This document shows positions 1 to 64,000 of a stretch of DNA of 64,000 bases, one piece after another (the stretch's first letter is position 1; the number at the start of each line of letters is the position of its first letter). The DNA is from an uncultured Clostridia bacterium (GTDB lineage: Bacteria; Bacillota; Clostridia; Christensenellales; Borkfalkiaceae). Position numbers and translations under genes: made by a program. The stretch spans positions 1 through 64,000 of the forward strand of contig CANQSR010000003.1 in NCBI GenBank assembly GCA_947626575.1, in the 5' to 3' direction. Below the pieces are notes generated by a model. The model saw only the letters and a list, made by a program, of their open reading frames with translations. It had not been told where the DNA came from and did not search any database.

Positions 1-596
1 TCGGGAGACCCCTCCGCCTGAAAGAGCCTTAGCGTGTTGACCGTCTTGCCGAAGATGGGCATATCATAGGGGACGGCGGTCACTACCATGTCCGCGAACG
101 TCACGCCGATCGCCTCGTCCGCGCGACGCACCGACCACGGATCGCCCCACGTTTTCAGCCAATCGTCCGCTTCCTCGATCTGGCGGCCGTCTTCGAACCG
201 CTGTCTGAATAGGCCGTAACGATAGCGGATGCCGAAGCCGCAGAGCGGATAGCCGAGCGCCGCGGCGCTATCGAGATAGCACGCGGCGAGCCGTCCGAGA
301 CCCCCGTTGCCGAGCGCGGCGTCCTCCACATCCTCGAAGCGGTTGAGGTCGAAGCCCTTTTCCGCGAAAATTTTCCGCGCCTCGTCCAATACGCCCAGCG
401 CCATGAGGTTGTTATAGAACATCCTGCCCATCAAATACTCGATGGAAAAATAGAAAACCGCCTTTGCGGGCGCTTTTTGGGATGTTTCCGCGATTTCGTT
501 CATGCACGCTTTGGAGATTTCCGCATAGAGTTCCTGCGCCGTCTTGCCCGCAACGTCTATTTCTTTCAGCCTTGCGATCAGCCTGTCCCGATTCAT
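1..596 (-). CDS. glgP: Glycogen/maltodextrin phosphorylase, N-terminal part (cut by window edge)
   Basis: Releases glucose-1-phosphate from alpha-1,4-glucans in the cytoplasm (GT35). About 198 codons are visible, from ATG at 596 to the window edge. The segment EDAALGNGGLGRLAACYLDS is the family's signature near the N-terminus, preceded by SIEYLMGRMFYNN. The start overlaps the stop of the upstream GH13 gene (ATGA, 593-596), so the two are translationally coupled. It is the last visible gene of the alpha-glucan operon and fits there as the intracellular phosphorolysis step. The C-terminal half with the pyridoxal-phosphate lysine is outside the window. Confidence 0.93.
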   Translation of the reverse strand, partial: MNRDRLIARLKEIDVAGKTAQELYAEISKACMNEIAETSQKAPAKAVFYFSIEYLMGRMFYNNLMALGVLDEARKIFAEKGFDLNRFEDVEDAALGNGGLGRLAACYLDSAAALGYPLCGFGIRYRYGLFRQRFEDGRQIEEADDWLKTWGDPWSVRRADEAIGVTFADMVVTAVPYDMPIFGKTVNTLRLFQAEGSP

Positions 597-2233
597 ACTT
601 TCTCCTTTACGATTTTAATATTGTCGTATTCAAAAATCGCATCTCCTGCCGCGTCATACTTTCCGAAATACGCCTTTGCGCGTTCTTCCTTCCCCTCGCG
701 GACGAGAACGAGAATGCCGCCCTGTATCGTCGCATAAAAGTCGCCATCGGGAAGTTTCTTCCGTATATTGGCAAGCGCTTTCAAAAATTCGGCGTACTTT
801 GGCTTTTTCGTCCAATCGTACGCCCGTCTGCAATCGGGATCTTCTCCGCCCAACAAGGGCAATTCCGTTCCGTAGTAGATACACGGCATACCGGGGCAGA
901 AGTAGAGCGCGATGAGCGCGGCGCAAAGTTTTTCTTCGTTCCCCTTGCAAAGTTCGAGAAAGCGCGGGTTATCATGGTTATCCAAGAAGTTCAGCATCAT
1001 CCCGTTTGCTTGGCGGGTGTTCTTATACCATACCCTGTTTACACTTTCGGCGGCTTCTTTTGCCGTGAGGATATCCAAAGCGAAATAGTCTAAAAGCACC
1101 TTATAGAGTTTATAATTCATCACGCCGTCCAACTCGTCCCCGCGCAAAAACATATTGTTTTCATGCCATACTTCGCCGACCATGACCGCTTCGGAATAGC
1201 GGTTTTTGACTGCTTGGCGCAGTTCCCGCCACATGGTGTGCGAAACCTCGTCCGCAACGTCGAGCCGAAGCCCGTCAAACCCCCACGAAAGATAGGTGAG
1301 CGCGATATCGATGAGATATTCCCGCACTTTCGGATTGCTCGTGTTCCACTTCGGCATATAGGAACAATTCGAAAAGGTTTCATAGTTGCACGGCTCTTTT
1401 CGGGGATAGTCGCCGTGGATGATGAACCAATCATAAAAGCGCGACTCTTTCCCCTTCTCCATGACGTCCTGAAAGAAGGGATGGATATCTCCGCAATGGT
1501 TGAACACGGTGTCCGTTACCACTTTGATACCGAGCGCATGGGCGGTTTTCAGCAAATCGTCCAAATCATCGTTTGTCCCGAACATCGGATCGACCTCGGT
1601 GTAGTCGATGATGCTGTATTTATGGTTGCCGCGCCCCTTATAAATGGGCGTGAGATAGAGCGCAGTGATCCCCATATCGGCAAGACGGGGGAGTTCCTCG
1701 GTGATGCCCTTCAAATCGCCGCCCGTGTAGCTGTGATAAGTGACGGGAGCATCCCACGCTTGATTGATATAACTGTCGTCCTTTTCAAAGTTCCCGCGCT
1801 TGAAACGGTCGATAAAGATCTGATAAAACACGGCGTTCTTCGTCCACGGTATTGTTTTCACAACGTCCGTTTCATTGAGATAGGGAAACTGAAAAAACGG
1901 ATATTTCCCGTATTGAAAATCATAGTCCTCGGTAAGCCCTTCTTCCGAGAAATACGCTTCCCCGCCGCTTTGACGGGCAAGGAAAAAAACATAAGCGAAG
2001 CGCACGTCGGAGGATACGATGTCGCAAAGATAAACATCATAGAGTCCGTCGCTGCCGCATTGCTTCATTCTCGCAAAGTTCCGGCTCTTTGCAAAATTGT
2101 ATTTGTTATTCCAAAGCACGCCGATTTCATTGAACCGCTCGCCTTTTTGCACCTTTAAGACGAGGCGCAGCGTGTGCGCATCGAGTGCATAGGCGTATTC
2201 GCTATTCGGAATGTGTTCCACTGTAAAATTCAT
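593..2233 (-). CDS. Cytoplasmic GH13 neopullulanase/cyclomaltodextrinase-type amylase
   Basis: 546-aa enzyme with no signal peptide, expected to hydrolyse imported maltodextrins or cyclodextrins. Residues about 1-120 look like a CBM34-type N-terminal domain, followed by the GH13 barrel. Catalytic residues are visible: nucleophile D325 in GLRLDVAD, acid/base E354 in VGEVW and D421 in NHDN. The start at 2233 is chosen because GGAG sits 7 bases upstream; an in-frame upstream ATG (2269) lacks such a site and would lie inside the terminator hairpin. It is followed by glgP with a 4-base overlap. Exact substrate (maltogenic amylase, neopullulanase or cyclomaltodextrinase) cannot be decided from sequence. 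Confidence 0.9.
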   Translation of the reverse strand: MNFTVEHIPNSEYAYALDAHTLRLVLKVQKGERFNEIGVLWNNKYNFAKSRNFARMKQCGSDGLYDVYLCDIVSSDVRFAYVFFLARQSGGEAYFSEEGLTEDYDFQYGKYPFFQFPYLNETDVVKTIPWTKNAVFYQIFIDRFKRGNFEKDDSYINQAWDAPVTYHSYTGGDLKGITEELPRLADMGITALYLTPIYKGRGNHKYSIIDYTEVDPMFGTNDDLDDLLKTAHALGIKVVTDTVFNHCGDIHPFFQDVMEKGKESRFYDWFIIHGDYPRKEPCNYETFSNCSYMPKWNTSNPKVREYLIDIALTYLSWGFDGLRLDVADEVSHTMWRELRQAVKNRYSEAVMVGEVWHENNMFLRGDELDGVMNYKLYKVLLDYFALDILTAKEAAESVNRVWYKNTRQANGMMLNFLDNHDNPRFLELCKGNEEKLCAALIALYFCPGMPCIYYGTELPLLGGEDPDCRRAYDWTKKPKYAEFLKALANIRKKLPDGDFYATIQGGILVLVREGKEERAKAYFGKYDAAGDAIFEYDNIKIVKEKV

Positions 2234-2244
2234 ATCTGCTCCGT

Positions 2245-2292
2245 AAAAAAAGTGTGGATACGGACACAAAAGTTTCTCGCGCCCGTATCCAC
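2245..2292 (-). terminator. Intrinsic terminator inside the alpha-glucan operon
   Basis: Perfect 10-bp arms GTGGATACGG (2254-2263) and CCGTATCCAC (2283-2292), with seven A residues (2245-2251) that become a U-run on the minus strand. It lies between the surface amylase gene and the cytoplasmic GH13/glgP pair, only 12 bases before the latter's start, so it probably attenuates expression of the last two genes. Confidence 0.75.
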
Positions 2293-2314
2293 TATAATCA
2301 AGGAGGTCAAGATG

Positions 2315-3931
2315 TTACTTTAAGACTACGATGGAGTACGGTTGAATGGTGAGCGTATCGCCCCGCGCAATGCTCTTATTAAAGACGTTGAGCGTGTCTG
2401 CAACCTTGACGTTGCCGTAGTCGGAGAGCTTTACGTCGAATTTTTCCGTCTTGTTCAGATTGATGAGAATGATGACGGAACTCCCGTTCCACGTCTTTTT
2501 GATCGCCGCAACATACGGGCTGACGCTTCCGGCGGTCTCAATCGTTCCCCGCGCGATTTCGGGGTGACGGTTGCGGATACGGTTTTTCTCTTTATAGTAG
2601 TTGAGGATAGAACTCTGATCGTCCTTTTGAAGCTCTACCGAACCGAACCCGTAGGACGATTCCGCAACATGGAAGCCGAACGAGGGGGAATTAAATACCT
2701 GTCCCTCTCCCATTGTTCCCTCGTCGTACCACAGCATGGGTACGCGCTTGGTTTCGTCCTGCGTGCTTGCGCAGGTCATGCCGATCTCGTCGCCGTAATA
2801 GTCGAAGGGGCTGCCGTTCATCACGGCGATAAGTCCCGCACCCATTTTGACGTACTCCGCTTCACCGAGCATATTGGCGGCGCGGACGGTATCGTGATTG
2901 CCGAGGAAGGGCGCGAGAATGCCGACGTCATAGACGTCCTGCAAATTCAGAAGAAGTTTCTCGAACCGTTCTCCGGGATTGGGATATTCGGTGAGCAGCA
3001 AATTCCGTATCGGCGACGCATTCGCGCCGTTGCCCGCGCTCACGGTGAACAGGAAAAAGCTGTCGCATCCGCTACTGTAATATTCGCGGATCGTAGTATT
3101 TGACCCTTCCCACGCTTCGCCGACGATGTAGGCGTCCTCTTTGATGGATTTCGCCGTCTCGTTCACCCATTTGAGGAAAGCGATGTTCTTGGTGACGTTC
3201 CCCGTGTAGTAGCTCGTCACCGCGTCCAAACGGAAGCCGTCGCAGCCCATATCTTCGAGCCAAAACTCGAAGACATTCCGTATCTCGGCTTTCATGGCGT
3301 CGCTATCGAGGTTGAGATCGGGCATGATGGTATCGAATTGCGCTTCATAATACCAACCGTTTGCGCCGTTTACGGGGCGGTATCCCGCGAGCTGGGTCTG
3401 CGCGAAATTGTAGTAGTCGAGATATTTTGCATTCTCGCCCTCGGTCTCCCCGTTTTTGAGCGCAGTGGTGGCCTTTTTGAACCATTCATTCCCGCTCGAA
3501 GAGTGGTTGATGACCATGTCGATGATGACGTTGATCCCCCGCTTATGCGCCTCGGTCGTAAGTTCCTTGAAGTCCTCGTTCGTGCCGTAATCCTTTTCCA
3601 CCGTGTAATAATCGGCGACGTCGTACCCGTGATAGGTGGTGGACTCCATGATTGGCATGAGCCAGATGCCGTTGTAGCCCATTTCTTTGAGGTAGTCAAG
3701 CTGATGGGTCACGCCCTTCAAATCCCCGATGCCGTCGTCGCCCGTATCCCAGAAGGAGCGGACGAAGATCTCATAGTAGTTGCGGTAGTTATCGTCGATG
3801 ATATTGAGCTGGCCGCTGTCGACCGGCACGTTAGGGGTATCGGGATCATTGTTACACCCGCCCAACGCGATGAGGCCCGCACAAGTAAAGGACAGGGCAA
3901 GAACGTTTGCAAGTATCTTTTTTGCTTTCAT
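2315..3931 (-). CDS. Surface alpha-amylase lipoprotein (GH13)
   Basis: 538-aa lipoprotein: signal peptide with lipobox ending at C26 (ALGGC), then a short linker and a complete GH13 domain. Catalytic triad is visible as D236 (GFRLDAV), E272 (IVGEAWEG) and D347 (LGNHD). It would cut starch or maltodextrins at the outer face of the membrane, making oligosaccharides for the importer encoded just upstream (16-base gap to malG). Start at 3931 has AAGGAG 7 bases upstream. The fold resembles oligo-1,6-glucosidase/trehalose-synthase-like relatives in the first barrel strands, so endo versus exo specificity is open. Confidence 0.92.
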   Translation of the reverse strand: MKAKKILANVLALSFTCAGLIALGGCNNDPDTPNVPVDSGQLNIIDDNYRNYYEIFVRSFWDTGDDGIGDLKGVTHQLDYLKEMGYNGIWLMPIMESTTYHGYDVADYYTVEKDYGTNEDFKELTTEAHKRGINVIIDMVINHSSSGNEWFKKATTALKNGETEGENAKYLDYYNFAQTQLAGYRPVNGANGWYYEAQFDTIMPDLNLDSDAMKAEIRNVFEFWLEDMGCDGFRLDAVTSYYTGNVTKNIAFLKWVNETAKSIKEDAYIVGEAWEGSNTTIREYYSSGCDSFFLFTVSAGNGANASPIRNLLLTEYPNPGERFEKLLLNLQDVYDVGILAPFLGNHDTVRAANMLGEAEYVKMGAGLIAVMNGSPFDYYGDEIGMTCASTQDETKRVPMLWYDEGTMGEGQVFNSPSFGFHVAESSYGFGSVELQKDDQSSILNYYKEKNRIRNRHPEIARGTIETAGSVSPYVAAIKKTWNGSSVIILINLNKTEKFDVKLSDYGNVKVADTLNVFNKSIARGDTLTIQPYSIVVLK

Positions 3932-3947
3932 AATATCTCCTTCTTGA

Positions 3948-4853
3948 TCAGTCTTTGACTGCGCCGCTCGTCACGCCCGAAACATAGTATTTCTGCATAA
4001 AGACGAACAGTCCGCCGATGACGATCGCAATGATCGTCGCACCCGCGCAGAACGTCGTGAACCACTTACTGAAAGCACCCTGATCGGAATTGATAAGACG
4101 GTACAGTCCGAGCGCCACGGTAAACTTTTCGGGGCTTGTGTTGTTGATGATGACGTTGACGAAGATGAAGTCCCCCCACGGCCCGATAAACGAAGTCAGG
4201 ATCGTATAGACGACGATGGGCTTGGAGAGCGGGAGGATGACCCGCCAGAAGATCGTCCATTGGGATGCGCCGTCCAAAATGGCTGCTTCCTCCAAAGAGC
4301 GGGGGATGGTATCGAAGAACCCCTTGCTGATGTAGTAGCCCATCGCCGCGCTCCCCGAATAGACGAGAATGAGCGCGAGGTGGCTGTTCGTCAGCCCCAT
4401 CGCCTTTAAGATGAAGTACACGGCGATCATGGACATGAAGCCGGGGAACATGCCGAGAACGAGCATGACGTTCATGAGCGGCTTCCTCATCTTAAAGCGC
4501 ATCCGCGAGAGGGCGTATGCCGTCATGAGCGTGAAGAGCGTCGTGAGCGCGCACGAGCAGGCGGCGATTTTGAGCGTATTCCCAAACCAAATGGGGAAAT
4601 CGGTCTCCGTGAAGAGTTTCCCGAAATTCCCGAAGCCGAGTTCGAGATTATCGGGGAACAGCTTGTTGATAATGCCCGTGTTGGGCGTTACGCGGAATGC
4701 CGTATACACCATATAGCAAATCGGCAGGATCCACAAAATTCCCATGACCGTCAGCACAATATAGACGACGGTATCAGTCACATGATTGAGGGCTTTCTGT
4801 CCCAAATGAGACTGCTTTTCTCTCCGTTTCTCGGCGTTCGCGATATTTTCCAT
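3948..4853 (-). CDS. malG: Maltodextrin ABC importer permease, MalG type
   Basis: 301-aa inner permease of a CUT1 sugar importer with six predicted membrane segments. The EAA loop that contacts the ATPase is visible (EEAAILDGASQWTIFWRVI). It pairs with the MalF-type permease just upstream, whose stop overlaps this start (TGATG). An in-frame GTG one codon earlier (4856) is equally possible; GGAGGAGG precedes both. The partner genes malE and malF and the flanking amylases say that the substrate is a maltodextrin. No ATPase gene is in the locus. Confidence 0.9.
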   Translation of the reverse strand: MENIANAEKRREKQSHLGQKALNHVTDTVVYIVLTVMGILWILPICYMVYTAFRVTPNTGIINKLFPDNLELGFGNFGKLFTETDFPIWFGNTLKIAACSCALTTLFTLMTAYALSRMRFKMRKPLMNVMLVLGMFPGFMSMIAVYFILKAMGLTNSHLALILVYSGSAAMGYYISKGFFDTIPRSLEEAAILDGASQWTIFWRVILPLSKPIVVYTILTSFIGPWGDFIFVNVIINNTSPEKFTVALGLYRLINSDQGAFSKWFTTFCAGATIIAIVIGGLFVFMQKYYVSGVTSGAVKD

Positions 4854-6313
4854 CACTGATATTCCTCCTCCTGCGTCACAGCTTTACTGCGGTTATAGGT
4901 GATGAGCGATACCAAGCCGCAGATGACAAATACGGCGATGCCGATGACGGAGGCCATCGCATACTGCACGTTGGTATCCGTCGTCATGCGGTATAGCCAC
5001 GTCACGAGCAGGTCGGTCGATTTGCTGTTGCCGACCCCGTAGTGAATGGAATCGGCGGGGCCGCCGCCCGTAAGAAGCCATATCACGTTGAAGTTGTTGA
5101 TATTCCCCACGAACTGCGTGATGAGGTAGGGCGTCGTCACGTGGAAGATATAGGGCATTTCGATCTTCCAGAAGAGCTGCCAAGAATTTGCCCCGTCGAG
5201 TTTTGCCGCTTCCAACATATCCTGCGGGATATTCATGAGGATGCCCGTCGTCATGAGCATGGTAAACGGAATGCCTATCCACATATTCACGAGGATAATG
5301 GTAATTCGCGGCAACAGGGATAGATACTGCGTATCCGCAAGCCAATAGATCGTCGTCCCCAAAATCTTGTTCAAGATGCCGTCGCCGTCCAAGATTTTAG
5401 ACATCATGAGAAGCGTGATGAACTGCGGGATAGCAATGGGAATGACGAGAAGTGTTCTCCACAGTTTTTTGAGTTTTGTCCTCGGACGGTTGATGATCTT
5501 TGCCACGATGATGCCGAGGAAGTAGTTTGAAAACGTCGCTACAAACGCCCAAACAATCGTCCACGCCAAAATGAGAAGGAACACCTTTGCAAAGCCCGTC
5601 CCCTCTGCCAATGAAAAGAGATTGGCAAAGTTGGAAAATCCCACCCAATCAAACAGCTTGCTCGGCGGCAGATGTTGATAGTCATAATTCGTGAACGCAA
5701 TGAGGATCATGAACACGAGCGGCATGACCGTGAACACCGTAAGCCCGATGAGCGGGAGAAGCAAAAGAGTTACATAGAATTTTCTGTTTATGTACAGGGC
5801 GCAGTCCTGTTTGAAAGTATTCACAGGTTTGCCCTCCGCCAGCAGGCGGTCGTTATTGACGCTCCCCTTTACGTTCATTCCCCATGCGATCACGAACAAC
5901 ACAAGAACGACGAGAGAGACGACGCCATAGAGCAGAATGAACATGCTGTTCTCGCCCGGCACGCTGACGTATTGCCCAAGAGCGTCATCCCAAACCTGCT
6001 CCGTCTCCTGCACCGTACCCAAGTGTCCCGAAAAGAGAAACTTAAAAAGATAGTTCCCTCCGAAAAAGGCCATAAAGAGAATGAACAGCACTTCGAGAAG
6101 CGCATAGAGGATGCCTTTTACGTACTGTTTGCGCATGATCTGTCCAACGCCCATAAAGAGGAAGGACATTTTGGTGGCGAGAGAACCATGCACAACTGCC
6201 ATTACTACGGATCTGATTCTTTCCCAAAGCCGCTTAAAAGTGAATTTGAGATTGCTCCAAAACCGCGCGAAGAAGTTTTGCTTCGGGGCCGCTGCTGTTC
6301 CGATTGACTCCAT
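4853..6313 (-). CDS. malF: Maltodextrin ABC importer permease, MalF type
   Basis: 486-aa permease. It has an N-terminal extension with about three extra hydrophobic segments (residues about 45-165) before the core permease domain, as in MalF proteins. The EAA loop is visible near the end (EAAKLDGANSWQLFWKI). Membrane protein, working with MalG and the MalE lipoprotein. The start has AAGGAGG 7 bases upstream and comes right after a hairpin-plus-U-run that separates it from malE. The large N-terminal part is longer than in simple CUT1 permeases but usual for maltodextrin systems of Firmicutes. Confidence 0.9.
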   Translation of the reverse strand: MESIGTAAAPKQNFFARFWSNLKFTFKRLWERIRSVVMAVVHGSLATKMSFLFMGVGQIMRKQYVKGILYALLEVLFILFMAFFGGNYLFKFLFSGHLGTVQETEQVWDDALGQYVSVPGENSMFILLYGVVSLVVLVLFVIAWGMNVKGSVNNDRLLAEGKPVNTFKQDCALYINRKFYVTLLLLPLIGLTVFTVMPLVFMILIAFTNYDYQHLPPSKLFDWVGFSNFANLFSLAEGTGFAKVFLLILAWTIVWAFVATFSNYFLGIIVAKIINRPRTKLKKLWRTLLVIPIAIPQFITLLMMSKILDGDGILNKILGTTIYWLADTQYLSLLPRITIILVNMWIGIPFTMLMTTGILMNIPQDMLEAAKLDGANSWQLFWKIEMPYIFHVTTPYLITQFVGNINNFNVIWLLTGGGPADSIHYGVGNSKSTDLLVTWLYRMTTDTNVQYAMASVIGIAVFVICGLVSLITYNRSKAVTQEEEYQ

Positions 6314-6329
6314 CTCTTACCTCCTTATC

Positions 6330-6363
6330 AAAAAATGAAGGGGAGGAGCTTCCCCCCTCCCCT
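6330..6363 (-). terminator. Hairpin with U-run between malE and malF
   Basis: 8-bp perfect stem AGGGGAGG (6339-6346) / CCTCCCCT (6356-6363), followed in the minus-strand transcript by six U (A-run 6330-6335). It sits 12 bases after the malE stop and just before the malF ribosome binding site. Such a partial terminator or 3'-stabiliser commonly makes the binding protein more abundant than the permeases. Confidence 0.75.
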
Positions 6364-6375
6364 ATTGATCGTGTG

Positions 6376-7638
6376 TTAGACGCCTTTGCGTATCTTTTCG
6401 ACTGCCGCTTTGACCTGTGCTTCCGCAGTAGTTTCTCCGCCGCCTGTAACCAAAGCATTTCCGAGCGATTCGAGCGGCGTCCACCAAGTGGTGGGAACGC
6501 TCGCCGCCGATTGGGAATTTGCCATGACCTGCAACGTGACCGAGCAACAGAGATCGTCCTGCACCTTCTGTTCCTGCATCGCCTTCTTGTTCGTAGGCGT
6601 GTAACTGCGCATTTCAAAGTGTTTCATCTGATTGTCGTAATTGCAGAAGTATTCGGCGAGCAGGAGCGCATCCGTCTTGACGTTGGAATAATTGCAAACG
6701 CACATCAGCTTATAGCCCGCAAACGCTTTGAGCGGTTTCTGCTCGTTCGTTTCGGTATTGAAAGTATATGTAGGAAGCGGAGCGATGCCCATGTTGTCGC
6801 CGAGGATCGCTTCGACGGACTTCAAGTTCCATACGCCCGAAACGCCCGCGATGATGGAGCCATCCTCGAAGCCCGCGACGATCTTGCTGTCATTGCTGTC
6901 GCCCTTAAATCCGGGATTTCGAGCATAACGTCCCATTGCCCTTGCCGCAGCCATGCCGTCTGCACCGTCGATGTTGGTGTCGATCTTGACTTCGCCGAAA
7001 CTTGCATCGTATTCCACTTCATAGGTAACACCTGCGCCGAAGAAGAATGCAGAGGAGTACCACCCGTCGTTGATCGGGAACCCGAACTGCTCCGTCTCAC
7101 TGCACTTCGCAAGGATCCCGTCCACCGTTTTGACGTCCTCTTCATTGAGTTTTGCCTTATTATAGAAGAGGAAATAGGTGTTGTAGGTGTAGGGGATGCC
7201 GTAGGTCTGCTTTTCGCCTGCAACATCGAGCGTTGCGGCTTCCATTGCATCGGCGTCGATTTCGTTGTTCAAGCGGTTCAAAAGAGCGCCGCCCAAACGG
7301 TTGATCGCGCCGCCGTTGTAGAGCTTGCGCAAATGATCGCTGGCACAGCAGAAGATATCGGGCGCATTGGAGACGTCATTGAGGACCGCCGTACCCGCGT
7401 CGCTTTCAGGCTGTGCGCCGAAGAGGAACGTGTAATTTTTTTCGGGGTGTAACTCTTGGAATGCCTCCGTCACTTCTTCGGCATACTGCCGATCTTCCTG
7501 CGGAAGCCAGATGACGAGCGTGACATCCTCACCGCCGCTTGTGTCCCCGCCGCCGCAAGCGGCCGCGCCGATAGAAGCGCCGAAACAAAGCGTCAATGAA
7601 AGTGCGGCGCATAGGATTTGTTTTCCTTTATATTTCAT
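6376..7638 (-). CDS. malE: Maltodextrin-binding lipoprotein (ABC importer)
   Basis: 420-aa extracellular solute-binding protein of the CUT1 type. Lipobox cysteine is C28 (GAAACGG). The mature part has the usual two-lobe binding-protein pattern (start VTLVIWLPQED, later YGIPYTYNTYFLFYN, and PLESLGNAL near the C-terminus). It delivers sugar to the MalF/MalG pair encoded immediately downstream. GGAG stands 7 bases before the ATG. Substrate is inferred from the surrounding amylase, pullulanase and malQ genes and not from binding-site residues. Confidence 0.9.
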   Translation of the reverse strand: MKYKGKQILCAALSLTLCFGASIGAAACGGGDTSGGEDVTLVIWLPQEDRQYAEEVTEAFQELHPEKNYTFLFGAQPESDAGTAVLNDVSNAPDIFCCASDHLRKLYNGGAINRLGGALLNRLNNEIDADAMEAATLDVAGEKQTYGIPYTYNTYFLFYNKAKLNEEDVKTVDGILAKCSETEQFGFPINDGWYSSAFFFGAGVTYEVEYDASFGEVKIDTNIDGADGMAAARAMGRYARNPGFKGDSNDSKIVAGFEDGSIIAGVSGVWNLKSVEAILGDNMGIAPLPTYTFNTETNEQKPLKAFAGYKLMCVCNYSNVKTDALLLAEYFCNYDNQMKHFEMRSYTPTNKKAMQEQKVQDDLCCSVTLQVMANSQSAASVPTTWWTPLESLGNALVTGGGETTAEAQVKAAVEKIRKGV

Positions 7639-7728
7639 GATTTCACTCCAAATTGGTTATTTTAGATACACATCTTATTCAGACACACATCTCCCTACAC
7701 AAAGATGAGTGACTCCCTCAAATCATCA

Positions 7729-8745
7729 TTACGCAAGAGGTTGATTTTTCGGCCCCGTGGGCTGTGCATTCGCCTCATGTTCCGCCTGCGTTCTTCCGCA
7801 CTCATCGCATCTGCCGTTCTTTTCAACGGAACCGTCTATGCCACCATCCACAAAATCATGTTTCAAATAGTCGATCCTCTCCCAAGTTACCTCATGAGTA
7901 GTTTCGTTGCCGGGGAAGCTGCGGAACGTGAACTTATAGACGCCCGCCATTTCCTCCGCGGTATAGATGTTCCATGTATAGGAGGGGTTGTTGTATTCAT
8001 AACCGCCGTAAAAGACGAGATTGCCGTTTTCATCCCGCACTTCGCCGTAGAGGTACTGATCTTTTTTGACGTGCGCTCCGCCTTTTTCCGGATTATCGCC
8101 TTCTGCATATTCAAAGCCGATGAGGTTGCCGAGTCCCATCTGCGCGCATCCTGCGTCGCCCGTCCAATCCGCAGTTGACATATTCGTGACAAAACGGAAT
8201 TTCGTACCCTTATTCCATTTCCCACCATTCCAATATCCGGTAGTGAGATCGAGCGTGATCTCAAACGTGTTGCTCGGCGCATTTTCGGACTTGGTGAAAA
8301 ACAACCGTTCAACGTCCGCAACTGTATCGGGACCGACGGATTTTTCCCAAACGCCGTCCTCATCCCTATCGGTAGTAAGCTGTGTCCACGAACTTGTCAT
8401 GATACTGCCGCGGGCATACCAAAACCGGGTATCTTCCGTAGGATTTTGCGTGCGCCAACGGGAGAAAATCGCGGTATTCTTTTCGATCGTCGTACTCGAT
8501 TCCCACGGTTGAGCAAAAGACGCTTCGGCAAACCACCCCTTGAAATCATAGCCTTCCTTTACAGGAAGCCAATCCTCTACGGTGCTACCCTTTGCTACTT
8601 CAACGCTTTTGATCACTGTCCTGCCGTCGTACCACTTGACCGTAACGCTATCGCTCTTGGTCTCTCCGCACGCCGCGAACATCGAACACATAGAAACAGA
8701 CATGAGAAGCGCGAGTCCGCAACCAAGCCATTTCTTAGCCTTCAT
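7729..8745 (-). CDS. InlB-repeat surface lipoprotein, probable starch-binding accessory protein
   Basis: 338-aa lipoprotein (C26, MFAACG). Residues about 33-96 form one Listeria-Bacteroides InlB B-repeat (VTVKWYDGRT ... KEGYDFKGWFAE ... TAIFSRW). The remaining part has two aromatic-rich beta-sandwich-like stretches (RFWYARGSIM, GYEYNNPSYTWNIYTAEEMAG) with no enzyme motif. A C-terminal CDECG element resembles the Asp/Cys tags of other lipoproteins here. TAAGGAGG precedes the start. Its place between pullulanase and malE suggests a role in holding alpha-glucan at the cell surface; this is inference from context. Confidence 0.75.
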   Translation of the reverse strand: MKAKKWLGCGLALLMSVSMCSMFAACGETKSDSVTVKWYDGRTVIKSVEVAKGSTVEDWLPVKEGYDFKGWFAEASFAQPWESSTTIEKNTAIFSRWRTQNPTEDTRFWYARGSIMTSSWTQLTTDRDEDGVWEKSVGPDTVADVERLFFTKSENAPSNTFEITLDLTTGYWNGGKWNKGTKFRFVTNMSTADWTGDAGCAQMGLGNLIGFEYAEGDNPEKGGAHVKKDQYLYGEVRDENGNLVFYGGYEYNNPSYTWNIYTAEEMAGVYKFTFRSFPGNETTHEVTWERIDYLKHDFVDGGIDGSVEKNGRCDECGRTQAEHEANAQPTGPKNQPLA

Positions 8746-8928
8746 AGTTATCCTCCTTATTCATTTTTACGGGCGATGCCCGTTATTCCCTTTGATTGCC
8801 ATTGGAGTTTTTCTTAGCTTTTGCTTCGCAAATGCTAAATGGGGGTACTCCCCATGCTCCGTTAATTTTTGTGTATCTTGCGTTCCCGCCCGCTTCCGTA
8901 TGTTTGCATATGTCATATGTTTCCGCGC

Positions 8929-8956
8929 CCCGTCCGCCGCAGGTGCGGCGGACGGG
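8929..8956. repeat. Perfect 13-bp inverted repeat in the pullulanase-lipoprotein gap
   Basis: CCCGTCCGCCGCA (8929-8941) and its exact complement (8944-8956) separated by two bases. No U-run follows on either strand, so it does not look like a standard terminator. It lies in the 248-base gap 8746-8993; a shorter palindrome (ACGGGC-GAT-GCCCGT, 8769-8783) lies nearer the downstream lipoprotein gene. It may stabilise the mRNA end or be a repeat element. Confidence 0.5.
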
Positions 8957-8993
8957 CCACGGCTTCCCTCCGGGGGGAGGGGGGGAAGGGAGG

Positions 8994-11324
8994 TTATTGG
9001 CGTACATATACCCGGCAGGAGACCGCGCCCGCCGTGACGCTGCCCGTCTCGGTGGTAAGCGCCGCCGCGCCCGCCCGCTCTCCGTCGATGAAGAGCTGCC
9101 AATCGCCCGCAGGGAGCGCAACGGTCTTTTCCCGCTCCTCTGCGTTGTAGATGATGAACAAATCGCGTTCGCCGTCAAGGTGCATCGTGAGCGCGATCGC
9201 CGCGCCGTCTGTCTTTGCATCCGTGACCACGGTTTGGGGGGAGCGCAGGATCTTATGCGCCCTGCGGAATGCGATCAGCCCGCGGTAGTATTCCTTTGCC
9301 CGCGTCTGCGGCGAGCTGTCCGTCAGAAGCTCCCATTGGAGGACGTTGACCTCGTCGGAAGCATTGTAGCTGTTGGCGTTATAGCTCCCGTCCGCGTTCT
9401 TCTTGGTGCGGAGCATCTCTTCGCCCGCTTGCAGGAAGGGAACGCCGAGCGACGTCTGCACGATCGCGGCGCAGAGCAGATCACGTTTGAGCCGCATATC
9501 GAGGGTACTCTCCTCCTCGCCGTACGCCGAGCAGATCTTATCCCAAAGCGTCAGATTGTCGTGTGCGGAGGCGTAATTGATGACGTTCGTGCCGTTGTAT
9601 GCGCTCCAAACGCCCTTGCTGTTCCTCGCGCCGATTTCCGCGTTCTCCACGCCGCCGTTCACGCCGAACAGGATGCCGCTTGCAAGATCGGCGATCGCGC
9701 CCGTCGCAAAGCCCGTATCCCTGCCGTCTGCGGAGCCTTTGAGCGCGTCCCGCAGCGCGTCGTTGAACATGGCGATGCCGTTCGTCTGCGCCTCTTCGTT
9801 GACCGCGCGGATGTTGCCAAGCACGGCCTGTTTTTCCGCGGGGAGCGTCGTACTTCCGCCCGTCCAACCCTCGCCGTACAAAATGGCGTTGGGGTTTACC
9901 TCGTGGACGGCCCTTTCGATCTCTTGCATGGTTTCCGCGTCGTGAAGCCCCATGAGGTCGAAGCGGAACCCGTCGAGGTGGTATTCTTTGAGCCAATAGA
10001 GGACGGAATCGCGCATGAACCGGCGGAACATCGCCCTCTCGCTCGCCGTCTCGTTGCCGCACCCCGAACCCTCCGAGGGCTTGCCGTTGGAGAGGTAGCG
10101 GTAGTAATAATGCGGCACGATCTTGTTGAAGTTGGAATTCAGGTCAAACGTGTGGTTATACACCACGTCCATGATGACGCCGATGCCGCTACTATGCAGC
10201 GACTGTACCATGCGTTTGAACTCGTTCACCCGCACTTCGCCGCGGGCGGCGTCGGTGGAATAACTGCCTTCGGGGACGTTGTAGTTCTGCGGGTCGTATC
10301 CCCAATTCCTTTGGCCGCCGTCCCCTTCGTCTACGCTCGCAAAGTCGTACGCGGGCAGAAGGTGGACGTGCGTGATGCCGAGGTCTTTGAGATAGTCTAC
10401 GCCGACGGGCATCCCCGCACTGTTTTTGAGTCCCGTCTCGGTGAAAGCAAGATACTTTCCCTTGTATTTCGATTGCGGAAGTTCCTTTGAAAAATCCCTT
10501 ACGTGGATCTCCCAGATCTCCGCGTCCGTGTAGTTGAAGTCATCTCTTTCCGCGAAGGGGGACACATCTTCCGCCCACCCCTGCGGGTCGGTCGAACCCA
10601 AATCGAGGATCATGCCGCGCGCGCCGTTGAGGCCCGCGGATACGGCATAGGGGTCGACCGCTTCCTCCTTCCCAAGAGCCGTCTCCACCGTGTAGGTATA
10701 GTACAGCCCCGAAAGATTTTCGTTTTCTATGTGTTCCCAAACTCCCCGCTCTCCCCTTGTCATGGGGATGCTCTTCAATGGACTTCCACCGCTTCCGCTC
10801 TGATAGAGGTTCAATGTCACCGCGGTTGCGGTGGGCGCCCAAAGATGGAGGAATGTTTGTGTATCTGTAAGTTTGACGCCCAAATCGCCGTCATAGGCGT
10901 ATTCCTGTTCAAATTCTTCGCTCCCGAAATACGTCGTGGGGACGATGGGTACGGCGGGAGACCCCGCCACCGAAAGCCCGTATGTTCCCGTGAGCGAGAG
11001 CGGCGAAGGGAAGATGAGCTCGGCTTGCAGATTGGAGATCTTCTCCACCCGCGAAAATGCGACTTCTCTCCCGTTTTCCGTCACCTTGATTGCGGCCCGT
11101 TCGAGTCCGGGAAGCGCCTTCGTCAGCCCGAACCGCACGGTTTTGAGATCGCGCAGGTCGGCAAAGGCGACCGTTGGCCCTCGGTATTCTTCCGTCATCT
11201 TTTCCTTGCAGGTATCGCACATGCCGTCCCCGTCTTTATCCTCGTGCGTATGCACGGGAGACGAGCAGGCGCAAACCGCAAACAAGGCCAATATCAGCAT
11301 CGTAAGCGCGGCGGCTCTCTTCAT
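8994..11324 (-). CDS. Surface type I pullulanase lipoprotein (GH13_14)
   Basis: 776-aa debranching enzyme for alpha-1,6 links in pullulan or starch, anchored at C20 after the signal peptide. Directly behind the anchor is a short Asp-rich tag (HTHEDKDGDGMCDTC, residues 25-39). A CBM48-type sandwich precedes the barrel. The pullulanase hallmark NWGYDPQNYNVPEGSY is at 341-356; catalytic D457 (FRFDLMG), E486 (LYGEGW) and D590 (SAHDN) are present. It is 9 bases behind malQ, so both are in one transcript. No SLH or LPXTG anchor is seen. Confidence 0.93.
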   Translation of the reverse strand: MKRAAALTMLILALFAVCACSSPVHTHEDKDGDGMCDTCKEKMTEEYRGPTVAFADLRDLKTVRFGLTKALPGLERAAIKVTENGREVAFSRVEKISNLQAELIFPSPLSLTGTYGLSVAGSPAVPIVPTTYFGSEEFEQEYAYDGDLGVKLTDTQTFLHLWAPTATAVTLNLYQSGSGGSPLKSIPMTRGERGVWEHIENENLSGLYYTYTVETALGKEEAVDPYAVSAGLNGARGMILDLGSTDPQGWAEDVSPFAERDDFNYTDAEIWEIHVRDFSKELPQSKYKGKYLAFTETGLKNSAGMPVGVDYLKDLGITHVHLLPAYDFASVDEGDGGQRNWGYDPQNYNVPEGSYSTDAARGEVRVNEFKRMVQSLHSSGIGVIMDVVYNHTFDLNSNFNKIVPHYYYRYLSNGKPSEGSGCGNETASERAMFRRFMRDSVLYWLKEYHLDGFRFDLMGLHDAETMQEIERAVHEVNPNAILYGEGWTGGSTTLPAEKQAVLGNIRAVNEEAQTNGIAMFNDALRDALKGSADGRDTGFATGAIADLASGILFGVNGGVENAEIGARNSKGVWSAYNGTNVINYASAHDNLTLWDKICSAYGEEESTLDMRLKRDLLCAAIVQTSLGVPFLQAGEEMLRTKKNADGSYNANSYNASDEVNVLQWELLTDSSPQTRAKEYYRGLIAFRRAHKILRSPQTVVTDAKTDGAAIALTMHLDGERDLFIIYNAEEREKTVALPAGDWQLFIDGERAGAAALTTETGSVTAGAVSCRVYVRQ

Positions 11325-11333
11325 GCCCCTCTT

Positions 11334-12818
11334 CTATGCTCTCCCATACTTTTTGGCAAGCTCCGAAACCCTTTCCGCCGCTTCCCGCGGAAATTCATCT
11401 GCGGTAAAACGAAAACTCCAATTTGCGTCGGAAACGGTGGACGGGGCGTTGATCCGCGCTTCGTTTCCCATGTGGAGAATGTCCTGCATGGGGACGATCA
11501 CGGCATTTGCCCTGCTTGCGAAGAGCAGTTCTATGATCGTATCGCAAATCGCCCGATTGTTCTCTGTATGACAGGCGATCCCCGCTCTTTTGCACTCCTC
11601 TTTCAAGTCGGCTATCCATCGCGTCCGCCACTGTCCATTCAGCTCCGAAACCCGCGCAAACAGCGTTTCATTGTCGTGTGTACTCGTGTATGCTACAACG
11701 TTTTCTTTGAAGTTGCTCGGCTTGTGTCCGTTTTCGGGATTGCCGTCGAACGCTTCCTGTAAGATCTTCATTCCCGCGAAACCCGTTTTATCGAGTTCGC
11801 GCCGCACTCTCGGCGTTACGATCCCCAAGTCCTCGGCGACGATCGGCGCGCCGTGGAAGTTCCCGAAAAGTTTTGCCCCCGGACCCTTTCTCCATCTCCC
11901 CGATTTCGCCGTCGTGGCCGTTTTCGGAATGCTGTAATAGCGCACCGTGCCGATGAAGTGGTCTATCCGCAAAATATCGTAAGTGGAAAGCGCCGTTTCA
12001 AGCCGCGCCCGCCACCATGCATATCCCGCTTCGCCCATATCGTTCCAACGATAGACGGGATTGCCCCAAAGCTGCCCTTCCTCCGAGAAAGCGTCCGGGG
12101 GGACGCCCGCTTGCGCCGCGGGATTGCCTTTCTTGTCGATCTGAAACAGATCGCGCTTGTATTTCCAAAACTCTACGCTGTCACGGGCGACGTAATAGGG
12201 AATGTCCCCCATGATCTTTACGCCATTTTGGTTTGCGTAACGTTTGAGTTCGCGCCACTGCCTGAGAAACAAGAATTGCGTGAATTGCCACAACCCGATC
12301 TCTGCATTTTCCCGCGCAAAAGCTCTGCTTTGTTCTTGGTTATATTCGGAGCAGTTTCCCCATGCCCAACAGGGAGCGCCCCCGAACGACGACTTCCGCG
12401 CCATAAAGAGCGCAAAGTCCCGATATTTTTCGATTTTCTGAAATTCCCGCCACGCTTTGTCCGTTTTTGGGAAACGGGAATACGCTTCTTTGAGGATCTT
12501 CATCCTCTCGCGGTATTGCCTGCCGTAATCTACGCGGCGACCGTCGCCCGCGAGCGGCGCAAGCTCCTCTTTCGTCACAAGCCCCTCTTCTTCAAGCAGT
12601 TCGAGGTCGATGAAGTAGGGATTGAACGTTCCGGAACAGCACGAGGAATACGGGCTATTCCCGAAGGAAGTGGGTTCGAGCGGCAACACCTGCCAAATGC
12701 GGCAGCCCGCCGCCCGCAGAAAGTCCACGAAGCGATAGGCGGCTTTGCCGAGCGTTCCGATCCCGTATGGGGACGGCAACGAGAAGATCGGCATCAGCAT
12801 TCCGGCGCTCCGAACCAT
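11334..12818 (-). CDS. malQ: 4-alpha-glucanotransferase (amylomaltase, GH77)
   Basis: 494-aa cytoplasmic enzyme that disproportionates maltodextrins, feeding glycogen phosphorylase. Typical motifs are visible: GMLMPIFSLPSPYGIGTLG at the N-terminus, RIWQVLPLEPTSFGNSPYS, DILRIDHFIG with the catalytic Asp, VAEDLGIVTP with the acid/base Glu and YTSTHDNET. The start at 12818 is preceded by GGGAG at 7 bases; an upstream ATG at 12881 would begin before the predicted transcript. First gene of the alpha-glucan operon, with its own promoter (12870-12898) and paired operator-like sites upstream. Confidence 0.93.
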   Translation of the reverse strand: MVRSAGMLMPIFSLPSPYGIGTLGKAAYRFVDFLRAAGCRIWQVLPLEPTSFGNSPYSSCCSGTFNPYFIDLELLEEEGLVTKEELAPLAGDGRRVDYGRQYRERMKILKEAYSRFPKTDKAWREFQKIEKYRDFALFMARKSSFGGAPCWAWGNCSEYNQEQSRAFARENAEIGLWQFTQFLFLRQWRELKRYANQNGVKIMGDIPYYVARDSVEFWKYKRDLFQIDKKGNPAAQAGVPPDAFSEEGQLWGNPVYRWNDMGEAGYAWWRARLETALSTYDILRIDHFIGTVRYYSIPKTATTAKSGRWRKGPGAKLFGNFHGAPIVAEDLGIVTPRVRRELDKTGFAGMKILQEAFDGNPENGHKPSNFKENVVAYTSTHDNETLFARVSELNGQWRTRWIADLKEECKRAGIACHTENNRAICDTIIELLFASRANAVIVPMQDILHMGNEARINAPSTVSDANWSFRFTADEFPREAAERVSELAKKYGRA

Positions 12819-12869
12819 TTTTGCTCCCTTGCGCAGTCGAAACTGTTGTTTCTTGCAACCTATGCTCCC

Positions 12870-12898
12870 ATTATAGCACATAGTTTTTGAAAATGCAA
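12870..12898 (-). promoter_or_regulatory. Sigma-A promoter of malQ operon
   Basis: Minus strand -35 TTGCAT (12898-12893), 17-bp spacer, -10 TATAAT (12875-12870). Predicted start near 12863, about 45 bases before the malQ ATG. Confidence 0.8.
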
Positions 12899-12906
12899 CA
12901 GTTTTT

Positions 12907-12964
12907 ACGTAAATAAATCAAAAAATTTTTTGCTAAAATTTATGAAATCGAAATCTATTTACGT
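12907..12964 (-). promoter_or_regulatory. Paired operator-like sites upstream of malQ
   Basis: ACGTAAATAA (12907-12916) and its inverted partner CTATTTACGT (12955-12964), 48 bp apart start to start. The near site is 8 bp upstream of the -35 box. The near site lies inside a perfect palindrome TTTACGTAAA, compatible with a LacI-type operator. The same pair with identical spacing occurs at 17554-17611. Position upstream of -35 would suit an activator as well as a looping repressor. Confidence 0.65.
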
Positions 12965-13023
12965 TTCTTTTTTTGGGTATGTAAAAACCTTGTTTGGGGG
13001 AAAAATTTGTACGGGGCTTTTCC

Positions 13024-13052
13024 TTGACCGCATATTTTTTTCGTGTTATAAT
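13024..13052 (+). promoter_or_regulatory. Sigma-A promoter of the LacI-family gene
   Basis: TTGACC (13024-13029), 17-bp spacer, TATAAT (13047-13052). Predicted transcript start near 13059 leaves only about 13 bases before the ATG at 13072. Confidence 0.8.
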
Positions 13053-13071
13053 TTTGGCGAGTATATATTAT

Positions 13072-14079
13072 ATGGAAAAGAAGAAGAAGATAACTATGGG
13101 TGAGATCGCCGAGCATTTCGGCGTGACTGCCACTACCATTTCGCGGGCAATCAACGGCGCACCCGATATTTCTCCCGAAACACAGCGGGAGATTTTAGAG
13201 TATTGCGAGCAAGTGGGGTATGTTTCGCGCCGCTCCAAAGCGTTCAAGAAGCAGTATGCCGTTTTTTGGTGCGGGAACAGCCGTGAAAATGACTTTCTGA
13301 ATGCGCTTGCGGCCTCATTCCGCAAAGCCGCATCGGAAGCCAGATGTTCCGTCGTCGATATTCCCGTAGACAATGACTTCGATCTCGGCAAAGTATTTTC
13401 TGAGAAGGGGCTTGACGGAGGCCTCGTTCTCGGTTTGGCATTCAATTCTTCCGCCTATCTTCAAATCAAGCAATCAACGCATCCGCTCGTCTTATTCAAC
13501 AGTCAGGTTGAGAACAACGACCTTGTTGCCTGCGTCAAGAGCCAGGATTTTCTTGCCGCGATCAGCGCAATCGATTATCTTGTTTCTCTCGGCCACACGC
13601 AGATCGGCTTCATCGGCGACGATAAAGACCCGATCGCCAATTCCGAGCGTCTTATCGGCTATGCCACGGGATTGCAGAACAACGCGATCCCCTATCGCTA
13701 TGATTTGACGTTTATCGGCAGCGGCACGGAAACATCGGGCGCGGAAGCCGCAGACTATTTCTTGATGCGGAATAAAGCCGTCACCGCCGTTCTCTCGACC
13801 ACGGCGGAGGCCGCGGCGGGCTTTATCGGCACGATGAACAGGGCGGGATACGCCGTGCCGCGCGATTGCTCCGTGGTGGCTTTCTATGATAAAGTTGCGC
13901 AGGAGTATGAGATCAGCGCTCTCGTCTGCGACCATGAGCTTGCGGGCAAAAAAGCGTTTGCGGCGTTGAAAATTTTCATGGAAAATCTCTGCTCCGTCGA
14001 ATCGGGCGTGGGCTGCAAATTCCTCTCCAAGGAGAAAACCTGCGCACCGAAGCGAATTCCTTTCCGGACCGACGTTTAA
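13072..14079 (+). CDS. LacI-family transcriptional regulator (probable MalR-type)
   Basis: 335 aa: N-terminal LacI helix-turn-helix (MGEIAEHFGVTATTISRAI, residues about 9-27), then a periplasmic-binding-protein-like sensor domain (IDYLVSLGHTQIGFIGDD; VVAFYDKVAQEYEISALV). It is divergent from malQ and is the obvious candidate regulator of the alpha-glucan genes. The start at 13072 is taken because an upstream in-frame ATG (12994) precedes the promoter; a start at 13096 is possible. The Shine-Dalgarno site is weak (GGCGAG) and the leader very short. Effector unknown. Confidence 0.88.
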   Translation: MEKKKKITMGEIAEHFGVTATTISRAINGAPDISPETQREILEYCEQVGYVSRRSKAFKKQYAVFWCGNSRENDFLNALAASFRKAASEARCSVVDIPVDNDFDLGKVFSEKGLDGGLVLGLAFNSSAYLQIKQSTHPLVLFNSQVENNDLVACVKSQDFLAAISAIDYLVSLGHTQIGFIGDDKDPIANSERLIGYATGLQNNAIPYRYDLTFIGSGTETSGAEAADYFLMRNKAVTAVLSTTAEAAAGFIGTMNRAGYAVPRDCSVVAFYDKVAQEYEISALVCDHELAGKKAFAALKIFMENLCSVESGVGCKFLSKEKTCAPKRIPFRTDV

Positions 14080-14114
14080 CGCTTGGGTCTCTCATTCAAA
14101 AAATGCAAAGTAAA

Positions 14115-14147
14115 GGGCGGGAGTGTAGGATCCCGCCCTCGTTTTTT
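14115..14147 (+). terminator. Terminator of the LacI-family gene
   Basis: GGGCGGGA (14115-14122) / TCCCGCCC (14131-14138), then TTTTTT at 14142-14147. Confidence 0.85.
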
Positions 14148-14159
14148 GCATCAAAGACC

Positions 14160-14184
14160 CCCTTGCCGCTATTCGCGGCAAGGG
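14160..14184 (-). terminator. Hairpin after the SusE/SusF-like gene
   Basis: Perfect 10-bp arms CCCTTGCCGC (14160-14169) and GCGGCAAGGG (14175-14184) with a 5-base loop, 12 bases after the stop at 14197. The U-run on the minus strand is poor, so it may be a weak terminator. Confidence 0.55.
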
Positions 14185-14196
14185 AGCGCGATTGAT

Positions 14197-15060
14197 TTAG
14201 CCTTCGGCGGGAGTATGCAGCTCAACTTTTACTTCCTGAGAACCTTCCACCCAAGAAATATCATAGACGCCCTCTTCCGTCACAACAAGGTTGTTATCGA
14301 AGCCGCCGGGATAGTAGGTACCGGTAACGGTGTTGTACAGCTTGAACTGATCTTCAAGCCCAAGCGTCACGGTTGCCGACCAAGTCGTCACTTTGTCTAC
14401 CGTAGCGCTGGTCATCGGGATGCAGTACAATGCAACGCCATCGGGTCCCGCAGGATCGAGGTTATCGGGCCAGCCGCAGGTGGGTACGCTCGCAATCGAG
14501 CCGACAATGTACATTGTGTAGAGATCGAGCGAAGGTACTTCTTTATCGGAGCGGACAAACGAAATGGAAAGGATCGGATCCTCTTCCTGCACGGTCAGCG
14601 TAAAGGTATAATAACCGCTCTCCGCGACATAAATGTTGCCGAGGCCGCCGTCCGAGAAATACCCCTCGGTATCACCGACGATATTCGCAAACTGTGCGCA
14701 CACTTCTTCGGTCCATCCCGAATCATCGGGCGTCGCGTAACTTCCGTCGTTGTAGAGAAGTTTGAACTGATCGCCTTGATACAGAAGAAGCTCCGGGGTT
14801 TTCCAAACGCCGAAATAGTTCGCCTCATCCTCGGTGGTTCCCGTCAGACGCCAATCGGCAAGGTATTCCTGCCAGCTGCAATCCGCCAGATCGCCCGCGC
14901 CGTTGCCCACGAGATACCAACCGCTTGCGGGCAAATCTTCCTGAAGCTCTGCGGCATTCGCCGTAAGCCCCACGCCTGCGCCTGCCGCAATGCCGAGCGA
15001 AAGCACGAGCGCTGCAACGGGTGCGATGATCTTAGAGAACAAACTCTTTGATCTTGCCAT
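14197..15060 (-). CDS. Secreted SusE/SusF-like starch-binding protein
   Basis: 287-aa exported protein with a cleavable signal peptide (likely cut after A36, TANA-AE) and no lipobox. The mature part has two related domains: YLVGNGAGDLADCSW ... YQGDQFKLLYNDG and MYIVGSIASVPTCGW ... LEDQFKLYNTVTG. This pattern (Y-hVG, aspartate-bounded turns, DQFKL) resembles the SusE/SusF outer-surface starch-binding modules of Bacteroidetes. GGAGG precedes the start at 15060; an ORF start at 15138 is upstream of it and lacks a site. It follows the 773-aa lipoprotein gene by 78 bases. Binding to alpha-glucan is inference. Confidence 0.7.
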   Translation of the reverse strand: MARSKSLFSKIIAPVAALVLSLGIAAGAGVGLTANAAELQEDLPASGWYLVGNGAGDLADCSWQEYLADWRLTGTTEDEANYFGVWKTPELLLYQGDQFKLLYNDGSYATPDDSGWTEEVCAQFANIVGDTEGYFSDGGLGNIYVAESGYYTFTLTVQEEDPILSISFVRSDKEVPSLDLYTMYIVGSIASVPTCGWPDNLDPAGPDGVALYCIPMTSATVDKVTTWSATVTLGLEDQFKLYNTVTGTYYPGGFDNNLVVTEEGVYDISWVEGSQEVKVELHTPAEG

Positions 15061-15138
15061 AATAAATTCCTCCTTACAAAAAGTATTTTTGATTTCGCCC
15101 TTACGGGCGTTGAATCCTTGTAAAACACCGTTCATCAC

Positions 15139-17460
15139 TCAGAAGTCTTTTCTCACGGGGAGGCAATATTCCTTCTGAACCATAGCCACCGCAGGCGTCT
15201 CCGCTTGCTTCGTCATCTCCACAAACTCGTAATGGCCACTCACGCTCGAAGTCCAATTCGCTTCCTCTGCACCGTACCAAATGCCGAGCGTCACAAAGAG
15301 CGAGTTTCCGTCTCCCAAATTCTGCAAATCTGCTTCCGTCACGGTAATCGAGAATGTAAAGGTATCTTGCCCCAATTTATCATATCCGCTACCGCCGACA
15401 TCGCTCCCGAATTTGATCTTCGAATACCAATCTTGTTTTGCAGTCTGCCATTCACCCTGATAATAAACAGCATCTGCCTTATTCTTGCTACCCTTCGTTC
15501 CGGCATTGATAAATACGCCATTGAAGAAATAGTGATATGTCTTTGCCGCTTCCACAGTATCCGTTTCGGGATCGTCTACAACATTTCTGAGACTATATAC
15601 AGCAGTTCTCGTCAATGTGTATGTTCCCGCCTCCTTAATCTCAAACGCCATATAACCGGAGGCTTTCAGCATATATTTCGTCCCAATGTCATAAGCATTT
15701 ACGCTTACTGTTCCGGGAGCTTTGCTCGGCATCGTGAACGGAACCGTCACCGTCGCTTCGCAGTCATCACAGGTCGCCGTAATACTACCCTGTTCACCTT
15801 TGGCCGTGGCATTGTAAGCCGCTTCCGCTTTGCTCTTGGCGCTCAAAGGATCATTGCTCTCGGTTGTGCCGTCTTTATAGTCGGTTGCGGGTTTCCCGAA
15901 TGTAAGATGCTCATGATCACAGGAAACGGTCTGAACCTCTCCTTTCGTAAATTCCGCAATCCAACCGCCGAAGATATCGGTGTTGGACACCGCTTGTTCT
16001 TTCAGCGCCGCCGCAAAGAAAGCAAAGCGGAACCACTTCGTTTCAGGCTCCGGTTCATCTCCCTCCTTTGCCGGCTTTTTATACGTTTGCTCAACGGAAT
16101 CAATATCTTCCTGTGTAACGGTAACGGAAATCGATTTGAAGGGCTCCCATCTGTTATTCCATTCGCTCGCGGGTTTTCCGTTGATCTTGACTTTGCTCAT
16201 CCACCCGCTCGCGCCATCCGTAAAGCCGTTGTTCTCTGTTTGCGCATAGTCATAGATACAACCGACCATTTTTGATCCTGAATAATTATTTGTGTTCACC
16301 CCCATGCCCTTGTCCTTGTTTGTGAGATTCACACAGAGGCCTGTGAGCGTGAGCGTTGCGCCATCATCCCAAACCGGCTCAACCATCTCTACCGTATAGA
16401 CGCCCGGCTCTTTTATCAGAAACTTGCCTGCAAAGAAACTCCCTACAAAATAAGTTCCCTCGCGCACGAATAGTGACAGATTTGTAGGTCCGTTCGAAAT
16501 CGAGTAGTCCACCGACACAGTCTCTTCTTTTCCGCAATCAGGGCAAGTTTTCTTCAACTCGGTTGCATGTGTGGGCAAGGTTGTCTTCGTGTAGTTGTAT
16601 TGGAAGCCTTTCTCGTGTTTGCACTTCTCCTGCGAAATCGCCTCACACCCCTCCTGCGTGCAGTGTCCGTCATCGCCGAAAGTGTGCGGAGCAACCGTCG
16701 CGGGGTCCTTTTCGCCGTCTTTGTCGCATTGTCTCCAATGGTTTTCCGCATCAAAGCCCCATTTGTTGTCATTATAAGTGTGCGTATGGTCGCCATAGTC
16801 GCGGGTAAGAATAATGTCAAATTCGCCCAATTTTATAGAAACAAAATATTTTCCTGCCTCATCTACTCGTACGCCATAAGTCGTACCTTGTCCAGACACG
16901 CCGTATTGTTTATGGCTGACTACGTTGATAACAACAACCTGGTCGGCGGTTCCAATCTCAATCGAACTCTCGGATTTCCATGTCTGCGTCTCTTCATCAT
17001 AGTCGAGCTTATAGCCCTTCTCGGCATACTCGCTCCAATTTTTTATGTTACTTGCTTGTTGGCAACGATATTGCCCCTCAAAGGATTTGATTTTCCCGCC
17101 GAGATACATCTGATAAATCTCGTCGAAGCTGCGTTCATAGTCGCAAACGGTGCATTTCGGCTCGTCGCCGTTAAAGGAGTGACGCTCCTTGTCTTTCAGA
17201 ACATCATGCCCGCAGTTGCCCGCATGATAGTGGTAGGTGCTGTCACACGCCCACTTGGTGGTGTCATAGGTGTGTTCGTGAAGCGCGGGATCTTCGCCTT
17301 CGCCGATCCACGTTCCGTCTGCATCGCAGTAGCCGTCGCCGTCTGTGTCGGCGTGTTGATGCTCTTTTTCGCCGTTGGTGCATGCCGCAAACCCGAACGC
17401 CATCATCGCGCTCATCGTCAGTGCGGCAATTTGCAGGAATGCCTTTTTCCCTCTTGCCAT
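15139..17460 (-). CDS. Large surface lipoprotein with Cys-pair segments, function unknown
   Basis: 773-aa lipoprotein (C27, FGFAACTNG). An Asp-rich tag follows the anchor (HQHADTDGDGYCD, residues 34-46). The body alternates beta-rich segments (SIKLGEFDIILTRDYGDHTH; KAPGTVSVNAYDIGTKYMLK) with CxxC pairs such as KCTVCDYE, KTCPDCGKE and TCDDCEAT. These pairs may be disulphide or metal sites. No enzyme motif is recognised. It heads a two-gene unit with the SusE/SusF-like gene and carries the same paired operator sites as malQ, so an alpha-glucan role is likely. GGAAGG precedes the start. Confidence 0.8.
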   Translation of the reverse strand: MARGKKAFLQIAALTMSAMMAFGFAACTNGEKEHQHADTDGDGYCDADGTWIGEGEDPALHEHTYDTTKWACDSTYHYHAGNCGHDVLKDKERHSFNGDEPKCTVCDYERSFDEIYQMYLGGKIKSFEGQYRCQQASNIKNWSEYAEKGYKLDYDEETQTWKSESSIEIGTADQVVVINVVSHKQYGVSGQGTTYGVRVDEAGKYFVSIKLGEFDIILTRDYGDHTHTYNDNKWGFDAENHWRQCDKDGEKDPATVAPHTFGDDGHCTQEGCEAISQEKCKHEKGFQYNYTKTTLPTHATELKKTCPDCGKEETVSVDYSISNGPTNLSLFVREGTYFVGSFFAGKFLIKEPGVYTVEMVEPVWDDGATLTLTGLCVNLTNKDKGMGVNTNNYSGSKMVGCIYDYAQTENNGFTDGASGWMSKVKINGKPASEWNNRWEPFKSISVTVTQEDIDSVEQTYKKPAKEGDEPEPETKWFRFAFFAAALKEQAVSNTDIFGGWIAEFTKGEVQTVSCDHEHLTFGKPATDYKDGTTESNDPLSAKSKAEAAYNATAKGEQGSITATCDDCEATVTVPFTMPSKAPGTVSVNAYDIGTKYMLKASGYMAFEIKEAGTYTLTRTAVYSLRNVVDDPETDTVEAAKTYHYFFNGVFINAGTKGSKNKADAVYYQGEWQTAKQDWYSKIKFGSDVGGSGYDKLGQDTFTFSITVTEADLQNLGDGNSLFVTLGIWYGAEEANWTSSVSGHYEFVEMTKQAETPAVAMVQKEYCLPVRKDF

Positions 17461-17516
17461 GATAAATAAACCTTCCTTTTATAAGATTTTGATTGCGGTG
17501 TTCCGTAATCATTCTT

Positions 17517-17545
17517 ATTTTATCACGGTCAACTTCGCGTGTCAA
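17517..17545 (-). promoter_or_regulatory. Sigma-A promoter of the 773-aa lipoprotein unit
   Basis: Minus strand TTGACA (17545-17540), 17-bp spacer, TAAAAT (17522-17517); about 50 bases from the predicted start to the ATG at 17460. Confidence 0.85.
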
Positions 17546-17553
17546 TAGGAATA

Positions 17554-17611
17554 ACGTAAATAATTTTATTTTTTGTGAAGAAAGTCCGTTTCTGAGCCGT
17601 TCTATTTACGT
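17554..17611 (-). promoter_or_regulatory. Paired operator-like sites, second copy
   Basis: ACGTAAATAA (17554-17563) and CTATTTACGT (17602-17611), 48 bp apart, the near one 8 bp upstream of the -35 box. This is exactly the arrangement seen at malQ, 4.6 kb away. Confidence 0.65.
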
Positions 17612-17680
17612 TAAATATACGTTTGTTGCTTCGTAGCTTGTCCCCTCGGCCGTCTCTCCGTCCTCGGAAACCTTTCATTT

Positions 17681-17711
17681 ATTTAACTGTTGGAAGTCTT
17701 AAAATGTTACA
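17681..17711 (-). promoter_or_regulatory. ECF-type promoter element, copy A
   Basis: Read on the minus strand: TGTAACATTTT, 9 bases, AACAGTTAAAT. It points toward the 773-aa lipoprotein gene, about 220 bases away. The rest of the 17461-17926 gap holds only the promoter and operator sites listed separately. Confidence 0.65.
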
Positions 17712-17862
17712 AAAAACTTCCGAAAAAAACAAAAATTTCCTGTCTTTTTCCCCTCGCGCGCGACAAATTTTTATTATGGATTTGCCGACCGCTAATATGG
17801 GATTTGCCGACCGCCGCCCTTATTTCAAAAACTTTTTAGTAAATCATAACTTCAATTTTTGT

Positions 17863-17874
17863 AAGTAGCTACTT
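17863..17874. promoter_or_regulatory. Perfect palindrome before the XRE gene
   Basis: AAGTAGCTACTT is a 12-bp perfect palindrome, followed by a TATAAT box at 17899-17904 without a clear -35. It could be an autoregulatory operator of the XRE protein encoded just downstream. Confidence 0.4.
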
Positions 17875-17926
17875 CTTATATTTTCTGTGGTTATACTTTA
17901 TAATATTGGTTGTGGACAGAGACGAA

Positions 17927-18262
17927 ATGAACGATAAAGAAACTCCTTTGACGAGTCTGGTGAAATCCCGCGTGACGGAATTTATGTTCAAACGGGATCT
18001 TTCCATCTATGATTTAGCAGAAAAGTCGGGCGTTACCGCGGTCGCGATCCGCGATTGGGATAAGAAACATCATGTGCCGAATATAATTTCGCTCGAAAAA
18101 ATTGCCGCGGTTCTGGACGTCGAGCCATTTGAGTTCTTTTGCCGCGACGAGGACATAATGCCGCTTTCCCCGGAAAACAGGGAAATCCTCGAACTTCTCG
18201 AAAATTTGACCAAAAAACAAAAAGAGGCGGTACTGCAACACATAAAAAGCTACTTTGAGTGA
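17927..18262 (+). CDS. XRE-family helix-turn-helix regulator
   Basis: 111-aa protein. Residues about 12-60 are an HTH_3-like domain (LSIYDLAEKSGVTAVAIRDW ... VPNIISLEKIAAVLDVEPFEFF), followed by a charged C-terminal helix (ENREILELLENLTKKQKEAV). The ATG at 17927 is preferred; TTG and GTG codons up to 17906 are in frame without a better ribosome site. Its stop overlaps or abuts the sigma-factor start, so the two are co-expressed. It probably controls this small operon. Confidence 0.82.
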   Translation: MNDKETPLTSLVKSRVTEFMFKRDLSIYDLAEKSGVTAVAIRDWDKKHHVPNIISLEKIAAVLDVEPFEFFCRDEDIMPLSPENREILELLENLTKKQKEAVLQHIKSYFE

Positions 18263-18264
18263 AC

Positions 18265-18762
18265 ATGGATATACGAAAGTTTAACCGCTTACTGAGCAGA
18301 GCGAAGCGCGATAAGCAAGCGATCGAACAAATCTATACGGAATTTTACCCGAAAATCGTTTTACACCTCAAAAGACGTTTCGGGGATTTGGCGTATATCG
18401 AAGATGCCGCGGAGAACGTATTTGTTTATTTGCTCTCCGTTGAACCGTGGTATATCGACTACCCCACTTCATGGCTGTTTACGATCGCGGAAAACGACGT
18501 AATCGACTATCTGAAAGCGCAGAACCGTGAACTGCCGCTGTTGGAATCCACCGCCGTCCCGTTTGACTTCGATCACGAAATCCTGTCCTCCGATATGCAA
18601 GCCGCTTTTACGCATCTCGATAAGGAAATTCAAATGATCCTCTACCTGCACCATTGGGAGGGTTACTCCCACGAGGAAATCGCAAAGGAATTACATATCA
18701 GCCCGAACAATGTCAGAGTAAAAGTCAGCCGCGCATATAAAATTCTTAAAAAATATCTGTAA
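18265..18762 (+). CDS. ECF-like sigma-70 family RNA polymerase sigma factor
   Basis: 165 aa. Region 2 is recognisable at residues about 12-75 (AIEQIYTEFYPKIVLHLKRR ... TSWLFTIAENDVIDYLKAQN). Region 4 is at about 110-160 (THLDKEIQMILYLHHWEGYS, HEEIAKELHISPNNVRVKVS). The acidic stretch LAYIEDAAENVFVYL is typical of region 2. GTG at 18259 would overlap the XRE stop (GTGA) and is an alternative start. A TGTAAC-N16-CAGTTA element begins at its own stop codon and drives the next gene, so the sigma factor likely recognises that element. Confidence 0.85.
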   Translation: MDIRKFNRLLSRAKRDKQAIEQIYTEFYPKIVLHLKRRFGDLAYIEDAAENVFVYLLSVEPWYIDYPTSWLFTIAENDVIDYLKAQNRELPLLESTAVPFDFDHEILSSDMQAAFTHLDKEIQMILYLHHWEGYSHEEIAKELHISPNNVRVKVSRAYKILKKYL

Positions 18763-18788
18763 CATTTTCCCGCTCTAAACAGTTATAT
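18758..18788 (+). promoter_or_regulatory. ECF-type promoter element, copy B
   Basis: TGTAACATTTT (18758-18768), 9 bases, AACAGTTATAT (18778-18788). It overlaps the sigma-factor stop codon and lies 32 bases before the C39-like peptidase start, leaving room for a start near 18795 and AAAGGAG at 18804-18810. Confidence 0.75.
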
Positions 18789-18820
18789 TTATATAGTAAC
18801 TACAAAGGAGAAATTTAGAA

Positions 18821-19639
18821 ATGTTACACTTGGGAACCATTGCGCTCTCCGCGCTATTTGTCCTCTGCTCCGCCGCGGCGCCGGCATCGTTCTTTGAAAA
18901 GCAAACCGACCTCGCCGACCCCGTTGCGTATGAACAAACAGAAGCCCTGGACGCCGTTTGGGAAACGGAAAGAATTACTTACACCACAAGAACGGTCACG
19001 CGGTCTCACTTATTGGCGATCATGTATCCGTCTTTTAATTATTCGCCCGCTGTTGGTTCATGCGGATGCATTGCAGGTGCAAATGTATTGGGATTTTACG
19101 ATCGTTACTATGAAAACCTTATTCCAAACCACGATGCAGGTACCATGTATAGCGATATGTTTCTTTACAACACCGAAGATAGCGCGGTGGTTCAAGTTAT
19201 TGAAACCCTGTATGAATACATGGGTACGGAACACGTCGGAACAACCGAAGATGAATTTCTCGACGGTATGAGGCGGTATTGCAACGAAAAAGGAAGAACG
19301 ATCAGTTTCAGTTCCTGTATGTCGTCAAATTCATTCGATTTCTCCTCCGCCCAGCGTAAAATGGAAGCCAACCAGCCTATCATTTTGTTTTTGAGCGGAT
19401 ATAACACTGTTGCGTTGACCACCGAGGGCAATACTGATATCGTGTCCTACCGGGTGTCCGATGTAAATCACATTATGATCGCCTTTGGATACTCTGTTGT
19501 TGACTATGTCACATCTTCCGGCGTTATTACCTATAATTTTTTTGATGTGGCTACCGGGCTTTCCGGAATGAATATCGGGTTGTACGATATCAATTACAAG
19601 ACAAAAATAAACGATGCGCTCGCCGTCAATATCTATTAA
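18821..19639 (+). CDS. Secreted C39-like cysteine peptidase
   Basis: 272-aa protein with an N-terminal signal peptide (hydrophobic 5-21). The core resembles C39-like papain-fold peptidases. Candidate nucleophile is C81 or C83 in PAVGSCGCIAGANVLGFYDR, with H217 in DVNHIMIAFGY and D242 in YNFFDVATG completing a Cys-His-Asp set. There is no ABC-transporter fusion and no double-glycine leader target nearby. AAAGGAG is 10 bases before the ATG. Sandwiched between the sigma factor and the putative anti-sigma factor, it may process a surface signal or be the main output of the sigma factor. Activity is inferred. Confidence 0.65.
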   Translation: MLHLGTIALSALFVLCSAAAPASFFEKQTDLADPVAYEQTEALDAVWETERITYTTRTVTRSHLLAIMYPSFNYSPAVGSCGCIAGANVLGFYDRYYENLIPNHDAGTMYSDMFLYNTEDSAVVQVIETLYEYMGTEHVGTTEDEFLDGMRRYCNEKGRTISFSSCMSSNSFDFSSAQRKMEANQPIILFLSGYNTVALTTEGNTDIVSYRVSDVNHIMIAFGYSVVDYVTSSGVITYNFFDVATGLSGMNIGLYDINYKTKINDALAVNIY

Positions 19640-19642
19640 ATC

Positions 19643-20332
19643 ATGAATATCAAGAAAATACTTGAACAAGAAGCAAAGTCTACCCATCAGCAAATTTTAG
19701 AGGAGGGCAATAAAAACTTTCTCCCCTCTTTGCAAGAGCGCGTATCGGAGCCCGAACGCAAACCTTTGTTTCGCCATTGGAAGGCGTGGACCGCGGGAAC
19801 GGCTTGTACCGTGGCCGCTGCTCTCATAGTCGTTTGCTCTGTTATGTTCATTCCGAACAACAAGCACGTTGTCTACTATGAAGAAAACTTCCAAACATCT
19901 GAATCTGATGTAGCCACGTTGAATGCCGATTTGAAAGAGTTTCAAATCGACCTCGGCGATAACTTCGTTTTTTCAAACCTGAAACGTACGATAGATGGTT
20001 TAAGCGGCGACCTTCTCTTTTATGAAGGATCACTTTATGCAGTAGATAATTCCATACAAACATATTTAACACTCGTCTGCAATCAAAATTATGAATGCGA
20101 TCTTTTTTCTGATGAAGCATCCTCCAAACAAGTAACCTTGCCCCATTATTCAGTCTCCTATTATATCCAACCTCCGCTCAATGCATTTCCTCAACAGCAT
20201 ATCATCCAAGCCTCCGCAAAGGTTCAGGGGACGACGGAGATCATCTACATCACAAACTACCGTGAAATTGCGCTTGACGAAAACGGAACGCTTCTGGAAT
20301 TTATCCAAGATCTGATTCAAGTGAAAGAATAA
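19643..20332 (+). CDS. Single-pass membrane protein, putative anti-sigma factor
   Basis: 229 aa with a charged cytoplasmic N-terminus (1-45), one membrane segment (about 49-70, GTACTVAAALIVVCSVMFI) and an extracellular C-terminal domain. This is the layout of ECF anti-sigma factors, and it sits in the sigma-factor operon. The N-terminus lacks the zinc H-x3-C-x2-C motif. It begins 3 bases after the peptidase stop with no clear ribosome site, so translation is probably coupled. No similarity to a named family is claimed. Confidence 0.6.
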   Translation: MNIKKILEQEAKSTHQQILEEGNKNFLPSLQERVSEPERKPLFRHWKAWTAGTACTVAAALIVVCSVMFIPNNKHVVYYEENFQTSESDVATLNADLKEFQIDLGDNFVFSNLKRTIDGLSGDLLFYEGSLYAVDNSIQTYLTLVCNQNYECDLFSDEASSKQVTLPHYSVSYYIQPPLNAFPQQHIIQASAKVQGTTEIIYITNYREIALDENGTLLEFIQDLIQVKE

Positions 20333-20338
20333 GAAAAG

Positions 20339-20369
20339 CTCCCCTCTCAACCGAGAGGGGAGTAGCTTT
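20339..20369 (+). terminator. Terminator of the sigma-factor operon
   Basis: CTCCCCTCTC (20339-20348), AACC loop, GAGAGGGGAG (20353-20362), followed by TAGCTTTT. It lies between convergent genes and may serve both strands. Confidence 0.7.
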
Positions 20370-20433
20370 TATGATACTCTTACGGAATGCGTTCGCGCCG
20401 CGCCTTTCCGTATCGCGCAAAACAGTTTATAAA

Positions 20434-21834
20434 TCATACATAATGATTCCAAAAAGCCGTAGATAACAGCTTATCGTTGGTTTGTACTCTCACAACGGAC
20501 TGCGTAAAATGTTCTTTTAACAAGTAATAGCCCGGCGAATTTTCTTTCTGGACAAGATCGTAACGCATTTTATTTTCCACGATGCGTTTTAAGGTATCCG
20601 CCACCTCCTTTTCCGACGTACAAACCACAACGCCCCCTGCGACGCCGGTCTGGAAGTTGACCAATCGGCTGAGCGGATGCACGTTTTTGAAGAATTGTTT
20701 TTTATACTCTTCGGGACAATAGAATATCGTAGGCTTTCCGAGGCTCAACGCCATTGCGGCTTCGGCATCCTTTCCGTAGCTGTCTCTATCCCCCGAAGCA
20801 TAGACCAAAATGCGCGCTGACTTTACCATAAGACATTCTATGAGTCCTTTATCTTCGTGGCTTTCTGCGGCGCTGATTGTAGGATCGAAATACCTGAGGA
20901 TAATTCCATCCTTTTTCAGTAGCGTGAAAACATTTTCGCAAAAATTCGCCATTTCAATAAAATTTTTCTTGGTGCGCATGCTTGTAGCAACATAGACATC
21001 CAAGTCGTTACAGAGAGATAAATACCTGTTCGTATTGGCAAGCGCCTTTTGGTGAGCGGCCAAAAACCGCTTTGCCAGATCGTTCGCCTTTTCTTTTGCC
21101 TCTTTTTCGGAACCGACCTCGGATACATCGGAATCATCGTTAAAAATAGACATCTGCGTCGGAATATCGGGAATATATTTCCCGCTTAATATATCCTTAA
21201 AAAGCGGATTCTTTATCCCTTGATTGGTTGCCTTTTTATATGAATTGACCACGAAGTCAACAAATTCAGCTTCGGTTTTCGTCGTTGCAAAAGTCTTACA
21301 GGCCATTTCCGATATCAAATAGCGATCCTCTTTATCGATTTCCTCAAACTCCAAGGTTCGCCCGCGCGCTTTAATTTGCTTGGTATCAATTCTGAATTTT
21401 TCAAATTGCTGAACCAATTGTTCCTTGGTCATACGGGATAAAACATCGTATCCCCTTTGTATGTTGCCAAACATCAATAGGCAATCCGTAAAAATTCTTT
21501 TGAACCCCCATTTTAATTGTTCCACAGAAATAATGTATTTATCTTTTGCAAACGCAAAGTTGGGTTCTTCCACTTCACACAGAGGTTCTGCCGGCATATC
21601 CAACCAATAATAGTAAAAGAAATCATCGGAAACATTCTTCTGCTGATGCAAAATAAGCAACTGATCCAGCTGTACTTTTGAAAGGGGTCTGCTTTCGATC
21701 TGTTCAAGCAGTTCAAAAAGTTCTTGCGGACCAATTTTAGTGATAAAATTGCAGATTGTCTTTTGTTCGTTTGAATTCCCGTCACTGATATACATAATGT
21801 CAGCGAATTTTTTGATTACATCGGATTTTATCAT
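20434..21834 (-). CDS. Protein with C-terminal nucleoside deoxyribosyltransferase/TIR-like domain
   Basis: 466 aa, no signal or membrane segment. Residues 1-270 are mostly helical and not recognised. From 277 a Rossmann-like domain begins (DLDVYVATSMR). It contains DRDSYGKDAEAAMALSLGKP (349-368), which matches the Asp...Ser/Gly...Glu-x-G/A-x-A-ALGKP pattern of nucleoside 2-deoxyribosyltransferases; E358 is the candidate catalytic Glu. Related domains occur in NAD- or nucleoside-cleaving immune effectors. The start overlaps the stop of a 38-codon ORF (ATGA). An ECF-type promoter element lies upstream at 22008-22038. Function unknown. Confidence 0.6.
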   Translation of the reverse strand: MIKSDVIKKFADIMYISDGNSNEQKTICNFITKIGPQELFELLEQIESRPLSKVQLDQLLILHQQKNVSDDFFYYYWLDMPAEPLCEVEEPNFAFAKDKYIISVEQLKWGFKRIFTDCLLMFGNIQRGYDVLSRMTKEQLVQQFEKFRIDTKQIKARGRTLEFEEIDKEDRYLISEMACKTFATTKTEAEFVDFVVNSYKKATNQGIKNPLFKDILSGKYIPDIPTQMSIFNDDSDVSEVGSEKEAKEKANDLAKRFLAAHQKALANTNRYLSLCNDLDVYVATSMRTKKNFIEMANFCENVFTLLKKDGIILRYFDPTISAAESHEDKGLIECLMVKSARILVYASGDRDSYGKDAEAAMALSLGKPTIFYCPEEYKKQFFKNVHPLSRLVNFQTGVAGGVVVCTSEKEVADTLKRIVENKMRYDLVQKENSPGYYLLKEHFTQSVVRVQTNDKLLSTAFWNHYV

Positions 21835-21947
21835 ATTGTACCTCGCTTTAATTTTTTTAGCTCTGTTGTCATTTTTATGACTGCATACCGCATGCTGTCT
21901 GTCATGCGCACTTGGGCGTTTTCGTCCTCAGATTTAACAATGTTCAT
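21831..21947 (-). CDS. Small 38-codon ORF coupled to the deoxyribosyltransferase-like gene
   Basis: Encodes a basic 38-residue peptide (begins MNIVKSEDENAQVRM, ends KKLKRGTI). Its TGA overlaps the next ATG. The strong AAGGAGG (21971-21965) is 9 bases before an ATG at 21955 that opens a 3-codon frame (Met-Glu-Leu-stop), whose stop overlaps the ATG of this ORF. So translation would pass 3-codon ORF, 38-codon ORF and 466-codon gene by successive ATGA overlaps. It may be a translational regulator or a partner peptide such as an antitoxin. Confidence 0.5.
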   Translation of the reverse strand: MNIVKSEDENAQVRMTDSMRYAVIKMTTELKKLKRGTI

Positions 21948-22007
21948 AATTCCATAATAATTATCCTCCTTCGTTTTCAGAATATTTGGTGTCTAAACAA
22001 ATCATAT

Positions 22008-22038
22008 ATATAACTGTTTAAGAGGAGAAAATGTTACA
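22008..22038 (-). promoter_or_regulatory. ECF-type promoter element, copy C
   Basis: Read on the minus strand: TGTAACATTTT (22038-22028), 9 bases, AACAGTTATAT (22018-22008). Predicted start near 22003, about 56 bases before the small ORF at 21947. All 22 fixed positions match copy B. Confidence 0.75.
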
Positions 22039-22089
22039 AAATTTTTTTATCACATTTGATAAAAAATCCTACATTTTGTTGTTTGCGCC

Positions 22090-22117
22090 AATGCCTCGAC
22101 TGTCGGCGAGGCATTTT
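22090..22117. terminator. Hairpin in the 21948-22279 gap
   Basis: AATGCCTCG (22090-22098) / CGAGGCATT (22107-22115), followed by TTTT on the plus strand. It may isolate the ECF promoter from neighbouring transcription. Confidence 0.5.
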
Positions 22118-22133
22118 GCATCACTTCCGAGGT

Positions 22134-22162
22134 AAAAAAAGCCCACGGCGATTGCCGCGGGC
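22134..22162 (-). terminator. Terminator of the 15-gene glycan operon
   Basis: GCCCACGGC (22141-22149), GATT, GCCGCGGGC (22154-22162), with seven A at 22134-22140 giving a U-run on the minus strand. It is about 120 bases beyond the last gene of the operon. Nothing else is seen in 22163-22279. Confidence 0.85.
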
Positions 22163-22279
22163 CTCCCGTTGTTATTCAGTTTTCGGCAGGACGGGTCGCC
22201 CCTACTAACGCCCGGGCGCACCCTGATGATTCGCAAAGTTCGGCCTGTTAATGCATGTTCGATCTATGAAACCTCCGCT

Positions 22280-23542
22280 TCAAAGCCTGTCTTTTGACAT
22301 CCAAAGTCCGAGGGCGGGATTGGGAACAAAAAATATCTCCTCTCCGTCGGGCATCAGGTTCCAACCGGGTTGCAGCTTTTCGAGATTGTAACGCTTTACC
22401 GCTTCATCATAATCCGCATAGGCGAAATTGACGCCTTCGATCTCCTCTTTCGTGATATTCTTCACGGCATAGGTAATTTTGAATCTTCCATCGGACGAGC
22501 CGTGAATGAGATGCGCCGCCGCGCTTAAATTCTCTTTCAGGTCCTGCTCCGTTTGATAGAGTTGCAACACCTTTTCTCTTCCGATATAACCATATTTGCG
22601 AATGAGCTTATCCACTCCCTCGTCCTCCCCGAATTTTTCAATTCCGGGAGCAAGCACCAAAAGTTCTCCGCCGTCGGCGATCGCCATACGCGTGCGGTAA
22701 ACAGACTTGTTGCCCAGCCAAGTGCTTTTGAACTCCTTGGGCGTGAGATAGACGACGCATTTTTGGACGGGTTTTTCGAGAAGATCGAGATTTTTGATTT
22801 GTGAGAGCGCAATCGCGTCTTCAAGCGGTTTTCTCCCCTCGCCGATAAACAGGCCGTGCGTTTGGATGACGCCGCCGGGCGCGGTCGTTACGGTCAGTAC
22901 CCAGAGAATGGGCAGTTCCCGTAAAAAGTGTTCCATGCAGTAATCAAACAGTTTTCGCGCAACAGTGTTGTCCTTCCCCATCATGCGCTCCATGCCGTAA
23001 AGCGCACCCACCATATGGGAAGCGTTGATGAACTTGCTCCCGCCGAGTCCCACCAAAATGTTTTTGGAGTGATTGCTCATTCCGATGACTTCGTGCGGGA
23101 CGACCTGCCCGACTGACAAAATCAAATCGTAGCCCTCAAACAAGATCTTATTGACTTCGCAATCAATGGGTTCCGTCCAAGTTCCCTCGGAGATTTCCGC
23201 AAGGTATTCGGCGGGAACAGTCCCGACCTTTACGACGTCCGTGCGCCAATGATGTTCCAAAAACTTCCCGTAAGGAATGTCGCCGTACATTTCGGCGCAT
23301 TCCTCTTCGGTCATTTTGACGTGCGTGCCGAGCGCGGGCATAATATCCACCTGCGCGATGTCTTTCAGCATGTGATAGTACTCATTTGTAATGTAACCCG
23401 CATTGGAATGGAAGCGGGTGAAATCGGGCGGAACGATGAGTACTTTTTTGGGCGTTCTGCCCTGTAAAGAACAAACCAACGCTTTCTTGATTTCTTCCGC
23501 AGTAAGCCCTTCCTCCCGCGGAGAGCGCAGCGCGATATTCAT
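22280..23542 (-). CDS. LarA-family (nickel-pincer) racemase/epimerase homologue, possible sugar-acid epimerase
   Basis: 420 aa. The N-terminus has the LarA-type pattern (KVLIVPPDFTRFHSNAGYIT; DIMPALGTHVKMTEEE), and VGQVVPHEVIGMSNHSKNI with GGSKFINASHMVGALYG in the middle. Members of this superfamily epimerise 2-hydroxy acids, including sugar acids such as gluconate. Start at 23542 has GAGG and follows the gnd stop by one base, so a longer ORF from 23659 is rejected. Position after Gnd, a PfkB kinase and an SDR favours an aldonate substrate over lactate. No larB/larC/larE maturation genes are in the window. Confidence 0.72.
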   Translation of the reverse strand: MNIALRSPREEGLTAEEIKKALVCSLQGRTPKKVLIVPPDFTRFHSNAGYITNEYYHMLKDIAQVDIMPALGTHVKMTEEECAEMYGDIPYGKFLEHHWRTDVVKVGTVPAEYLAEISEGTWTEPIDCEVNKILFEGYDLILSVGQVVPHEVIGMSNHSKNILVGLGGSKFINASHMVGALYGMERMMGKDNTVARKLFDYCMEHFLRELPILWVLTVTTAPGGVIQTHGLFIGEGRKPLEDAIALSQIKNLDLLEKPVQKCVVYLTPKEFKSTWLGNKSVYRTRMAIADGGELLVLAPGIEKFGEDEGVDKLIRKYGYIGREKVLQLYQTEQDLKENLSAAAHLIHGSSDGRFKITYAVKNITKEEIEGVNFAYADYDEAVKRYNLEKLQPGWNLMPDGEEIFFVPNPALGLWMSKDRL

Positions 23543-23543
23543 A

Positions 23544-24986
23544 TTAAACCTCGTATGCCGTCGATGCAGTATCGCCGCCCTCGCCCGTCCAATTGGTATG
23601 GAAGAACTGTCCGCGGGGCGCGTCCGTGCGTTCGTAAGTGTGTGCGCCGAAATAATCACGCTGTGCTTGCAGGAGATTGGCGGGCAAGTTTTCCGTCGTA
23701 TAACCGTCGAAATATTCGAGGGCGGAACTCATGGCGGGTACGGGAATGCCGTTTAACACCGCCGTCGCAACGACGCCCCGCCAACTTTCAACGCCACGCT
23801 CTATCGTCTGCTTGAAATAGGGGTCGAGCAAGAGATTTTCAAGTCCGGGGTTGCTTTCAAACGCTTCCTTGATTTTTCCGAGGAAGCGGGAGCGGATGAT
23901 ACAGCCGCCCCGCCACATGAGCGCGATTCCGCCATAGTTGAGGTTCCATCCGTATGTCTTTGCCGCCGCGCGCATGAGCGTGTATCCCTGCGCGTAAGAG
24001 ACGATTTTCGCGCAGTAGAGCGCCTTCCTTATGTCCTCGATAAATGCCTTTTTATCGCCTTTGAAACTTGGCTTCTTATGCGGATAGACGGATGCCGCCC
24101 GAACGCGTTCCGCCTTCATGGAAGAAAGACACCTCGCATGTACCGCCTCACAGATGAGCGTGAGCGGAACGCCTTCCTCCATGGATGCAATGCCCGTCCA
24201 TTTGCCCGTACCCTTTTGCCCTGCCGTATCGAGGATCTTTTCCACGAGCGGTTTCCCGTCCGCGTCCTTGGCGCCGAGGATGCGCCCCGTGATTTCAATG
24301 AGATAACTGTCGAGTTCCGTCTTGTTCCAAGCCTTAAAAATCTCGCTCATCTCGCCTGCGGAAAGTCCTATGAGATCGCGCATGAGCTGATAGCTCTCGC
24401 ATATGAGCTGCATATCGCCGTATTCGATGCCGTTATGCACCATTTTTACGAAGTGTCCCGCGCCGTTTTCACCCACCCATTCACAGCACGGATTGCCGTC
24501 TACATGGGCGCAGATGGATTGCAAAATGGGTTTCACCTCTTCCCACGCGGAGGGCGAGCCGCCCGGCATCATCGAAGGGCCTTTCAGCGCACCCTCTTCT
24601 CCGCCCGAAACGCCCGTCCCGATATAGCGAAAACCCTTGCTCTCCAAAAGGGCAGTGCGGCGCATGGTATCGGGAAAATGCGAGTTGCCGCCGTCGATGA
24701 GGATATCCCCCTCGTCAAGGAGGGGAATGAGCGCGCCGATGACCTCGTCGACCGGCTTCCCCGCGCGGATCATCATCATGATTTTACGGGGGCGGGCAAC
24801 GTTCTTTACAAGCTCTGCATAGGAATACGCCGCGACGACTTTTTCCCCTCTGTTTTGCTCCATAAAGTGCTCCGTCATCTCCCTTTCACGGTTATACACG
24901 GCGACGGAATACCCCTTTCCGAGCATATTTTTTACCAGATTGCTCCCCATGACGGCGAGTCCGATCATTCCGATGTCTGCAAGCAT
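23544..24986 (-). CDS. gnd: 6-phosphogluconate dehydrogenase, decarboxylating
   Basis: 480 aa, family-typical length. NAD(P)-binding start MLADIGMIGLAVMGSNL, the active-site stretch GTGVSGGEEGALKGPSMMPG, and GHFVKMVHNGIEYGDMQLI with the catalytic Lys are all present. It oxidises 6-phosphogluconate to ribulose-5-phosphate and CO2. AGGAG is 7 bases upstream. Its presence between a PfkB kinase and a LarA-like epimerase gives the operon a route from aldonates to pentose phosphate. Full length with no defect seen. Confidence 0.95.
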   Translation of the reverse strand: MLADIGMIGLAVMGSNLVKNMLGKGYSVAVYNREREMTEHFMEQNRGEKVVAAYSYAELVKNVARPRKIMMMIRAGKPVDEVIGALIPLLDEGDILIDGGNSHFPDTMRRTALLESKGFRYIGTGVSGGEEGALKGPSMMPGGSPSAWEEVKPILQSICAHVDGNPCCEWVGENGAGHFVKMVHNGIEYGDMQLICESYQLMRDLIGLSAGEMSEIFKAWNKTELDSYLIEITGRILGAKDADGKPLVEKILDTAGQKGTGKWTGIASMEEGVPLTLICEAVHARCLSSMKAERVRAASVYPHKKPSFKGDKKAFIEDIRKALYCAKIVSYAQGYTLMRAAAKTYGWNLNYGGIALMWRGGCIIRSRFLGKIKEAFESNPGLENLLLDPYFKQTIERGVESWRGVVATAVLNGIPVPAMSSALEYFDGYTTENLPANLLQAQRDYFGAHTYERTDAPRGQFFHTNWTGEGGDTASTAYEV

Positions 24987-24995
24987 ATTCTTCTC

Positions 24996-26054
24996 CTATC
25001 TCTGTACGCGGGCGTTGCCCTTCCATACATCCCAGATCTGTTTTTCATCGAAGGGGAGCCCGAAGTCGTCTGCAAGCGTCGCGACGTACGCGCCGCACGC
25101 CCACCCGAATTCCGCGCATTTTTCCGCCTCCCATCCCTTCACTGCACCGTACAACAGCCCGCCGACGAAGGCATCGCCCCCGCCGATACGGTCGAATACG
25201 GGAATGGGGCGCGACTCGATGACCGTCCACTTTCCGCACGAGAGCATGACGGCGCCCCACAGATGCTCGTTCGCGGAGACGACCTGGCGGAGCGTCGTCG
25301 CGAAAACTGAGACGTTCGGGTAACGTCTTTTTACCCCCTCCGCCATCTCCTTGAAACTGCCGATCTTTCCGCCGAGGTCCTCGCCGCCCGCCGCAGGGCC
25401 CTTGGCTCCGAGGCAGAGCTGGAAATCCTCCTCGTTGCCCACGAGGACGTCCGCAAGGGACGCGATCTCCCCGAACAGCGCGGAGAGTTCTTTCTCTCTC
25501 CCCTTCCAGAAGGAGGCGCGGTAATTGAGATCGAAAGAGACCTTGGCGCCGTACTTCTTCGCCGCCCGCGCGAGCGCAAGACAGAACTCTCCCGTTTGGG
25601 CCGAGAGCGCACACACAAGCCCGGAGAGATGCAGATATTCCGTCCCCTCCTCCCCGAAGATGCGTTCCAAATCAAAATCGGAAACGCTGAGCGTTCTTCC
25701 GACTTCGCCCGCACGGTCATTGGCGACGCGGGGCGCGCGCAGGCCGTAGCCGCTGTCTGCAATGTTGAACTGATGGCGGTATCCCCACGGCCCGCCCTGC
25801 GGGACTTCCTTTCCTTCGTATTCTATCCCGCGGCGGCGAAGATCGCCCTTGATGAACTGCGCCACGGGACTGCCCTCCACAAACGCCGTGAGTACCTTCA
25901 CAGGAAGCCCAAGCCCTGCCGCTATGCTCAATACATTGCTCTCCGCGCTCGTCGCCTGCATACGGAAGAGTTCGGAAGTCTCCACGGGCTGACGCCCGAA
26001 CGGGGTGATGCGCACGCCCATGCTCGACGGCGCCACGATCGCATATCTCTTCAT
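24996..26054 (-). CDS. PfkB-family sugar (acid) kinase
   Basis: 352 aa, cytoplasmic. The PfkB second signature is visible (DRIGGGDAFVGGLLYG), with the catalytic Asp in GGDAF, and the N-terminal part shows the substrate-side pattern (TSAESNVLSIAAGLG). The closest look is 2-keto-3-deoxygluconate kinase. The next gene encodes Gnd, whose substrate is 6-phosphogluconate, so a gluconate-type kinase is also possible. Start at 26054 is set by GGAGGAG; the longer ORF to 26087 overlaps the SDR gene. Confidence 0.85.
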   Translation of the reverse strand: MKRYAIVAPSSMGVRITPFGRQPVETSELFRMQATSAESNVLSIAAGLGLPVKVLTAFVEGSPVAQFIKGDLRRRGIEYEGKEVPQGGPWGYRHQFNIADSGYGLRAPRVANDRAGEVGRTLSVSDFDLERIFGEEGTEYLHLSGLVCALSAQTGEFCLALARAAKKYGAKVSFDLNYRASFWKGREKELSALFGEIASLADVLVGNEEDFQLCLGAKGPAAGGEDLGGKIGSFKEMAEGVKRRYPNVSVFATTLRQVVSANEHLWGAVMLSCGKWTVIESRPIPVFDRIGGGDAFVGGLLYGAVKGWEAEKCAEFGWACGAYVATLADDFGLPFDEKQIWDVWKGNARVQR

Positions 26055-26064
26055 CTTCTCCTCC

Positions 26065-26898
26065 TCATACTCCGCTGTATGCGGCAAAGCCGCCGTCCAC
26101 GGCGATGACCGAACCCGTCACGAACCCGCTCGCTTCATCGCTCGCAAGATAGAGAAGCGTCCCGATGAGATCGGAGACTTCTCCGAACCGTCTCTGCGGC
26201 GTCGCGGCAAGGATCTTGCCCGTGCGCGCGGTCGGCTCCCCGTTTTCATCGTACAAAAGCGCCCTGTTCTGCTTCGTCACGAAGAAGCCGGGGGCAATGG
26301 CGTTGCATCTGATCCCGCAGGGCGCAAAGTGTACCGCGAGCCACTGCGTGAAGTTGGAGATGCCCGCCTTCGCCGCGCTGTACGCGGGGATCTTGGTGAG
26401 CGGACGGAAGGCGTTCATCGAGGAAATGTTGATGATATTCCCGCCCGTTTTCACCATGTCCGCCGCAAATACCTGCGTCACAAGAAAGGCGGAAGTGACG
26501 TTGAGATCGAATACGGATTTGAGGCCCTTCTCATCTAAATCGAAGAAGGACTTTACGCCGGAAGGAAGGCCGGGAAGCATGTATTCGTTGTCACAGGTCG
26601 CCTTGGGGTTGTTCCCCCCCGCGCCGTTGACGAGAAGGGTCGTGTTTCCGAATGCCTCATGCACGGTCCGCTTTGCCTCTGCGATGCTCTCCTTGTCGAG
26701 ACAGTCGCACCGCACGGCGATGGCATTTTCTCCGATCTCGTCCGCAAACCTTTTCGCCGACGGGAAGTCGATGTCGAGCAATGCGACCTTTGCGCCGCAG
26801 GCGGCAAGCGCCTTCGCAAATTCGCTCATGAGTACCCCGCCCGCGCCCGTGACGACCGCCACGGCGGAATGCAGGTCCAATTCAAAAGGCAGTTTCAT
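26065..26898 (-). CDS. SDR oxidoreductase, D-mannonate oxidoreductase/gluconate 5-dehydrogenase type
   Basis: 277-aa short-chain dehydrogenase. Cofactor site VAVVTGAGGVLMSEFAKALA near residue 13, catalytic SSM ... YSAAKAG (NIINISSMNAFRPLTKIPAY) and C-terminal TGSVIAVDGGF are visible. The N-terminus MKLPFELDLHSAVAVVTGAG is very like YjmF/UxuB-type D-mannonate oxidoreductases. The start overlaps the stop of the GH94 gene (ATGA) and has GGAGG. In this operon it would interconvert an aldonate and a keto-aldonate, complementing the LarA-like epimerase and the kinase. Confidence 0.85.
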   Translation of the reverse strand: MKLPFELDLHSAVAVVTGAGGVLMSEFAKALAACGAKVALLDIDFPSAKRFADEIGENAIAVRCDCLDKESIAEAKRTVHEAFGNTTLLVNGAGGNNPKATCDNEYMLPGLPSGVKSFFDLDEKGLKSVFDLNVTSAFLVTQVFAADMVKTGGNIINISSMNAFRPLTKIPAYSAAKAGISNFTQWLAVHFAPCGIRCNAIAPGFFVTKQNRALLYDENGEPTARTGKILAATPQRRFGEVSDLIGTLLYLASDEASGFVTGSVIAVDGGFAAYSGV

Positions 26899-29390
26899 AT
26901 TTCCTCCGAAAGAATGGTTTTTTCGCTCTTTCCGCGCGGCGGAAAGACATATTCCACATCGAGCGTCTCTCCGAGCGCGTCCAAAGCGACCGTTGCACGC
27001 CCCTGCTCTGCGCCGTTTACAAAGAACTGTTCGCGCTCTCCCCGACGGCACAGCACATGCACGCGGCAGCCGCGCACACGGAGCGAGATCTCCGCGCTCT
27101 TCGACGGGAAGTATGCCGCAGGGCGGACGGTGAGCGTCTTTTGCGTCACTCTTATCCCGAAGATCCCCCGCACGATGAGTTTGACGAGTACCGCCGCGCT
27201 CCCCGTGTACCAATCGTTCATGGATTCGCCGTCCATGCCGAATTCCTCATTGCAGACATAGGAGTTCACCATGACGAAGGGAGAAACGGAGATCTTCTCA
27301 TGCGTGAGCGGCAGCGCTTTCATGAGCTGTTCCCACGCAAGCTCCGGCTCGCCCATTGCAAAGAGCGACCAGATCGCGAACATCGTCGCATGCACATAGG
27401 CCGCGCCGTTTTCCGCCGTACCCGCGGGCAAATTCCCGATGCGCCCGACCCCCTTCGTCCCCCGTGCAAACGGGGGGTGGAAGGTCTTGATGCCGTATTT
27501 GGAATCCAGCCGTCCGTAACTTGCGAGGATGGCTCTTTTGAATGTTTCGTCCAAGGCGAACGACTCCGAGAGTACCCAAAAGGCATTGGCGGCAAGTCCG
27601 TCGCGCGAGACGCCGTCCACATCGCAAAAACTGCCTACATAGTACGACTGTCCGTCTCCCCAGCCGTGGACGATGCGAAGCTCCTCTCCCTTTCTCTGCA
27701 CGGCGTGTTCGAGCAGGGACGTTTTCAATCGCTCACAGCATTCGATATAGCGCGCCGCGCGGCCTTGATCTTCGGTATAGACCGTGAGGATCTCCGCATA
27801 TTCGCGCAATGCCTTTGTGAGTTGCAAACTCGCCATGACTGAGACGCCGCTGCCGAACTCGCCCGAACGGGAGTAGCCGAGTCCGTCGAGGGCGTCGTTC
27901 CAATCGCCGTACAGGATGCGCAGACATCCCGTCTTTTCGTCTATCTTCGAAAGCAATTCCTCCATGATGCGGGAGAGGTGGCAAAGCACGCTGTCGCGCT
28001 CATCCGAAAGAAAAACTTTGTCGTTTTCATAGCGGTAATAGCCGCACGTTTCGCCGAGAAAAGCAGCATCTCCCGTATGGGCGAGGTAGGTATAGACGGC
28101 ATCGATGATCCACGGCCCCTGATCGATAAACCGCCTTAGATCTACCTGCGGAATTGCATCCGCGGAGGGCGGCATGGCATATTGGCGCGGGACTCTGCCG
28201 TCTGTTCCGATGAAATTCAGCGCTTCGAGCATCTTGGCGCGGCATCTTTCCCCGTCCCACATGAGCGCCGCCTCGATCTGCTGAAAGACGTCCCTTACGC
28301 CGAGCATGGAGATGCTCGAAGTCTTTGCGAGCGCACACCACTCCACCTGCCGCATGACGCCCTTTATAAAGCGGTCCAAAAGGCCGCCGTCCAGCCGCAC
28401 AAGGGGGCGTTCCTTCGCCCGTTCGCGGGCGCGCATGTTTGCGATGTGTTCATCGAACTCCCCCGCCGCGGGAGGCAGGACCGCCGAGAGATCGGGGCGG
28501 GCCGCACAGAGGGAAAATTCGATATCCTCCTCATAGCTCTCTCCCGCGGGAAGCTCACGGTGCGCGATCTCCCCCGCGATTGCCGTGTCCGTGAAACGGC
28601 AGACGGGCTTCCCTTCCTTGAACTTCCCCGCAAAGAGCGGCTCCGCACAATTGAGCGTCGCGCTCTTTGCGCCCGTAAAATCGGCGCGGGAGGTCGTTGT
28701 AAATACTTCCGCGCCCTCCGCGCGGCGGCGGATCAGCGCATAGTAATCTCCGCTCCTTCCCCGCGAAAAGTCCACAGTGCTGTGAAAAAGAAAGCCGTTT
28801 CCATATGTTTCGCAGCTCTTGAACCACGGCGTTTCCGCATCCTCAGCGGGGGCAAAGCGGAGCAGGCAATTCCAATAGGATGCAAAATAGATGTCGCGGC
28901 GTTTTTTCCCCGCATTTTCGGCATAGAGCGTCGCACGGATGCTCTTGTTTTCGCCGAGCGAGATGCGCAGAGCAAACCGCATCCCCTCCGCGCGCGTGAG
29001 ATAGTACGCCGCCCAAGGCGTGAAAACGGTATAGCGCTCTGCCCTTTCGCGGGGCTGCGGCGCGACGCCGGAGAGCGAGACGGGCGTATACAGTCCGTCC
29101 TCTCCCTTCACGCCCGCAAAGAACGCAAGATAGGGCTGTTTCCCTTCTCCCGAAACAGGAAAGACGGTAAACGTACTCTCGTTGGCGCAAAAATAGCCCG
29201 ATTGATACGCCCACAGGCAAAATCCGTCGAAGGAATAGGGATAGCGGCTATCCCCGTCAGGGCGGGGAAGGCACAAGATCGCATCTTCGTCCAAATAGAA
29301 TGTATCGGACGGCAGGGTGTTTTCCGCGCGCTTTCCGCCGCAAAGGAGCGCATCGATGCGCTCAAACAGCTCTGTGATCTCCCCTTTCAT
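26895..29390 (-). CDS. GH94-family glycoside phosphorylase
   Basis: 831-aa cytoplasmic enzyme. The hallmark GDWNDALDGLG with the catalytic Asp is present, with an N-terminal beta-sandwich opening RYPYSFDGFCLWAYQSGYF and a phosphate-side WYTGSAA near the end. GH94 enzymes cleave beta-disaccharides with phosphate. The overlapping upstream gene is a phosphohexomutase, which fits a sugar-1-phosphate product. Substrate is open: chitobiose (NagA, NagB and GH20 nearby) or cellobionate (Gnd, kinase and SDR nearby). Start at 29390 has GGAG and lies 29 bases inside the mutase gene. Confidence 0.85.
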   Translation of the reverse strand: MKGEITELFERIDALLCGGKRAENTLPSDTFYLDEDAILCLPRPDGDSRYPYSFDGFCLWAYQSGYFCANESTFTVFPVSGEGKQPYLAFFAGVKGEDGLYTPVSLSGVAPQPRERAERYTVFTPWAAYYLTRAEGMRFALRISLGENKSIRATLYAENAGKKRRDIYFASYWNCLLRFAPAEDAETPWFKSCETYGNGFLFHSTVDFSRGRSGDYYALIRRRAEGAEVFTTTSRADFTGAKSATLNCAEPLFAGKFKEGKPVCRFTDTAIAGEIAHRELPAGESYEEDIEFSLCAARPDLSAVLPPAAGEFDEHIANMRARERAKERPLVRLDGGLLDRFIKGVMRQVEWCALAKTSSISMLGVRDVFQQIEAALMWDGERCRAKMLEALNFIGTDGRVPRQYAMPPSADAIPQVDLRRFIDQGPWIIDAVYTYLAHTGDAAFLGETCGYYRYENDKVFLSDERDSVLCHLSRIMEELLSKIDEKTGCLRILYGDWNDALDGLGYSRSGEFGSGVSVMASLQLTKALREYAEILTVYTEDQGRAARYIECCERLKTSLLEHAVQRKGEELRIVHGWGDGQSYYVGSFCDVDGVSRDGLAANAFWVLSESFALDETFKRAILASYGRLDSKYGIKTFHPPFARGTKGVGRIGNLPAGTAENGAAYVHATMFAIWSLFAMGEPELAWEQLMKALPLTHEKISVSPFVMVNSYVCNEEFGMDGESMNDWYTGSAAVLVKLIVRGIFGIRVTQKTLTVRPAAYFPSKSAEISLRVRGCRVHVLCRRGEREQFFVNGAEQGRATVALDALGETLDVEYVFPPRGKSEKTILSEEI

Positions 29391-30789
29391 CCTCTTCTCC
29401 GTCGATAAAGGCGGCAAGCTCCTTTGCCAACGCTTGGGCGGCCCCGTCCGTCTCTGCTTCGGCAAAGATGCGGATCATCGGCTCGGTGCCGGAAAAACGG
29501 AGGAGCGCCCAGCAGCCGCCATCGAAGTAATATTTGACATTGCCGCCGAAACGGCTTCTTTTGAGAATGGGCTTGCAAAGAGCAGGCATTGCGGTGAATG
29601 CCTTGGTACGCACGGCGGCATCCTTCAACGGAATGGCGCGCTCGCAGACGCACAGCCGATAATCCGCGAACTCCCGCGCCTCCTTCACGATCTCGGAGAC
29701 AGGTTTTTTCATGGCGATGCGCATCTCCAAAAAGAGCGCGGCGCCGAACGTGCTGTCCTTCCCCTGCAAGTAGCCGCGGCAGGTGAACCCGCCGCTCGAT
29801 TCCCCGCCCATGAGCGCGTCTGTCTCACGCATGGCGGCGGAGATATTCTTGAAGCCCACGTCGACCTCGTGGCAGGCAAAGCCGAGCTTTTCCGCCATTT
29901 TGTCGATGAGGACGGATGTTGCGCAGTTTTTGACGATATCGCCGCGGAATCCTCTGTAACGGACGAGATAATAGTAGAGCGCAGCGAGGATCTCGTTGTT
30001 ATCCACGAGTTCGCCTCGCTCGTCGAGGATGCCGAGGCGGTCACCGTCACTGTCCGTCGCCATGGCGTAGTCATATCCGCCCGCGAGTACCTGTTCTTTG
30101 AGCGAGAGCATCATTTCCCGCGTGGGATTGGGGAGTTTGCCCGCAAACAGCGCATCCCTCTCGCGGTGAAGCACATCCAACCGTTTGAGATGAAATCTTG
30201 CCGCGAGCGGGACGAATGTCTCCGCCGTTACCCCGCAGAGATTGTCGTACAGGACGGAGATCTCCCTGCCGTCCGGACGGGGACGCAGATATTCCCCGAT
30301 ATGGGCAAGGTAGGCTTCCTTGTTGCAATAATCCTTCACGAGTCCGCGCGCCTTGGCATGTGCGAGCGGAAGTTTTGAAATACTTTCCACGGCGGCGATC
30401 TCCTTTTCGAGTTTCGCCGTAAACATTGCATCGGCATCGCACCCGCCGCGCAGAAACAATTTGATTCCGTTGAAGATCGCAGGGTTGTGGCTCGCCGTGA
30501 GCATGACGCCGTAATCCAGCCCCTCGTCGCGCACGGCGCACATGACGGCGGGAGAGGACATCGCATCCGTGTAGAGAAGCACGCTCACGCCGTTCCCCGC
30601 GAGTACTTCCGCGATCCACGCCGCAAACTGCTCGGACATGAACCGCCTGTCATAGCCGACCGCGACGGGCTTTTGGGAACCCTCCGCGCGGATGCGGGAG
30701 GCAAGCGCCTGTGCGATGCGCTCAGCATTCTCCCGCGTGAAATCGTCGCCGATGACGCCGCGGAAGCCGCCCGTTCCGAATTCTATCAT
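29362..30789 (-). CDS. Phosphohexomutase (phosphoglucomutase/phosphomannomutase family)
   Basis: 475 aa. Active serine loop TASHNPAIFNG, metal loop DSDGDRLG, sugar-binding GGESSGG and phosphate-binding RFSGTEPMIRIF are all intact. It moves phosphate between C1 and C6 of a hexose, most likely converting the GH94 product to the 6-phosphate; glucose and N-acetylglucosamine are both possible. The start overlaps the NagA stop (ATGA) and its end overlaps the GH94 start. Confidence 0.93.
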   Translation of the reverse strand: MIEFGTGGFRGVIGDDFTRENAERIAQALASRIRAEGSQKPVAVGYDRRFMSEQFAAWIAEVLAGNGVSVLLYTDAMSSPAVMCAVRDEGLDYGVMLTASHNPAIFNGIKLFLRGGCDADAMFTAKLEKEIAAVESISKLPLAHAKARGLVKDYCNKEAYLAHIGEYLRPRPDGREISVLYDNLCGVTAETFVPLAARFHLKRLDVLHRERDALFAGKLPNPTREMMLSLKEQVLAGGYDYAMATDSDGDRLGILDERGELVDNNEILAALYYYLVRYRGFRGDIVKNCATSVLIDKMAEKLGFACHEVDVGFKNISAAMRETDALMGGESSGGFTCRGYLQGKDSTFGAALFLEMRIAMKKPVSEIVKEAREFADYRLCVCERAIPLKDAAVRTKAFTAMPALCKPILKRSRFGGNVKYYFDGGCWALLRFSGTEPMIRIFAEAETDGAAQALAKELAAFIDGEEDERGDHRAV

Positions 30790-31931
30790 CTGTTTTCCTC
30801 CTCTTTGCCGCCGATAAATACCTTTTTGATGCAGACGTTTTCATCGAAGATTATGAGATCCGCATCGTATCCGGCCTCGATTTTCCCCTTTTTTAAGCCG
30901 AGCGTGCGCGCGGGCGTCTCGGAGGCGGCACGGACCGCATCGGGAAGCGGAATGCCCGCATGCACGCATTCGCGCACCAAGAAATCCATCGTCGCAACGC
31001 TCCCCGCAAATGCGGAGCGGTCCGCAAGTTTCGCGACCCCGTCCTCCACGATATAGGGAACGCCGTTGAGTACGCCCGCCGTTTCCCCGCTCCCCGCCGC
31101 GGAGATCGCATCCGTCACGAGCGCGATATGCTCCGCGCCTTTGAGCTTGAACGCCAAGCGGATGAGTTCGGGCGGAACGTGCCTGCCGTCTGCGATGAGT
31201 TCGGCGGTGAGATCGTCGAAGAGATATGCGCATTCGATCGCGCCGAGGCGGCGGTATCCGCCCTCGCGCGTGATGGTTGAAGTACAGGAGTACAAATGGG
31301 TAATACTGCGCATTCCCGCAGAAAATGCCCGTACCATGTCCGCATATGTCGCCGCAGTATGTCCTGCGGACGGCAGAACGCCATACCGTTTCAGGGCGCG
31401 GCAAAAGCGCGCGCCGCCGTCCCGTTCGGGGGCATAGGTCCACTTTTTGATGAACCCGCCGAACCGCTCCAAAAGGGCGAGATAGTCCTCCTCCACGGGA
31501 TCGGTGAGATAGGCGGCATTCTGTGCGCCCGCCATGGAGGGCGCGAGGTAGGGTCCCTCGATGTGTACCCCCGCGATCTCCCGCGCGCCCCTATTTCTCG
31601 CGCTTTGCAGGATGTTGAGGGCGCGTTCGGTGCGTTCGCGGCCGGAGGCCAGCGTTGTAGGCAGCATCGCCGTCGTGCCGTGGGCGCGGTGGAATGCGAC
31701 GGCGCGCATCGCTTCCTCCTCCGTGCAGGTAGTGAAGTCGGCGCCCGCGCCGCCGTGGACGTGCGTATCAACAAACCCCGCCGCCAAATAGCCGTCCGCG
31801 GCGTCGTATTCGAGATCGAAGGGAAGCGCGCGGTCCGTCACTGCGGAGATCTTACCGTCCTCGCAATAGACATAGCCCGAAAGGAGTTTTCCGCCCGCAA
31901 TGATGCGGCCGCTCCGGATCCGTATCTTCAT
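30786..31931 (-). CDS. nagA: N-acetylglucosamine-6-phosphate deacetylase
   Basis: 381-aa amidohydrolase. Metal and catalytic motifs are visible: FVDTHVHGG, GVHIEGPYL, SAGHTAATY, THLYS (usually THLFN) and LVTDAISAAG. It removes acetate from GlcNAc-6-phosphate, giving the substrate of NagB, whose gene opens the same array. It overlaps both neighbours by four bases. Full length for the family. Confidence 0.93.
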   Translation of the reverse strand: MKIRIRSGRIIAGGKLLSGYVYCEDGKISAVTDRALPFDLEYDAADGYLAAGFVDTHVHGGAGADFTTCTEEEAMRAVAFHRAHGTTAMLPTTLASGRERTERALNILQSARNRGAREIAGVHIEGPYLAPSMAGAQNAAYLTDPVEEDYLALLERFGGFIKKWTYAPERDGGARFCRALKRYGVLPSAGHTAATYADMVRAFSAGMRSITHLYSCTSTITREGGYRRLGAIECAYLFDDLTAELIADGRHVPPELIRLAFKLKGAEHIALVTDAISAAGSGETAGVLNGVPYIVEDGVAKLADRSAFAGSVATMDFLVRECVHAGIPLPDAVRAASETPARTLGLKKGKIEAGYDADLIIFDENVCIKKVFIGGKEEENR

Positions 31932-33829
31932 GGCGTCATCCCTCCGGCCGAAAGCCGCACCCGCACGGTATGCCGCTCCTTGGAGAGCGCGATGTTCTCG
32001 AAGTGTTTCAAGCCGTCCTCCTCGCCGAGCTTAGCGGCGCGGGTATCGTCATGGAGCAGGTTTTCCGCCTGTTCTACCTTTCCCGAAATGATCTCCACGC
32101 CGCAGGGAAGATATTTCCTGCCCTGCGCGACGCAACGGAAATGGGCCGCATAGTGCGCGCCCTCGCCCGTCACGGTGAATTCGGCATATGCGGGCGGAAC
32201 GTCCTTCACGGCAAAGCGGTAGGTATAGCATCCGCCCGCATCGAAGAGGGCGAAAGTCGGCTTCAAGGAACCCTTGTAGACGGTCTCCCTCGTGCCGTCC
32301 GCATAACCGATCGCGACCTCGCCGCGGACCGTGGGATAGGCGTCGTAAAGCATGAGGTCGGCATAGAGTACGCCCGTTTTTTGGGTTTGGGCGCATGCCG
32401 CGCGCGCCGCCCTGATCTCGCGGCGATATCTCTTGAATTTTTCGGAAAACCCGTTGCGGCAGCTCGCGATCCCGCCGCGGTATTTTTTCCAGAGAGCGGT
32501 TGCCTGCCGCTTAACGTGCCGTACGAGGGAATCGATCTCATCGAGTTCGGGCAGAAGTCCTTGGGGCGGGATGCCGCGCTCGCGGCAGTCGAAGAGCCGC
32601 TCCGAGAGCTTTGCAAGCCGCAAGCCGACCTCGATCTCCGTGACGTAGTTCGCAATGTCCGTCAAGATATCCTTCCCCTCCCCCTTCGCACCGCGCGCGA
32701 GCGCGCGCAGTTTTGCGGCGAGCGGAAGGACCGCTTCGCGGTAGACGAGTTTTATCATATTGTCCCCTTCGCACACCTTATCGACGGGGAAGCGGCAGGG
32801 GCATTCGACGAGGTTCGCCGCCGAGAGCAGTTCCGCCGCCCTGCGGCTTCCGAGTACCGAAGCATACACCTCTGTGCGGTCCCCATAGGAGGCGCCGCTC
32901 CACAGCGCGCCCGCATAGGCGATAACGGGATAGGCGCCCAAATAGAAGGAATCCGAACGCTTCCAAGCCGTCATGATCGCGCCGATGGGGTGATATTTTT
33001 CCGCATATGCCGTGAAAGTCTCCACGTTGTAGGCGGAAGATGCGCGGTGTGCATAGGTGCAGAAGAGATAGGAAAATCCGAGTTCGTCATAGAGGCGGAA
33101 CCAATCGCGCCTGATGCGGTTGGTCCAATGCCCCGCGGGTTCGTCGCCGATAAAGACGTAATTCCAATTGCAGAGGATGATGTCGCGCGGGAGCTCGGAG
33201 AGGACGTCCGCATACTCGAAGAAGTCGTCCCACATCATCATAGTCTTTCCGAGCGAACGGCACAGCGCGCGGCTGTGCAGGATCTGCCGCAAGAAAAGCT
33301 CCCGCTTGCTCTCCCCCGCTTTCAGACGCGCCTGACACTTCTTGCACACGGCAAAATCGAAGGGTTCGTCCAAGCCCATATGCACGTACTTGCCGCGGAA
33401 GAGCGAGATGACCTCGGTGAGGTAGTTATCGAAGAATTTGTTGAATTCCGGCTCGCTCACACAGCCGCACGAACCCAAGGGGAAGGGGTCGAACCCCCTC
33501 CCCGCCGCATGGTTGCGATAGAGTTCGGAGAGCGGCGCGAGTTCGGGATAGAGAAAGAACTTTTCGAGGTGTCCCAAATTTTCGAGCGCGGGAATGACCT
33601 CGATCCCCTTCTGCCCGCAATAGGAGACGATCTCGGAAATTTCCTCCTCCGAATACGTCTCCTCTTCCGAAAAGAACGGCGTACTCGGCGTACGGACGGC
33701 GTTTTCAAGATAGAGCATCAAAGCATTATAGCCGTGCGCCGCCGCGAAATCCGCGTAACTCTTTACATAGGAGACCGTCTCCTTTTGGCGTGCGAGATCG
33801 ATCTGCAAGATTCTCCATTTCAGTTGCAT
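31928..33829 (-). CDS. Cytoplasmic GH20-type beta-N-acetylhexosaminidase
   Basis: 633 aa without signal peptide. The barrel shows the GH20 catalytic pair D154-E155 in KYVHMGLDEPFD, preceded by EVIPALENLGHLEKF and followed by MMMWDDFFEYADVL. The C-terminal third is helical then beta-rich and not recognised. It would release GlcNAc or GalNAc from imported oligosaccharides, in step with NagA/NagB. AAAGG precedes the start and the stop overlaps nagA. It belongs to the shorter GH20-like branch without the usual N-terminal GH20b domain, so activity on other beta-linked sugars is possible. Confidence 0.8.
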   Translation of the reverse strand: MQLKWRILQIDLARQKETVSYVKSYADFAAAHGYNALMLYLENAVRTPSTPFFSEEETYSEEEISEIVSYCGQKGIEVIPALENLGHLEKFFLYPELAPLSELYRNHAAGRGFDPFPLGSCGCVSEPEFNKFFDNYLTEVISLFRGKYVHMGLDEPFDFAVCKKCQARLKAGESKRELFLRQILHSRALCRSLGKTMMMWDDFFEYADVLSELPRDIILCNWNYVFIGDEPAGHWTNRIRRDWFRLYDELGFSYLFCTYAHRASSAYNVETFTAYAEKYHPIGAIMTAWKRSDSFYLGAYPVIAYAGALWSGASYGDRTEVYASVLGSRRAAELLSAANLVECPCRFPVDKVCEGDNMIKLVYREAVLPLAAKLRALARGAKGEGKDILTDIANYVTEIEVGLRLAKLSERLFDCRERGIPPQGLLPELDEIDSLVRHVKRQATALWKKYRGGIASCRNGFSEKFKRYRREIRAARAACAQTQKTGVLYADLMLYDAYPTVRGEVAIGYADGTRETVYKGSLKPTFALFDAGGCYTYRFAVKDVPPAYAEFTVTGEGAHYAAHFRCVAQGRKYLPCGVEIISGKVEQAENLLHDDTRAAKLGEEDGLKHFENIALSKERHTVRVRLSAGGMTP

Positions 33830-33901
33830 ATGAATACCTTTGAATGCGGCACGGAGACCCGACCCGAAAATCGTGCCGGATCTCCGTAAGGGGGGAGGTA
33901 G

Positions 33902-36900
33902 TTATTTACGGATGCAGCCCCTTGTGAGTGCGGGGAGCGAACCCGCCGTAAACTTCCAGATTGTCGTGTCCCAACCGCTGTAAATGGCGTCTTCGCCGTC
34001 TACTTTGAGTTCGTCCTCCGCTTTGAGGGCGACGTTGGTCTCGTTGACGTGCGCCTTGTCGGTGGGGCTTGCGGCGCTTATCTTGCCCGTGATGCCATAG
34101 ACATCGCTGACGGTCGCGGGCGTATCTGCCGTCGTATTATGAGATTTTCCATAGAGGAACCCGTTGGTGTTGTCCGAAGAGAAGGTCACCGAACCCGTCA
34201 CGATACAGTGGCGGATCACGCCGTTTGCGCCGATCGCACCCGCGATTGCGCCGTTCGGCTGGGACGGATGGGAACCCGAAACGTTCACGTTGAACAGGCA
34301 GTTTTCGACGGTGCCGTTGACATAGCCGAACGTACCCGCGATCGTACCCGTGATGCCGCCAGAAAATTTGAGATTTTTGACGGTGCCGCCCTGTTCGAGC
34401 TTTGCGATAAACCCGCTGTTCCAACCGACGGAGAGGCCGCCCGCCCAATACAGCTCATGCCCGTTGCCGTCCCATGTGCCGAAAATACCGTAGCCGTTTT
34501 CTTGCGTCACTTCGCTCTTATCGTCGATACCGAGTCCGACCTTTGCCGCGCTGTTCACGGTGATATCGGCCATGAAGATGTAGTTATTGTGCATGTGGAC
34601 GTGGCTTATGGCGTTGTTTCCCGTCCAGATCGCCTTGAAGTCCTCTTCCGATTTCAGCTCCTTGAACTCCTCGTTCACGACCGAGATCGTGACGGGGGCT
34701 GTCGTTACGGATTTTTCGGCAGTATTGTCCTGCACGGTCGCCGTCACGGTGAATTTTGCCGTGTTGTCGCATTCCGCAGAGAGAACGATCTTGGAGCCAT
34801 CCGCGCTCACGCCTGCCGCGGTATAGCCTTCCGCCTCGCCCACTTCGAGCGTGATGGTGTAGTCCCCGCTCCCGTCCGCGATATCGAGATATTCGGTAAA
34901 GTCAAATTCATTGGGGCCGTCCTGCGTATAGGTGAGTGACTTGGGAGTATCGTCTCCGAAGGACGCCGTGACGTCTCCGAGTTCCGTCCCGCTCTCCACA
35001 CGGCAGGCAAATTCCGCTTTGACGGTCGGGTTGAACTGCGAGTAGACGGTGACCGTGAACTCCGCGCCGTTGAGCGCATTCTCCTTGACGCGGAAGCCGT
35101 CGCCGTTGACGAGTTCTGCGCAGTCCTCCCCTCCCGTGAGCTTGACCGACCAACCGCCGGCCGCGCCTTCGGGAAGAATGACGACGTCCGAGATGCTGTA
35201 CGTATCCGCCGTGAGAACATATTTGCCGTCCGTCTCCGTCACTTCGTCGCCGTTTGCGTGTTTGATCTTCGCCGAAATGCTCGTGGGGGCTTGGAAGCCC
35301 TCGTATTTGAGCGTGGGATAGGCGCCGTCGCCGAAATACCAAACTTCCGTATCCCAGCCGTCGAAGGTGGAAGCCAAACGCATCTCTTCCTCGGTGAGCG
35401 TCCCGACGTTGGTCTCCGTGATGTGTTCCTTATCGGTGGGAGTATCGTTCTTGACGGTGTCTTTGAGCGCATAGCAATCGGACGCCGTACCCATCGCCGT
35501 CGCAGATGTTCCGAACGTCTTGCCATAGACCGCACTTCCGCCCGTCGTCACGCCCGTGACTTCGCCGACGGAAATGAGATTTCTGATGACGCCGTTCGCG
35601 CCGACCATGCCGACCGCACTCCCGTACTGTTGGCTGTCCTTTGTCGCGACGACCGTCACATCGAAGAAACAATTTTCAACGGTGCCGAGTACGAGTCCGA
35701 TGGGACCACAGATGGCGCCCGTAATACTGCCCTTGAATTTCAAATTCTTGATGACGCCGCCCTCTTCCACCTTGTGGATATAGCCGCCGTTCCAGCCGAC
35801 CGCGACCGTGTTCGTCCACGAGAGCGTGTGGCCCGCGCCGTCGAGCGTGCCGAAGATGCCATAGCCGACTTCGCCGCCGTCCGTGGTGACGCCTATGGGT
35901 TTTGCCCCGTCGCCGAGATCGATATCCTGCGTGAGGACGTAATTGTTGTGCAGGTGGACGCGAGAGAGCGCGTTATCTTCTGTCCAAATCGCCTTGAAGG
36001 CTTCCGCCGAGGAAATTTCCTTGGGAACGAGGTTCTTGACGGGAAGCTCGCTTACCTCCGAAGTAGCCTCCTGTTCGCCGAGTTCCGCCTTCACGGTGAA
36101 TTTGACGACCGACGTGTTGTCGCTCTCCGCCGTGAGCGTGAGAACGCCCGCTGCGTTAAGCGAAACGCCTGCGAGTTCTTCCGAGAGCGCAAAGGTAAGC
36201 GTTGCGTTCGGACCGTTGAGTACGCTGACGTACTGCCTTAGATCGAGCGTGCCGCCCGAAACCGTATATTCCGCAAATTCGGGCAAGCCGTTTACGACGA
36301 CCGCGAGCTGCGCGTTGTATTCAAGCGTGAACGTGAGGGTCGCGCTCGGTTGATAGAGCGAAGTGACAGTGACCGTGCAGGTATCGCCGGGCTTTGCATA
36401 CGTGCCGTCGACGACGACCTCATTCCCAACGAGCGTAAATGCACCTTCTGCGACGCCCTCGACGGGCGCAAGCAGGATCTCGACGGACTGCGGCACATTC
36501 GCATCGCTTCCCGCCGCATCCTTTACTGTGGCGGAGACGGTGAATCTGCCGTGTTCGACCGTGACCTTTCCGCTCGCATCCGCTTCATCTTCGCCGAAAG
36601 TGACCGCGACCGAGGCGGGTTCGGCGAAGCTGTCGTTTTTGAGGCAGGGAAGCGCGCCTTCGACGATGCGCCAGATATCGCGGTCGAAGCCGATGCCCGT
36701 CTCCCCGTCGTATTCGGGATAGGTCGCCGCCGAGCGCAGTTCCGCCATCGTCTTGAAGAAGTTTTCGACCGTCGTACCCGCGCCGTTGTGTCCGAGTACG
36801 AACTTGCTCGTGCCTTGGAGCGAGTAGGTCGCCTTCACGCAATTCTCGAACACCGAGCCGCTGAATGAGGCCACGAAGCCCGAATCGCGCGTGGCGTCGG

Positions 36901-38143
36901 GGTTCGTATCCCCCGTCTTGTCGACGTATGCCTGTCCGAGCGAGAGTGAATTATAGATCTTGCCCGTGGGGGTGAGCGTGCCGAGGAAGGTCCCCATCGG
37001 CTGCGTCACGCCCGCAGTATTTTTATCCGACTGCACGCGCACATCGGCGATGCAGTTCTCGATCGTGCCGAGAAGGTATCCCGCGAAGGGGCCTGAGAAC
37101 ATCCCCTTGACGCCATCGCCCTCGTCCTTCCCGCTCGTGAGTGCGAGGTTCTTGACGACGCCGCCCTCGCCGATGCGGTAGAAGAGGCCGCTGTTCCACC
37201 CCGCGTTCATGTTGAAGTTGGAGATGGTGTGTCCGTTGCCGTTGAAGGAACCCGTGAAGCCCTCGTAATCCGCATCGCTGGCCTTGAACCCGATGGCGAG
37301 CGTCCACGGCGAGGTGAGCGCGATATCAGAGGTGAGCTTGTAAAAGTTTCGCATGTTGCGCACGCTCTGCTCGTTCTCGCCCGTCCAGATGGCGCGGAGC
37401 GCCGTCTCGTCCGCGATCTCGCGTTCGATCTCATTCTTGACTTCCATCGTGACGGAATCCGAATATTCCCCGTCTGCCGATTCCGCCTTCACGGTGAAGG
37501 TGATGCGGTTATCGACCATACGGTCGAGCGAGATAAGCCCCTCTTCGGAGACCGTCACGCCCGTGCATGCCTCCTCCAAGGAGAAGGTGACCGCCTGTTC
37601 GGGCCAAACGGTGTATTGAAGTTGCAGCTTGCCCTCGTTCTGCTGCGCATCCATGGTGCGTTGGAGCGTCGTGATGTGTACGCCTTCTGCGGGGCGGTTG
37701 TCCACGGTGAAGGTCTTTTGCGCCTTCACGGCGGGAGCGACGGCAGAAGTCACCTCGACGGTGAACTCATAGCCGTTCTCGGTCTCCTCCGAGATCGCGA
37801 TCTCGTTATCCGAGAGCGAAACGAACGTATGCTCCCCGATGAGCGCAGAGGTGAACGTGGCGTCCGCCCCCGCAGGTTGGACTTCGACCGTGATCTCGAA
37901 TGCGCCGGGGCGCGGTTCCGCCGCGTTGGTGATCGAAATGGAGGTCGGAGCGGGTTTCTGTTCACCCGGCTCCCCGCCGGACGGCGTGAGCGCTTCCCCG
38001 CCAATGTCGCACAGCCCGTCGTTGTTTGCGTCGGGGTGCGTCGTGTGTTCGGGCGGCGTCCCGCCGCAAGCTACCGCAAGGCCCGCTACGGAGCAGCTCA
38101 ACGCCGCAGCAAGCAATGCTGCAATCCACCTTGTCTTTTTCAT
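33902..38143 (-). CDS. Giant three-module surface lipoprotein, beta-helix-like
   Basis: 1413-aa lipoprotein anchored at C26 (AVACGG), with an Asp-rich tag behind it (HTTHPDANNDGLCDIGGEA). Three homologous modules of about 240-270 residues start near 242, 715 and 1170. Each begins FKAIWT-x-N followed by HNNY and contains IFGTxDGxGH, VGWNxGxI, VKNLxFxGxITG and GTVENC. These GLUG-like turns suggest right-handed beta-helices, separated by Ig-like spacers (AVAPAVKAQKTFTV; ATLTFTLEYNAQ). No catalytic motif is clear. It is encoded between the importer and GH20, so glycan binding or surface adhesion is likely. Confidence 0.8.
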   Translation of the reverse strand: MKKTRWIAALLAAALSCSVAGLAVACGGTPPEHTTHPDANNDGLCDIGGEALTPSGGEPGEQKPAPTSISITNAAEPRPGAFEITVEVQPAGADATFTSALIGEHTFVSLSDNEIAISEETENGYEFTVEVTSAVAPAVKAQKTFTVDNRPAEGVHITTLQRTMDAQQNEGKLQLQYTVWPEQAVTFSLEEACTGVTVSEEGLISLDRMVDNRITFTVKAESADGEYSDSVTMEVKNEIEREIADETALRAIWTGENEQSVRNMRNFYKLTSDIALTSPWTLAIGFKASDADYEGFTGSFNGNGHTISNFNMNAGWNSGLFYRIGEGGVVKNLALTSGKDEGDGVKGMFSGPFAGYLLGTIENCIADVRVQSDKNTAGVTQPMGTFLGTLTPTGKIYNSLSLGQAYVDKTGDTNPDATRDSGFVASFSGSVFENCVKATYSLQGTSKFVLGHNGAGTTVENFFKTMAELRSAATYPEYDGETGIGFDRDIWRIVEGALPCLKNDSFAEPASVAVTFGEDEADASGKVTVEHGRFTVSATVKDAAGSDANVPQSVEILLAPVEGVAEGAFTLVGNEVVVDGTYAKPGDTCTVTVTSLYQPSATLTFTLEYNAQLAVVVNGLPEFAEYTVSGGTLDLRQYVSVLNGPNATLTFALSEELAGVSLNAAGVLTLTAESDNTSVVKFTVKAELGEQEATSEVSELPVKNLVPKEISSAEAFKAIWTEDNALSRVHLHNNYVLTQDIDLGDGAKPIGVTTDGGEVGYGIFGTLDGAGHTLSWTNTVAVGWNGGYIHKVEEGGVIKNLKFKGSITGAICGPIGLVLGTVENCFFDVTVVATKDSQQYGSAVGMVGANGVIRNLISVGEVTGVTTGGSAVYGKTFGTSATAMGTASDCYALKDTVKNDTPTDKEHITETNVGTLTEEEMRLASTFDGWDTEVWYFGDGAYPTLKYEGFQAPTSISAKIKHANGDEVTETDGKYVLTADTYSISDVVILPEGAAGGWSVKLTGGEDCAELVNGDGFRVKENALNGAEFTVTVYSQFNPTVKAEFACRVESGTELGDVTASFGDDTPKSLTYTQDGPNEFDFTEYLDIADGSGDYTITLEVGEAEGYTAAGVSADGSKIVLSAECDNTAKFTVTATVQDNTAEKSVTTAPVTISVVNEEFKELKSEEDFKAIWTGNNAISHVHMHNNYIFMADITVNSAAKVGLGIDDKSEVTQENGYGIFGTWDGNGHELYWAGGLSVGWNSGFIAKLEQGGTVKNLKFSGGITGTIAGTFGYVNGTVENCLFNVNVSGSHPSQPNGAIAGAIGANGVIRHCIVTGSVTFSSDNTNGFLYGKSHNTTADTPATVSDVYGITGKISAASPTDKAHVNETNVALKAEDELKVDGEDAIYSGWDTTIWKFTAGSLPALTRGCIRK

Positions 38144-38162
38144 AGTTTCCTCCTTATCTTGA

Positions 38163-39113
38163 TCAGCCTTTGATCCCGCCCGCTACCACGTTGGAGATGA
38201 TCGCCTTCTGGAAACATGCAAACACGACCAGAATGGGGATGATCGCCACGAGCATACAGGCAAACATCAAAGGATAATCGCTCGTTTTTTGTATTTCTTT
38301 GGTCAAAGAGTCCAGCCCGACGGCCACCGTGGGCATGGAGGGCAAATAAATTTTGGGAGTCGCATAGTCGTTCCAATAGCCAATCGCCGTGATGATCGCA
38401 AGCGAAAGAAGCTGCGGAACGGACATGGGCAACATGATGCGGAAGAAAATGCCGAAATGGCTCGCGCCGTCGATCTGCGCCGCCTCGGCATACGTCCACG
38501 GGATGCCCTTGAAGTGTGCGTTCATGAGCAGGAACCCGAAACCGAAGCCGCTCACATAGACGAACCAAACGCCCGGAAGCGTGTTGCGCAGGCCGATCTT
38601 CCCCATGAAGCGGTACATGACGGGGAGGGAACCCACGATCGGCACGACCATGGAGATGAGTACCATGGCGAAGATGAAGCGCTTGCCCGGAAAGTCGTAC
38701 TTGGCCATGACATACGCCGTCGCGGCAGAGAAGAACACTTCGAGGAAGGTCGTCGTCGCCGTGAGCAGAATGCTGTATCCGAACATGCCGAGAAGGTTGA
38801 CGTCGCTCGCGCTCTCGCCCGACCCGACCCGTACGCGGAAGCCGATGAGCGCCTCATAGTAGTTCGCGATGTCAAATTCCGCCGGGAAGGAGAGTCCCCC
38901 GTTTCCGCTCACGACCCCCGCCGAAAATTCGAGGCGGGTCTTGAACGAGTTGAGCAGTAGCCATAGGAAAGGAATGAGCAGGGAGACGGCATAGAGTACG
39001 AAGATGCCGAATACCACCCAAAGCACGACCTTTTGCGCCGTCGTCCTCTTTTCCTTCTGTCCGCGGGCGGCCCTCTGCGGGCGGACACAGCGTTCCCTCT
39101 TCGATGCCTCCAT
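38163..39113 (-). CDS. ABC sugar importer permease (CUT1, MalG/LacG-like)
   Basis: 316 aa, six predicted membrane segments beginning at about residue 28 (VVLWVVFGIFVLYAVSLLIP). EAA loop AEAAQIDGASHFGIFFRIM. The start at 39113 overlaps the stop of the partner permease (TGATG) and has AAGGAGG; an ORF start at 39191 is rejected. Works with the preceding permease and binding protein to import oligosaccharides made by the surface GH16 enzyme. No ATPase is encoded in the locus. Confidence 0.9.
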   Translation of the reverse strand: MEASKRERCVRPQRAARGQKEKRTTAQKVVLWVVFGIFVLYAVSLLIPFLWLLLNSFKTRLEFSAGVVSGNGGLSFPAEFDIANYYEALIGFRVRVGSGESASDVNLLGMFGYSILLTATTTFLEVFFSAATAYVMAKYDFPGKRFIFAMVLISMVVPIVGSLPVMYRFMGKIGLRNTLPGVWFVYVSGFGFGFLLMNAHFKGIPWTYAEAAQIDGASHFGIFFRIMLPMSVPQLLSLAIITAIGYWNDYATPKIYLPSMPTVAVGLDSLTKEIQKTSDYPLMFACMLVAIIPILVVFACFQKAIISNVVAGGIKG

Positions 39114-40063
39114 CAGTAGTCCACCTCCTTGAAGAAATGGTTCATGATCTTTCTGCCGAGGAAGATGAACGGCACAAAGATGAGCGAACACAGGAGTCCG
39201 AACGCCGCAAGTTGCGGAACTTGCTGTTGGTTGGAATAATTGCCGAAGAGATACATCGCAATGGTACCCGTGTTAAAGTTCCCCTCCGCCGAACCCATGA
39301 GGAAGTACGCCTGCAAGTAGATGGTGAGGACGGTGTTCATGCCCACCGTGAAGAGGGTGACGATCGTCGGCCACACGAGCGGGATGACGACCTTCGTCAT
39401 CTCCTGCGTGAAGTTGATGCCTTCAAGTCTGCCCACCTCGACGAGTTCCCGGGGAATGCGCGCCATCGCGCCCGAAAGCAAGACGACGTTATACCCGATG
39501 CCCGCCCAAACGCAGTAGAAGAAGATCATCGCGGGCGTCAGAATTTTGGTGCCGAACCAGATCGGCGGATTTTCCACGCCTATCGCGCGGAGCAGCGCGT
39601 TGACCCAGCCGAAAGTATCGAAACCGAGGCGGAATGCCATCGTGAGAACGACGACGGGCAGGATCGAGGGCAGAAAGTAGATGACCTTGAAGAAGTTCTT
39701 GCCGGGTACGTCCTTATAGAGAAAGTAGGAACACACCACCGAGAGCGGCAACGTGATGCCGCAGGTCACGGGGATGTAGAGCGCCGAATTCCACAGAATG
39801 GAGGAATATCGTTCGTCGTGCAGAAATCGGTCGATCCACATCTTGTAGTTGTAGAAGATGTCATTCGGGATCTGGTAGTCGTTCACAACGGGATTATACC
39901 GCGTGAAGGAGAGCGCGATTGTCTGCGAGTTGATATACACCCACGTGATCAGAAAGTGGATCACGGGATAGGCAAGGAGTACGCAGATAAAGACGATGGC
40001 TCCCGCGCTTAAATTGTATTTCCTCTTGCGGATCTTGCGTTCTTTTCCCTTGGCGTTTTCCAT
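39113..40063 (-). CDS. ABC sugar importer permease (CUT1, LacF/YtcP partner type)
   Basis: 316 aa with six membrane segments. The EAA loop is degenerate (ELVEVGRLEGINFTQEMTKV), with Leu-Glu-Gly where Asp-Gly-Ala is common. GGGGAG is 7 bases before the ATG at 40063, so a TTG at 40084 is not needed. Overlaps the next permease gene by one base. Confidence 0.9.
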   Translation of the reverse strand: MENAKGKERKIRKRKYNLSAGAIVFICVLLAYPVIHFLITWVYINSQTIALSFTRYNPVVNDYQIPNDIFYNYKMWIDRFLHDERYSSILWNSALYIPVTCGITLPLSVVCSYFLYKDVPGKNFFKVIYFLPSILPVVVLTMAFRLGFDTFGWVNALLRAIGVENPPIWFGTKILTPAMIFFYCVWAGIGYNVVLLSGAMARIPRELVEVGRLEGINFTQEMTKVVIPLVWPTIVTLFTVGMNTVLTIYLQAYFLMGSAEGNFNTGTIAMYLFGNYSNQQQVPQLAAFGLLCSLIFVPFIFLGRKIMNHFFKEVDY

Positions 40064-40085
40064 GCGGTTTCTCCCCTCTTCCAAA

Positions 40086-41591
40086 TCAGACGATCTGCCA
40101 GCTGTCCCAATGTCCGTTGACCTCGTTCCACGCGTCGTCGAAGATCTTATTGACCGTCAGCTCGGAAGGTTTTCCATAGTTGGTGAAGCAGTCGAGATAT
40201 TTATTGCCGAGCGGATAGTCGGAGACCTTCTTATCGATGAACAGATAGCTCGTCGAATACCCCGTACTGCGGAAGGACGCCTCTCCGAGCAGTTTGAACA
40301 TATCTCTATCCCATGTAAACTTGCAATAGGGCGAATTTTCGGCGAGCAGCGTCTCGGTCTCGTACTTGAAGCCCATGAGGGTCCCTGAGACGTTCTTGGG
40401 GAAGATGAGTGTGTGTTCGGTCTCGCTCATCCATTTGAGGAATTCGATCGCGAGGTCTTTATTGCCCCTTTCGGCGACGACGATGGAATCGCGCCCCGCA
40501 ACATCGTAACAGACGCGGATAAAGTTGCCGTTTTCATCCTTTTTGGCTTCCTTGACATAGGGCGTGGGGATGAGACCGACGTCGATGCCGACCTCCTCGA
40601 TCATGTCCTTGCCGAGTTCGTTCACTGCCCATGCCGTCGCGGGCATCATCGCCGCAAGTCCGTTCAGAAAGGCGGAGTTGGCCATGAGATTGTCGAGTCC
40701 CTCGAATCCGGGATAGAGATATCTATCCTTGTTCTTCACGAACAGATCGTACCAATACTGATACGCCTGCTTGTGGTAGGGATAGACTGCGGGGTTCCAG
40801 CAATCCTTATCCTTGCCCGCATAGAGGCGGCTGAACTCCTCCTCTCCCGCGATCTGGATCCACCAATCGTGGACGAGGCTATCCCAGAGGTACCCCTCCG
40901 AACCCGCCACCAGGAAGGGCACTTTGCCCGCCGAGACGATGGTCTCGCACAGCTCTTGCAACTGCTCATAGGTCGCAGGGATCTGCCAGCCGTATTGATC
41001 GAACATCGTCTTGTTGTAGATGATGCCGCCCGCGCCTTGGATCTGCGCCACCTTGTAGTACTTTCCCTGATAGGAAGAACACGCCAAGGAAGCGGGTACG
41101 AGAAGGTCGCGGAAGCGGATGCCCGTATTGTCGTTCTCTGTGTCCGTATAGATGACGGAATCATACAGCTCCGCCGTGAGGTCGGCGAGCAACCCGCGCG
41201 CGCCGAGATACTCCCATGCGATGTCTTGGCTGATGTAGATATCGTAGGGAGACTCTTCAAGCTCCACTTCGAGCGTCGTGTTTACGTCGTTGGTGGGGTT
41301 GAGATGCACCTGTACGCCGGGATAGTCCTCTTCGAACGTCGACGCCATCTCTTCGAGCCACGCGCCGCCGTAACCGCCGTTGAAGTAGGTGATGTAGAGG
41401 TCCTTGTCCGCAAACGCGTCAGCAGACGGACGCTCGCGGAGTACCCACCCGCTGCGGTTGCTCGTATCGTTCTGGCCGAGATCGACGTCGTTGCCGAGTT
41501 CCCCGCCCGTCCATGTCCCCGCGCAGCCTGCGAACAGGGGGAGAAGCATCGCGCCCGCGAGGACGCACGCTCCGAGTTTGGATAATTTCAT
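40086..41591 (-). CDS. Sugar-binding lipoprotein of the second ABC importer
   Basis: 501-aa extracellular solute-binding protein with lipobox cysteine C23 (LFAGCAG). Mature part shows the CUT1 binding-protein order: LYITYFNGGYGGAWLEEMAS, ESPYDIYISQDIAWEYLGAR, GIIYNKTMFDQYGWQIP and AMMPATAWAVNELG. It precedes the two permease genes by 22 bases. The substrate is probably an oligosaccharide from the GH16 target; this is inferred from operon context only. Confidence 0.9.
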   Translation of the reverse strand: MKLSKLGACVLAGAMLLPLFAGCAGTWTGGELGNDVDLGQNDTSNRSGWVLRERPSADAFADKDLYITYFNGGYGGAWLEEMASTFEEDYPGVQVHLNPTNDVNTTLEVELEESPYDIYISQDIAWEYLGARGLLADLTAELYDSVIYTDTENDNTGIRFRDLLVPASLACSSYQGKYYKVAQIQGAGGIIYNKTMFDQYGWQIPATYEQLQELCETIVSAGKVPFLVAGSEGYLWDSLVHDWWIQIAGEEEFSRLYAGKDKDCWNPAVYPYHKQAYQYWYDLFVKNKDRYLYPGFEGLDNLMANSAFLNGLAAMMPATAWAVNELGKDMIEEVGIDVGLIPTPYVKEAKKDENGNFIRVCYDVAGRDSIVVAERGNKDLAIEFLKWMSETEHTLIFPKNVSGTLMGFKYETETLLAENSPYCKFTWDRDMFKLLGEASFRSTGYSTSYLFIDKKVSDYPLGNKYLDCFTNYGKPSELTVNKIFDDAWNEVNGHWDSWQIV

Positions 41592-41604
41592 TCTCCTTTC
41601 CTCC

Positions 41605-42876
41605 TTACTTTTTTGAAACGAGCTTCAAGCCGCACCGCCGCAACACGGCGCCGCCGCCCGAACGCACGATAAATTCCAGATGTTCGGTCTCCCCTTCGGG
41701 AATGCGAAAGATAGCGCTTTTCCGTTCTGCGCCGCGGAGCGTGAGTGTTTCTTCGGAATTTCCGAGAAAGACGAGCTGCGGCTCCTCGCAATTCGCCGCG
41801 CCCTTGTAGTAGGCGAGAACGATCTCCGCATCCCCGCTCTCGCTCTCCGCCGAGACTTCAAACGCAAAGCCGCCGTACTGCGAAGTCACCCGCTGCCGCG
41901 CACTGCCGCCCGCCGAGAGTATGAGCCTTTCCCCGTCGATGTGCGCCCCCTCCGTCCTCCACGAGACGATCTCCCGCCCCTTGAAGTTCTTTCGGCGCGG
42001 CGGACGGGAAAAATCCGCATCGGCGAGGTATTCATTTTCGGGGAGCGCCCGCTCTTTCAAGGCAACGCCCGTATAGAGCAGCTTGCTCTCCTTCTCGACG
42101 TTCCCCTCCAACACGGGGTCGCAATATTCGGTGATGCGTACCCAATCGAGATAGAGATATGCCGTCTCGAACTGCGGATCTCCGAGCCACGCGATGGCGT
42201 CCTGAAAGAGGCTCGCGACCCAAAACGTCGCCGTGTACCCGGGGACCGCCTCTTTGAGAAAGAGTACGGGCTTGCCGTCGAGATACCATACGACGCCCTC
42301 GTCCCCGTTCACCCTGTCCGTCCGCCATTCAAAGGCAAAGACGTGCCAAGCCCCGTCGTTGAGCGGAGGGCAGGCCACCGTCTCCGAACGGCTGTTCTTG
42401 TGCGCGCCGTCGAGATAATTCTCATAGGTCGTGCCGCTGAACTTGCGCCAATCGCCGCCGTGCGGCATTTCGATGTCGATCTCGCTGTATCTGCGGGCGG
42501 CGCATTCCTTCGCCCAATCGTTGAAATACGTCCACGCCGCACTGCACTGTCCCGCCCGCGGGGCGACCTTCATGCGCACCTCATACAGCCCCGCACCGAA
42601 CAGGCGCTTGGTGACGATGCCGCCGCCCTGCCGCTGTCTCCCGTCGGGGGCGAAGTCGCCGTTCGAACGGATGACGACGATGCCGCCCGTTCCGCCCGCC
42701 TTCGCGACTTCTCTTTCGTCCGTCGTGTACAGACAGTTCTCCTCGGCATAGCCGTTGTTGTTCTGGCTTGCCCATCTCTCGTTGAGCGCCCGCCAGACGT
42801 CGCCGCGGATGCCCTGCGAGAAGTCGTCGAAGAACACGCCCTTGACGGCGGGGTCTTTGTGCCATGCGGGTCTCAT
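41605..42876 (-). CDS. GH16-family glycosidase without signal peptide
   Basis: 423 aa. GH16 active-site motif E132-I-D134-I-E136 (YSEIDIEMPHGGDW) is intact, with an N-terminal FFDDFSQGI and a C-terminal beta-sandwich after residue 300. It is a paralogue of the surface GH16 encoded directly upstream (shared GQCxAxWTYFN, LNDGAWHxFAFEWRT, YLDWVRITEY) but has no signal peptide or lipobox. The ATG overlaps the upstream stop (ATGA), so no exported start is available. It may cut imported oligosaccharides in the cytoplasm or be released some other way. Confidence 0.82.
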   Translation of the reverse strand: MRPAWHKDPAVKGVFFDDFSQGIRGDVWRALNERWASQNNNGYAEENCLYTTDEREVAKAGGTGGIVVIRSNGDFAPDGRQRQGGGIVTKRLFGAGLYEVRMKVAPRAGQCSAAWTYFNDWAKECAARRYSEIDIEMPHGGDWRKFSGTTYENYLDGAHKNSRSETVACPPLNDGAWHVFAFEWRTDRVNGDEGVVWYLDGKPVLFLKEAVPGYTATFWVASLFQDAIAWLGDPQFETAYLYLDWVRITEYCDPVLEGNVEKESKLLYTGVALKERALPENEYLADADFSRPPRRKNFKGREIVSWRTEGAHIDGERLILSAGGSARQRVTSQYGGFAFEVSAESESGDAEIVLAYYKGAANCEEPQLVFLGNSEETLTLRGAERKSAIFRIPEGETEHLEFIVRSGGGAVLRRCGLKLVSKK

Positions 42877-44393
42877 ACGAGATACAGCTCCACCGAATAG
42901 ACGCGCGCGACCGTGTCCGCATCCGTTTCAAACACGACGCGGAGCGTGTTCGTGCGCACATTCGCGATCTCGTATGTGAGTTCCTTCGTGATGACCATAT
43001 TGTGCTTGAACGAGAGAGCCTCGGACGTTTCCATGCTCACGATGCCGTAAAGTCCTTCGAGGCGGGCGCGCAGTTCTCCCTCGCCCTCTATCCTCTCCGC
43101 CCGCACAACAAGGCGCAGCTTGTGTCCGATGTATTTGCTGTCAATGCTCTGGAAAATTCTGTTCCCGCCCTTCACGAGCAGGTAGTTCACATAGTCCTCC
43201 GTCGTGCCGCGGATCGCCTCCGAGCCGACCGCAAGCCCGTCCGCCTGCCAGACATAGGGCTTATCCGTGCTGCCGCGCTCCAAGCGGCGGAAATCCCCGT
43301 TCGCAACATAGTTTGTTTGGGGAATGGCGCCGTCGCCGAGGTCGCGGAAGCTCCATTTCTCCTTGGCGGGGTCGTATGTCCCCGCCGTATATTCGTCCGT
43401 CACGGGGTCGTCGTACTCGGTGATGCGCACCCAATCGAGATACATGTAGGCAGTATCGAAATTCGGAACGCCCAACCACGACGGAATGTCGGGAAAATGT
43501 GTGCCGATATTGAAGGGCGCCGTGTACACGGGAACGCTCGTCGTGAGCTTCTGCACGGCGTGACCGTCGATATACCAGATGATGCCCGTATCGTTTTCCG
43601 CCGTGCGCCACTCGAACGCGACGGTGTGCCATGCGCCGTCGTTGAGACTCAGGTTGCCGAGTCCAACCTTCTCGTAGTCGATCTTCGAGGAGGTTTGCTC
43701 CATCTGCGTCTTGCTGATGTATTTGCTGTATGTCGTCGCCGTGAACTTGCGGAAATCGCCGCCTTCGGGCAACTCGATGTCGATCTCGCTATACTTGCTC
43801 TCCGAAAGGTCGTCTGCGGAGGTGAGGTTTGGCGTGCCGTTGAAGTACGTCCAAAGCGCCGTACACTGTCCCTGCCGGGGAAGCACTTTTATCCTCGCCT
43901 CGTATTTCCCCGCGCCGAAATCGTTGCGGGTCGTGATGACCGCCCCCTTATAGGGGTCCTCAGAATAGCCGCCGTTTGCCTGAAAGACGATGATCCCGCC
44001 CGTGGCGCCCGCCTCTTCCACACGCGCCGCATTCGTCGAATAGGAGATGTTCTTGCTCGTAACGCCGTTGTTATTTGCCTTATCGAGCCCCCAACCGTTG
44101 TCGTCCGAAGTCCAATTGTTGAGGTCGATCCCCTCCGAAAAGTCGTCATAAAAGGTCGCTTTTTGCACGGGAGCCGTGTTCCAGCCGTAAGTACGGGGCG
44201 TCTCCCCCGTGTTCCCTCCGGGGGTCTCGCCGCCGGACGGCGTGAGCGCTTCTCCGCCGATGTCGCACAGCCCGTCGCTATTCTCGTCGGGATGCGTCGT
44301 GTGTTCAGCCGGCATCCCGCTGAATGAACAAGCCGAAAAGCCCATCGCCGCGGCGAGAGCCAACGCGACCAAAGCCCAAAACCTTCTCTTCAT
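42873..44393 (-). CDS. Surface GH16-family endo-glycosidase lipoprotein
   Basis: 506-aa lipoprotein (C22, GFSACSF) with the same Asp-rich tag as the 1413-aa lipoprotein (HTTHPDENSDGLCDIGGEAL). The GH16 domain covers about 68-340 and has E203-I-D205-I-E207 (KYSEIDIELPEGG). A C-terminal sandwich (about 370-506) may bind glycan. GH16 enzymes cut beta-1,3/1,4-glucans, agars, or poly-N-acetyllactosamine in mucins; the neighbouring GH20, NagA and NagB make a GlcNAc-containing glycan plausible. 23 bases behind nagB. Confidence 0.87.
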   Translation of the reverse strand: MKRRFWALVALALAAAMGFSACSFSGMPAEHTTHPDENSDGLCDIGGEALTPSGGETPGGNTGETPRTYGWNTAPVQKATFYDDFSEGIDLNNWTSDDNGWGLDKANNNGVTSKNISYSTNAARVEEAGATGGIIVFQANGGYSEDPYKGAVITTRNDFGAGKYEARIKVLPRQGQCTALWTYFNGTPNLTSADDLSESKYSEIDIELPEGGDFRKFTATTYSKYISKTQMEQTSSKIDYEKVGLGNLSLNDGAWHTVAFEWRTAENDTGIIWYIDGHAVQKLTTSVPVYTAPFNIGTHFPDIPSWLGVPNFDTAYMYLDWVRITEYDDPVTDEYTAGTYDPAKEKWSFRDLGDGAIPQTNYVANGDFRRLERGSTDKPYVWQADGLAVGSEAIRGTTEDYVNYLLVKGGNRIFQSIDSKYIGHKLRLVVRAERIEGEGELRARLEGLYGIVSMETSEALSFKHNMVITKELTYEIANVRTNTLRVVFETDADTVARVYSVELYLV

Positions 44394-44416
44394 ATTTTTC
44401 CTCCTTCGACCGGGAT

Positions 44417-45184
44417 CTAACCCTTCATGAGCAACTTCGCACTCTCGACGTCCGTAAACATCATCGCGTGCGGGTGGCGGCGCAAAATCGTCGCGGGGAC
44501 TGCTTGATCGATGGGTCCGCGCATGGTGCGATACACCGCGACCGCCTTCTTGTCCGTCGGAACGACGCAGAACATGTACTTGGCGGAAATGAGCGTGGGG
44601 ATCGTGAGCGTGACCGCATACCGCGGAACTTCCTGCAAGGTGTCGAAGGTCTTGTCGTTCACCTGTTGGCGGCGGCAGACCTCGTCGAGCCCCACGAGCT
44701 TGATGACCTTTTTATCCGCAAAGTCTGCGACTTTGGGGTCGTTGAATGCAATATGCCCGTTTTCCCCTATCCCCAGACATACGATGTCGATGGGGTGCGC
44801 TTTGAGGAGTTCCTCATACCGCTTGCAGATCTCCTCCGTGTCCCCCGTTCCGATGTAATAGACCGCTTTCAGGGGAACCCTGTCAAACAGCGCCGAGGCG
44901 AGATAGTGGGCAAAACTCTTGGGACTGTGTTCGCCAAGCCCCACGTACTCATCCATATGAAAGGCGGTCACGCGGGACCAATCGAGTCCCTCCTCGCGCG
45001 CCAGATATTTCAGAATATCGTTCTGTGAGGGCGCGGCGGCAAAGACCATGTTGATCTCCTCCTGCGCGCGCAAGAGTTCCCGCATCTTCTCTGCGACCGC
45101 CTTTGCGGCATACCGCCCCATCTCGTCCCGATCGGGAAATACCTTGCAATTCAGCAAATCCGCATTAAATTCAGCCACAAACAT
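44417..45184 (-). CDS. nagB: Glucosamine-6-phosphate deaminase
   Basis: 255 aa. Motifs AAAPSQNDIL, VTAFHMDEYVGL and VCLGIGENGHIAFNDP are typical of NagB. It converts glucosamine-6-phosphate to fructose-6-phosphate and ammonia. First gene of the 15-gene minus-strand array, divergent from the AraC regulator. GGAGG is 12 bases upstream of the chosen ATG, longer than usual. Long in-frame extensions upstream (to 45691) run antisense to the AraC gene and are rejected. Confidence 0.92.
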   Translation of the reverse strand: MFVAEFNADLLNCKVFPDRDEMGRYAAKAVAEKMRELLRAQEEINMVFAAAPSQNDILKYLAREEGLDWSRVTAFHMDEYVGLGEHSPKSFAHYLASALFDRVPLKAVYYIGTGDTEEICKRYEELLKAHPIDIVCLGIGENGHIAFNDPKVADFADKKVIKLVGLDEVCRRQQVNDKTFDTLQEVPRYAVTLTIPTLISAKYMFCVVPTDKKAVAVYRTMRGPIDQAVPATILRRHPHAMMFTDVESAKLLMKG

Positions 45185-45290
45185 GGATGTGTAGATCCTC
45201 CGGTTACCCGATTTTTTCATCATTATAGCATAAAGAGCCGCCGCTGCATTATAAAATATTGCTGAAAAATATAAACATATTGACATCTTC

Positions 45291-45319
45291 TTGACTTTCC
45301 CGATCGTCCCTGATATAAT
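45291..45319 (+). promoter_or_regulatory. Sigma-A promoter of the AraC gene
   Basis: TTGACT (45291-45296), 17 bp, TATAAT (45314-45319) with an extended TGA before it. For the divergent nagB transcript a TATAAT-like box is seen near 45220 on the minus strand, without a convincing -35, as expected for an activated promoter. Confidence 0.8.
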
Positions 45320-45346
45320 TGCTTTGGTGCAAAGAGGTAACAAATT

Positions 45347-46198
45347 ATGAAAAATATCGCATTCATGCCCACGAAAAATAAGAAAATTGAGGTGCAATAC
45401 AAGGTCAAAGCCCTTGAAGAAACCTATTCCATGCACATTCATAACGATTACGAAATCTATATGAGCCTGTGCAATAATAATAAATTCTGCGTCGGGCATA
45501 AGATCTACGACGTGAACAAGAACGACGTCTTTCTCTTCAACAACACGGACGTGCATAAGATCAACGTATCCGACCCCGCGAATTACAGCCGCTACGTCGT
45601 CATGTTCTCCCCCTCTATCTTTTCGGAAGCGGAACCCGAACTTTCCGACCTTTTGCAGTGTTTCGACGGCAAAAACCCCAACTGTTGCCACAAGCTCTCC
45701 CTCTCAGACGAACAGGCGGCGGACTTCCTGTTCATTCTGCGGAAGATGACGGATTGCGAGTGCGAGGGCGTCTCCAACTCCTTCTTGAAACTTCGCCTGT
45801 ATCTTTCGCAACTTCTGCTGCTCGTTCAGGATATCCGCCGCGCCGCGCCCGCCATCGCGTCCGTCTCGGATACCGAAGATCATCGGCTCAACGAGATCAT
45901 GGGCTTCTTGCGCGAACGCTGCACTGATACGATCACCCTTGAAGAGCTGAGCGGAAAATTTTTCCTGAATAAATACTACCTGTGCCGCATGTTCAAGAAC
46001 AAACTCGGCTTCGGCATCGGGGAATACATCGAATCCTGCCGCCTCAGCAAGGCGATCCCCATGCTTCGGGAGGGAATGCCCGTTTCGGCGGTCGCCCGCA
46101 ACACGGGCTTTTGCAGTGACTCCTACTTCATCTCCATCTTCAAAAAATACCTCGGCATGTCGCCGAAAAAATATCTTCGCGGAGGGGCGGAGGCATGA
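45347..46198 (+). CDS. AraC-family transcriptional regulator
   Basis: 283 aa. An N-terminal cupin-like sensor (MHIHNDYEIYMSLC) is followed by a C-terminal AraC double helix-turn-helix (ITLEELSGKFFLNKYYLCRM; VSAVARNTGFCSDSYFISIF; KKYLGMSPKKYL). Being divergent from nagB, it most likely activates the 15-gene glycan operon in response to a sugar. It overlaps the next gene by four bases. Confidence 0.9.
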   Translation: MKNIAFMPTKNKKIEVQYKVKALEETYSMHIHNDYEIYMSLCNNNKFCVGHKIYDVNKNDVFLFNNTDVHKINVSDPANYSRYVVMFSPSIFSEAEPELSDLLQCFDGKNPNCCHKLSLSDEQAADFLFILRKMTDCECEGVSNSFLKLRLYLSQLLLLVQDIRRAAPAIASVSDTEDHRLNEIMGFLRERCTDTITLEELSGKFFLNKYYLCRMFKNKLGFGIGEYIESCRLSKAIPMLREGMPVSAVARNTGFCSDSYFISIFKKYLGMSPKKYLRGGAEA

Positions 46199-47028
46199 CT
46201 TTACGGACGCTCTGTACAAAGATCGGACTGCCTTGCGAAGTCACGGACGCCGTGCTGTCCTGCCCTCCCCTTTGGGGGGAAGCCGCCGTCGCCGCAAAGC
46301 TCTGCAACCCCGCATATCATTCGGAGGGATGGCAGAGCCTCCGCGAAGCCGCAGAGCCCGACCCGTCCGGGTTTCGCGCGCTCGCCGTGCTTCTGCGCAC
46401 CGCCCTGCGCTCCCGCGAACGATACAAAGAAGCAGGGATCAGCGAAGAAGTATTTCTCGATACGATGAAGTGCTTTACGCGGTTTGTCAACGAATATCGT
46501 GAAAGTTACGGTGAATACGGTTTTGACCGCGGTTTTTGGGTGGGCAGGCAGCTATCCCTTCTTTTGTTCCGCTTGGGAGAACTCGAATATGAACGGACGG
46601 AGCGGGACGGAGAACCCGCGCTCGCCATTCATATCCCCTCCGATGCGAACCTCTCGCCCGATGAGACGGAACGTTCGCTCGCCCTTGCAGACGATTTCTT
46701 CCGCGCCCGCTTTCCCTTATATACGCATGCGCCGATGTTCTGCAATTCGTGGCTGCTTTCCCCCGTTCTGCATGCGCTCCTGCCCCCTTCTTCCAAAATT
46801 CTGCGCTTTCAGACACTGTTCGAGATCGTATCCTTCGACGAAGCCGCACAGGACTACAAGCAGTGGGTATTCAAAAACCGGGACCTACCGCCCGAACGGT
46901 TCCCCGAAGATACCTCCCTTCAAAGAGAGATGAAGGCGTTCGTCCTGCACGGCGGGAAAGTCGGATGCGCCCTCGGCGTATTGAAAAAGGACGCCGGATC
47001 CCCTCCGCGTCCCAAAACACGTCGGTAA
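46195..47028 (+). CDS. Acyltransferase-domain protein (NAT_N/GNAT_C type)
   Basis: 277 aa, cytoplasmic. The pattern matches the two-part family annotated as acyltransferase domain-containing protein: a helical N-terminal domain (FLDTMKCFTRFVNEYRESYG, GFDRGFWVGRQLSLLLFRLG) and a GNAT-like C-terminal domain (ALAIHIPSDANLSPDETERS, YTHAPMFCNSWLLSP). Members often neighbour glycoside hydrolase genes, and their substrate is not known to me. Start overlaps the AraC stop (ATGA). Confidence 0.7.
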   Translation: MTLRTLCTKIGLPCEVTDAVLSCPPLWGEAAVAAKLCNPAYHSEGWQSLREAAEPDPSGFRALAVLLRTALRSRERYKEAGISEEVFLDTMKCFTRFVNEYRESYGEYGFDRGFWVGRQLSLLLFRLGELEYERTERDGEPALAIHIPSDANLSPDETERSLALADDFFRARFPLYTHAPMFCNSWLLSPVLHALLPPSSKILRFQTLFEIVSFDEAAQDYKQWVFKNRDLPPERFPEDTSLQREMKAFVLHGGKVGCALGVLKKDAGSPPRPKTRR

Positions 47029-47039
47029 AGCTATTTTGA

Positions 47040-47069
47040 TTGACAGGGTGAAAGCGGATATGGTAAAAT
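47040..47069 (+). promoter_or_regulatory. Promoter of the riboswitch-controlled transcript
   Basis: TTGACA (47040-47045), 18 bp, TAAAAT (47064-47069). Transcript would start near 47076. Confidence 0.7.
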
Positions 47070-47084
47070 AACCTTAAATTAAAT

Positions 47085-47230
47085 CATCCAATGCGAGTCG
47101 CAAAATTATTTGCGGAAAGTAGGGGAAGTACGGTGAAAACCCGTCGCAACAGTCATTACGGTGAAAGTCCGATTGCCTACCCGTTGGAAACACGTTACTT
47201 TTCTCGGGCAATGGAGGAATAAAAGTAGCG
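47085..47230 (+). ncRNA. Probable cobalamin riboswitch aptamer
   Basis: Leader of the DUF4430/ECF-S pair. Conserved elements visible: GGGGAAG (47113-47119), CGGTGAAAACCCG, GTCGCAACAG and a second GGTGAAAGTCC segment, followed by TTGCCTACCC and a possible pairing CGTTACTTTT / AAAAGTAGCG just before the terminator. The downstream transcobalamin-like lipoprotein and vitamin transporter support cobalamin as ligand. Aptamer limits are approximate. Confidence 0.7.
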
Positions 47231-47238
47231 TATTTTTT

Positions 47239-47266
47239 GTGCGCCCGAAAACGGGCGCACTTTTTT
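47239..47266 (+). terminator. Riboswitch expression-platform terminator
   Basis: GTGCGCCCG (47239-47247), AAAA, CGGGCGCAC (47252-47260), TTTTTT. It is 2 bases before the AGGAGG of the next gene, so it must be bypassed for expression. Confidence 0.85.
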
Positions 47267-47280
47267 ATAGGAGGTAACTT

Positions 47281-47733
47281 ATGAAACACACTGTGAGATT
47301 TGTCGCGCTCTTCGTTGCGGCGATCACGGCATTCGCGGGATTGATCCTTTCCGCCTGCGGAGGCAATGACGCAGATGCAACGCTTCTTGAAAGCAGCGAA
47401 ACGCTCGTTGTGATTCAAGCAAACACAACGAGCGGAAGTATGCAAGACGCTATGGCAAAATTCAAGGAGACGGGCGAAATCACCTACGAGGGTTCGGAGA
47501 GCGAATATGGGTTTTATCTTACGTCGGTCAACGGCTACACCCCCGACGCTTCGAAAAACGAATTTTGGGCCGTCTATACCACGCTGGGAGAATATGAGGG
47601 CATCCCCTATTCGAGCGCGGAATACGGCATTTACGATTATAAAGGCGCCTCGTGCGCAAGCGCCTCTTACGGGATATCGGGACTGCCGATGGTGGAAGGA
47701 TATCTCTATATTCTGACGATTTCGACGTATTGA
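47281..47733 (+). CDS. DUF4430 (transcobalamin-like) surface lipoprotein
   Basis: 150 aa with lipobox cysteine C26 (LILSACGG). The mature domain has the DUF4430 pattern (YGFYLTSVNGYTPDASKNEF, then WAVYTT and a closing VEGYLYILTI). DUF4430 corresponds to the C-terminal domain of transcobalamin, so it may capture cobalamin or a related corrinoid outside the cell. AGGAGG is 7 bases before the ATG. Its TGA overlaps the start of the transporter gene. Confidence 0.8.
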   Translation: MKHTVRFVALFVAAITAFAGLILSACGGNDADATLLESSETLVVIQANTTSGSMQDAMAKFKETGEITYEGSESEYGFYLTSVNGYTPDASKNEFWAVYTTLGEYEGIPYSSAEYGIYDYKGASCASASYGISGLPMVEGYLYILTISTY

Positions 47734-48419
47734 TGAACGCAAAGAAAATCGCGGTGTGCGCGGTGATGGTCGCGCTATTGATTGCCGTACAGTTTACATT
47801 AAGTTTTGTATCCGGGGTAGAGCTTGTAACCGTGCTCCTGCTCTGCTTTTGCTATACCTTCGGCGTAGCCTGCGGAATGCTTGTCGCCACCGCATTTTCT
47901 TTGATCCGCTGTCTTTTGTTTGGCTTCATGCCGAACGTCGTTTTGCTCTATCTCATCTATTACAACTTATTCGCGCTTCTGTTCGGAAGTTTGAGAAAGC
48001 ATAAACTTCCCGTTTGGGTATGCCCCATCTTGCTTGCTCTGCTCGCGGGGGGAAGCGCCTACTTTGCGATTGCGGGAATCCCAATCAGCATCTTATATCA
48101 AAACAAGATCCGCATCATGTTTTGGATCCTGTTCGGGATCGCCGCGGCGCTACTTCTCTCCTATATCGTCCTCATTGTATGCCATAAAAAAAGCAAGGAG
48201 CTCGCTTCGGTCACGGCCCTTGCTGCGTTTTGCACGGTATTGTTTACATTGCTCGATGATGTCATCAGCCCGCTCATCCTCGGCTACGGGATGGAAGCAG
48301 CACTTGCGTATTTCTACACGAGCTTCCTTGCCATGCTGCCGCAGACGATCTGCGCTTCCGTCAGCGTTTTCCTACTGTTTCATCCGATCAAGCACGTTTT
48401 AAGTAAAATAAGATTATAA
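47733..48419 (+). CDS. ECF-transporter S component, probably for cobalamin
   Basis: 228-aa integral membrane protein with about six hydrophobic segments. It has the S-component N-terminal pattern (AVCAVMVALLIAVQFTLSFV) and the inner YTFGVACGMLVATAFSLIR. Specificity for cobalamin is inferred from the riboswitch and the DUF4430 partner. It would need the shared EcfA/EcfT module from elsewhere in the genome. Start at 47733 is chosen for the TGATG overlap; the longer ORF from 47652 overlaps the lipoprotein. Confidence 0.8.
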   Translation: MNAKKIAVCAVMVALLIAVQFTLSFVSGVELVTVLLLCFCYTFGVACGMLVATAFSLIRCLLFGFMPNVVLLYLIYYNLFALLFGSLRKHKLPVWVCPILLALLAGGSAYFAIAGIPISILYQNKIRIMFWILFGIAAALLLSYIVLIVCHKKSKELASVTALAAFCTVLFTLLDDVISPLILGYGMEAALAYFYTSFLAMLPQTICASVSVFLLFHPIKHVLSKIRL

Positions 48420-48555
48420 CAGAAAAAATTTCATAAACCATCCCGATTTCAGCTTCTGTTGATGCGGTCCATAGGCGTTGAAAATGAGAAAATCGTGCGA
48501 ATGTTCGACGAATTTCCTCGCCGAAAAAATTTTTTAAGAAAAACGGTTTTTTCTA

Positions 48556-48584
48556 TTTACAAACGCGGATTTTTGTTATATAAT
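48556..48584 (+). promoter_or_regulatory. Orphan sigma-A promoter
   Basis: TTTACA (48556-48561), 17 bp, TATAAT (48579-48584). It is followed by GGAGG (48604-48608) and ATG at 48619, but the frame closes after 23 codons. Nothing else is recognised in 48420-48555. Confidence 0.6.
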
Positions 48585-48618
48585 ACAGAAAAACCGATTT
48601 CATGGAGGAATCCGCGGG

Positions 48619-48690
48619 ATGAAAAAACGCATCGGCAGGTCTCAATTTTACGATCATGACCGCTCCTCCCTCTCGACGGACTGCGTGTAG
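48619..48690 (+). CDS. 23-codon ORF or truncated gene start
   Basis: ATG 11 bases behind GGAGG and below a good promoter; encodes MKKRIGRSQFYDHDRSSLST... and stops at 48690. Its 3' half is antisense to the end of the GxGYxYP-LacI gene. It could be a real micropeptide, a gene cut off by a rearrangement, or only the leader of an antisense RNA. Confidence 0.3.
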   Translation: MKKRIGRSQFYDHDRSSLSTDCV

Positions 48691-51125
48691 ACGGGGTCGG
48701 AATGCAATAGCACGTTGCGCCGCCCGCCGTCGTCCTCGATCTCGTCGATGAGCATACCCGTGGCCGTGCGCCCGATGACGGCGTAATCCTGCTCCGCGTA
48801 ACTGAGCGCGGGCGTGAAACTGCCGTGCTGCATGGACCTGCCGAGCGAGAATACGCCGACGTCGCACCCGATCCTAAGGCCCGCCTCGGCCGCCGCGCGG
48901 TAGACGCCGGCGGCGATGTGTTCGTTCGCCGTGATGAAGAGCGTATCGCGCGCCATGACCTTCTGCGCGATGGCGTACCCCTCCTCTTCCGAACTGTTCT
49001 TGCTCTCGAATACGTGGGCGGCAGGGTCGATGCCCGCTTCGGCGCACACCTTGGAAAAGCCGCTCTCGCGGTCGCGGGAGATGGTCAGCCGCCTGTCGCT
49101 GTTGATGAGATACACCGTCTTGTAGCGCGGGGCGAGCGTGCGGCCGACTTCCTCCACGAGGGCGACGTTATCGATATCCACCGAGCGGAATTCGAGATTC
49201 TCGTCGATGTGACCGATGACGACGCAGGAAATGCTGTCATGTTCGATCTGTTTGAGGCGTTCGTCATCGATACAGGGCGCCATGAGGACGGCGCCGTCGA
49301 TGGGCGCCCTGCCGTGGCGGAGCTTCTCGGCGAGTTTGGCGCCGTCGGGATGATAGTAGACGAGGAGGGAATACCCGCGCTCGGCGGCCTCCCTGAGGCA
49401 GGCGATGATGAGTTTGGAATAGAACGTGCGCTCCAAGTCCTCGTTGCTCTCCAAGATGAGCGCAACGATGTTGGCCTTCCTGCTCGAAAGGCCGGAGGCA
49501 TAGAAGTTGGGGTGGAAGTTGAGTTCCTTGCACGCTTCGAGTACCTTCTTGCGGATCTCCTCGCTCACGAAACGCTTACCGGAGAGGACGTTGGAGACGG
49601 TGGACTTTGCCACCTGCGCCCGTTCGGCGACGTCCATGATCTTGACGGTGCGGCGGAACTTGCCGAGATTGCGCTTGACGAGTTCGATGAGTTCATCCGC
49701 ATACACCAGCTCGATGTGTTCGCCTAACCCCGCAACGACGTAATCGAGGGCACCCATGTCGATGGTCCACGGGTGTACGTTGATGACAGTGTACCCCTCT
49801 TCGCTGTCCGGCGCGACCTGCCGCGCGTTGATCTTGTCGATGAAGGCGTCGAGGAATTCCTTGGTCGCGCGGCCGGGCTTGTCGCTCGGATGCCACAGCG
49901 AATAGCGCACGGAGATGAAGGGCTTGTTATCCGACCAGAAGATCTTGCCGCGTCCGCCGCGGTAGTGGTCGGGGTCGAGTTCCCAGATGCCCCCCGCGAT
50001 GTTCTCATAGCGCGTGAACGCCGCAAGGCGGTCCGAGACGAGCTTCCTATCCTCGGTGAGGTAGACGTTATCGAGCATACACAGCACCTTTTGGTCGGAA
50101 TCGGCCATGGCGCGCGCCGTGAGGGCGGCGAAGCCGTCGAGATGCTCGCGCGGATAGGAGAGGCAGTTGGCGTACCCCACGCCCGAAACGCCGCTGATGA
50201 AGTAATCCATCTTGACGCCGCCGTAAATGCGTTCGGCCGCCGCGGGGCAGAGCTGTTGCAAAGAGGGCGAGAACGTCCAATTCATCTTGTAATCGGAGCG
50301 GCTCCGCTGGCGTTGGCCGAAGATGCCCTCCGTGGCGAAATCGCGCTCCAACCACTGCACGTTGTCGCCGTCGCTGACGACGATGGCCACATAGTGCTTG
50401 TTCTCCGCGACGGGCGCGCGGCGGGTGCGCTGGCGCAGCTTGTGCGGCGAGACGCCGAAATAGCTGTGGTTGCACGACCAATCCGTGGGGATGGCGAACT
50501 TCCCCGCGCGGGAGATGTCCTCGATGAAGGGGATCTCGTTATCGTTCCACCCATAGACGGGGGCGTTGGGTTCCAGCCACGCGAGGACTTCGGCGCGGAA
50601 GGCCCGCTCCTCCTCGTTCTCCGCGGTGAAGATGCACGCCCAGCGGTTCGCGATGGCGAAATCGCGGAGCATAAGGCGGAAATTCCCCTCCCGCACCACC
50701 TGATGCACGAGGGCCGTGCGCGAAAGACGGTCCTTGACCTCCGTCCAGACGGCGCGCTGGCGTTGGGCGCGGGTCCCCGTCACGTGCGCCAAATCGCGCA
50801 CGGTGGGAAGCCCGATGGCGTTGACGCGCGCTTCCAGCGTCCGCGGGACGCCGAGGTCGTCGCCCGCCGCCGAGAGCATACAGGCAAGGTTGATGCCGAT
50901 GTCGTTGGGCGCGAGGTCATAGACCGCCGCCCCCGAAAATTCCGAGAGATAGGTCGCGAGGAGCATCCAGAGATCGGCCTCCGTCGCCTCCTCCGTGAGA
51001 TACTCCCTGTAATTGTCCGTGTCGATGAACACTTTGTAGCCCTTGCGGTTGAGGATGCCCTGCACGAACTGCGCCAGAGCCTGTTCATCCTCGCGCATCT
51101 TGCTTTGTGAAAGTACGTAGACCAT
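48654..51125 (-). CDS. GxGYxYP-domain protein fused to a LacI-type regulator
   Basis: 823 aa in one open frame, no signal peptide. Residues 1-490 match the GxGYxYP family: HYVAIVVSDGDNVQW (245-258) and the name-giving motif, here SGVGYANCLSYP (314-325). At 494 a complete LacI protein starts: helix-turn-helix (VKIMDVAERAQVAKSTVSNV), hinge, then a sugar-sensor domain to the end. LacI proteins normally begin with the helix-turn-helix. An internal ATG at MDVAERA has no ribosome site. Gap to the upstream DUF4965 gene is 3 bases. It may regulate its own operon; the first half could sense or process the inducer. Confidence 0.8.
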   Translation of the reverse strand: MVYVLSQSKMREDEQALAQFVQGILNRKGYKVFIDTDNYREYLTEEATEADLWMLLATYLSEFSGAAVYDLAPNDIGINLACMLSAAGDDLGVPRTLEARVNAIGLPTVRDLAHVTGTRAQRQRAVWTEVKDRLSRTALVHQVVREGNFRLMLRDFAIANRWACIFTAENEEERAFRAEVLAWLEPNAPVYGWNDNEIPFIEDISRAGKFAIPTDWSCNHSYFGVSPHKLRQRTRRAPVAENKHYVAIVVSDGDNVQWLERDFATEGIFGQRQRSRSDYKMNWTFSPSLQQLCPAAAERIYGGVKMDYFISGVSGVGYANCLSYPREHLDGFAALTARAMADSDQKVLCMLDNVYLTEDRKLVSDRLAAFTRYENIAGGIWELDPDHYRGGRGKIFWSDNKPFISVRYSLWHPSDKPGRATKEFLDAFIDKINARQVAPDSEEGYTVINVHPWTIDMGALDYVVAGLGEHIELVYADELIELVKRNLGKFRRTVKIMDVAERAQVAKSTVSNVLSGKRFVSEEIRKKVLEACKELNFHPNFYASGLSSRKANIVALILESNEDLERTFYSKLIIACLREAAERGYSLLVYYHPDGAKLAEKLRHGRAPIDGAVLMAPCIDDERLKQIEHDSISCVVIGHIDENLEFRSVDIDNVALVEEVGRTLAPRYKTVYLINSDRRLTISRDRESGFSKVCAEAGIDPAAHVFESKNSSEEEGYAIAQKVMARDTLFITANEHIAAGVYRAAAEAGLRIGCDVGVFSLGRSMQHGSFTPALSYAEQDYAVIGRTATGMLIDEIEDDGGRRNVLLHSDPVYTQSVEREERS

Positions 51126-51128
51126 CGT

Positions 51129-53141
51129 TTATTTTCCTCTGTAAAATGCTTCGAGCAGAACGGCAAAACAGCCGCCCTGCACCGTTCTGTTCATGAATCC
51201 CATCGTCCTGCCCGTGACCGTATCATACCAATCCGAGAAGGGGATGCGGTCGGGCGCCTCGCAAAGATACTTCTCCACGGGGGCGAGCATCGCGCGCTTC
51301 TTTTGGGGATCGCCGCAAAGCGCGGCCGTCCACACGATCCAATCGGACTTGGTGTACGCCGCGCGCCCGTCGAGCGGCGTGCCGTATCTGTTCATCCGCG
51401 CAAGATACGCATCCGCCTCGCGCTCGCACAGCGACTGCGGGAACAGCCCCAAGCCGAGAACTTTATCGAAGAGCAAGTTGTATTTGAGGCTGTAACCGTC
51501 GCCGTCCCATACGAGCGGAAGCTGGCCGCGCCCCTCCGCCTGCGCGCAGATCTCTGCGGCAAATTTTTCCGCTATGGCGCGATAGGTGGCACCCATGTCC
51601 GCGTTCCCCGTCTCAAAACACAGCGAAGCAAAGCACGCGAGCGCGACCGCCGCCTTGATGGAAAGGTTGAGATTGTTGCCGAGATGCCCCGCAAAGTCGT
51701 CGGTGCAGAGCTGTTTGAAGGGCCGCAGGCCGTGCGCGGCGAGGTACTCCGCCCAGCGGGAAATGAGGCCGAAATACTTGCGCACGAGCGCAAGGTCGCC
51801 GTCCGCACGGCGGCACGCCTCCATCAGGATGAGAACGTTCGCGCTCTCCTCCACGGGCATCTGGTTTTCGAAGCTGTAAACCGCGTTTCCGTCCGGCAGC
51901 AGCCAGAAGGGGAAGCGCGTCTCCCGCCCGTCGCACGCGATGAGTCCCTTCACGCGCGGGTCGGCGTCGTCCCACTTGGTGCCGTAGACCTGCCCCGTGC
52001 AGTGGGGGTAAGTCCCCGCGTCGTGCGGGGCGAACGGGAAGGGCCATGCGGGCAGGCTCGCAAAGTGCAGGATGGGGCGGAGCATCCCGCGTACCAATTC
52101 GGGCGCATACAGGAGATAGAGCGGCGCCGAGGGATAGCTGACGTCCACCGTGGCGATGCACCCGTTGGAACGGCATTCCTTGGAGAGGAAGAGCGGCCCG
52201 TCCGGCCCGCCGATGAGCTTGTGCGCGCCCACCGACTGCCTGAGCGCGGCGCACAGGATGCGGTAGCCCGTCTCTCCCAAATCCGCCGAACGCGCCCTGA
52301 GGTCCGCATCGAAGGCGGCGAGCTTGGCGGCTACTTTGGGTTCCTCCCGCCACGCCTCCTCGATGGCCTCGAACACGGTGTGCGTCTGCATGTAGTAACC
52401 CTTGCGGATCTCGCCGAAATAATCAATGCTCCCCGTGTCGTCGAAGGCGATGGTGAAGAACCCCTGTTTTTCACGGGAAGATGCCGCCGCGAAGCGGTCT
52501 CCTTCGGACATGGGGTCCCCGTCGGGTGCGGGGTCCTCTCCGCCGCGAAGCCATTCGCCCAATGCGGCGGCGCCTACATAGAAGGCGCGCCGCCCCGTGA
52601 TGTAGTAATATCCTTGGTCGGCGCCGTAGTCGTCGCAATCGTTGGAGAGGCGCAACTGCCGCGCCAGCCCCACCACCGCGCTCTCGACGCCCGCGTGTGC
52701 GATGACGCCCCCGCGCATCCTGCGGCAGGGGCAATCGTCGTTGCGGGCGATCTCCTCTCCGGCGGCGAACTGAACTTCGACGTCCTCCGCGCCCTCTACC
52801 TCATATTTGAGGTAACAGACGGGCTGCGAAAGAAGCGAAAGATCGTCGGGGACGAGCGGCGAGACGAAGCTGACGCGCAACGTCGCCTTGCCCGCGCGGA
52901 AGGTGTAGTCGGTGGTGAACGCCGAGACGGAGAGTTGCGTCTGCTCCGCCCGTGCGACCCCTTCGGGTGTGCCGAGGAACGCATACGGAGTCCCGCCGAC
53001 GCGCACGACGCCATAGATGCGCTTGGCCGCGCCCGACCAGTGCATGACGTCGGCCTCGTTGAGGACGTCGCGCTTTGCCCAAAAGGAAAAATACGGGTCT
53101 TTGACGAACAAGGGATAGGCGGGCAATAACCGTTCTGCCAT
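51129..53141 (-). CDS. DUF4965/glutaminase-A-like family protein
   Basis: 670 aa, cytoplasmic (no signal). The layout matches the DUF5127-DUF4965-DUF1793 family: PLFVKDPYFSFWAKRDVLNE at the start, WSGAAKRIYG, then an alpha/alpha-barrel with DVSYPSAPLYLLYAPELVRG, YPHCTGQVYG, DDFAGHLGNNLNLSIKA and the C-terminal TKSDWIVWTAAL. Fungal relatives were called glutaminase A, but bacterial members sit in glycan loci and may be glycosidases. AAGGAG precedes the ATG. First gene of a two-gene operon with the GxGYxYP-LacI fusion. Confidence 0.8.
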   Translation of the reverse strand: MAERLLPAYPLFVKDPYFSFWAKRDVLNEADVMHWSGAAKRIYGVVRVGGTPYAFLGTPEGVARAEQTQLSVSAFTTDYTFRAGKATLRVSFVSPLVPDDLSLLSQPVCYLKYEVEGAEDVEVQFAAGEEIARNDDCPCRRMRGGVIAHAGVESAVVGLARQLRLSNDCDDYGADQGYYYITGRRAFYVGAAALGEWLRGGEDPAPDGDPMSEGDRFAAASSREKQGFFTIAFDDTGSIDYFGEIRKGYYMQTHTVFEAIEEAWREEPKVAAKLAAFDADLRARSADLGETGYRILCAALRQSVGAHKLIGGPDGPLFLSKECRSNGCIATVDVSYPSAPLYLLYAPELVRGMLRPILHFASLPAWPFPFAPHDAGTYPHCTGQVYGTKWDDADPRVKGLIACDGRETRFPFWLLPDGNAVYSFENQMPVEESANVLILMEACRRADGDLALVRKYFGLISRWAEYLAAHGLRPFKQLCTDDFAGHLGNNLNLSIKAAVALACFASLCFETGNADMGATYRAIAEKFAAEICAQAEGRGQLPLVWDGDGYSLKYNLLFDKVLGLGLFPQSLCEREADAYLARMNRYGTPLDGRAAYTKSDWIVWTAALCGDPQKKRAMLAPVEKYLCEAPDRIPFSDWYDTVTGRTMGFMNRTVQGGCFAVLLEAFYRGK

Positions 53142-53197
53142 TTCTTCTCCTTTTTAGTGCAACTGTATCTTGCAGCTAACATTGTTCATTTTTTAAC

Positions 53198-53226
53198 ATT
53201 TTATCATATGTTGGAGAAAACGTCAA
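53198..53226 (-). promoter_or_regulatory. Promoter of the DUF4965 / GxGYxYP-LacI operon
   Basis: Minus strand TTGACG (53226-53221), 17 bp, TAAAAT (53203-53198). Two direct TAACATT repeats at 53177-53183 and 53194-53200 (17 bp apart, one over the -10 box) are operator candidates for the fused LacI domain. Confidence 0.75.
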
Positions 53227-53404
53227 CAAACTTGAACAGAAAAAACGGTTTTCCGCGGAAATATTTTGTTCGGGTCGGATTTTTTTGTTTTTTCGCCCCT
53301 CCCATCCCCACCGCCCCTCCCCGCCCGTAAAAACAAGTTTTCCAAACCGTCTCCCGCGGGGATACGGGGATGGTCATCTCAGAACATACGAAAACAACAT
53401 GAGA

Positions 53405-53430
53405 ACGGGGAGAGCAACCGCTCTCCCCGT
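53405..53430. terminator. Hairpin downstream of the YhcG gene
   Basis: Perfect 11-bp arms ACGGGGAGAGC / GCTCTCCCCGT with AACC loop, 66 bases beyond the end of the minus-strand yhcG. No U-run follows. The rest of 53227-53496 shows only C-rich low-complexity sequence. Confidence 0.5.
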
Positions 53431-53496
53431 ACGAATATTTCACCCCTTTCCTTTGATTTTTTCGATTTCCCAGAACATGGCCTTTGAAGAATTGAA

Positions 53497-54495
53497 TTAC
53501 TTCAAAGCTCGGTTATTTTCCGCAAGTTCGATATATTCTTTTAACTTCTTTTGAAGCAACGTTTTATCGATGAGTTTGAGTTTATATTCCGAAACCATCG
53601 TAGGCGAAAGAGAACGGCTCAATGCGTATTCCGCCACCTCATCGTCCTTTTTGGCGCAGAGAATGACGCCGACGCTCGGATTTTCATTCGGTTTTTTCAC
53701 TTCGCGGTCCAATGCTTCGAGATAGAGGTTCATCTTACCGACGTATTCCGGCTTGAATTCATCGATTTTGAGCTCAAATGCCACGAGGCAGGAGAGGCCG
53801 CGGTGATAAAACAACAGGTCGATATAGTAGTCGTGTCCGCCCACCTGCAAGCGATATTCCTCGCCGATAAACGAAAAGTCCTTGCCGATCTCCAAGATAA
53901 AGTTTTTCAAGTTCTGAACGATCGACCTTTGCAAATCTTTTTCGCTGACGACTTCGGGGACATCGAGAAACTCCAATGTATAGGTATCGAGAAAAGCGTT
54001 TGACGTGCTTCGCTTTGATTCGGCAATCGCGGGAGTCGCCGGTTTTTGAGAGAGCATATAACGCTCATAGTAAGCGCTGTCGATCTGGCGGGCAAGTTCG
54101 CGTGCGCTATACCTTTCTTTTGCGCATAAGGCAATGTAAAAATAGCGCTCTTCGGCAGACTTGCAAGAAGACATTATCTTGATATGGTTTGACCAACTCA
54201 ATTGTGTCAACAGTGTTGACACTTTTTCATCCTCACCGTACAGCTCATAGAATTGACGCATACGATACAGTCCGCGGCGGGTAAATCCTCTGAGTTCGGG
54301 ATAATTTTGGGCAAAGAAGTCGGCAAGGCCTTCCACATAAGCGTCTCCGTAAGCCGCATCGCGGGAGTTTTCGGACACATATTTGCCGATCTGCAAATAC
54401 ATTCCGATGAGTTCCTCGTTTACCTTATAAAACGCGCGCTCCCGTGCCGACTGAATGATTTTTACGATTTCGGAATAACTTTTATCCGGTACCAT
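53497..54495 (-). CDS. YhcG/DUF1016 family PDDEXK nuclease
   Basis: 332 aa. The N-terminal DUF1016 helical domain (SYSEIVKIIQSARERAFYKV, YGDAYVEGLADFFAQNYPEL, GFTRRGLYRMRQFY) precedes a C-terminal PD-(D/E)xK fold (FIGEEYRLQVGGHDYYIDLL, CLVAFELKIDEFKPEYVGKM) with D and ExK visible. Homologues occur with restriction or mobile loci, but here it stands alone. ATG at 54495 has GGGGGA 5 bases before it; a start at 54552 would lie only about 6 bases from the predicted transcript start. Possible role in defence or DNA processing. Confidence 0.85.
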   Translation of the reverse strand: MVPDKSYSEIVKIIQSARERAFYKVNEELIGMYLQIGKYVSENSRDAAYGDAYVEGLADFFAQNYPELRGFTRRGLYRMRQFYELYGEDEKVSTLLTQLSWSNHIKIMSSCKSAEERYFYIALCAKERYSARELARQIDSAYYERYMLSQKPATPAIAESKRSTSNAFLDTYTLEFLDVPEVVSEKDLQRSIVQNLKNFILEIGKDFSFIGEEYRLQVGGHDYYIDLLFYHRGLSCLVAFELKIDEFKPEYVGKMNLYLEALDREVKKPNENPSVGVILCAKKDDEVAEYALSRSLSPTMVSEYKLKLIDKTLLQKKLKEYIELAENNRALK

Positions 54496-54564
54496 AGTAT
54501 CCCCCACGGTTTTGACGGTTTCCATGCCGTCGGAAAAATCAAAACCTTGCATTCCTTTGGCTAT

Positions 54565-54593
54565 ATTATAGTACAGATTTTCAATAAATGCAA
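54565..54593 (-). promoter_or_regulatory. Promoter of the YhcG gene
   Basis: Minus strand TTGCAT (54593-54588), 17 bp, TATAAT (54570-54565). The same hexamers as the malQ promoter. Confidence 0.75.
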
Positions 54594-54594
54594 C

Positions 54595-54634
54595 AAAAAA
54601 GTAAGCGCGGGATTTTCCCGATGCTTACTTTTAC
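54595..54634 (-). terminator. Terminator of rarA
   Basis: AAGTAAGC (54599-54606) / GCTTACTT (54623-54630) with an inner CGGGA/TCCCG pairing; A-run 54595-54600 gives six U on the minus strand. CGATGCTTACTTTTACG is nearly repeated at about 54659-54675. Confidence 0.7.
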
Positions 54635-54771
54635 GCTCATTTTTCAACGCTTATTTTCGATGCTAACTTTTACGTTTGCTTTTCTATGCCTGCTTGGGGC
54701 GGGCTGGAAGTTCTGCTCTTTACGGGTGCGGGTCGCACGGCGGCGGGTCCGCGCCCCTTAAAATGGCAATG

Positions 54772-56097
54772 TCAGGACGTTCCCCCGTTCTTTTTCCACG
54801 CCTTGATCTCCGCAAGGCGGGCCTTGATCTTGCTCTCTACGCCCTCATCGGTCGGGAAATAGTACTCTTTCCCCGCGAGATTTTCGGGCAGACACTGCAT
54901 ATCCGTCAGCTTGTCCTCGAAATCGTGCGCGTAACGGTAGCCCTTGCCGTAATCGAGTTCCTTCATGAGCTTCGTCGGCGCATTGCGGAGTACGAGCGGC
55001 ACGGGTTCGGCAAGCGTCGTCAGCGCATCCTTCTTCGCCATGCCGTATGCGACGTAAAGCGCATTGGATTTGGGCGCCATGGACAGATATACGACGGCCT
55101 CGGTGAGATGGACCGTACATTCGGGCATGCCGATGAAGTGGCACGCCTGATACGCCGCCACGGCAATTTCAAGCGCGCGCGGATCGGCAAGGCCCACGTC
55201 CTCGCTCGCGAACCGCGTGACCCGCCGCGCGATATAGAGCGGGTCCTCCCCCGCTTCCAACATGCGGGCCAGCCAATAGACCGCGGCGTCGGGGTCGGAG
55301 TTGCGCATGGATTTATGCAGCGCGGAGATGAGATTATAATGCTCTTCGCCCGTCTTGTCATATAAAAGCGACTTCCTCGACGTACACTGCTCGACGATCT
55401 CCCGCGTGACCGTCGTCTTTGTGCCGTCCTGCTCCCCGTTCAATACCGCCATTTCCAGCGTGGAGAGCGCACTGCGGGCGTCGCCGCCCGCAAAGTTGGC
55501 GATGGTCTCCAACAGGTCGTCCGCGATCTCGATGTCCTGTCTGCCGAACCCGCGCTCATCCGAGAGCGCGCGGCGCAACAACGCCGTCAGTTCCTCCGTC
55601 TTTAAGGCCTGTAATACAAAGACTTTGCAGCGCGAAAGAAGCGCCCCGTTGACCTCAAAGGAGGGATTCTCGGTGGTCGCGCCGATCAGAATGATGCTTC
55701 CCTTCTCCACGAAGGGCAGAAAGGCATCCTGTTGGGCCTTGTTGAAGCGGTGGATCTCATCCACGAAGAGGATGGTCTTTTCTCCGAAACGGCGGTTCTT
55801 CTCCGCCTGTTCCATCACCTGTTTGATCTCCTTCACGCCGCTCGTGACGGCGGAAAAGTCGATGAACTTTGCCTTCGTACGGTTTGCGATGATGCGTGCG
55901 AGCGTGGTTTTCCCCACGCCGGGGGGACCCCAAAAGATCATGGAGCCGATGCGGTCGCTCTCGATGAGCCGCCGCAACACCTTTCCTTCGCCGAGGAGAT
56001 GTTGCTGGCCGCAAAATTCTTCGAGCGTCTGCGGACGCAGTCTCGTTGCGAGCGGCTCCGAATCCTCTCTTTCGAATAACGTTCTCTGTTCCGGCAT
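54772..56097 (-). CDS. rarA: Replication-associated recombination ATPase RarA/MgsA
   Basis: 441-aa AAA+ ATPase acting at stalled replication forks. Walker A GPPGVGKTT, Walker B ILFVDEIHRFNKAQQD, sensor GATTENPSFEVNGALLSRC and the C-terminal tetramer domain (VGLADPRALEIAVAAYQA) are intact. Start at 56097 (MPEQRTLFE) has AAGGAG; the ORF start at 56148 is not needed. A housekeeping gene, marking the end of the accessory glycan region. Confidence 0.95.
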   Translation of the reverse strand: MPEQRTLFEREDSEPLATRLRPQTLEEFCGQQHLLGEGKVLRRLIESDRIGSMIFWGPPGVGKTTLARIIANRTKAKFIDFSAVTSGVKEIKQVMEQAEKNRRFGEKTILFVDEIHRFNKAQQDAFLPFVEKGSIILIGATTENPSFEVNGALLSRCKVFVLQALKTEELTALLRRALSDERGFGRQDIEIADDLLETIANFAGGDARSALSTLEMAVLNGEQDGTKTTVTREIVEQCTSRKSLLYDKTGEEHYNLISALHKSMRNSDPDAAVYWLARMLEAGEDPLYIARRVTRFASEDVGLADPRALEIAVAAYQACHFIGMPECTVHLTEAVVYLSMAPKSNALYVAYGMAKKDALTTLAEPVPLVLRNAPTKLMKELDYGKGYRYAHDFEDKLTDMQCLPENLAGKEYYFPTDEGVESKIKARLAEIKAWKKNGGTS

Positions 56098-56304
56098 GAC
56101 TTTACTCCTTCCTTGCCCCGCGCCCATGCCTTTCGTGCGGGCGTTCATGGCCCCGCCTATATTTAGGGCGTTGGCGTTCGCTCTCCCGTGTTTGTTTTTT
56201 GGGGGTACCGTTCACGGCCCGCGTTTGTTTTTTGGGGCGGGACGTCTACCCTTATCCCGAATTTATCCTTCGGCAGGGCGTTCGCTCCTTTGGCCTTTGT
56301 CTGT

Positions 56305-56333
56305 ATTATAGCAGTTCTGCGGGGAAATGTCAA
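56305..56333 (-). promoter_or_regulatory. Consensus sigma-A promoter of rarA
   Basis: Minus strand TTGACA (56333-56328), 17 bp, TATAAT (56310-56305): a full consensus match. The transcript would have a leader of about 200 bases containing two direct repeats (GTTTGTTTTTTGGGG at about 56190 and 56224 on the plus strand). Confidence 0.85.
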
Positions 56334-56492
56334 AGCTATGCACATCCGCCGCCGCACAGGGGATGAGATTTCTCGGCAAAGCCTCGAAATGACGAATAGA
56401 GGCCTTGCGCGGACAATATGACAAATAGAAGCCTTGCCCACCCCTTGAGGGGTGGGTGTCACGAGCAACGCGAGTGACGGAAGGGGTGTTTT

Positions 56493-56733
56493 GAAATCCT
56501 TTCGGCCTAAAACGTCATTCCGACGACCAACGGGAGGAGGAATCTCGTCCTTTGAGATTTCTCACCCCTATGGGGTTCAAAATGACGTGAACACCCGAAA
56601 CCCTTTCGGCGCGTAAAAACGCGCGCCACTTTCCCTAAGAGGGACAGCAAGTTGCCCCCTACCCTACCCTCCCCCATTTCTTCGAAACAGGGGGAGGCGG
56701 AAGTCCTTCCTAAGGCCTCGCGGCGTCGAGAAG
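56493..56733. repeat. Dispersed intergenic repeat, copy 1
   Basis: Begins GAAATCCTTTCGGCC and includes CGTCATTCCGACGACCAACG ... CCCCTATGGGGTTC ... AATGACGTG, then a CCCATTTCTTCGAAACAGGG block and GGCCTCGCGGCG. Inner ends CGTCATT / AATGACG are inverted. Copies 2 and 3 are at 57978-58190 and 58237-58470. No coding potential is credible inside. Confidence 0.8.
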
Positions 56734-56803
56734 CAAAGCGCCGCCCACAGCACGGCGTGCTGTGGGCGGCGCTTGCCCGTTTCGCTCGGCGCGAGGCCTT
56801 AGG
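56709..56803. repeat. Nested inverted repeat at the end of repeat copy 1
   Basis: Outer arms CCTAAGGCCTCGCG (56709-56722) and complement (56790-56803). Inside is a perfect 19-bp inverted repeat (56736-56754 / 56756-56774) around a single G. It may form a cruciform or a very stable RNA hairpin. Confidence 0.7.
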
Positions 56804-56819
56804 GCCGCGCAACCAAACG

Positions 56820-57626
56820 TCAATTTTTCAGCCGTGCAAATTCTTCACAGACCTGCTTCTTGGCCTTTCGGGAATAACCGATCCCAAACAATCCCACAAC
56901 AAATGCGGCCGCCCCGGTAATCACGGAACCGATAAAGCTCCACGTCGGCGAAGCCTGTACCCCCATTTCATCCAAAAGCGTCGTTCCCGCCGGCAAGCCG
57001 GTTTTTGCGACTGCATACGCAAAATAAAATAGTACTATACAAACAAGCAACCTGATCATGACCCAGACGAACTCAAATGCACAAGAAAAGGACCGCGACC
57101 GCGGAAATGCGTTGCTCTTTTTTTCGTATGTAACCGCTTCATAGGACCGCATGAGGTACTCATCTTCATCGACTATCATCCTGATCGCGGAGAAGATATA
57201 CATGATGAAGTCCAAAGCGTAAAAAGCCAAAATCCAAATCATTGCGATATTGAAGCAGGAGAGAAATTCAACAGGGAAAGAAGAAGTCTCCGCTTTGATC
57301 TCATCGATGGTTTGCAGGACCTCAAAGAGCGGCCTTTCCGCAGGAAGCGTTCCGAGATCCCATTCGCCAAGCCCGACGTGATATTCAAACGCAGGCAAAA
57401 ACAACAGCAAACAAGAACTCGCCGCCGTCAAGAGAAAGACCGCAAAAGGTACCATGACCGCAATTCTCATCTGCTTCCTGTATTTTTTATACTGTCCTGC
57501 ACGCTTTACGGCGTCATCCAATGCGGAAAACTCCTCTTTGTGCTTTGCGGATCGCTTGAGCGTATAAACCATCCAAGATAGTATCAGCAAGCCCATTATG
57601 GCAACGATTATCCAAATCCAATCCAT
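56820..57626 (-). CDS. Multi-spanning membrane protein, unknown
   Basis: 268 aa with about five hydrophobic segments (residues 3-20, 55-80, 125-150, 185-210, 225-250). There are two charged loops, one of them RMIVDEDEYLMRSYEAVTYE. No family recognised. A GGTGG lies 13 bases before the ATG, a loose ribosome site. It is divergent from a 70-aa XRE regulator; two palindromes lie between them (57670-57720), so the XRE protein probably controls it. Confidence 0.7.
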   Translation of the reverse strand: MDWIWIIVAIMGLLILSWMVYTLKRSAKHKEEFSALDDAVKRAGQYKKYRKQMRIAVMVPFAVFLLTAASSCLLLFLPAFEYHVGLGEWDLGTLPAERPLFEVLQTIDEIKAETSSFPVEFLSCFNIAMIWILAFYALDFIMYIFSAIRMIVDEDEYLMRSYEAVTYEKKSNAFPRSRSFSCAFEFVWVMIRLLVCIVLFYFAYAVAKTGLPAGTTLLDEMGVQASPTWSFIGSVITGAAAFVVGLFGIGYSRKAKKQVCEEFARLKN

Positions 57627-57669
57627 TGTTTGATTAAGCCACCTTTGTACATTCCTTTTGCGTTCATTA

Positions 57670-57720
57670 TATGGGATTTTATCCCATAAGTCAAGTATTT
57701 TATGGGAAAAATTTCCATAA
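57670..57720. promoter_or_regulatory. Two palindromic operators between divergent genes
   Basis: TATGGGAT-TTT-ATCCCATA (57670-57688, perfect) and TTATGG-N9-CCATAA (57700-57720, near perfect) with centres 31 bp apart, about three helical turns. Likely binding sites for the adjacent XRE protein. Confidence 0.6.
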
Positions 57721-57727
57721 TATCAGC

Positions 57728-57940
57728 ATGGAACTCGCTAAAATTATCGGAAGTAATCTGAAACGCGCAAGAAAAGACGCCGGGCTGACGCAAGTGCAAC
57801 TCGCGGCAGAACTCGGAAAACATCAGGCTGATTACAGCGACTACGAGACGGGAAAGACGCAATTGGATTATGAAAAGATCGTCTACCTCTGCAAGCGGCT
57901 CGATATCAGCCCCAATGATCTGTTCGGCTTTGAAGATTGA
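57728..57940 (+). CDS. Small XRE-family regulator
   Basis: 70 aa, almost entirely one HTH_3 domain (LKRARKDAGLTQVQLAAELG ... QADYSDYETGKTQLDYEKIV ... ISPNDLFGFED). Start at 57728 is where the domain begins, though no ribosome site is seen and translation may be leaderless. Operators immediately upstream suggest autoregulation and control of the divergent membrane protein. Confidence 0.85.
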   Translation: MELAKIIGSNLKRARKDAGLTQVQLAAELGKHQADYSDYETGKTQLDYEKIVYLCKRLDISPNDLFGFED

Positions 57941-57977
57941 AAGAAATCCGAAGGGCCAAGCATTTTGGAGTCGCTGT

Positions 57978-58190
57978 GAAATCCTTTCGGCCTAAAACGT
58001 CATTCCGACGACCAACGGGAGGAGGAATCTCGTCCTTTGAGATTTCTCACCCCTATGGGGTTCGAAATGACGTGAACACCGAAACCCTTTCGGCGCACAA
58101 AACCGCGCGCCACTTTCCATAAAAGGGACAGCAAGTCGCCCCCTACCCTCCCCCCATTTCTTCGAAACAGGGGGAGGCGAGAGGCTTCCC
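57978..58190. repeat. Dispersed intergenic repeat, copy 2
   Basis: Nearly identical to copy 1 (56493-56733) from GAAATCCTTTCGGCC through the CGAAACAGGG block; diverges after GAGGCTTCC. The 57941-58502 gap contains only copies 2 and 3. Confidence 0.8.
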
Positions 58191-58236
58191 CCCTTGGGGG
58201 GGGCTCCGCCCGCAGGGCGGTGATGGGGGACGCGGT

Positions 58237-58470
58237 GAAACCCTTTCGGCCTAAACGTCATTCCGACGACCAACGGGAGAAGGAATCTCGTCCTTTGAGA
58301 TTTCTCACCCCTATGGGGTTCGAAATGACGTGAACACCCGAAACCCTTTCGGCGCGCAAAACCGCGCGCCACTTGTCATAAAAGCGACAGCAAGTTGCCC
58401 CCCACCCTACCCTCCCCCCATTTCTTCGAAACAGGGGGAGGCGAGAGGCTTCCTAAGGCCTCGCGGCGTC
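58237..58470. repeat. Dispersed intergenic repeat, copy 3
   Basis: Same unit as copies 1 and 2, in direct orientation right behind copy 2. Ends CCTAAGGCCTCGCGGCGTCG with a GCGGCGTC-GA-GACGCCGC hairpin where copy 1 has the longer inverted repeat. Confidence 0.8.
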
Positions 58471-58502
58471 GAGACGCCGCTATGCTTTTGCTCTGTTGGG
58501 GC

Positions 58503-58531
58503 TTGATTTGTGCGTACCTCTATGGTATAAT
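58503..58531 (+). promoter_or_regulatory. Promoter of the zinc-ribbon gene
   Basis: TTGATT (58503-58508), 17 bp, TATAAT (58526-58531). Confidence 0.75.
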
Positions 58532-58567
58532 GATTGTACGATAAACCGTCATTTGAAGGATGAATTT

Positions 58568-58783
58568 ATGAAAGAAGTAAAAATTGAAAAATGTCCGTAC
58601 TGCGGCGGAGAAGAATTGCAAGAAAGCAATGTATCCTGTATGGTCGGCGGCGTATGCGTTGACAACGGCGCGGTGCGTAGAGCCATTCTTTTCGCAACGG
58701 TATGCCGCGATTGCGGAAGCGTAGTGCGGCTTTTCTGTAAAACGCCTGAAAACTTGTATCCGAAGAAAGAGCGCAGAGAGTAA
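58568..58783 (+). CDS. Small zinc-ribbon protein
   Basis: 71 aa with two Cys pairs, KCPYCGGEELQ and CRDCGSVVR, forming a zinc ribbon around a hydrophobic middle (VSCMVGGVCVDNGAVRRAIL). AAGGA stands 8 bases before the ATG. Function unknown; such proteins often act as small accessory or regulatory factors. Its stop is followed by a TAAATTTCAATTTCGC tail that recurs after the next two genes. Confidence 0.7.
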   Translation: MKEVKIEKCPYCGGEELQESNVSCMVGGVCVDNGAVRRAILFATVCRDCGSVVRLFCKTPENLYPKKERRE

Positions 58784-58786
58784 AAA

Positions 58787-58810
58787 GTAAATTTCAATTT
58801 CGCAGAGAAG
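58787..58810 (+). repeat. Recurrent post-gene tail, copy 1
   Basis: GTAAATTTCAATTTCGCAGA, 3 bases after the zinc-ribbon stop. Shares TAAATTTCAATTT with the copies at 59343 and 59977. Confidence 0.5.
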
Positions 58811-58855
58811 CGAGAAAATTCCCACGTTCAAACGTTATATAAGTAGGCGGTTTTT

Positions 58856-59341
58856 ATGAAAAAGAAAATATTCTGTCTTTTATTCCCCTTTCTTTTGCTG
58901 ATGCTTTGTTCTTGCGGCGGCGATATGAACGGTTGGCCGCGGCTCGATTTGGGTTTGGATATCGAAAATTACGATGAGGTTTCACTCGAATATCATCATA
59001 TCTCCAAGCATTCCGATCGGATGCCGCTCGACGTCGATGAGGATTACTTCGGCACATCGTCGGATAGTGACATCATCGCCGAAATCTATCGGGAAATCGA
59101 CGGCTCGCCATATAGCAAAGAGACGTACGCTAAAATCGACACGGAAAACTATTGGAGCAAGGTGGTCATCACGTTTTGGAAGGACGGCGAGGCGGGATAC
59201 ACGTTCTCGTATTATGAATACGCCATCAAAAACGGCTACTTCGTCTTTGATGGCGGCGAGATCCACAAATATTTAGGCGCCTTTGTACACGGGACCTATG
59301 AACGGTTCAAGGATAAATTGGAAGCCCAAAGTGACGTATAA
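58856..59341 (+). CDS. Small lipoprotein, unknown
   Basis: 161 aa with lipobox cysteine C20 (LMLCSCGG). The mature part is acidic with a C-terminal beta pattern (KVVITFWKDGEAGYTFSYYE; GYFVFDGGEIHKYLG). No family recognised. Weak ribosome site (GGCGG). Followed by a tail repeat and a terminator. Confidence 0.7.
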   Translation: MKKKIFCLLFPFLLLMLCSCGGDMNGWPRLDLGLDIENYDEVSLEYHHISKHSDRMPLDVDEDYFGTSSDSDIIAEIYREIDGSPYSKETYAKIDTENYWSKVVITFWKDGEAGYTFSYYEYAIKNGYFVFDGGEIHKYLGAFVHGTYERFKDKLEAQSDV

Positions 59342-59342
59342 G

Positions 59343-59374
59343 ATAAATTGCAATTTCGCGGAATACATAGAAGG
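59343..59374 (+). repeat. Recurrent post-gene tail, copy 2
   Basis: ATAAATTGCAATTTCGCGGA followed by ATACATAGAAGG, directly behind the lipoprotein stop. Contains the perfect palindrome AAATTGCAATTT. Confidence 0.55.
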
Positions 59375-59399
59375 CGAGGGATGATCACCCTCGCTTTTT
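59374..59399 (+). terminator. Terminator after the small lipoprotein
   Basis: GCGAGGG (59374-59380) / CCCTCGC (59388-59394), then TTTTT. Confidence 0.85.
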
Positions 59400-59515
59400 G
59401 CATAGAAAACAACCATTTACCCCTGTTTCGGAGATAATTTAATTATGTTGCCCTAAAAAGTAAATATTGTTGCGGGCATAAAAATGGCAACGCAACCAAT
59501 AATATCGCAATAGTT

Positions 59516-59528
59516 GGTTGCCGCAACC
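59516..59528. promoter_or_regulatory. Palindrome before the membrane-XRE gene
   Basis: GGTTGC-C-GCAACC, perfect 13-bp odd palindrome; a related GGCAACGCAACC lies about 30 bp upstream. Likely operator for the XRE protein downstream. Confidence 0.45.
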
Positions 59529-59573
59529 GATAGATTTATGTTATTATGAAGCTGCGAAATGTTGGAGGTAATT

Positions 59574-59975
59574 ATGTTCGTCGATTTATTGGCAGAGGGA
59601 GCAGCGGCAAATACAAATTTTCTTTCGCTCGCTCTATTCATTATTTTATTTGGTATTCTTGGTCTTGCACTATTAGGAGTTTTTATCTATTTGATAATTT
59701 TATTGATAAAAGCATTGAGGAGATATCTTCGGTCATCCGAAATCAGAACTGAAAAAGAAGAAGTAAGAAAGACATTGGGAGAAACCTTAAAAGAATATCG
59801 GGAAAAATGCAATATGACACAAGAGTTTGTGGCGGAAGCCCTTGGAGTTAGTCGGCAAGCGGTATCCAAATGGGAAACAGGCTCTTCCGACCCCAGCACC
59901 GCAAACTTACTTGCATTGGCTAAGCTGTATGGTGCGTCCGCAGAAGAGTTGTTGAAAAACGTTACAGTAACTTAA
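59574..59975 (+). CDS. Membrane-anchored XRE-family regulator
   Basis: 133 aa: N-terminal membrane segment (residues about 17-47, FLSLALFIILFGILGLALLG), charged linker, then a complete HTH_3 domain (LKEYREKCNMTQEFVAEALG, VSRQAVSKWETGSSDPSTAN). The usual order is HTH first, so an N-terminal anchor is less common. Start at 59574 is set by GGAGG 5 bases upstream; an in-frame ATG at 59559 precedes that site. Possible envelope-linked regulator. Confidence 0.8.
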   Translation: MFVDLLAEGAAANTNFLSLALFIILFGILGLALLGVFIYLIILLIKALRRYLRSSEIRTEKEEVRKTLGETLKEYREKCNMTQEFVAEALGVSRQAVSKWETGSSDPSTANLLALAKLYGASAEELLKNVTVT

Positions 59976-59976
59976 A

Positions 59977-60093
59977 CTAAATTTCAATTTGACGGAATAC
60001 ATAGAAGCAGATTATCCTCCGCGCTTGCGGACAGGAAAGCCGATCCGAAACGGGCGCATCATCGAAGTGAACGGAAAACGCTACGGGGCGTAA
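59977..60093 (+). pseudogene. Recurrent tail copy 3 with a 38-codon coding remnant
   Basis: CTAAATTTCAATTTGACGGA, then ATACATAGAAG as in copy 2. From here an open frame continues without a start codon to TAA at 60091-60093, ending KPIRNGRIIEVNGKRYGA. Copies 1 and 2 encode similar starts in the same frame (NFNFAEK; NCNFAEYIEG), so all three may be 3' remnants of one gene family. Confidence 0.4.
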
Positions 60094-60100
60094 AATATGC

Positions 60101-60131
60101 GAGCAACGGGGAGATCGTCTCCCCGTTGCTC
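60101..60131 (-). terminator. Hairpin behind lacZ
   Basis: GAGCAACGGGGAGA (60101-60114), TCG, and the exact complement (60118-60131). On the minus strand it is followed by GCATATTTTACG, a weak U-run. Confidence 0.6.
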
Positions 60132-60171
60132 GGTCGTTCCGTTTGATTTGTTGTTGCCGAATGGGCGAAAG

Positions 60172-63033
60172 TTATTTGCGGGCAGAAGGAAACACAAACA
60201 GGGTGATTTCCCCGCCGCCCTCTTTGGGAGTGCGGTAACGTTCGGCAAGATCGGGACCGCAGGCGTTGGATCCCACGCCTGACATGAAGAAGTCGAGGGA
60301 AAGGTGCGTCGCCGTACGGGGCGGGAGTTCCCAATCGTGCGCGTATTCCGTATATTCCTCCTGCGAACGGGGAAGGGCGGAAAAGGAGAAATTCCCCTCC
60401 GCGCGGAGCATCCTTTTTCCGTCGGAAAGTTCCATAAAATCGCACCCGAAACGGCTTCCGTTCTCCTGCGGGCGAACGTAATCCACTTCCATGTTGCTCA
60501 CCCTATCCGAATACCTCTTTTTGATGCAGGAGAGGCGGCGGTCAGTATAGCTCTCATAGGGGCCGTAGCCGAAATAGTTGACGTTCTCGAAGGAAGGAGC
60601 GAGCGCCGTTCTCATGCCGATACGGGGAAGGAAGGGAATAAATTCCGCACAGCGGTAGTCGAGCTTCACCTTTAACGCCCCCTTGTAAAGGGTATAGGTG
60701 AGGGTGAAATAGACCGACGGGAGATAATGCGCCGTAGCGAGATATCCCTCGACCGTGACCGTATTTTCTCCGCACGTAATGCTTTTCGCCTCCTGCTTTG
60801 CATGGAGAAGGGCGTCTCGCCAGATGGGAACGAGCTTCACGTCGTTATCGATGGGGGCGCGCCACACATTGAGGCGAAGGGGCGATTTGAGAAGTTCCCC
60901 GCCGGCGCAAACCATGGAAACGATCTCGCCCGAACGGCGGTCGATTTTAAGCTTCATTCCCTCCGTATCGGCGGTGAGGGTCCTCCCCTCTTCAAGAAAT
61001 TTGCACGGGGACGGCTGTACGGGAATAGAGCGGCGGCGCTCCTCCGTCCACCCCGCATAGGCAAGCTCGTGTCCCGCGGGGAGAACGCCGTCCGCCGAAG
61101 CAAGCCGCACGCGCGCCTCGACGATCTCCGCCCGTCCGACCGTAATTTCTTTTCTTTCCTGCGGCGGAAGGGAGAAGTTAAGCGTCTGTTTCGCGCACGT
61201 TTCGCCCTCATAGAAAAACACATCGAGTTCGAGCGGAAGCGTTTTGAAATACAGGCGGGAAGTGAGAACGAGCGCGTCCCCCTCCCTTTCCAAACGGACG
61301 GGAGCGTAAACTTGTTTCATCTCCATAGACTTCTGCGTGATATTGTGTTCGGAATCGAGAATGCCGTCCATGCAGAAATTTCCGTCGTGGAGAAGTTCTC
61401 CGTGATCGCCGCCGTATGTCAGTTTACCGTTCACGTACACGCCGTGGTCTGCCCATTCCCACACAAATCCGCCCATGTAGCGGGGAGAAGAATCGAGAAG
61501 CTCCCAATATTCCTTGAAGTCCCCCGGTCCGTTGCCCATGGCGTGGCAGTATTCACAGAGGACGAAGGGGCGGTCCTCTTCCCTATTTTTCTCATAATTT
61601 TGTTTGATCGTCTCCACCGAGGGGTACATGGCGCTCACGACGTCGGCGATCCTGCCGTACTCGTTGAGGCGGCTACCGTCCCCGTAAATGAGGGTGGAAC
61701 GCTCGTAATGTACGGGGCGGGAATCGTATGATTTTACCCATGCGGAAGCGGCGGAAAAATTCTCCCCGCATCCCGCCTCGTTGCCGAGGCTCCACAGGAT
61801 GACGCACGGACGGTTTTTATTGGAGATGACGTTGCATTTCTGCCTTGCGACGAATTCCTCCGAAAAGCGGGCGTCCTTTGCGAGGAAGTCGTACTCTTTC
61901 TCGACGTCACAGCCGGGGAAGCGGAGGATGCAGCCGTGCGTCTCTAAATCGCTCTCGGACATAACATACAGCCCGATCTCGTCGCATAGCTTGTAAAATT
62001 CGGGGAGAGCGGGATAATGCGAGGTACGAACGGCATTCACGTTGAGTTCTTTCATGCGGGTGAGGTCGCGCCGCACGTCCTCTTTTGTCACCGTTGCGCC
62101 CGTGCGGGGGTTAGAATCGTGGCGGTTGACTCCCATGAGTTTTACGGGTCTGTCATTGACGAGGAAGAGTCCGCCTTCGATCTTTACCGTGCGGAAACCG
62201 ACCTTCTCTCCGATAACTTCCCCCGCATGGGAAATCGTGAGCTCATAGAGGTTCGGCGTCTCCGCACTCCAAAGGCGGGGATGATTTATGCGGAAAGTGA
62301 CTTCTTCGCCACCCATTACGCGTTTTTTCTCCCCTTCAAAGCAAATTTCCGCCTCGTCGCCCTTTTCGAGGGTGAAGGTGAGAACACCGTTCTCGTCCGC
62401 TTCGATGCGGTAATCCGTGATGTGTCCGAAGGGACGGGAGAGAAGATAGACGTCGCGGAAGATGCCTGTATAGCGGAGCTTATCCTGATCTTCGAGATAG
62501 GAACCCGCGCACCACTTGGGTACGAGTACGTCAACGGTGTTCTCCCCCACGCGGACGAAGGGCGTGACGTCGAACTCGCTCAAACGATGGGAAATGTGTG
62601 AACAGCCGACCTTCTTCCCGTTGACGTAGAGAAAGAAGAAGGGATCGACGCCCTCGAAGCAGAGATACCGCTTCATCCTCTCCCCGCCGAGCGTAAAGCG
62701 GCGGCGGTAGTGAAAAACGGGCGTATTGTTCGGCACATGAGGCGGATCGAAAGGAAAGGGATATGGCACGTTGACGTACTGAATGGCGTCATATCCGTGC
62801 AGTTGCAGACAGGACGGGACGGGAATTTCGTCCTTCGGCTCTTCCTCGTAAAAGGTCTCCGGAACATCGAAGATGCAATCATACTTGCGGACGCGCCAAG
62901 CGCCGTTCAGATCGAGAAAGCGGCTGCTCGAAATGCGCTCCGCAAAGGGATCCTCCCCCTCCGCGAAGGGAATGTAGTAGGCGCGGGGCGCTTCCACGCC
63001 CTCGAAGACAAGTGTTTCAAATTCTTTTTTCAT
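60172..63033 (-). CDS. lacZ: GH2 beta-galactosidase
   Basis: 953 aa, cytoplasmic. Domain order is sugar-binding jelly roll (about 40-200), Ig-like domain, TIM barrel (about 290-580) and C-terminal beta domains. Acid/base E419 is in LWSLGNEAGCG and nucleophile E494 in VLCEYCHAMGNGPGDF, both LacZ-like. GAGGG is 6 bases before the ATG at 63033; the ORF to 63264 overlaps the upstream gene and is not used. It follows a surface-protein gene by 59 bases. Beta-galactoside is the likely substrate; the LacZ-type architecture argues against beta-glucuronidase. Confidence 0.92.
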   Translation of the reverse strand: MKKEFETLVFEGVEAPRAYYIPFAEGEDPFAERISSSRFLDLNGAWRVRKYDCIFDVPETFYEEEPKDEIPVPSCLQLHGYDAIQYVNVPYPFPFDPPHVPNNTPVFHYRRRFTLGGERMKRYLCFEGVDPFFFLYVNGKKVGCSHISHRLSEFDVTPFVRVGENTVDVLVPKWCAGSYLEDQDKLRYTGIFRDVYLLSRPFGHITDYRIEADENGVLTFTLEKGDEAEICFEGEKKRVMGGEEVTFRINHPRLWSAETPNLYELTISHAGEVIGEKVGFRTVKIEGGLFLVNDRPVKLMGVNRHDSNPRTGATVTKEDVRRDLTRMKELNVNAVRTSHYPALPEFYKLCDEIGLYVMSESDLETHGCILRFPGCDVEKEYDFLAKDARFSEEFVARQKCNVISNKNRPCVILWSLGNEAGCGENFSAASAWVKSYDSRPVHYERSTLIYGDGSRLNEYGRIADVVSAMYPSVETIKQNYEKNREEDRPFVLCEYCHAMGNGPGDFKEYWELLDSSPRYMGGFVWEWADHGVYVNGKLTYGGDHGELLHDGNFCMDGILDSEHNITQKSMEMKQVYAPVRLEREGDALVLTSRLYFKTLPLELDVFFYEGETCAKQTLNFSLPPQERKEITVGRAEIVEARVRLASADGVLPAGHELAYAGWTEERRRSIPVQPSPCKFLEEGRTLTADTEGMKLKIDRRSGEIVSMVCAGGELLKSPLRLNVWRAPIDNDVKLVPIWRDALLHAKQEAKSITCGENTVTVEGYLATAHYLPSVYFTLTYTLYKGALKVKLDYRCAEFIPFLPRIGMRTALAPSFENVNYFGYGPYESYTDRRLSCIKKRYSDRVSNMEVDYVRPQENGSRFGCDFMELSDGKRMLRAEGNFSFSALPRSQEEYTEYAHDWELPPRTATHLSLDFFMSGVGSNACGPDLAERYRTPKEGGGEITLFVFPSARK

Positions 63034-63092
63034 CTTTTTCCCTCGGAAAAGGCGGCGCGGAGATCCCGCGCCGCCCCTCGTTTTTTGTTCCG

Positions 63093-64000
63093 TCAATCCG
63101 TGAAGTTTGCAATGAATGCGGAGATTTTGGTATCGTCGAAAGTGATCGAGAAATCTTTCACGCTCGCCGAGCCGTCCTGACAGCGCAAGCCGACTTTTGC
63201 TTCGCCGCTGCCGAAGAGCGCGGCGAAATCCGTATCGTGTTCCTCTCCGTAGAAGGCCGCCCACTCCGCGCCACGGTTTGTGAGCGTGATACTCTGCCGT
63301 ACCGTCTTTTCGCCTTGCGAAAGCTCAACGTACAAAGTCCCTTCTTTCATTGCGATCGCGTAGGTATATTCGACGTTTCCGGGACTATCCATTATGCCGC
63401 CGTTCACCCAATATTGCCGCGCACCCCAAGGATTATCGGAAACGATCATCGTGTTTGTATCATTGTTGTTCGCTATGTCAAAATTCGGAAGAATGTAGTA
63501 AGTCTTTCCGTCGACCGTAACGACGAAGCCCGCCGTCGCCCAACCGGAACCCGTTGCATGGGTGAATTTGCCCGTCGCATAGAAGGAAGTCCCCGTCTCG
63601 GCCCCCGCGTCGTCGGTCAACCAATACACGCCGTTTGGACCGAGATCGACCTTTTCGGGCTTGATGTTCGCCTTGGTGATCCACTCATCGAGCGTCGTCG
63701 CGTCCTCCGAATAGACGAACTTCGAGAAGGTGCTGAGGCTGCCGCCTGCCGTCGCGAGCCCGACGTCTGTCTTCATGCTCTCCGTAAATCTTACTTTGTA
63801 GTTAATGACGAAGGCGTCGTTGACGAAAACATAGAGGTTGACGCCGTCGCGCACGACCGTGACTTTGGTGCCGCCTGCGTCGGTCGGTCTCGCCCCCACG
63901 AAGCCGGGCTCCTGCGCGTCCACTCTTCCGTCGCCGTCGCCGGTGTACCAGGTGATGAGGGTGGCGTTTCTCGACCAGTTCGACATACTCTGCGCACCCG
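63093..64000 (-). CDS. Surface beta-sandwich (LamG-like) protein, C-terminal part
   Basis: About 301 C-terminal residues are visible; the frame stays open to the window edge, so the ATG at 63986 is internal. The sequence has jelly-roll features of concanavalin/LamG-type modules (TKVTVVRDGVNLYVFVNDAF, KVGLRCQDGSASVKDFSITF). Two such domains seem present, with a linker (YWLTDDAGAETGTSFYATGK). No catalytic motif. Probably part of a large secreted or anchored glycan-binding protein, transcribed ahead of lacZ. Confidence 0.7.
   Translation of the reverse strand, partial: GAQSMSNWSRNATLITWYTGDGDGRVDAQEPGFVGARPTDAGGTKVTVVRDGVNLYVFVNDAFVINYKVRFTESMKTDVGLATAGGSLSTFSKFVYSEDATTLDEWITKANIKPEKVDLGPNGVYWLTDDAGAETGTSFYATGKFTHATGSGWATAGFVVTVDGKTYYILPNFDIANNNDTNTMIVSDNPWGARQYWVNGGIMDSPGNVEYTYAIAMKEGTLYVELSQGEKTVRQSITLTNRGAEWAAFYGEEHDTDFAALFGSGEAKVGLRCQDGSASVKDFSITFDDTKISAFIANFTD

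Follow-up and report, generated by a model that had tools for sequence, protein, structure and literature searches.

In trigger enzymes, a bare DNA-binding domain is added to an enzyme. In the protein described here, both halves come from known families, and it appears to be their joined architecture that is new. GxGYxYP proteins have been proposed to be glycoside hydrolases of unknown specificity, and their genes are reported from a locus that responds to alpha-mannan and from the vicinity of GH92 and GH38 genes, according to the accessible part of PMC4071793. Phytase is the one catalytic domain for which that part describes a fusion to GxGYxYP; an architecture of predicted glycosidase, helix-turn-helix (HTH) and sensor is missing from the accessible part of the paper's domain-architecture section, and the text contains no word beginning with LacI. 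According to the accessible part of PMC4052901, most motifs bound by LacI-type regulators have the form of an even palindrome centred on CG, and 72% (943) of the regulators examined are autoregulated. Among the titles and abstract openings listed from the open-licence literature, none describes a fusion of a LacI regulator with a glycoside hydrolase.

A GxGYxYP protein fused to a LacI-type regulator

The window, meaning the whole 64-kb stretch of DNA analysed, contains a gene that runs as a single uninterrupted frame of 823 codons from ATG to stop (Table 1), encoding a protein with a computed mass of approximately 92.5 kDa. Its N-terminal half matches GxGYxYP_C (PF14323; residues 242-483, profile positions 1-241 of 242) at 146 bits against a curated cut-off of 27, and GxGYxYP_N_3rd (PF20958; residues 151-222) at 37.2 bits against 24.4, with no Pfam match to the remaining GxGYxYP N-terminal models at an E value of 0.001. 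Its C-terminal half matches the LacI HTH (PF00356; profile positions 2-46 of 46, 58.2 bits), Peripla_BP_1 (PF00532; 34.8 bits) and Peripla_BP_3 (PF13377; 74.3 bits), all above their cut-offs. The earlier note had read from the open frame that a GxGYxYP protein continues into a complete LacI regulator, with the HTH inside the chain; this fusion is real, although the HTH begins two residues later than the residue 494 given there. LacI-family regulators carry the HTH at their N terminus (PMC4052901), whereas here it starts at residue 496 of 823, and hence the whole protein is classed as a fusion rather than as an ordinary LacI regulator.

Table 1. Features of the fused gene, its operon and the surrounding sequence, in window coordinates.
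Feature	Position	Strand	Basis
Fused gene, GxGYxYP protein and LacI-type regulator	48654..51125	-	Open frame, Pfam, further fused sequences P0002 and P0003
GxGYxYP half, residues 1-489, predicted glycoside hydrolase	49659..51125	-	
LacI helix-turn-helix, residues 496-540, recognition helix KSTVSN	49506..49640	-	PF00356
LacI sensor domain, residues 556-805	48711..49460	-	PF00532 (556-801), PF13377 (671-805)
Glu197, equivalent of BT2193 putative proton donor Glu272	50535..50537	-	Alignment, PMC4071793 numbering (chain offset 21)
Asp252 and Asp254 (DGD), equivalents of BT2193 Asp331/Asp333	50364..50372	-	Alignment
Junction, residues 488-496 (GKFRRTVKI)	49638..49664	-	Relatives' stop and LacI start codon missing
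Internal in-frame ATG, codon 497	49635..49637	-	Only near ATG in LacI frame for a separate LacI
First operon gene, GtaA_6_Hairpin/DUF5127/DUF4964 protein, 670 aa, candidate hydrolase	51129..53141	-	Pfam
Predicted operator upstream of operon promoter	53239..53254	.	18.6 bits, second-best in 64-kb window; 10/2000 local shuffles reach score
Operon promoter-like site TTGACG-17-TAAAAT	53198..53226	-	Consensus scan only; 3 sites in region vs 1.8 expected
Predicted operator just 3' of fused gene	48537..48552	.	26.3 bits, best in window; 0/2000 local shuffles
Promoter-like site TTTACA-17-TATAAT (11/12), aimed into 3' end of fused gene	48556..48584	+	Consensus scan only
Degenerate second operator-like site past + promoter	48587..48603	.	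10.7 and 6.8 bits (48588, 48587), within shuffled-window range

The full-length structure model is good for the GxGYxYP half, in which most ten-residue blocks exceed 85, and covers 3SGG across residues 1-490. It is poor for the LacI half (206 residues below 50), we think owing to LacI rows misplaced in the mixed alignment A2, and hence supports no statement on the relative placement of the two halves. A second model (A8) of residues 476-823, with a mean pLDDT of 85.7, was therefore used for the LacI half and linker, and matches PurR (TM 0.84 by target), CcpA and LacI.

The putative catalytic triad of the family, E197/D252/D254, is retained in the fused protein. The Glu197 position is Glu in all 120 proteins listed, the near-copy P0002 included, and the E/D/D/N pattern occurs in 119 of them, the exception being P0017, with V at D252. 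The domain had been described beforehand as either enzyme- or ligand-like; with these putative residues intact, the reading as a predicted enzyme is preferred over that as a ligand domain. In the other half, the KSTVSN recognition helix is invariant across the 13 rows of alignment A3, which, like the palindrome scan below, omitted L085/L038.

Fused sequences, the gene pair in relatives and the junction

A full-protein search of approximately 5.8 billion proteins returned 234 matches, and among the 120 listed, two contain the LacI part. P0002 (823 aa; contig 7404; a cluster of six sequences) differs from the window protein at three positions, while P0003 (821 aa; a contig of 2664 bases) is 74% identical overall, at 77.5% in the GxGYxYP half and 68.9% in the LacI half. 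The remaining 118 listed matches are GxGYxYP proteins of 455-542 aa, and a search with the LacI half found only P0002 and P0003 (proteins of ~453-1440 aa; 7994 candidates scored). The GxGYxYP parts of the window protein and of 44 of the 120 listed proteins (45 in all) were placed in a maximum-likelihood tree. Rooted at its midpoint, this tree unites the window protein and P0003 in a single clade (support 100/100) that lies within unfused proteins. The closest kin of this clade are P0008, P0013 and P0015 (support 83/92), with P0013 being the protein of L076, the nearest relative with DNA.

The fused gene is the sole match to PF14323 in the 1.9-Mb draft genome of the window; a class-wide sample of 391 genomes held no further GxGYxYP match at an E value of 1e-60, and the only other same-genus match in a family search of 398 genomes (E 1e-20) was G044, at 30% identity. 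The nearest relative found at this place, L106, has 86% DNA identity over 47100-48409 and does not extend into the operon. With L106 stopping short and G044 as the only same-genus match, the operon segment looks accessory.

In relatives, the two halves are separate neighbours. Fifty loci were compared with both halves (L007, L008 and L028-L075, with L028 being the window, and L033, which lies within L007, counted once with it), and twelve unfused orthologous loci were defined by GxGYxYP identity of ~47% or more (L007, L008 and L076-L085). In all twelve, the next gene on the 3' side, in the same orientation, is a LacI orthologue with 41-61% identity. In four of the 12 (L007, L030, L031 and L032) the two genes share a 4-nt ATGA, and in the other eight they are separated by 2 to 50 nt; in L037 the GxGYxYP frame is interrupted, and in L038 it is cut by the contig end. 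By comparison, a LacI match occurs at only one of the 36 less similar GxGYxYP loci (40% identity or less; L069, E 1e-8), for which 1.5-kb flanks, some cut by contig ends, were searched. Hence the pairing is specific, and its conservation suggests a working relation between GxGYxYP and LacI proteins; read by Rosetta-stone logic, the fusion is a further hint that the two proteins cooperate where relatives encode them separately. The earlier note had proposed looking for the same fusion in related genomes, where P0003 and the near-copy P0002 now provide it, and had regarded two separate genes in all relatives as evidence against the fusion. That situation is nearly reached, with the genes separate but adjacent in all twelve unfused loci, although the second fused lineage, P0003, departs from it.

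Across the junction, the window protein and P0002 share NLGKFRRTVKIMDVAERAQ, whereas P0003 has NLGKARRTVKIVDVAERAQ. The junction is modelled as coil between helices 477-487 and 496-503, with pLDDT below 50 at 488-490. Third-position GC is 0.72-0.93 in ten 120-nt segments, staying high over the junction, and the next stops in the other two frames are 28 and 32 codons off, such that a single frame shift would not yield two tidy genes. Where several relatives have MKK at the LacI start position, the window has FRR, such that the original LacI start has been lost; the stop is gone as well. L076 retains an in-frame stop (TAA) and a 6-nt gap at this place, and the fusion may have arisen either by the loss of an ATGA overlap or by the loss of such a TAA and gap.

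Predicted operators, the operon partner and neighbouring genes

The palindrome AGAAAANCGNTTTTCT was first spotted by eye in the promoter regions of related loci. Eleven of the 12 unfused loci supplied twenty promoter regions for the scan, and we set the bounds of these regions from mechanical open reading frames; after the first reading, the L082 GH92 region was moved, L083_dn was added and the window's own region was removed. The palindrome occurs with at most two mismatches in 17 of the 20 regions, in each of which 0 of 100 shuffles was as good, yet this count is no independent test, as the palindrome was picked from the same regions. The palindrome is missing from the other three, upstream of gtaA in L076 (six mismatches) and upstream of GH92 in both L081 and L082 (three mismatches each); for the latter two, 9 and 4 of 100 shuffles, respectively, were as good.

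The window itself was left out of the matrix, and its scan is therefore a fair test. The top two 16-mers of the 64 kb flank the operon, at 48537-48552 and 53239-53254. In 200 shuffled windows, seven sites reached 18.6 bits and none reached 26.2; the 5' site at 53239-53254 is the weaker one, at 18.6 bits, and the best site in 50 other shuffled windows scored 19.6. Across the host's own genome, 48537 is the sole match with at most one mismatch, and is the only site to stand out, as up to two mismatches there are 13 sites against 11 in the control. As is typical for LacI-family regulators, the predicted operator AGAAAANCGNTTTTCT is an even palindrome with a central CG near promoters. The TAACATT repeats (53177 and 53194), put forward in the earlier note as the binding site, were rejected as an operator: they occur in one of the 20 promoter regions of relatives, against 17 for AGAAAANCGNTTTTCT, and one overlaps a -10-like hexamer. 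Separately, a 23-codon frame behind a GGAGG (48619..48690, + strand) lies antisense to the 3' end of the fused gene, and may be a remnant or a leader.

The gtaA-type gene ends 3 nt ahead of the fused gene, and L076 has the same type of gene upstream of its unfused pair, 52% identical to the window's. An operon partner had thus been correctly anticipated, although not its DUF4965 label, in place of which Pfam gives GtaA_6_Hairpin, DUF5127 and DUF4964. Proteins with DUF4964, DUF5127, DUF4965 and DUF1793 have been suggested as possible glycoside hydrolases (accessible part of PMC9668830). No sequence relative of the partner was found in the PDB, and its reading as a distant GH92 is unsupported, with a profile comparison giving a probability of 0.9% over 29 columns from very shallow profiles of two and three sequences.

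A gene of an alpha-mannosidase family adjoins the unfused pair in seven of 12 loci by Pfam, being GH38 in L007, L008, L079 and L080, and GH92 in L081, L082 and L083. Phosphomannose isomerase (L076 and L007), hexokinase (L080 and L007) and an ABC binding protein (L080 and L077) also lie beside the pair, each in two of two frames tested. Among the others, L076 adjoins the GtaA gene rather than a mannosidase, L078 and L084 have other genes with no mannosidase in the stretch fetched, and the L077 and L085 stretches end early. Neither GH38 nor GH92 gave a family match in the window's own draft genome, although control genomes yielded both. Searches of the draft genome for the L076 isomerase and the L080 binding protein, run without a positive control, were likewise empty. 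Hence the mannoside theme may fail here, and the window seems to carry a stripped version of the system.

A proposed circuit, its rivals and known systems

From the fusion and its second lineage, the gene pair of relatives, the retained residues and recognition helix, and the palindrome, all read directly from sequence, we infer a circuit of binding, repression, hydrolysis and induction. We give a probability of about 0.55 to the reading that the fused protein represses its own two-gene operon through AGAAAANCGNTTTTCT until it is released by a sugar that the enzyme half acts on. Bound at 53239-53254, it would repress gtaA and the fused gene, and thereby itself; bound at 48537-48552, it would repress the promoter-like site at 48556-48584. 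The GxGYxYP half would hydrolyse an imported oligosaccharide in the cytoplasm, probably of alpha-mannoside type, and that sugar or its product would be the inducer, freeing the fused protein from DNA. The tether would fix enzyme and repressor at a 1:1 ratio, and would place inducer production beside the sensor, as in trigger enzymes. It is possible that the LacI half senses the product of the operon partner, as had been conjectured, and the 489-residue part approximately eight residues ahead of the HTH could hinder DNA binding. A tentative and unlikely elaboration is an enzyme-gated repressor, in which the glycosidase half would pass its product to the sensor of the same chain, such that DNA binding would report flux and not level alone, with the separate proteins of relatives forming the same complex untethered.

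The main rival of this enzyme-tethered switch is a neutral accident, in which a stop and start were lost between packed, probably co-transcribed genes, leaving halves that act independently. We consider it rather unlikely, even though genes that adjoin or overlap are easily fused, both halves look intact, and all fused sequences found form one clade; with a single fused clade known, the fusion may bring no benefit. Nevertheless, it has been retained in two lineages with just 74% identity, and the LacI neighbour is specific to the orthologous loci (12 of 12, against 1 of 36 less similar ones). The GxGYxYP half might instead be a sugar-binding second sensor, gating the HTH from its N-terminal side. 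It does end approximately eight residues ahead of the HTH, and the activity and substrate of the family are only predicted in the accessible part of PMC4071793, yet the retained triad, and the alpha-mannosidase-family genes adjoining the free-standing relatives in seven of 12 unfused loci, make this improbable.

Two further rivals concern the junction itself. Translation could start internally at codon 497, or a protease could cut the fusion, either of which would yield a separate LacI protein as the working regulator. The in-frame ATG at 49637 has a 3/6 match to AGGAGG in its upstream 20 nt, against 4/6 for the fusion start and 5/6 for the gtaA start, which is a small difference; however, at the protein level, P0003 has Val in place of this Met, and starting there would lose the VKI arm kept by relatives, and we hold this rival to be very improbable. 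That two genes were joined by assembly or sequencing error is hardly credible: although the window comes from a 35-contig draft genome, P0003 and P0002 carry the same junction, and a one-base error leaves neither start nor stop there.

The window protein differs from other members of the GxGYxYP family (PF14323; BT2193, PDB 3SGG) in being fused to a regulator and in lacking an obvious signal sequence, as judged by eye. With LacI-family regulators (PurR, CcpA and RbsR; accessible part of PMC4052901) it shares the HTH, a sugar-binding-type domain and an even palindrome with a central CG, here as a predicted operator, but its HTH is internal, after 495 residues, and joined to a predicted enzyme. 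The GxGYxYP and LacI gene pairs (L007, L008 and L076-L085) have orthologous parts in the same order and the same promoter palindrome (from a scan of 11 of these 12), whereas they are two genes, seven of 12 beside GH38/GH92 families not found in the window's draft genome. Together, fusion and gene pair connect a GxGYxYP subfamily with a single regulator and a single predicted operator, and, at seven of 12 loci, with alpha-mannosidase-family genes, which point to a concrete candidate class of substrate. The nearest functional idea to the fusion is that of the trigger enzymes (PutA, BirA and NadR; accessible part of PMC8249747), which likewise unite an enzyme, here a predicted one, and a DNA-binding part in one polypeptide. 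In the window protein, however, the DNA-binding role would fall to an entire LacI regulator, ligand-sensing domain included. This natural joining of a complete repressor to a predicted enzyme allows the question of direct enzyme gating to be asked.

Surroundings of the operon and the edge of a probable accessory segment

Around the fused gene, whose frame joins a GxGYxYP protein to a LacI-type regulator, the window holds a sugar cluster, an AraC-type regulator opposite it, two small genes and a nuclease gene (see table). DNA identity to L106, the nearest relative found, is 86% and ends at 48409, a position that, judged from this alignment, is one border of the probable accessory segment carrying the operon.

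Positions of features in the window and at unfused loci of relatives
Feature	Location	Strand	Remarks
Sugar cluster	window 30789-45691	-	GH16 (two genes), GH20, amidohydrolase, ABC binding protein, two permeases
Frame in sugar cluster	window 44417-45691	-	presumably glucosamine-6-phosphate deaminase, from how it reads
AraC-type regulator	window 45347-46198	opposite the sugar cluster (-)	
Two small genes	window 47281-48419	+	adjoin the accessory segment; without Pfam match
Promoter-like site, ribosome-site-like motif and short frame	window 48537-48690	+	adjoins best operator match
DUF1016/YhcG PDDEXK nuclease gene	window 53497-54552	-	immediately upstream of the operon
Gene for large, probably secreted protein	L008 18617-21541		after palindrome-bearing region
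Second GxGYxYP match	L008 18842-20437		within that protein
GxGYxYP frame	L084 (G159) 7068-8623		broken, two stops reported; neighbouring LacI frame open

The pairing at unfused loci

Where relatives keep GxGYxYP and LacI as separate adjacent genes, large and probably secreted proteins are encoded after palindrome-bearing regions beside the pair, at L008 and by downstream genes in L077, L081 and L083, and these are possible outer members of the pair's regulon. A more distant GxGYxYP protein is contained in a 1052-aa open frame at L069 (genome G675), and a LacI-type gene, 31% identical, begins approximately 77 nt downstream of that frame. Hence the association of the two genes may predate this subfamily.

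An antisense promoter-like site

Beside the best operator match lies a promoter-like TTTACA-17-TATAAT (11/12 consensus match), accompanied by a GGAGG that resembles a ribosome site and by a frame of 23 codons. Read from the sequence, it lies antisense to the fused gene and heads into that gene's 3' end, and may represent either the leftover of a rearranged operon or the source of an antisense RNA under repressor control. In the relatives read, genes following the palindrome-bearing region 3' of lacI share the direction of lacI.
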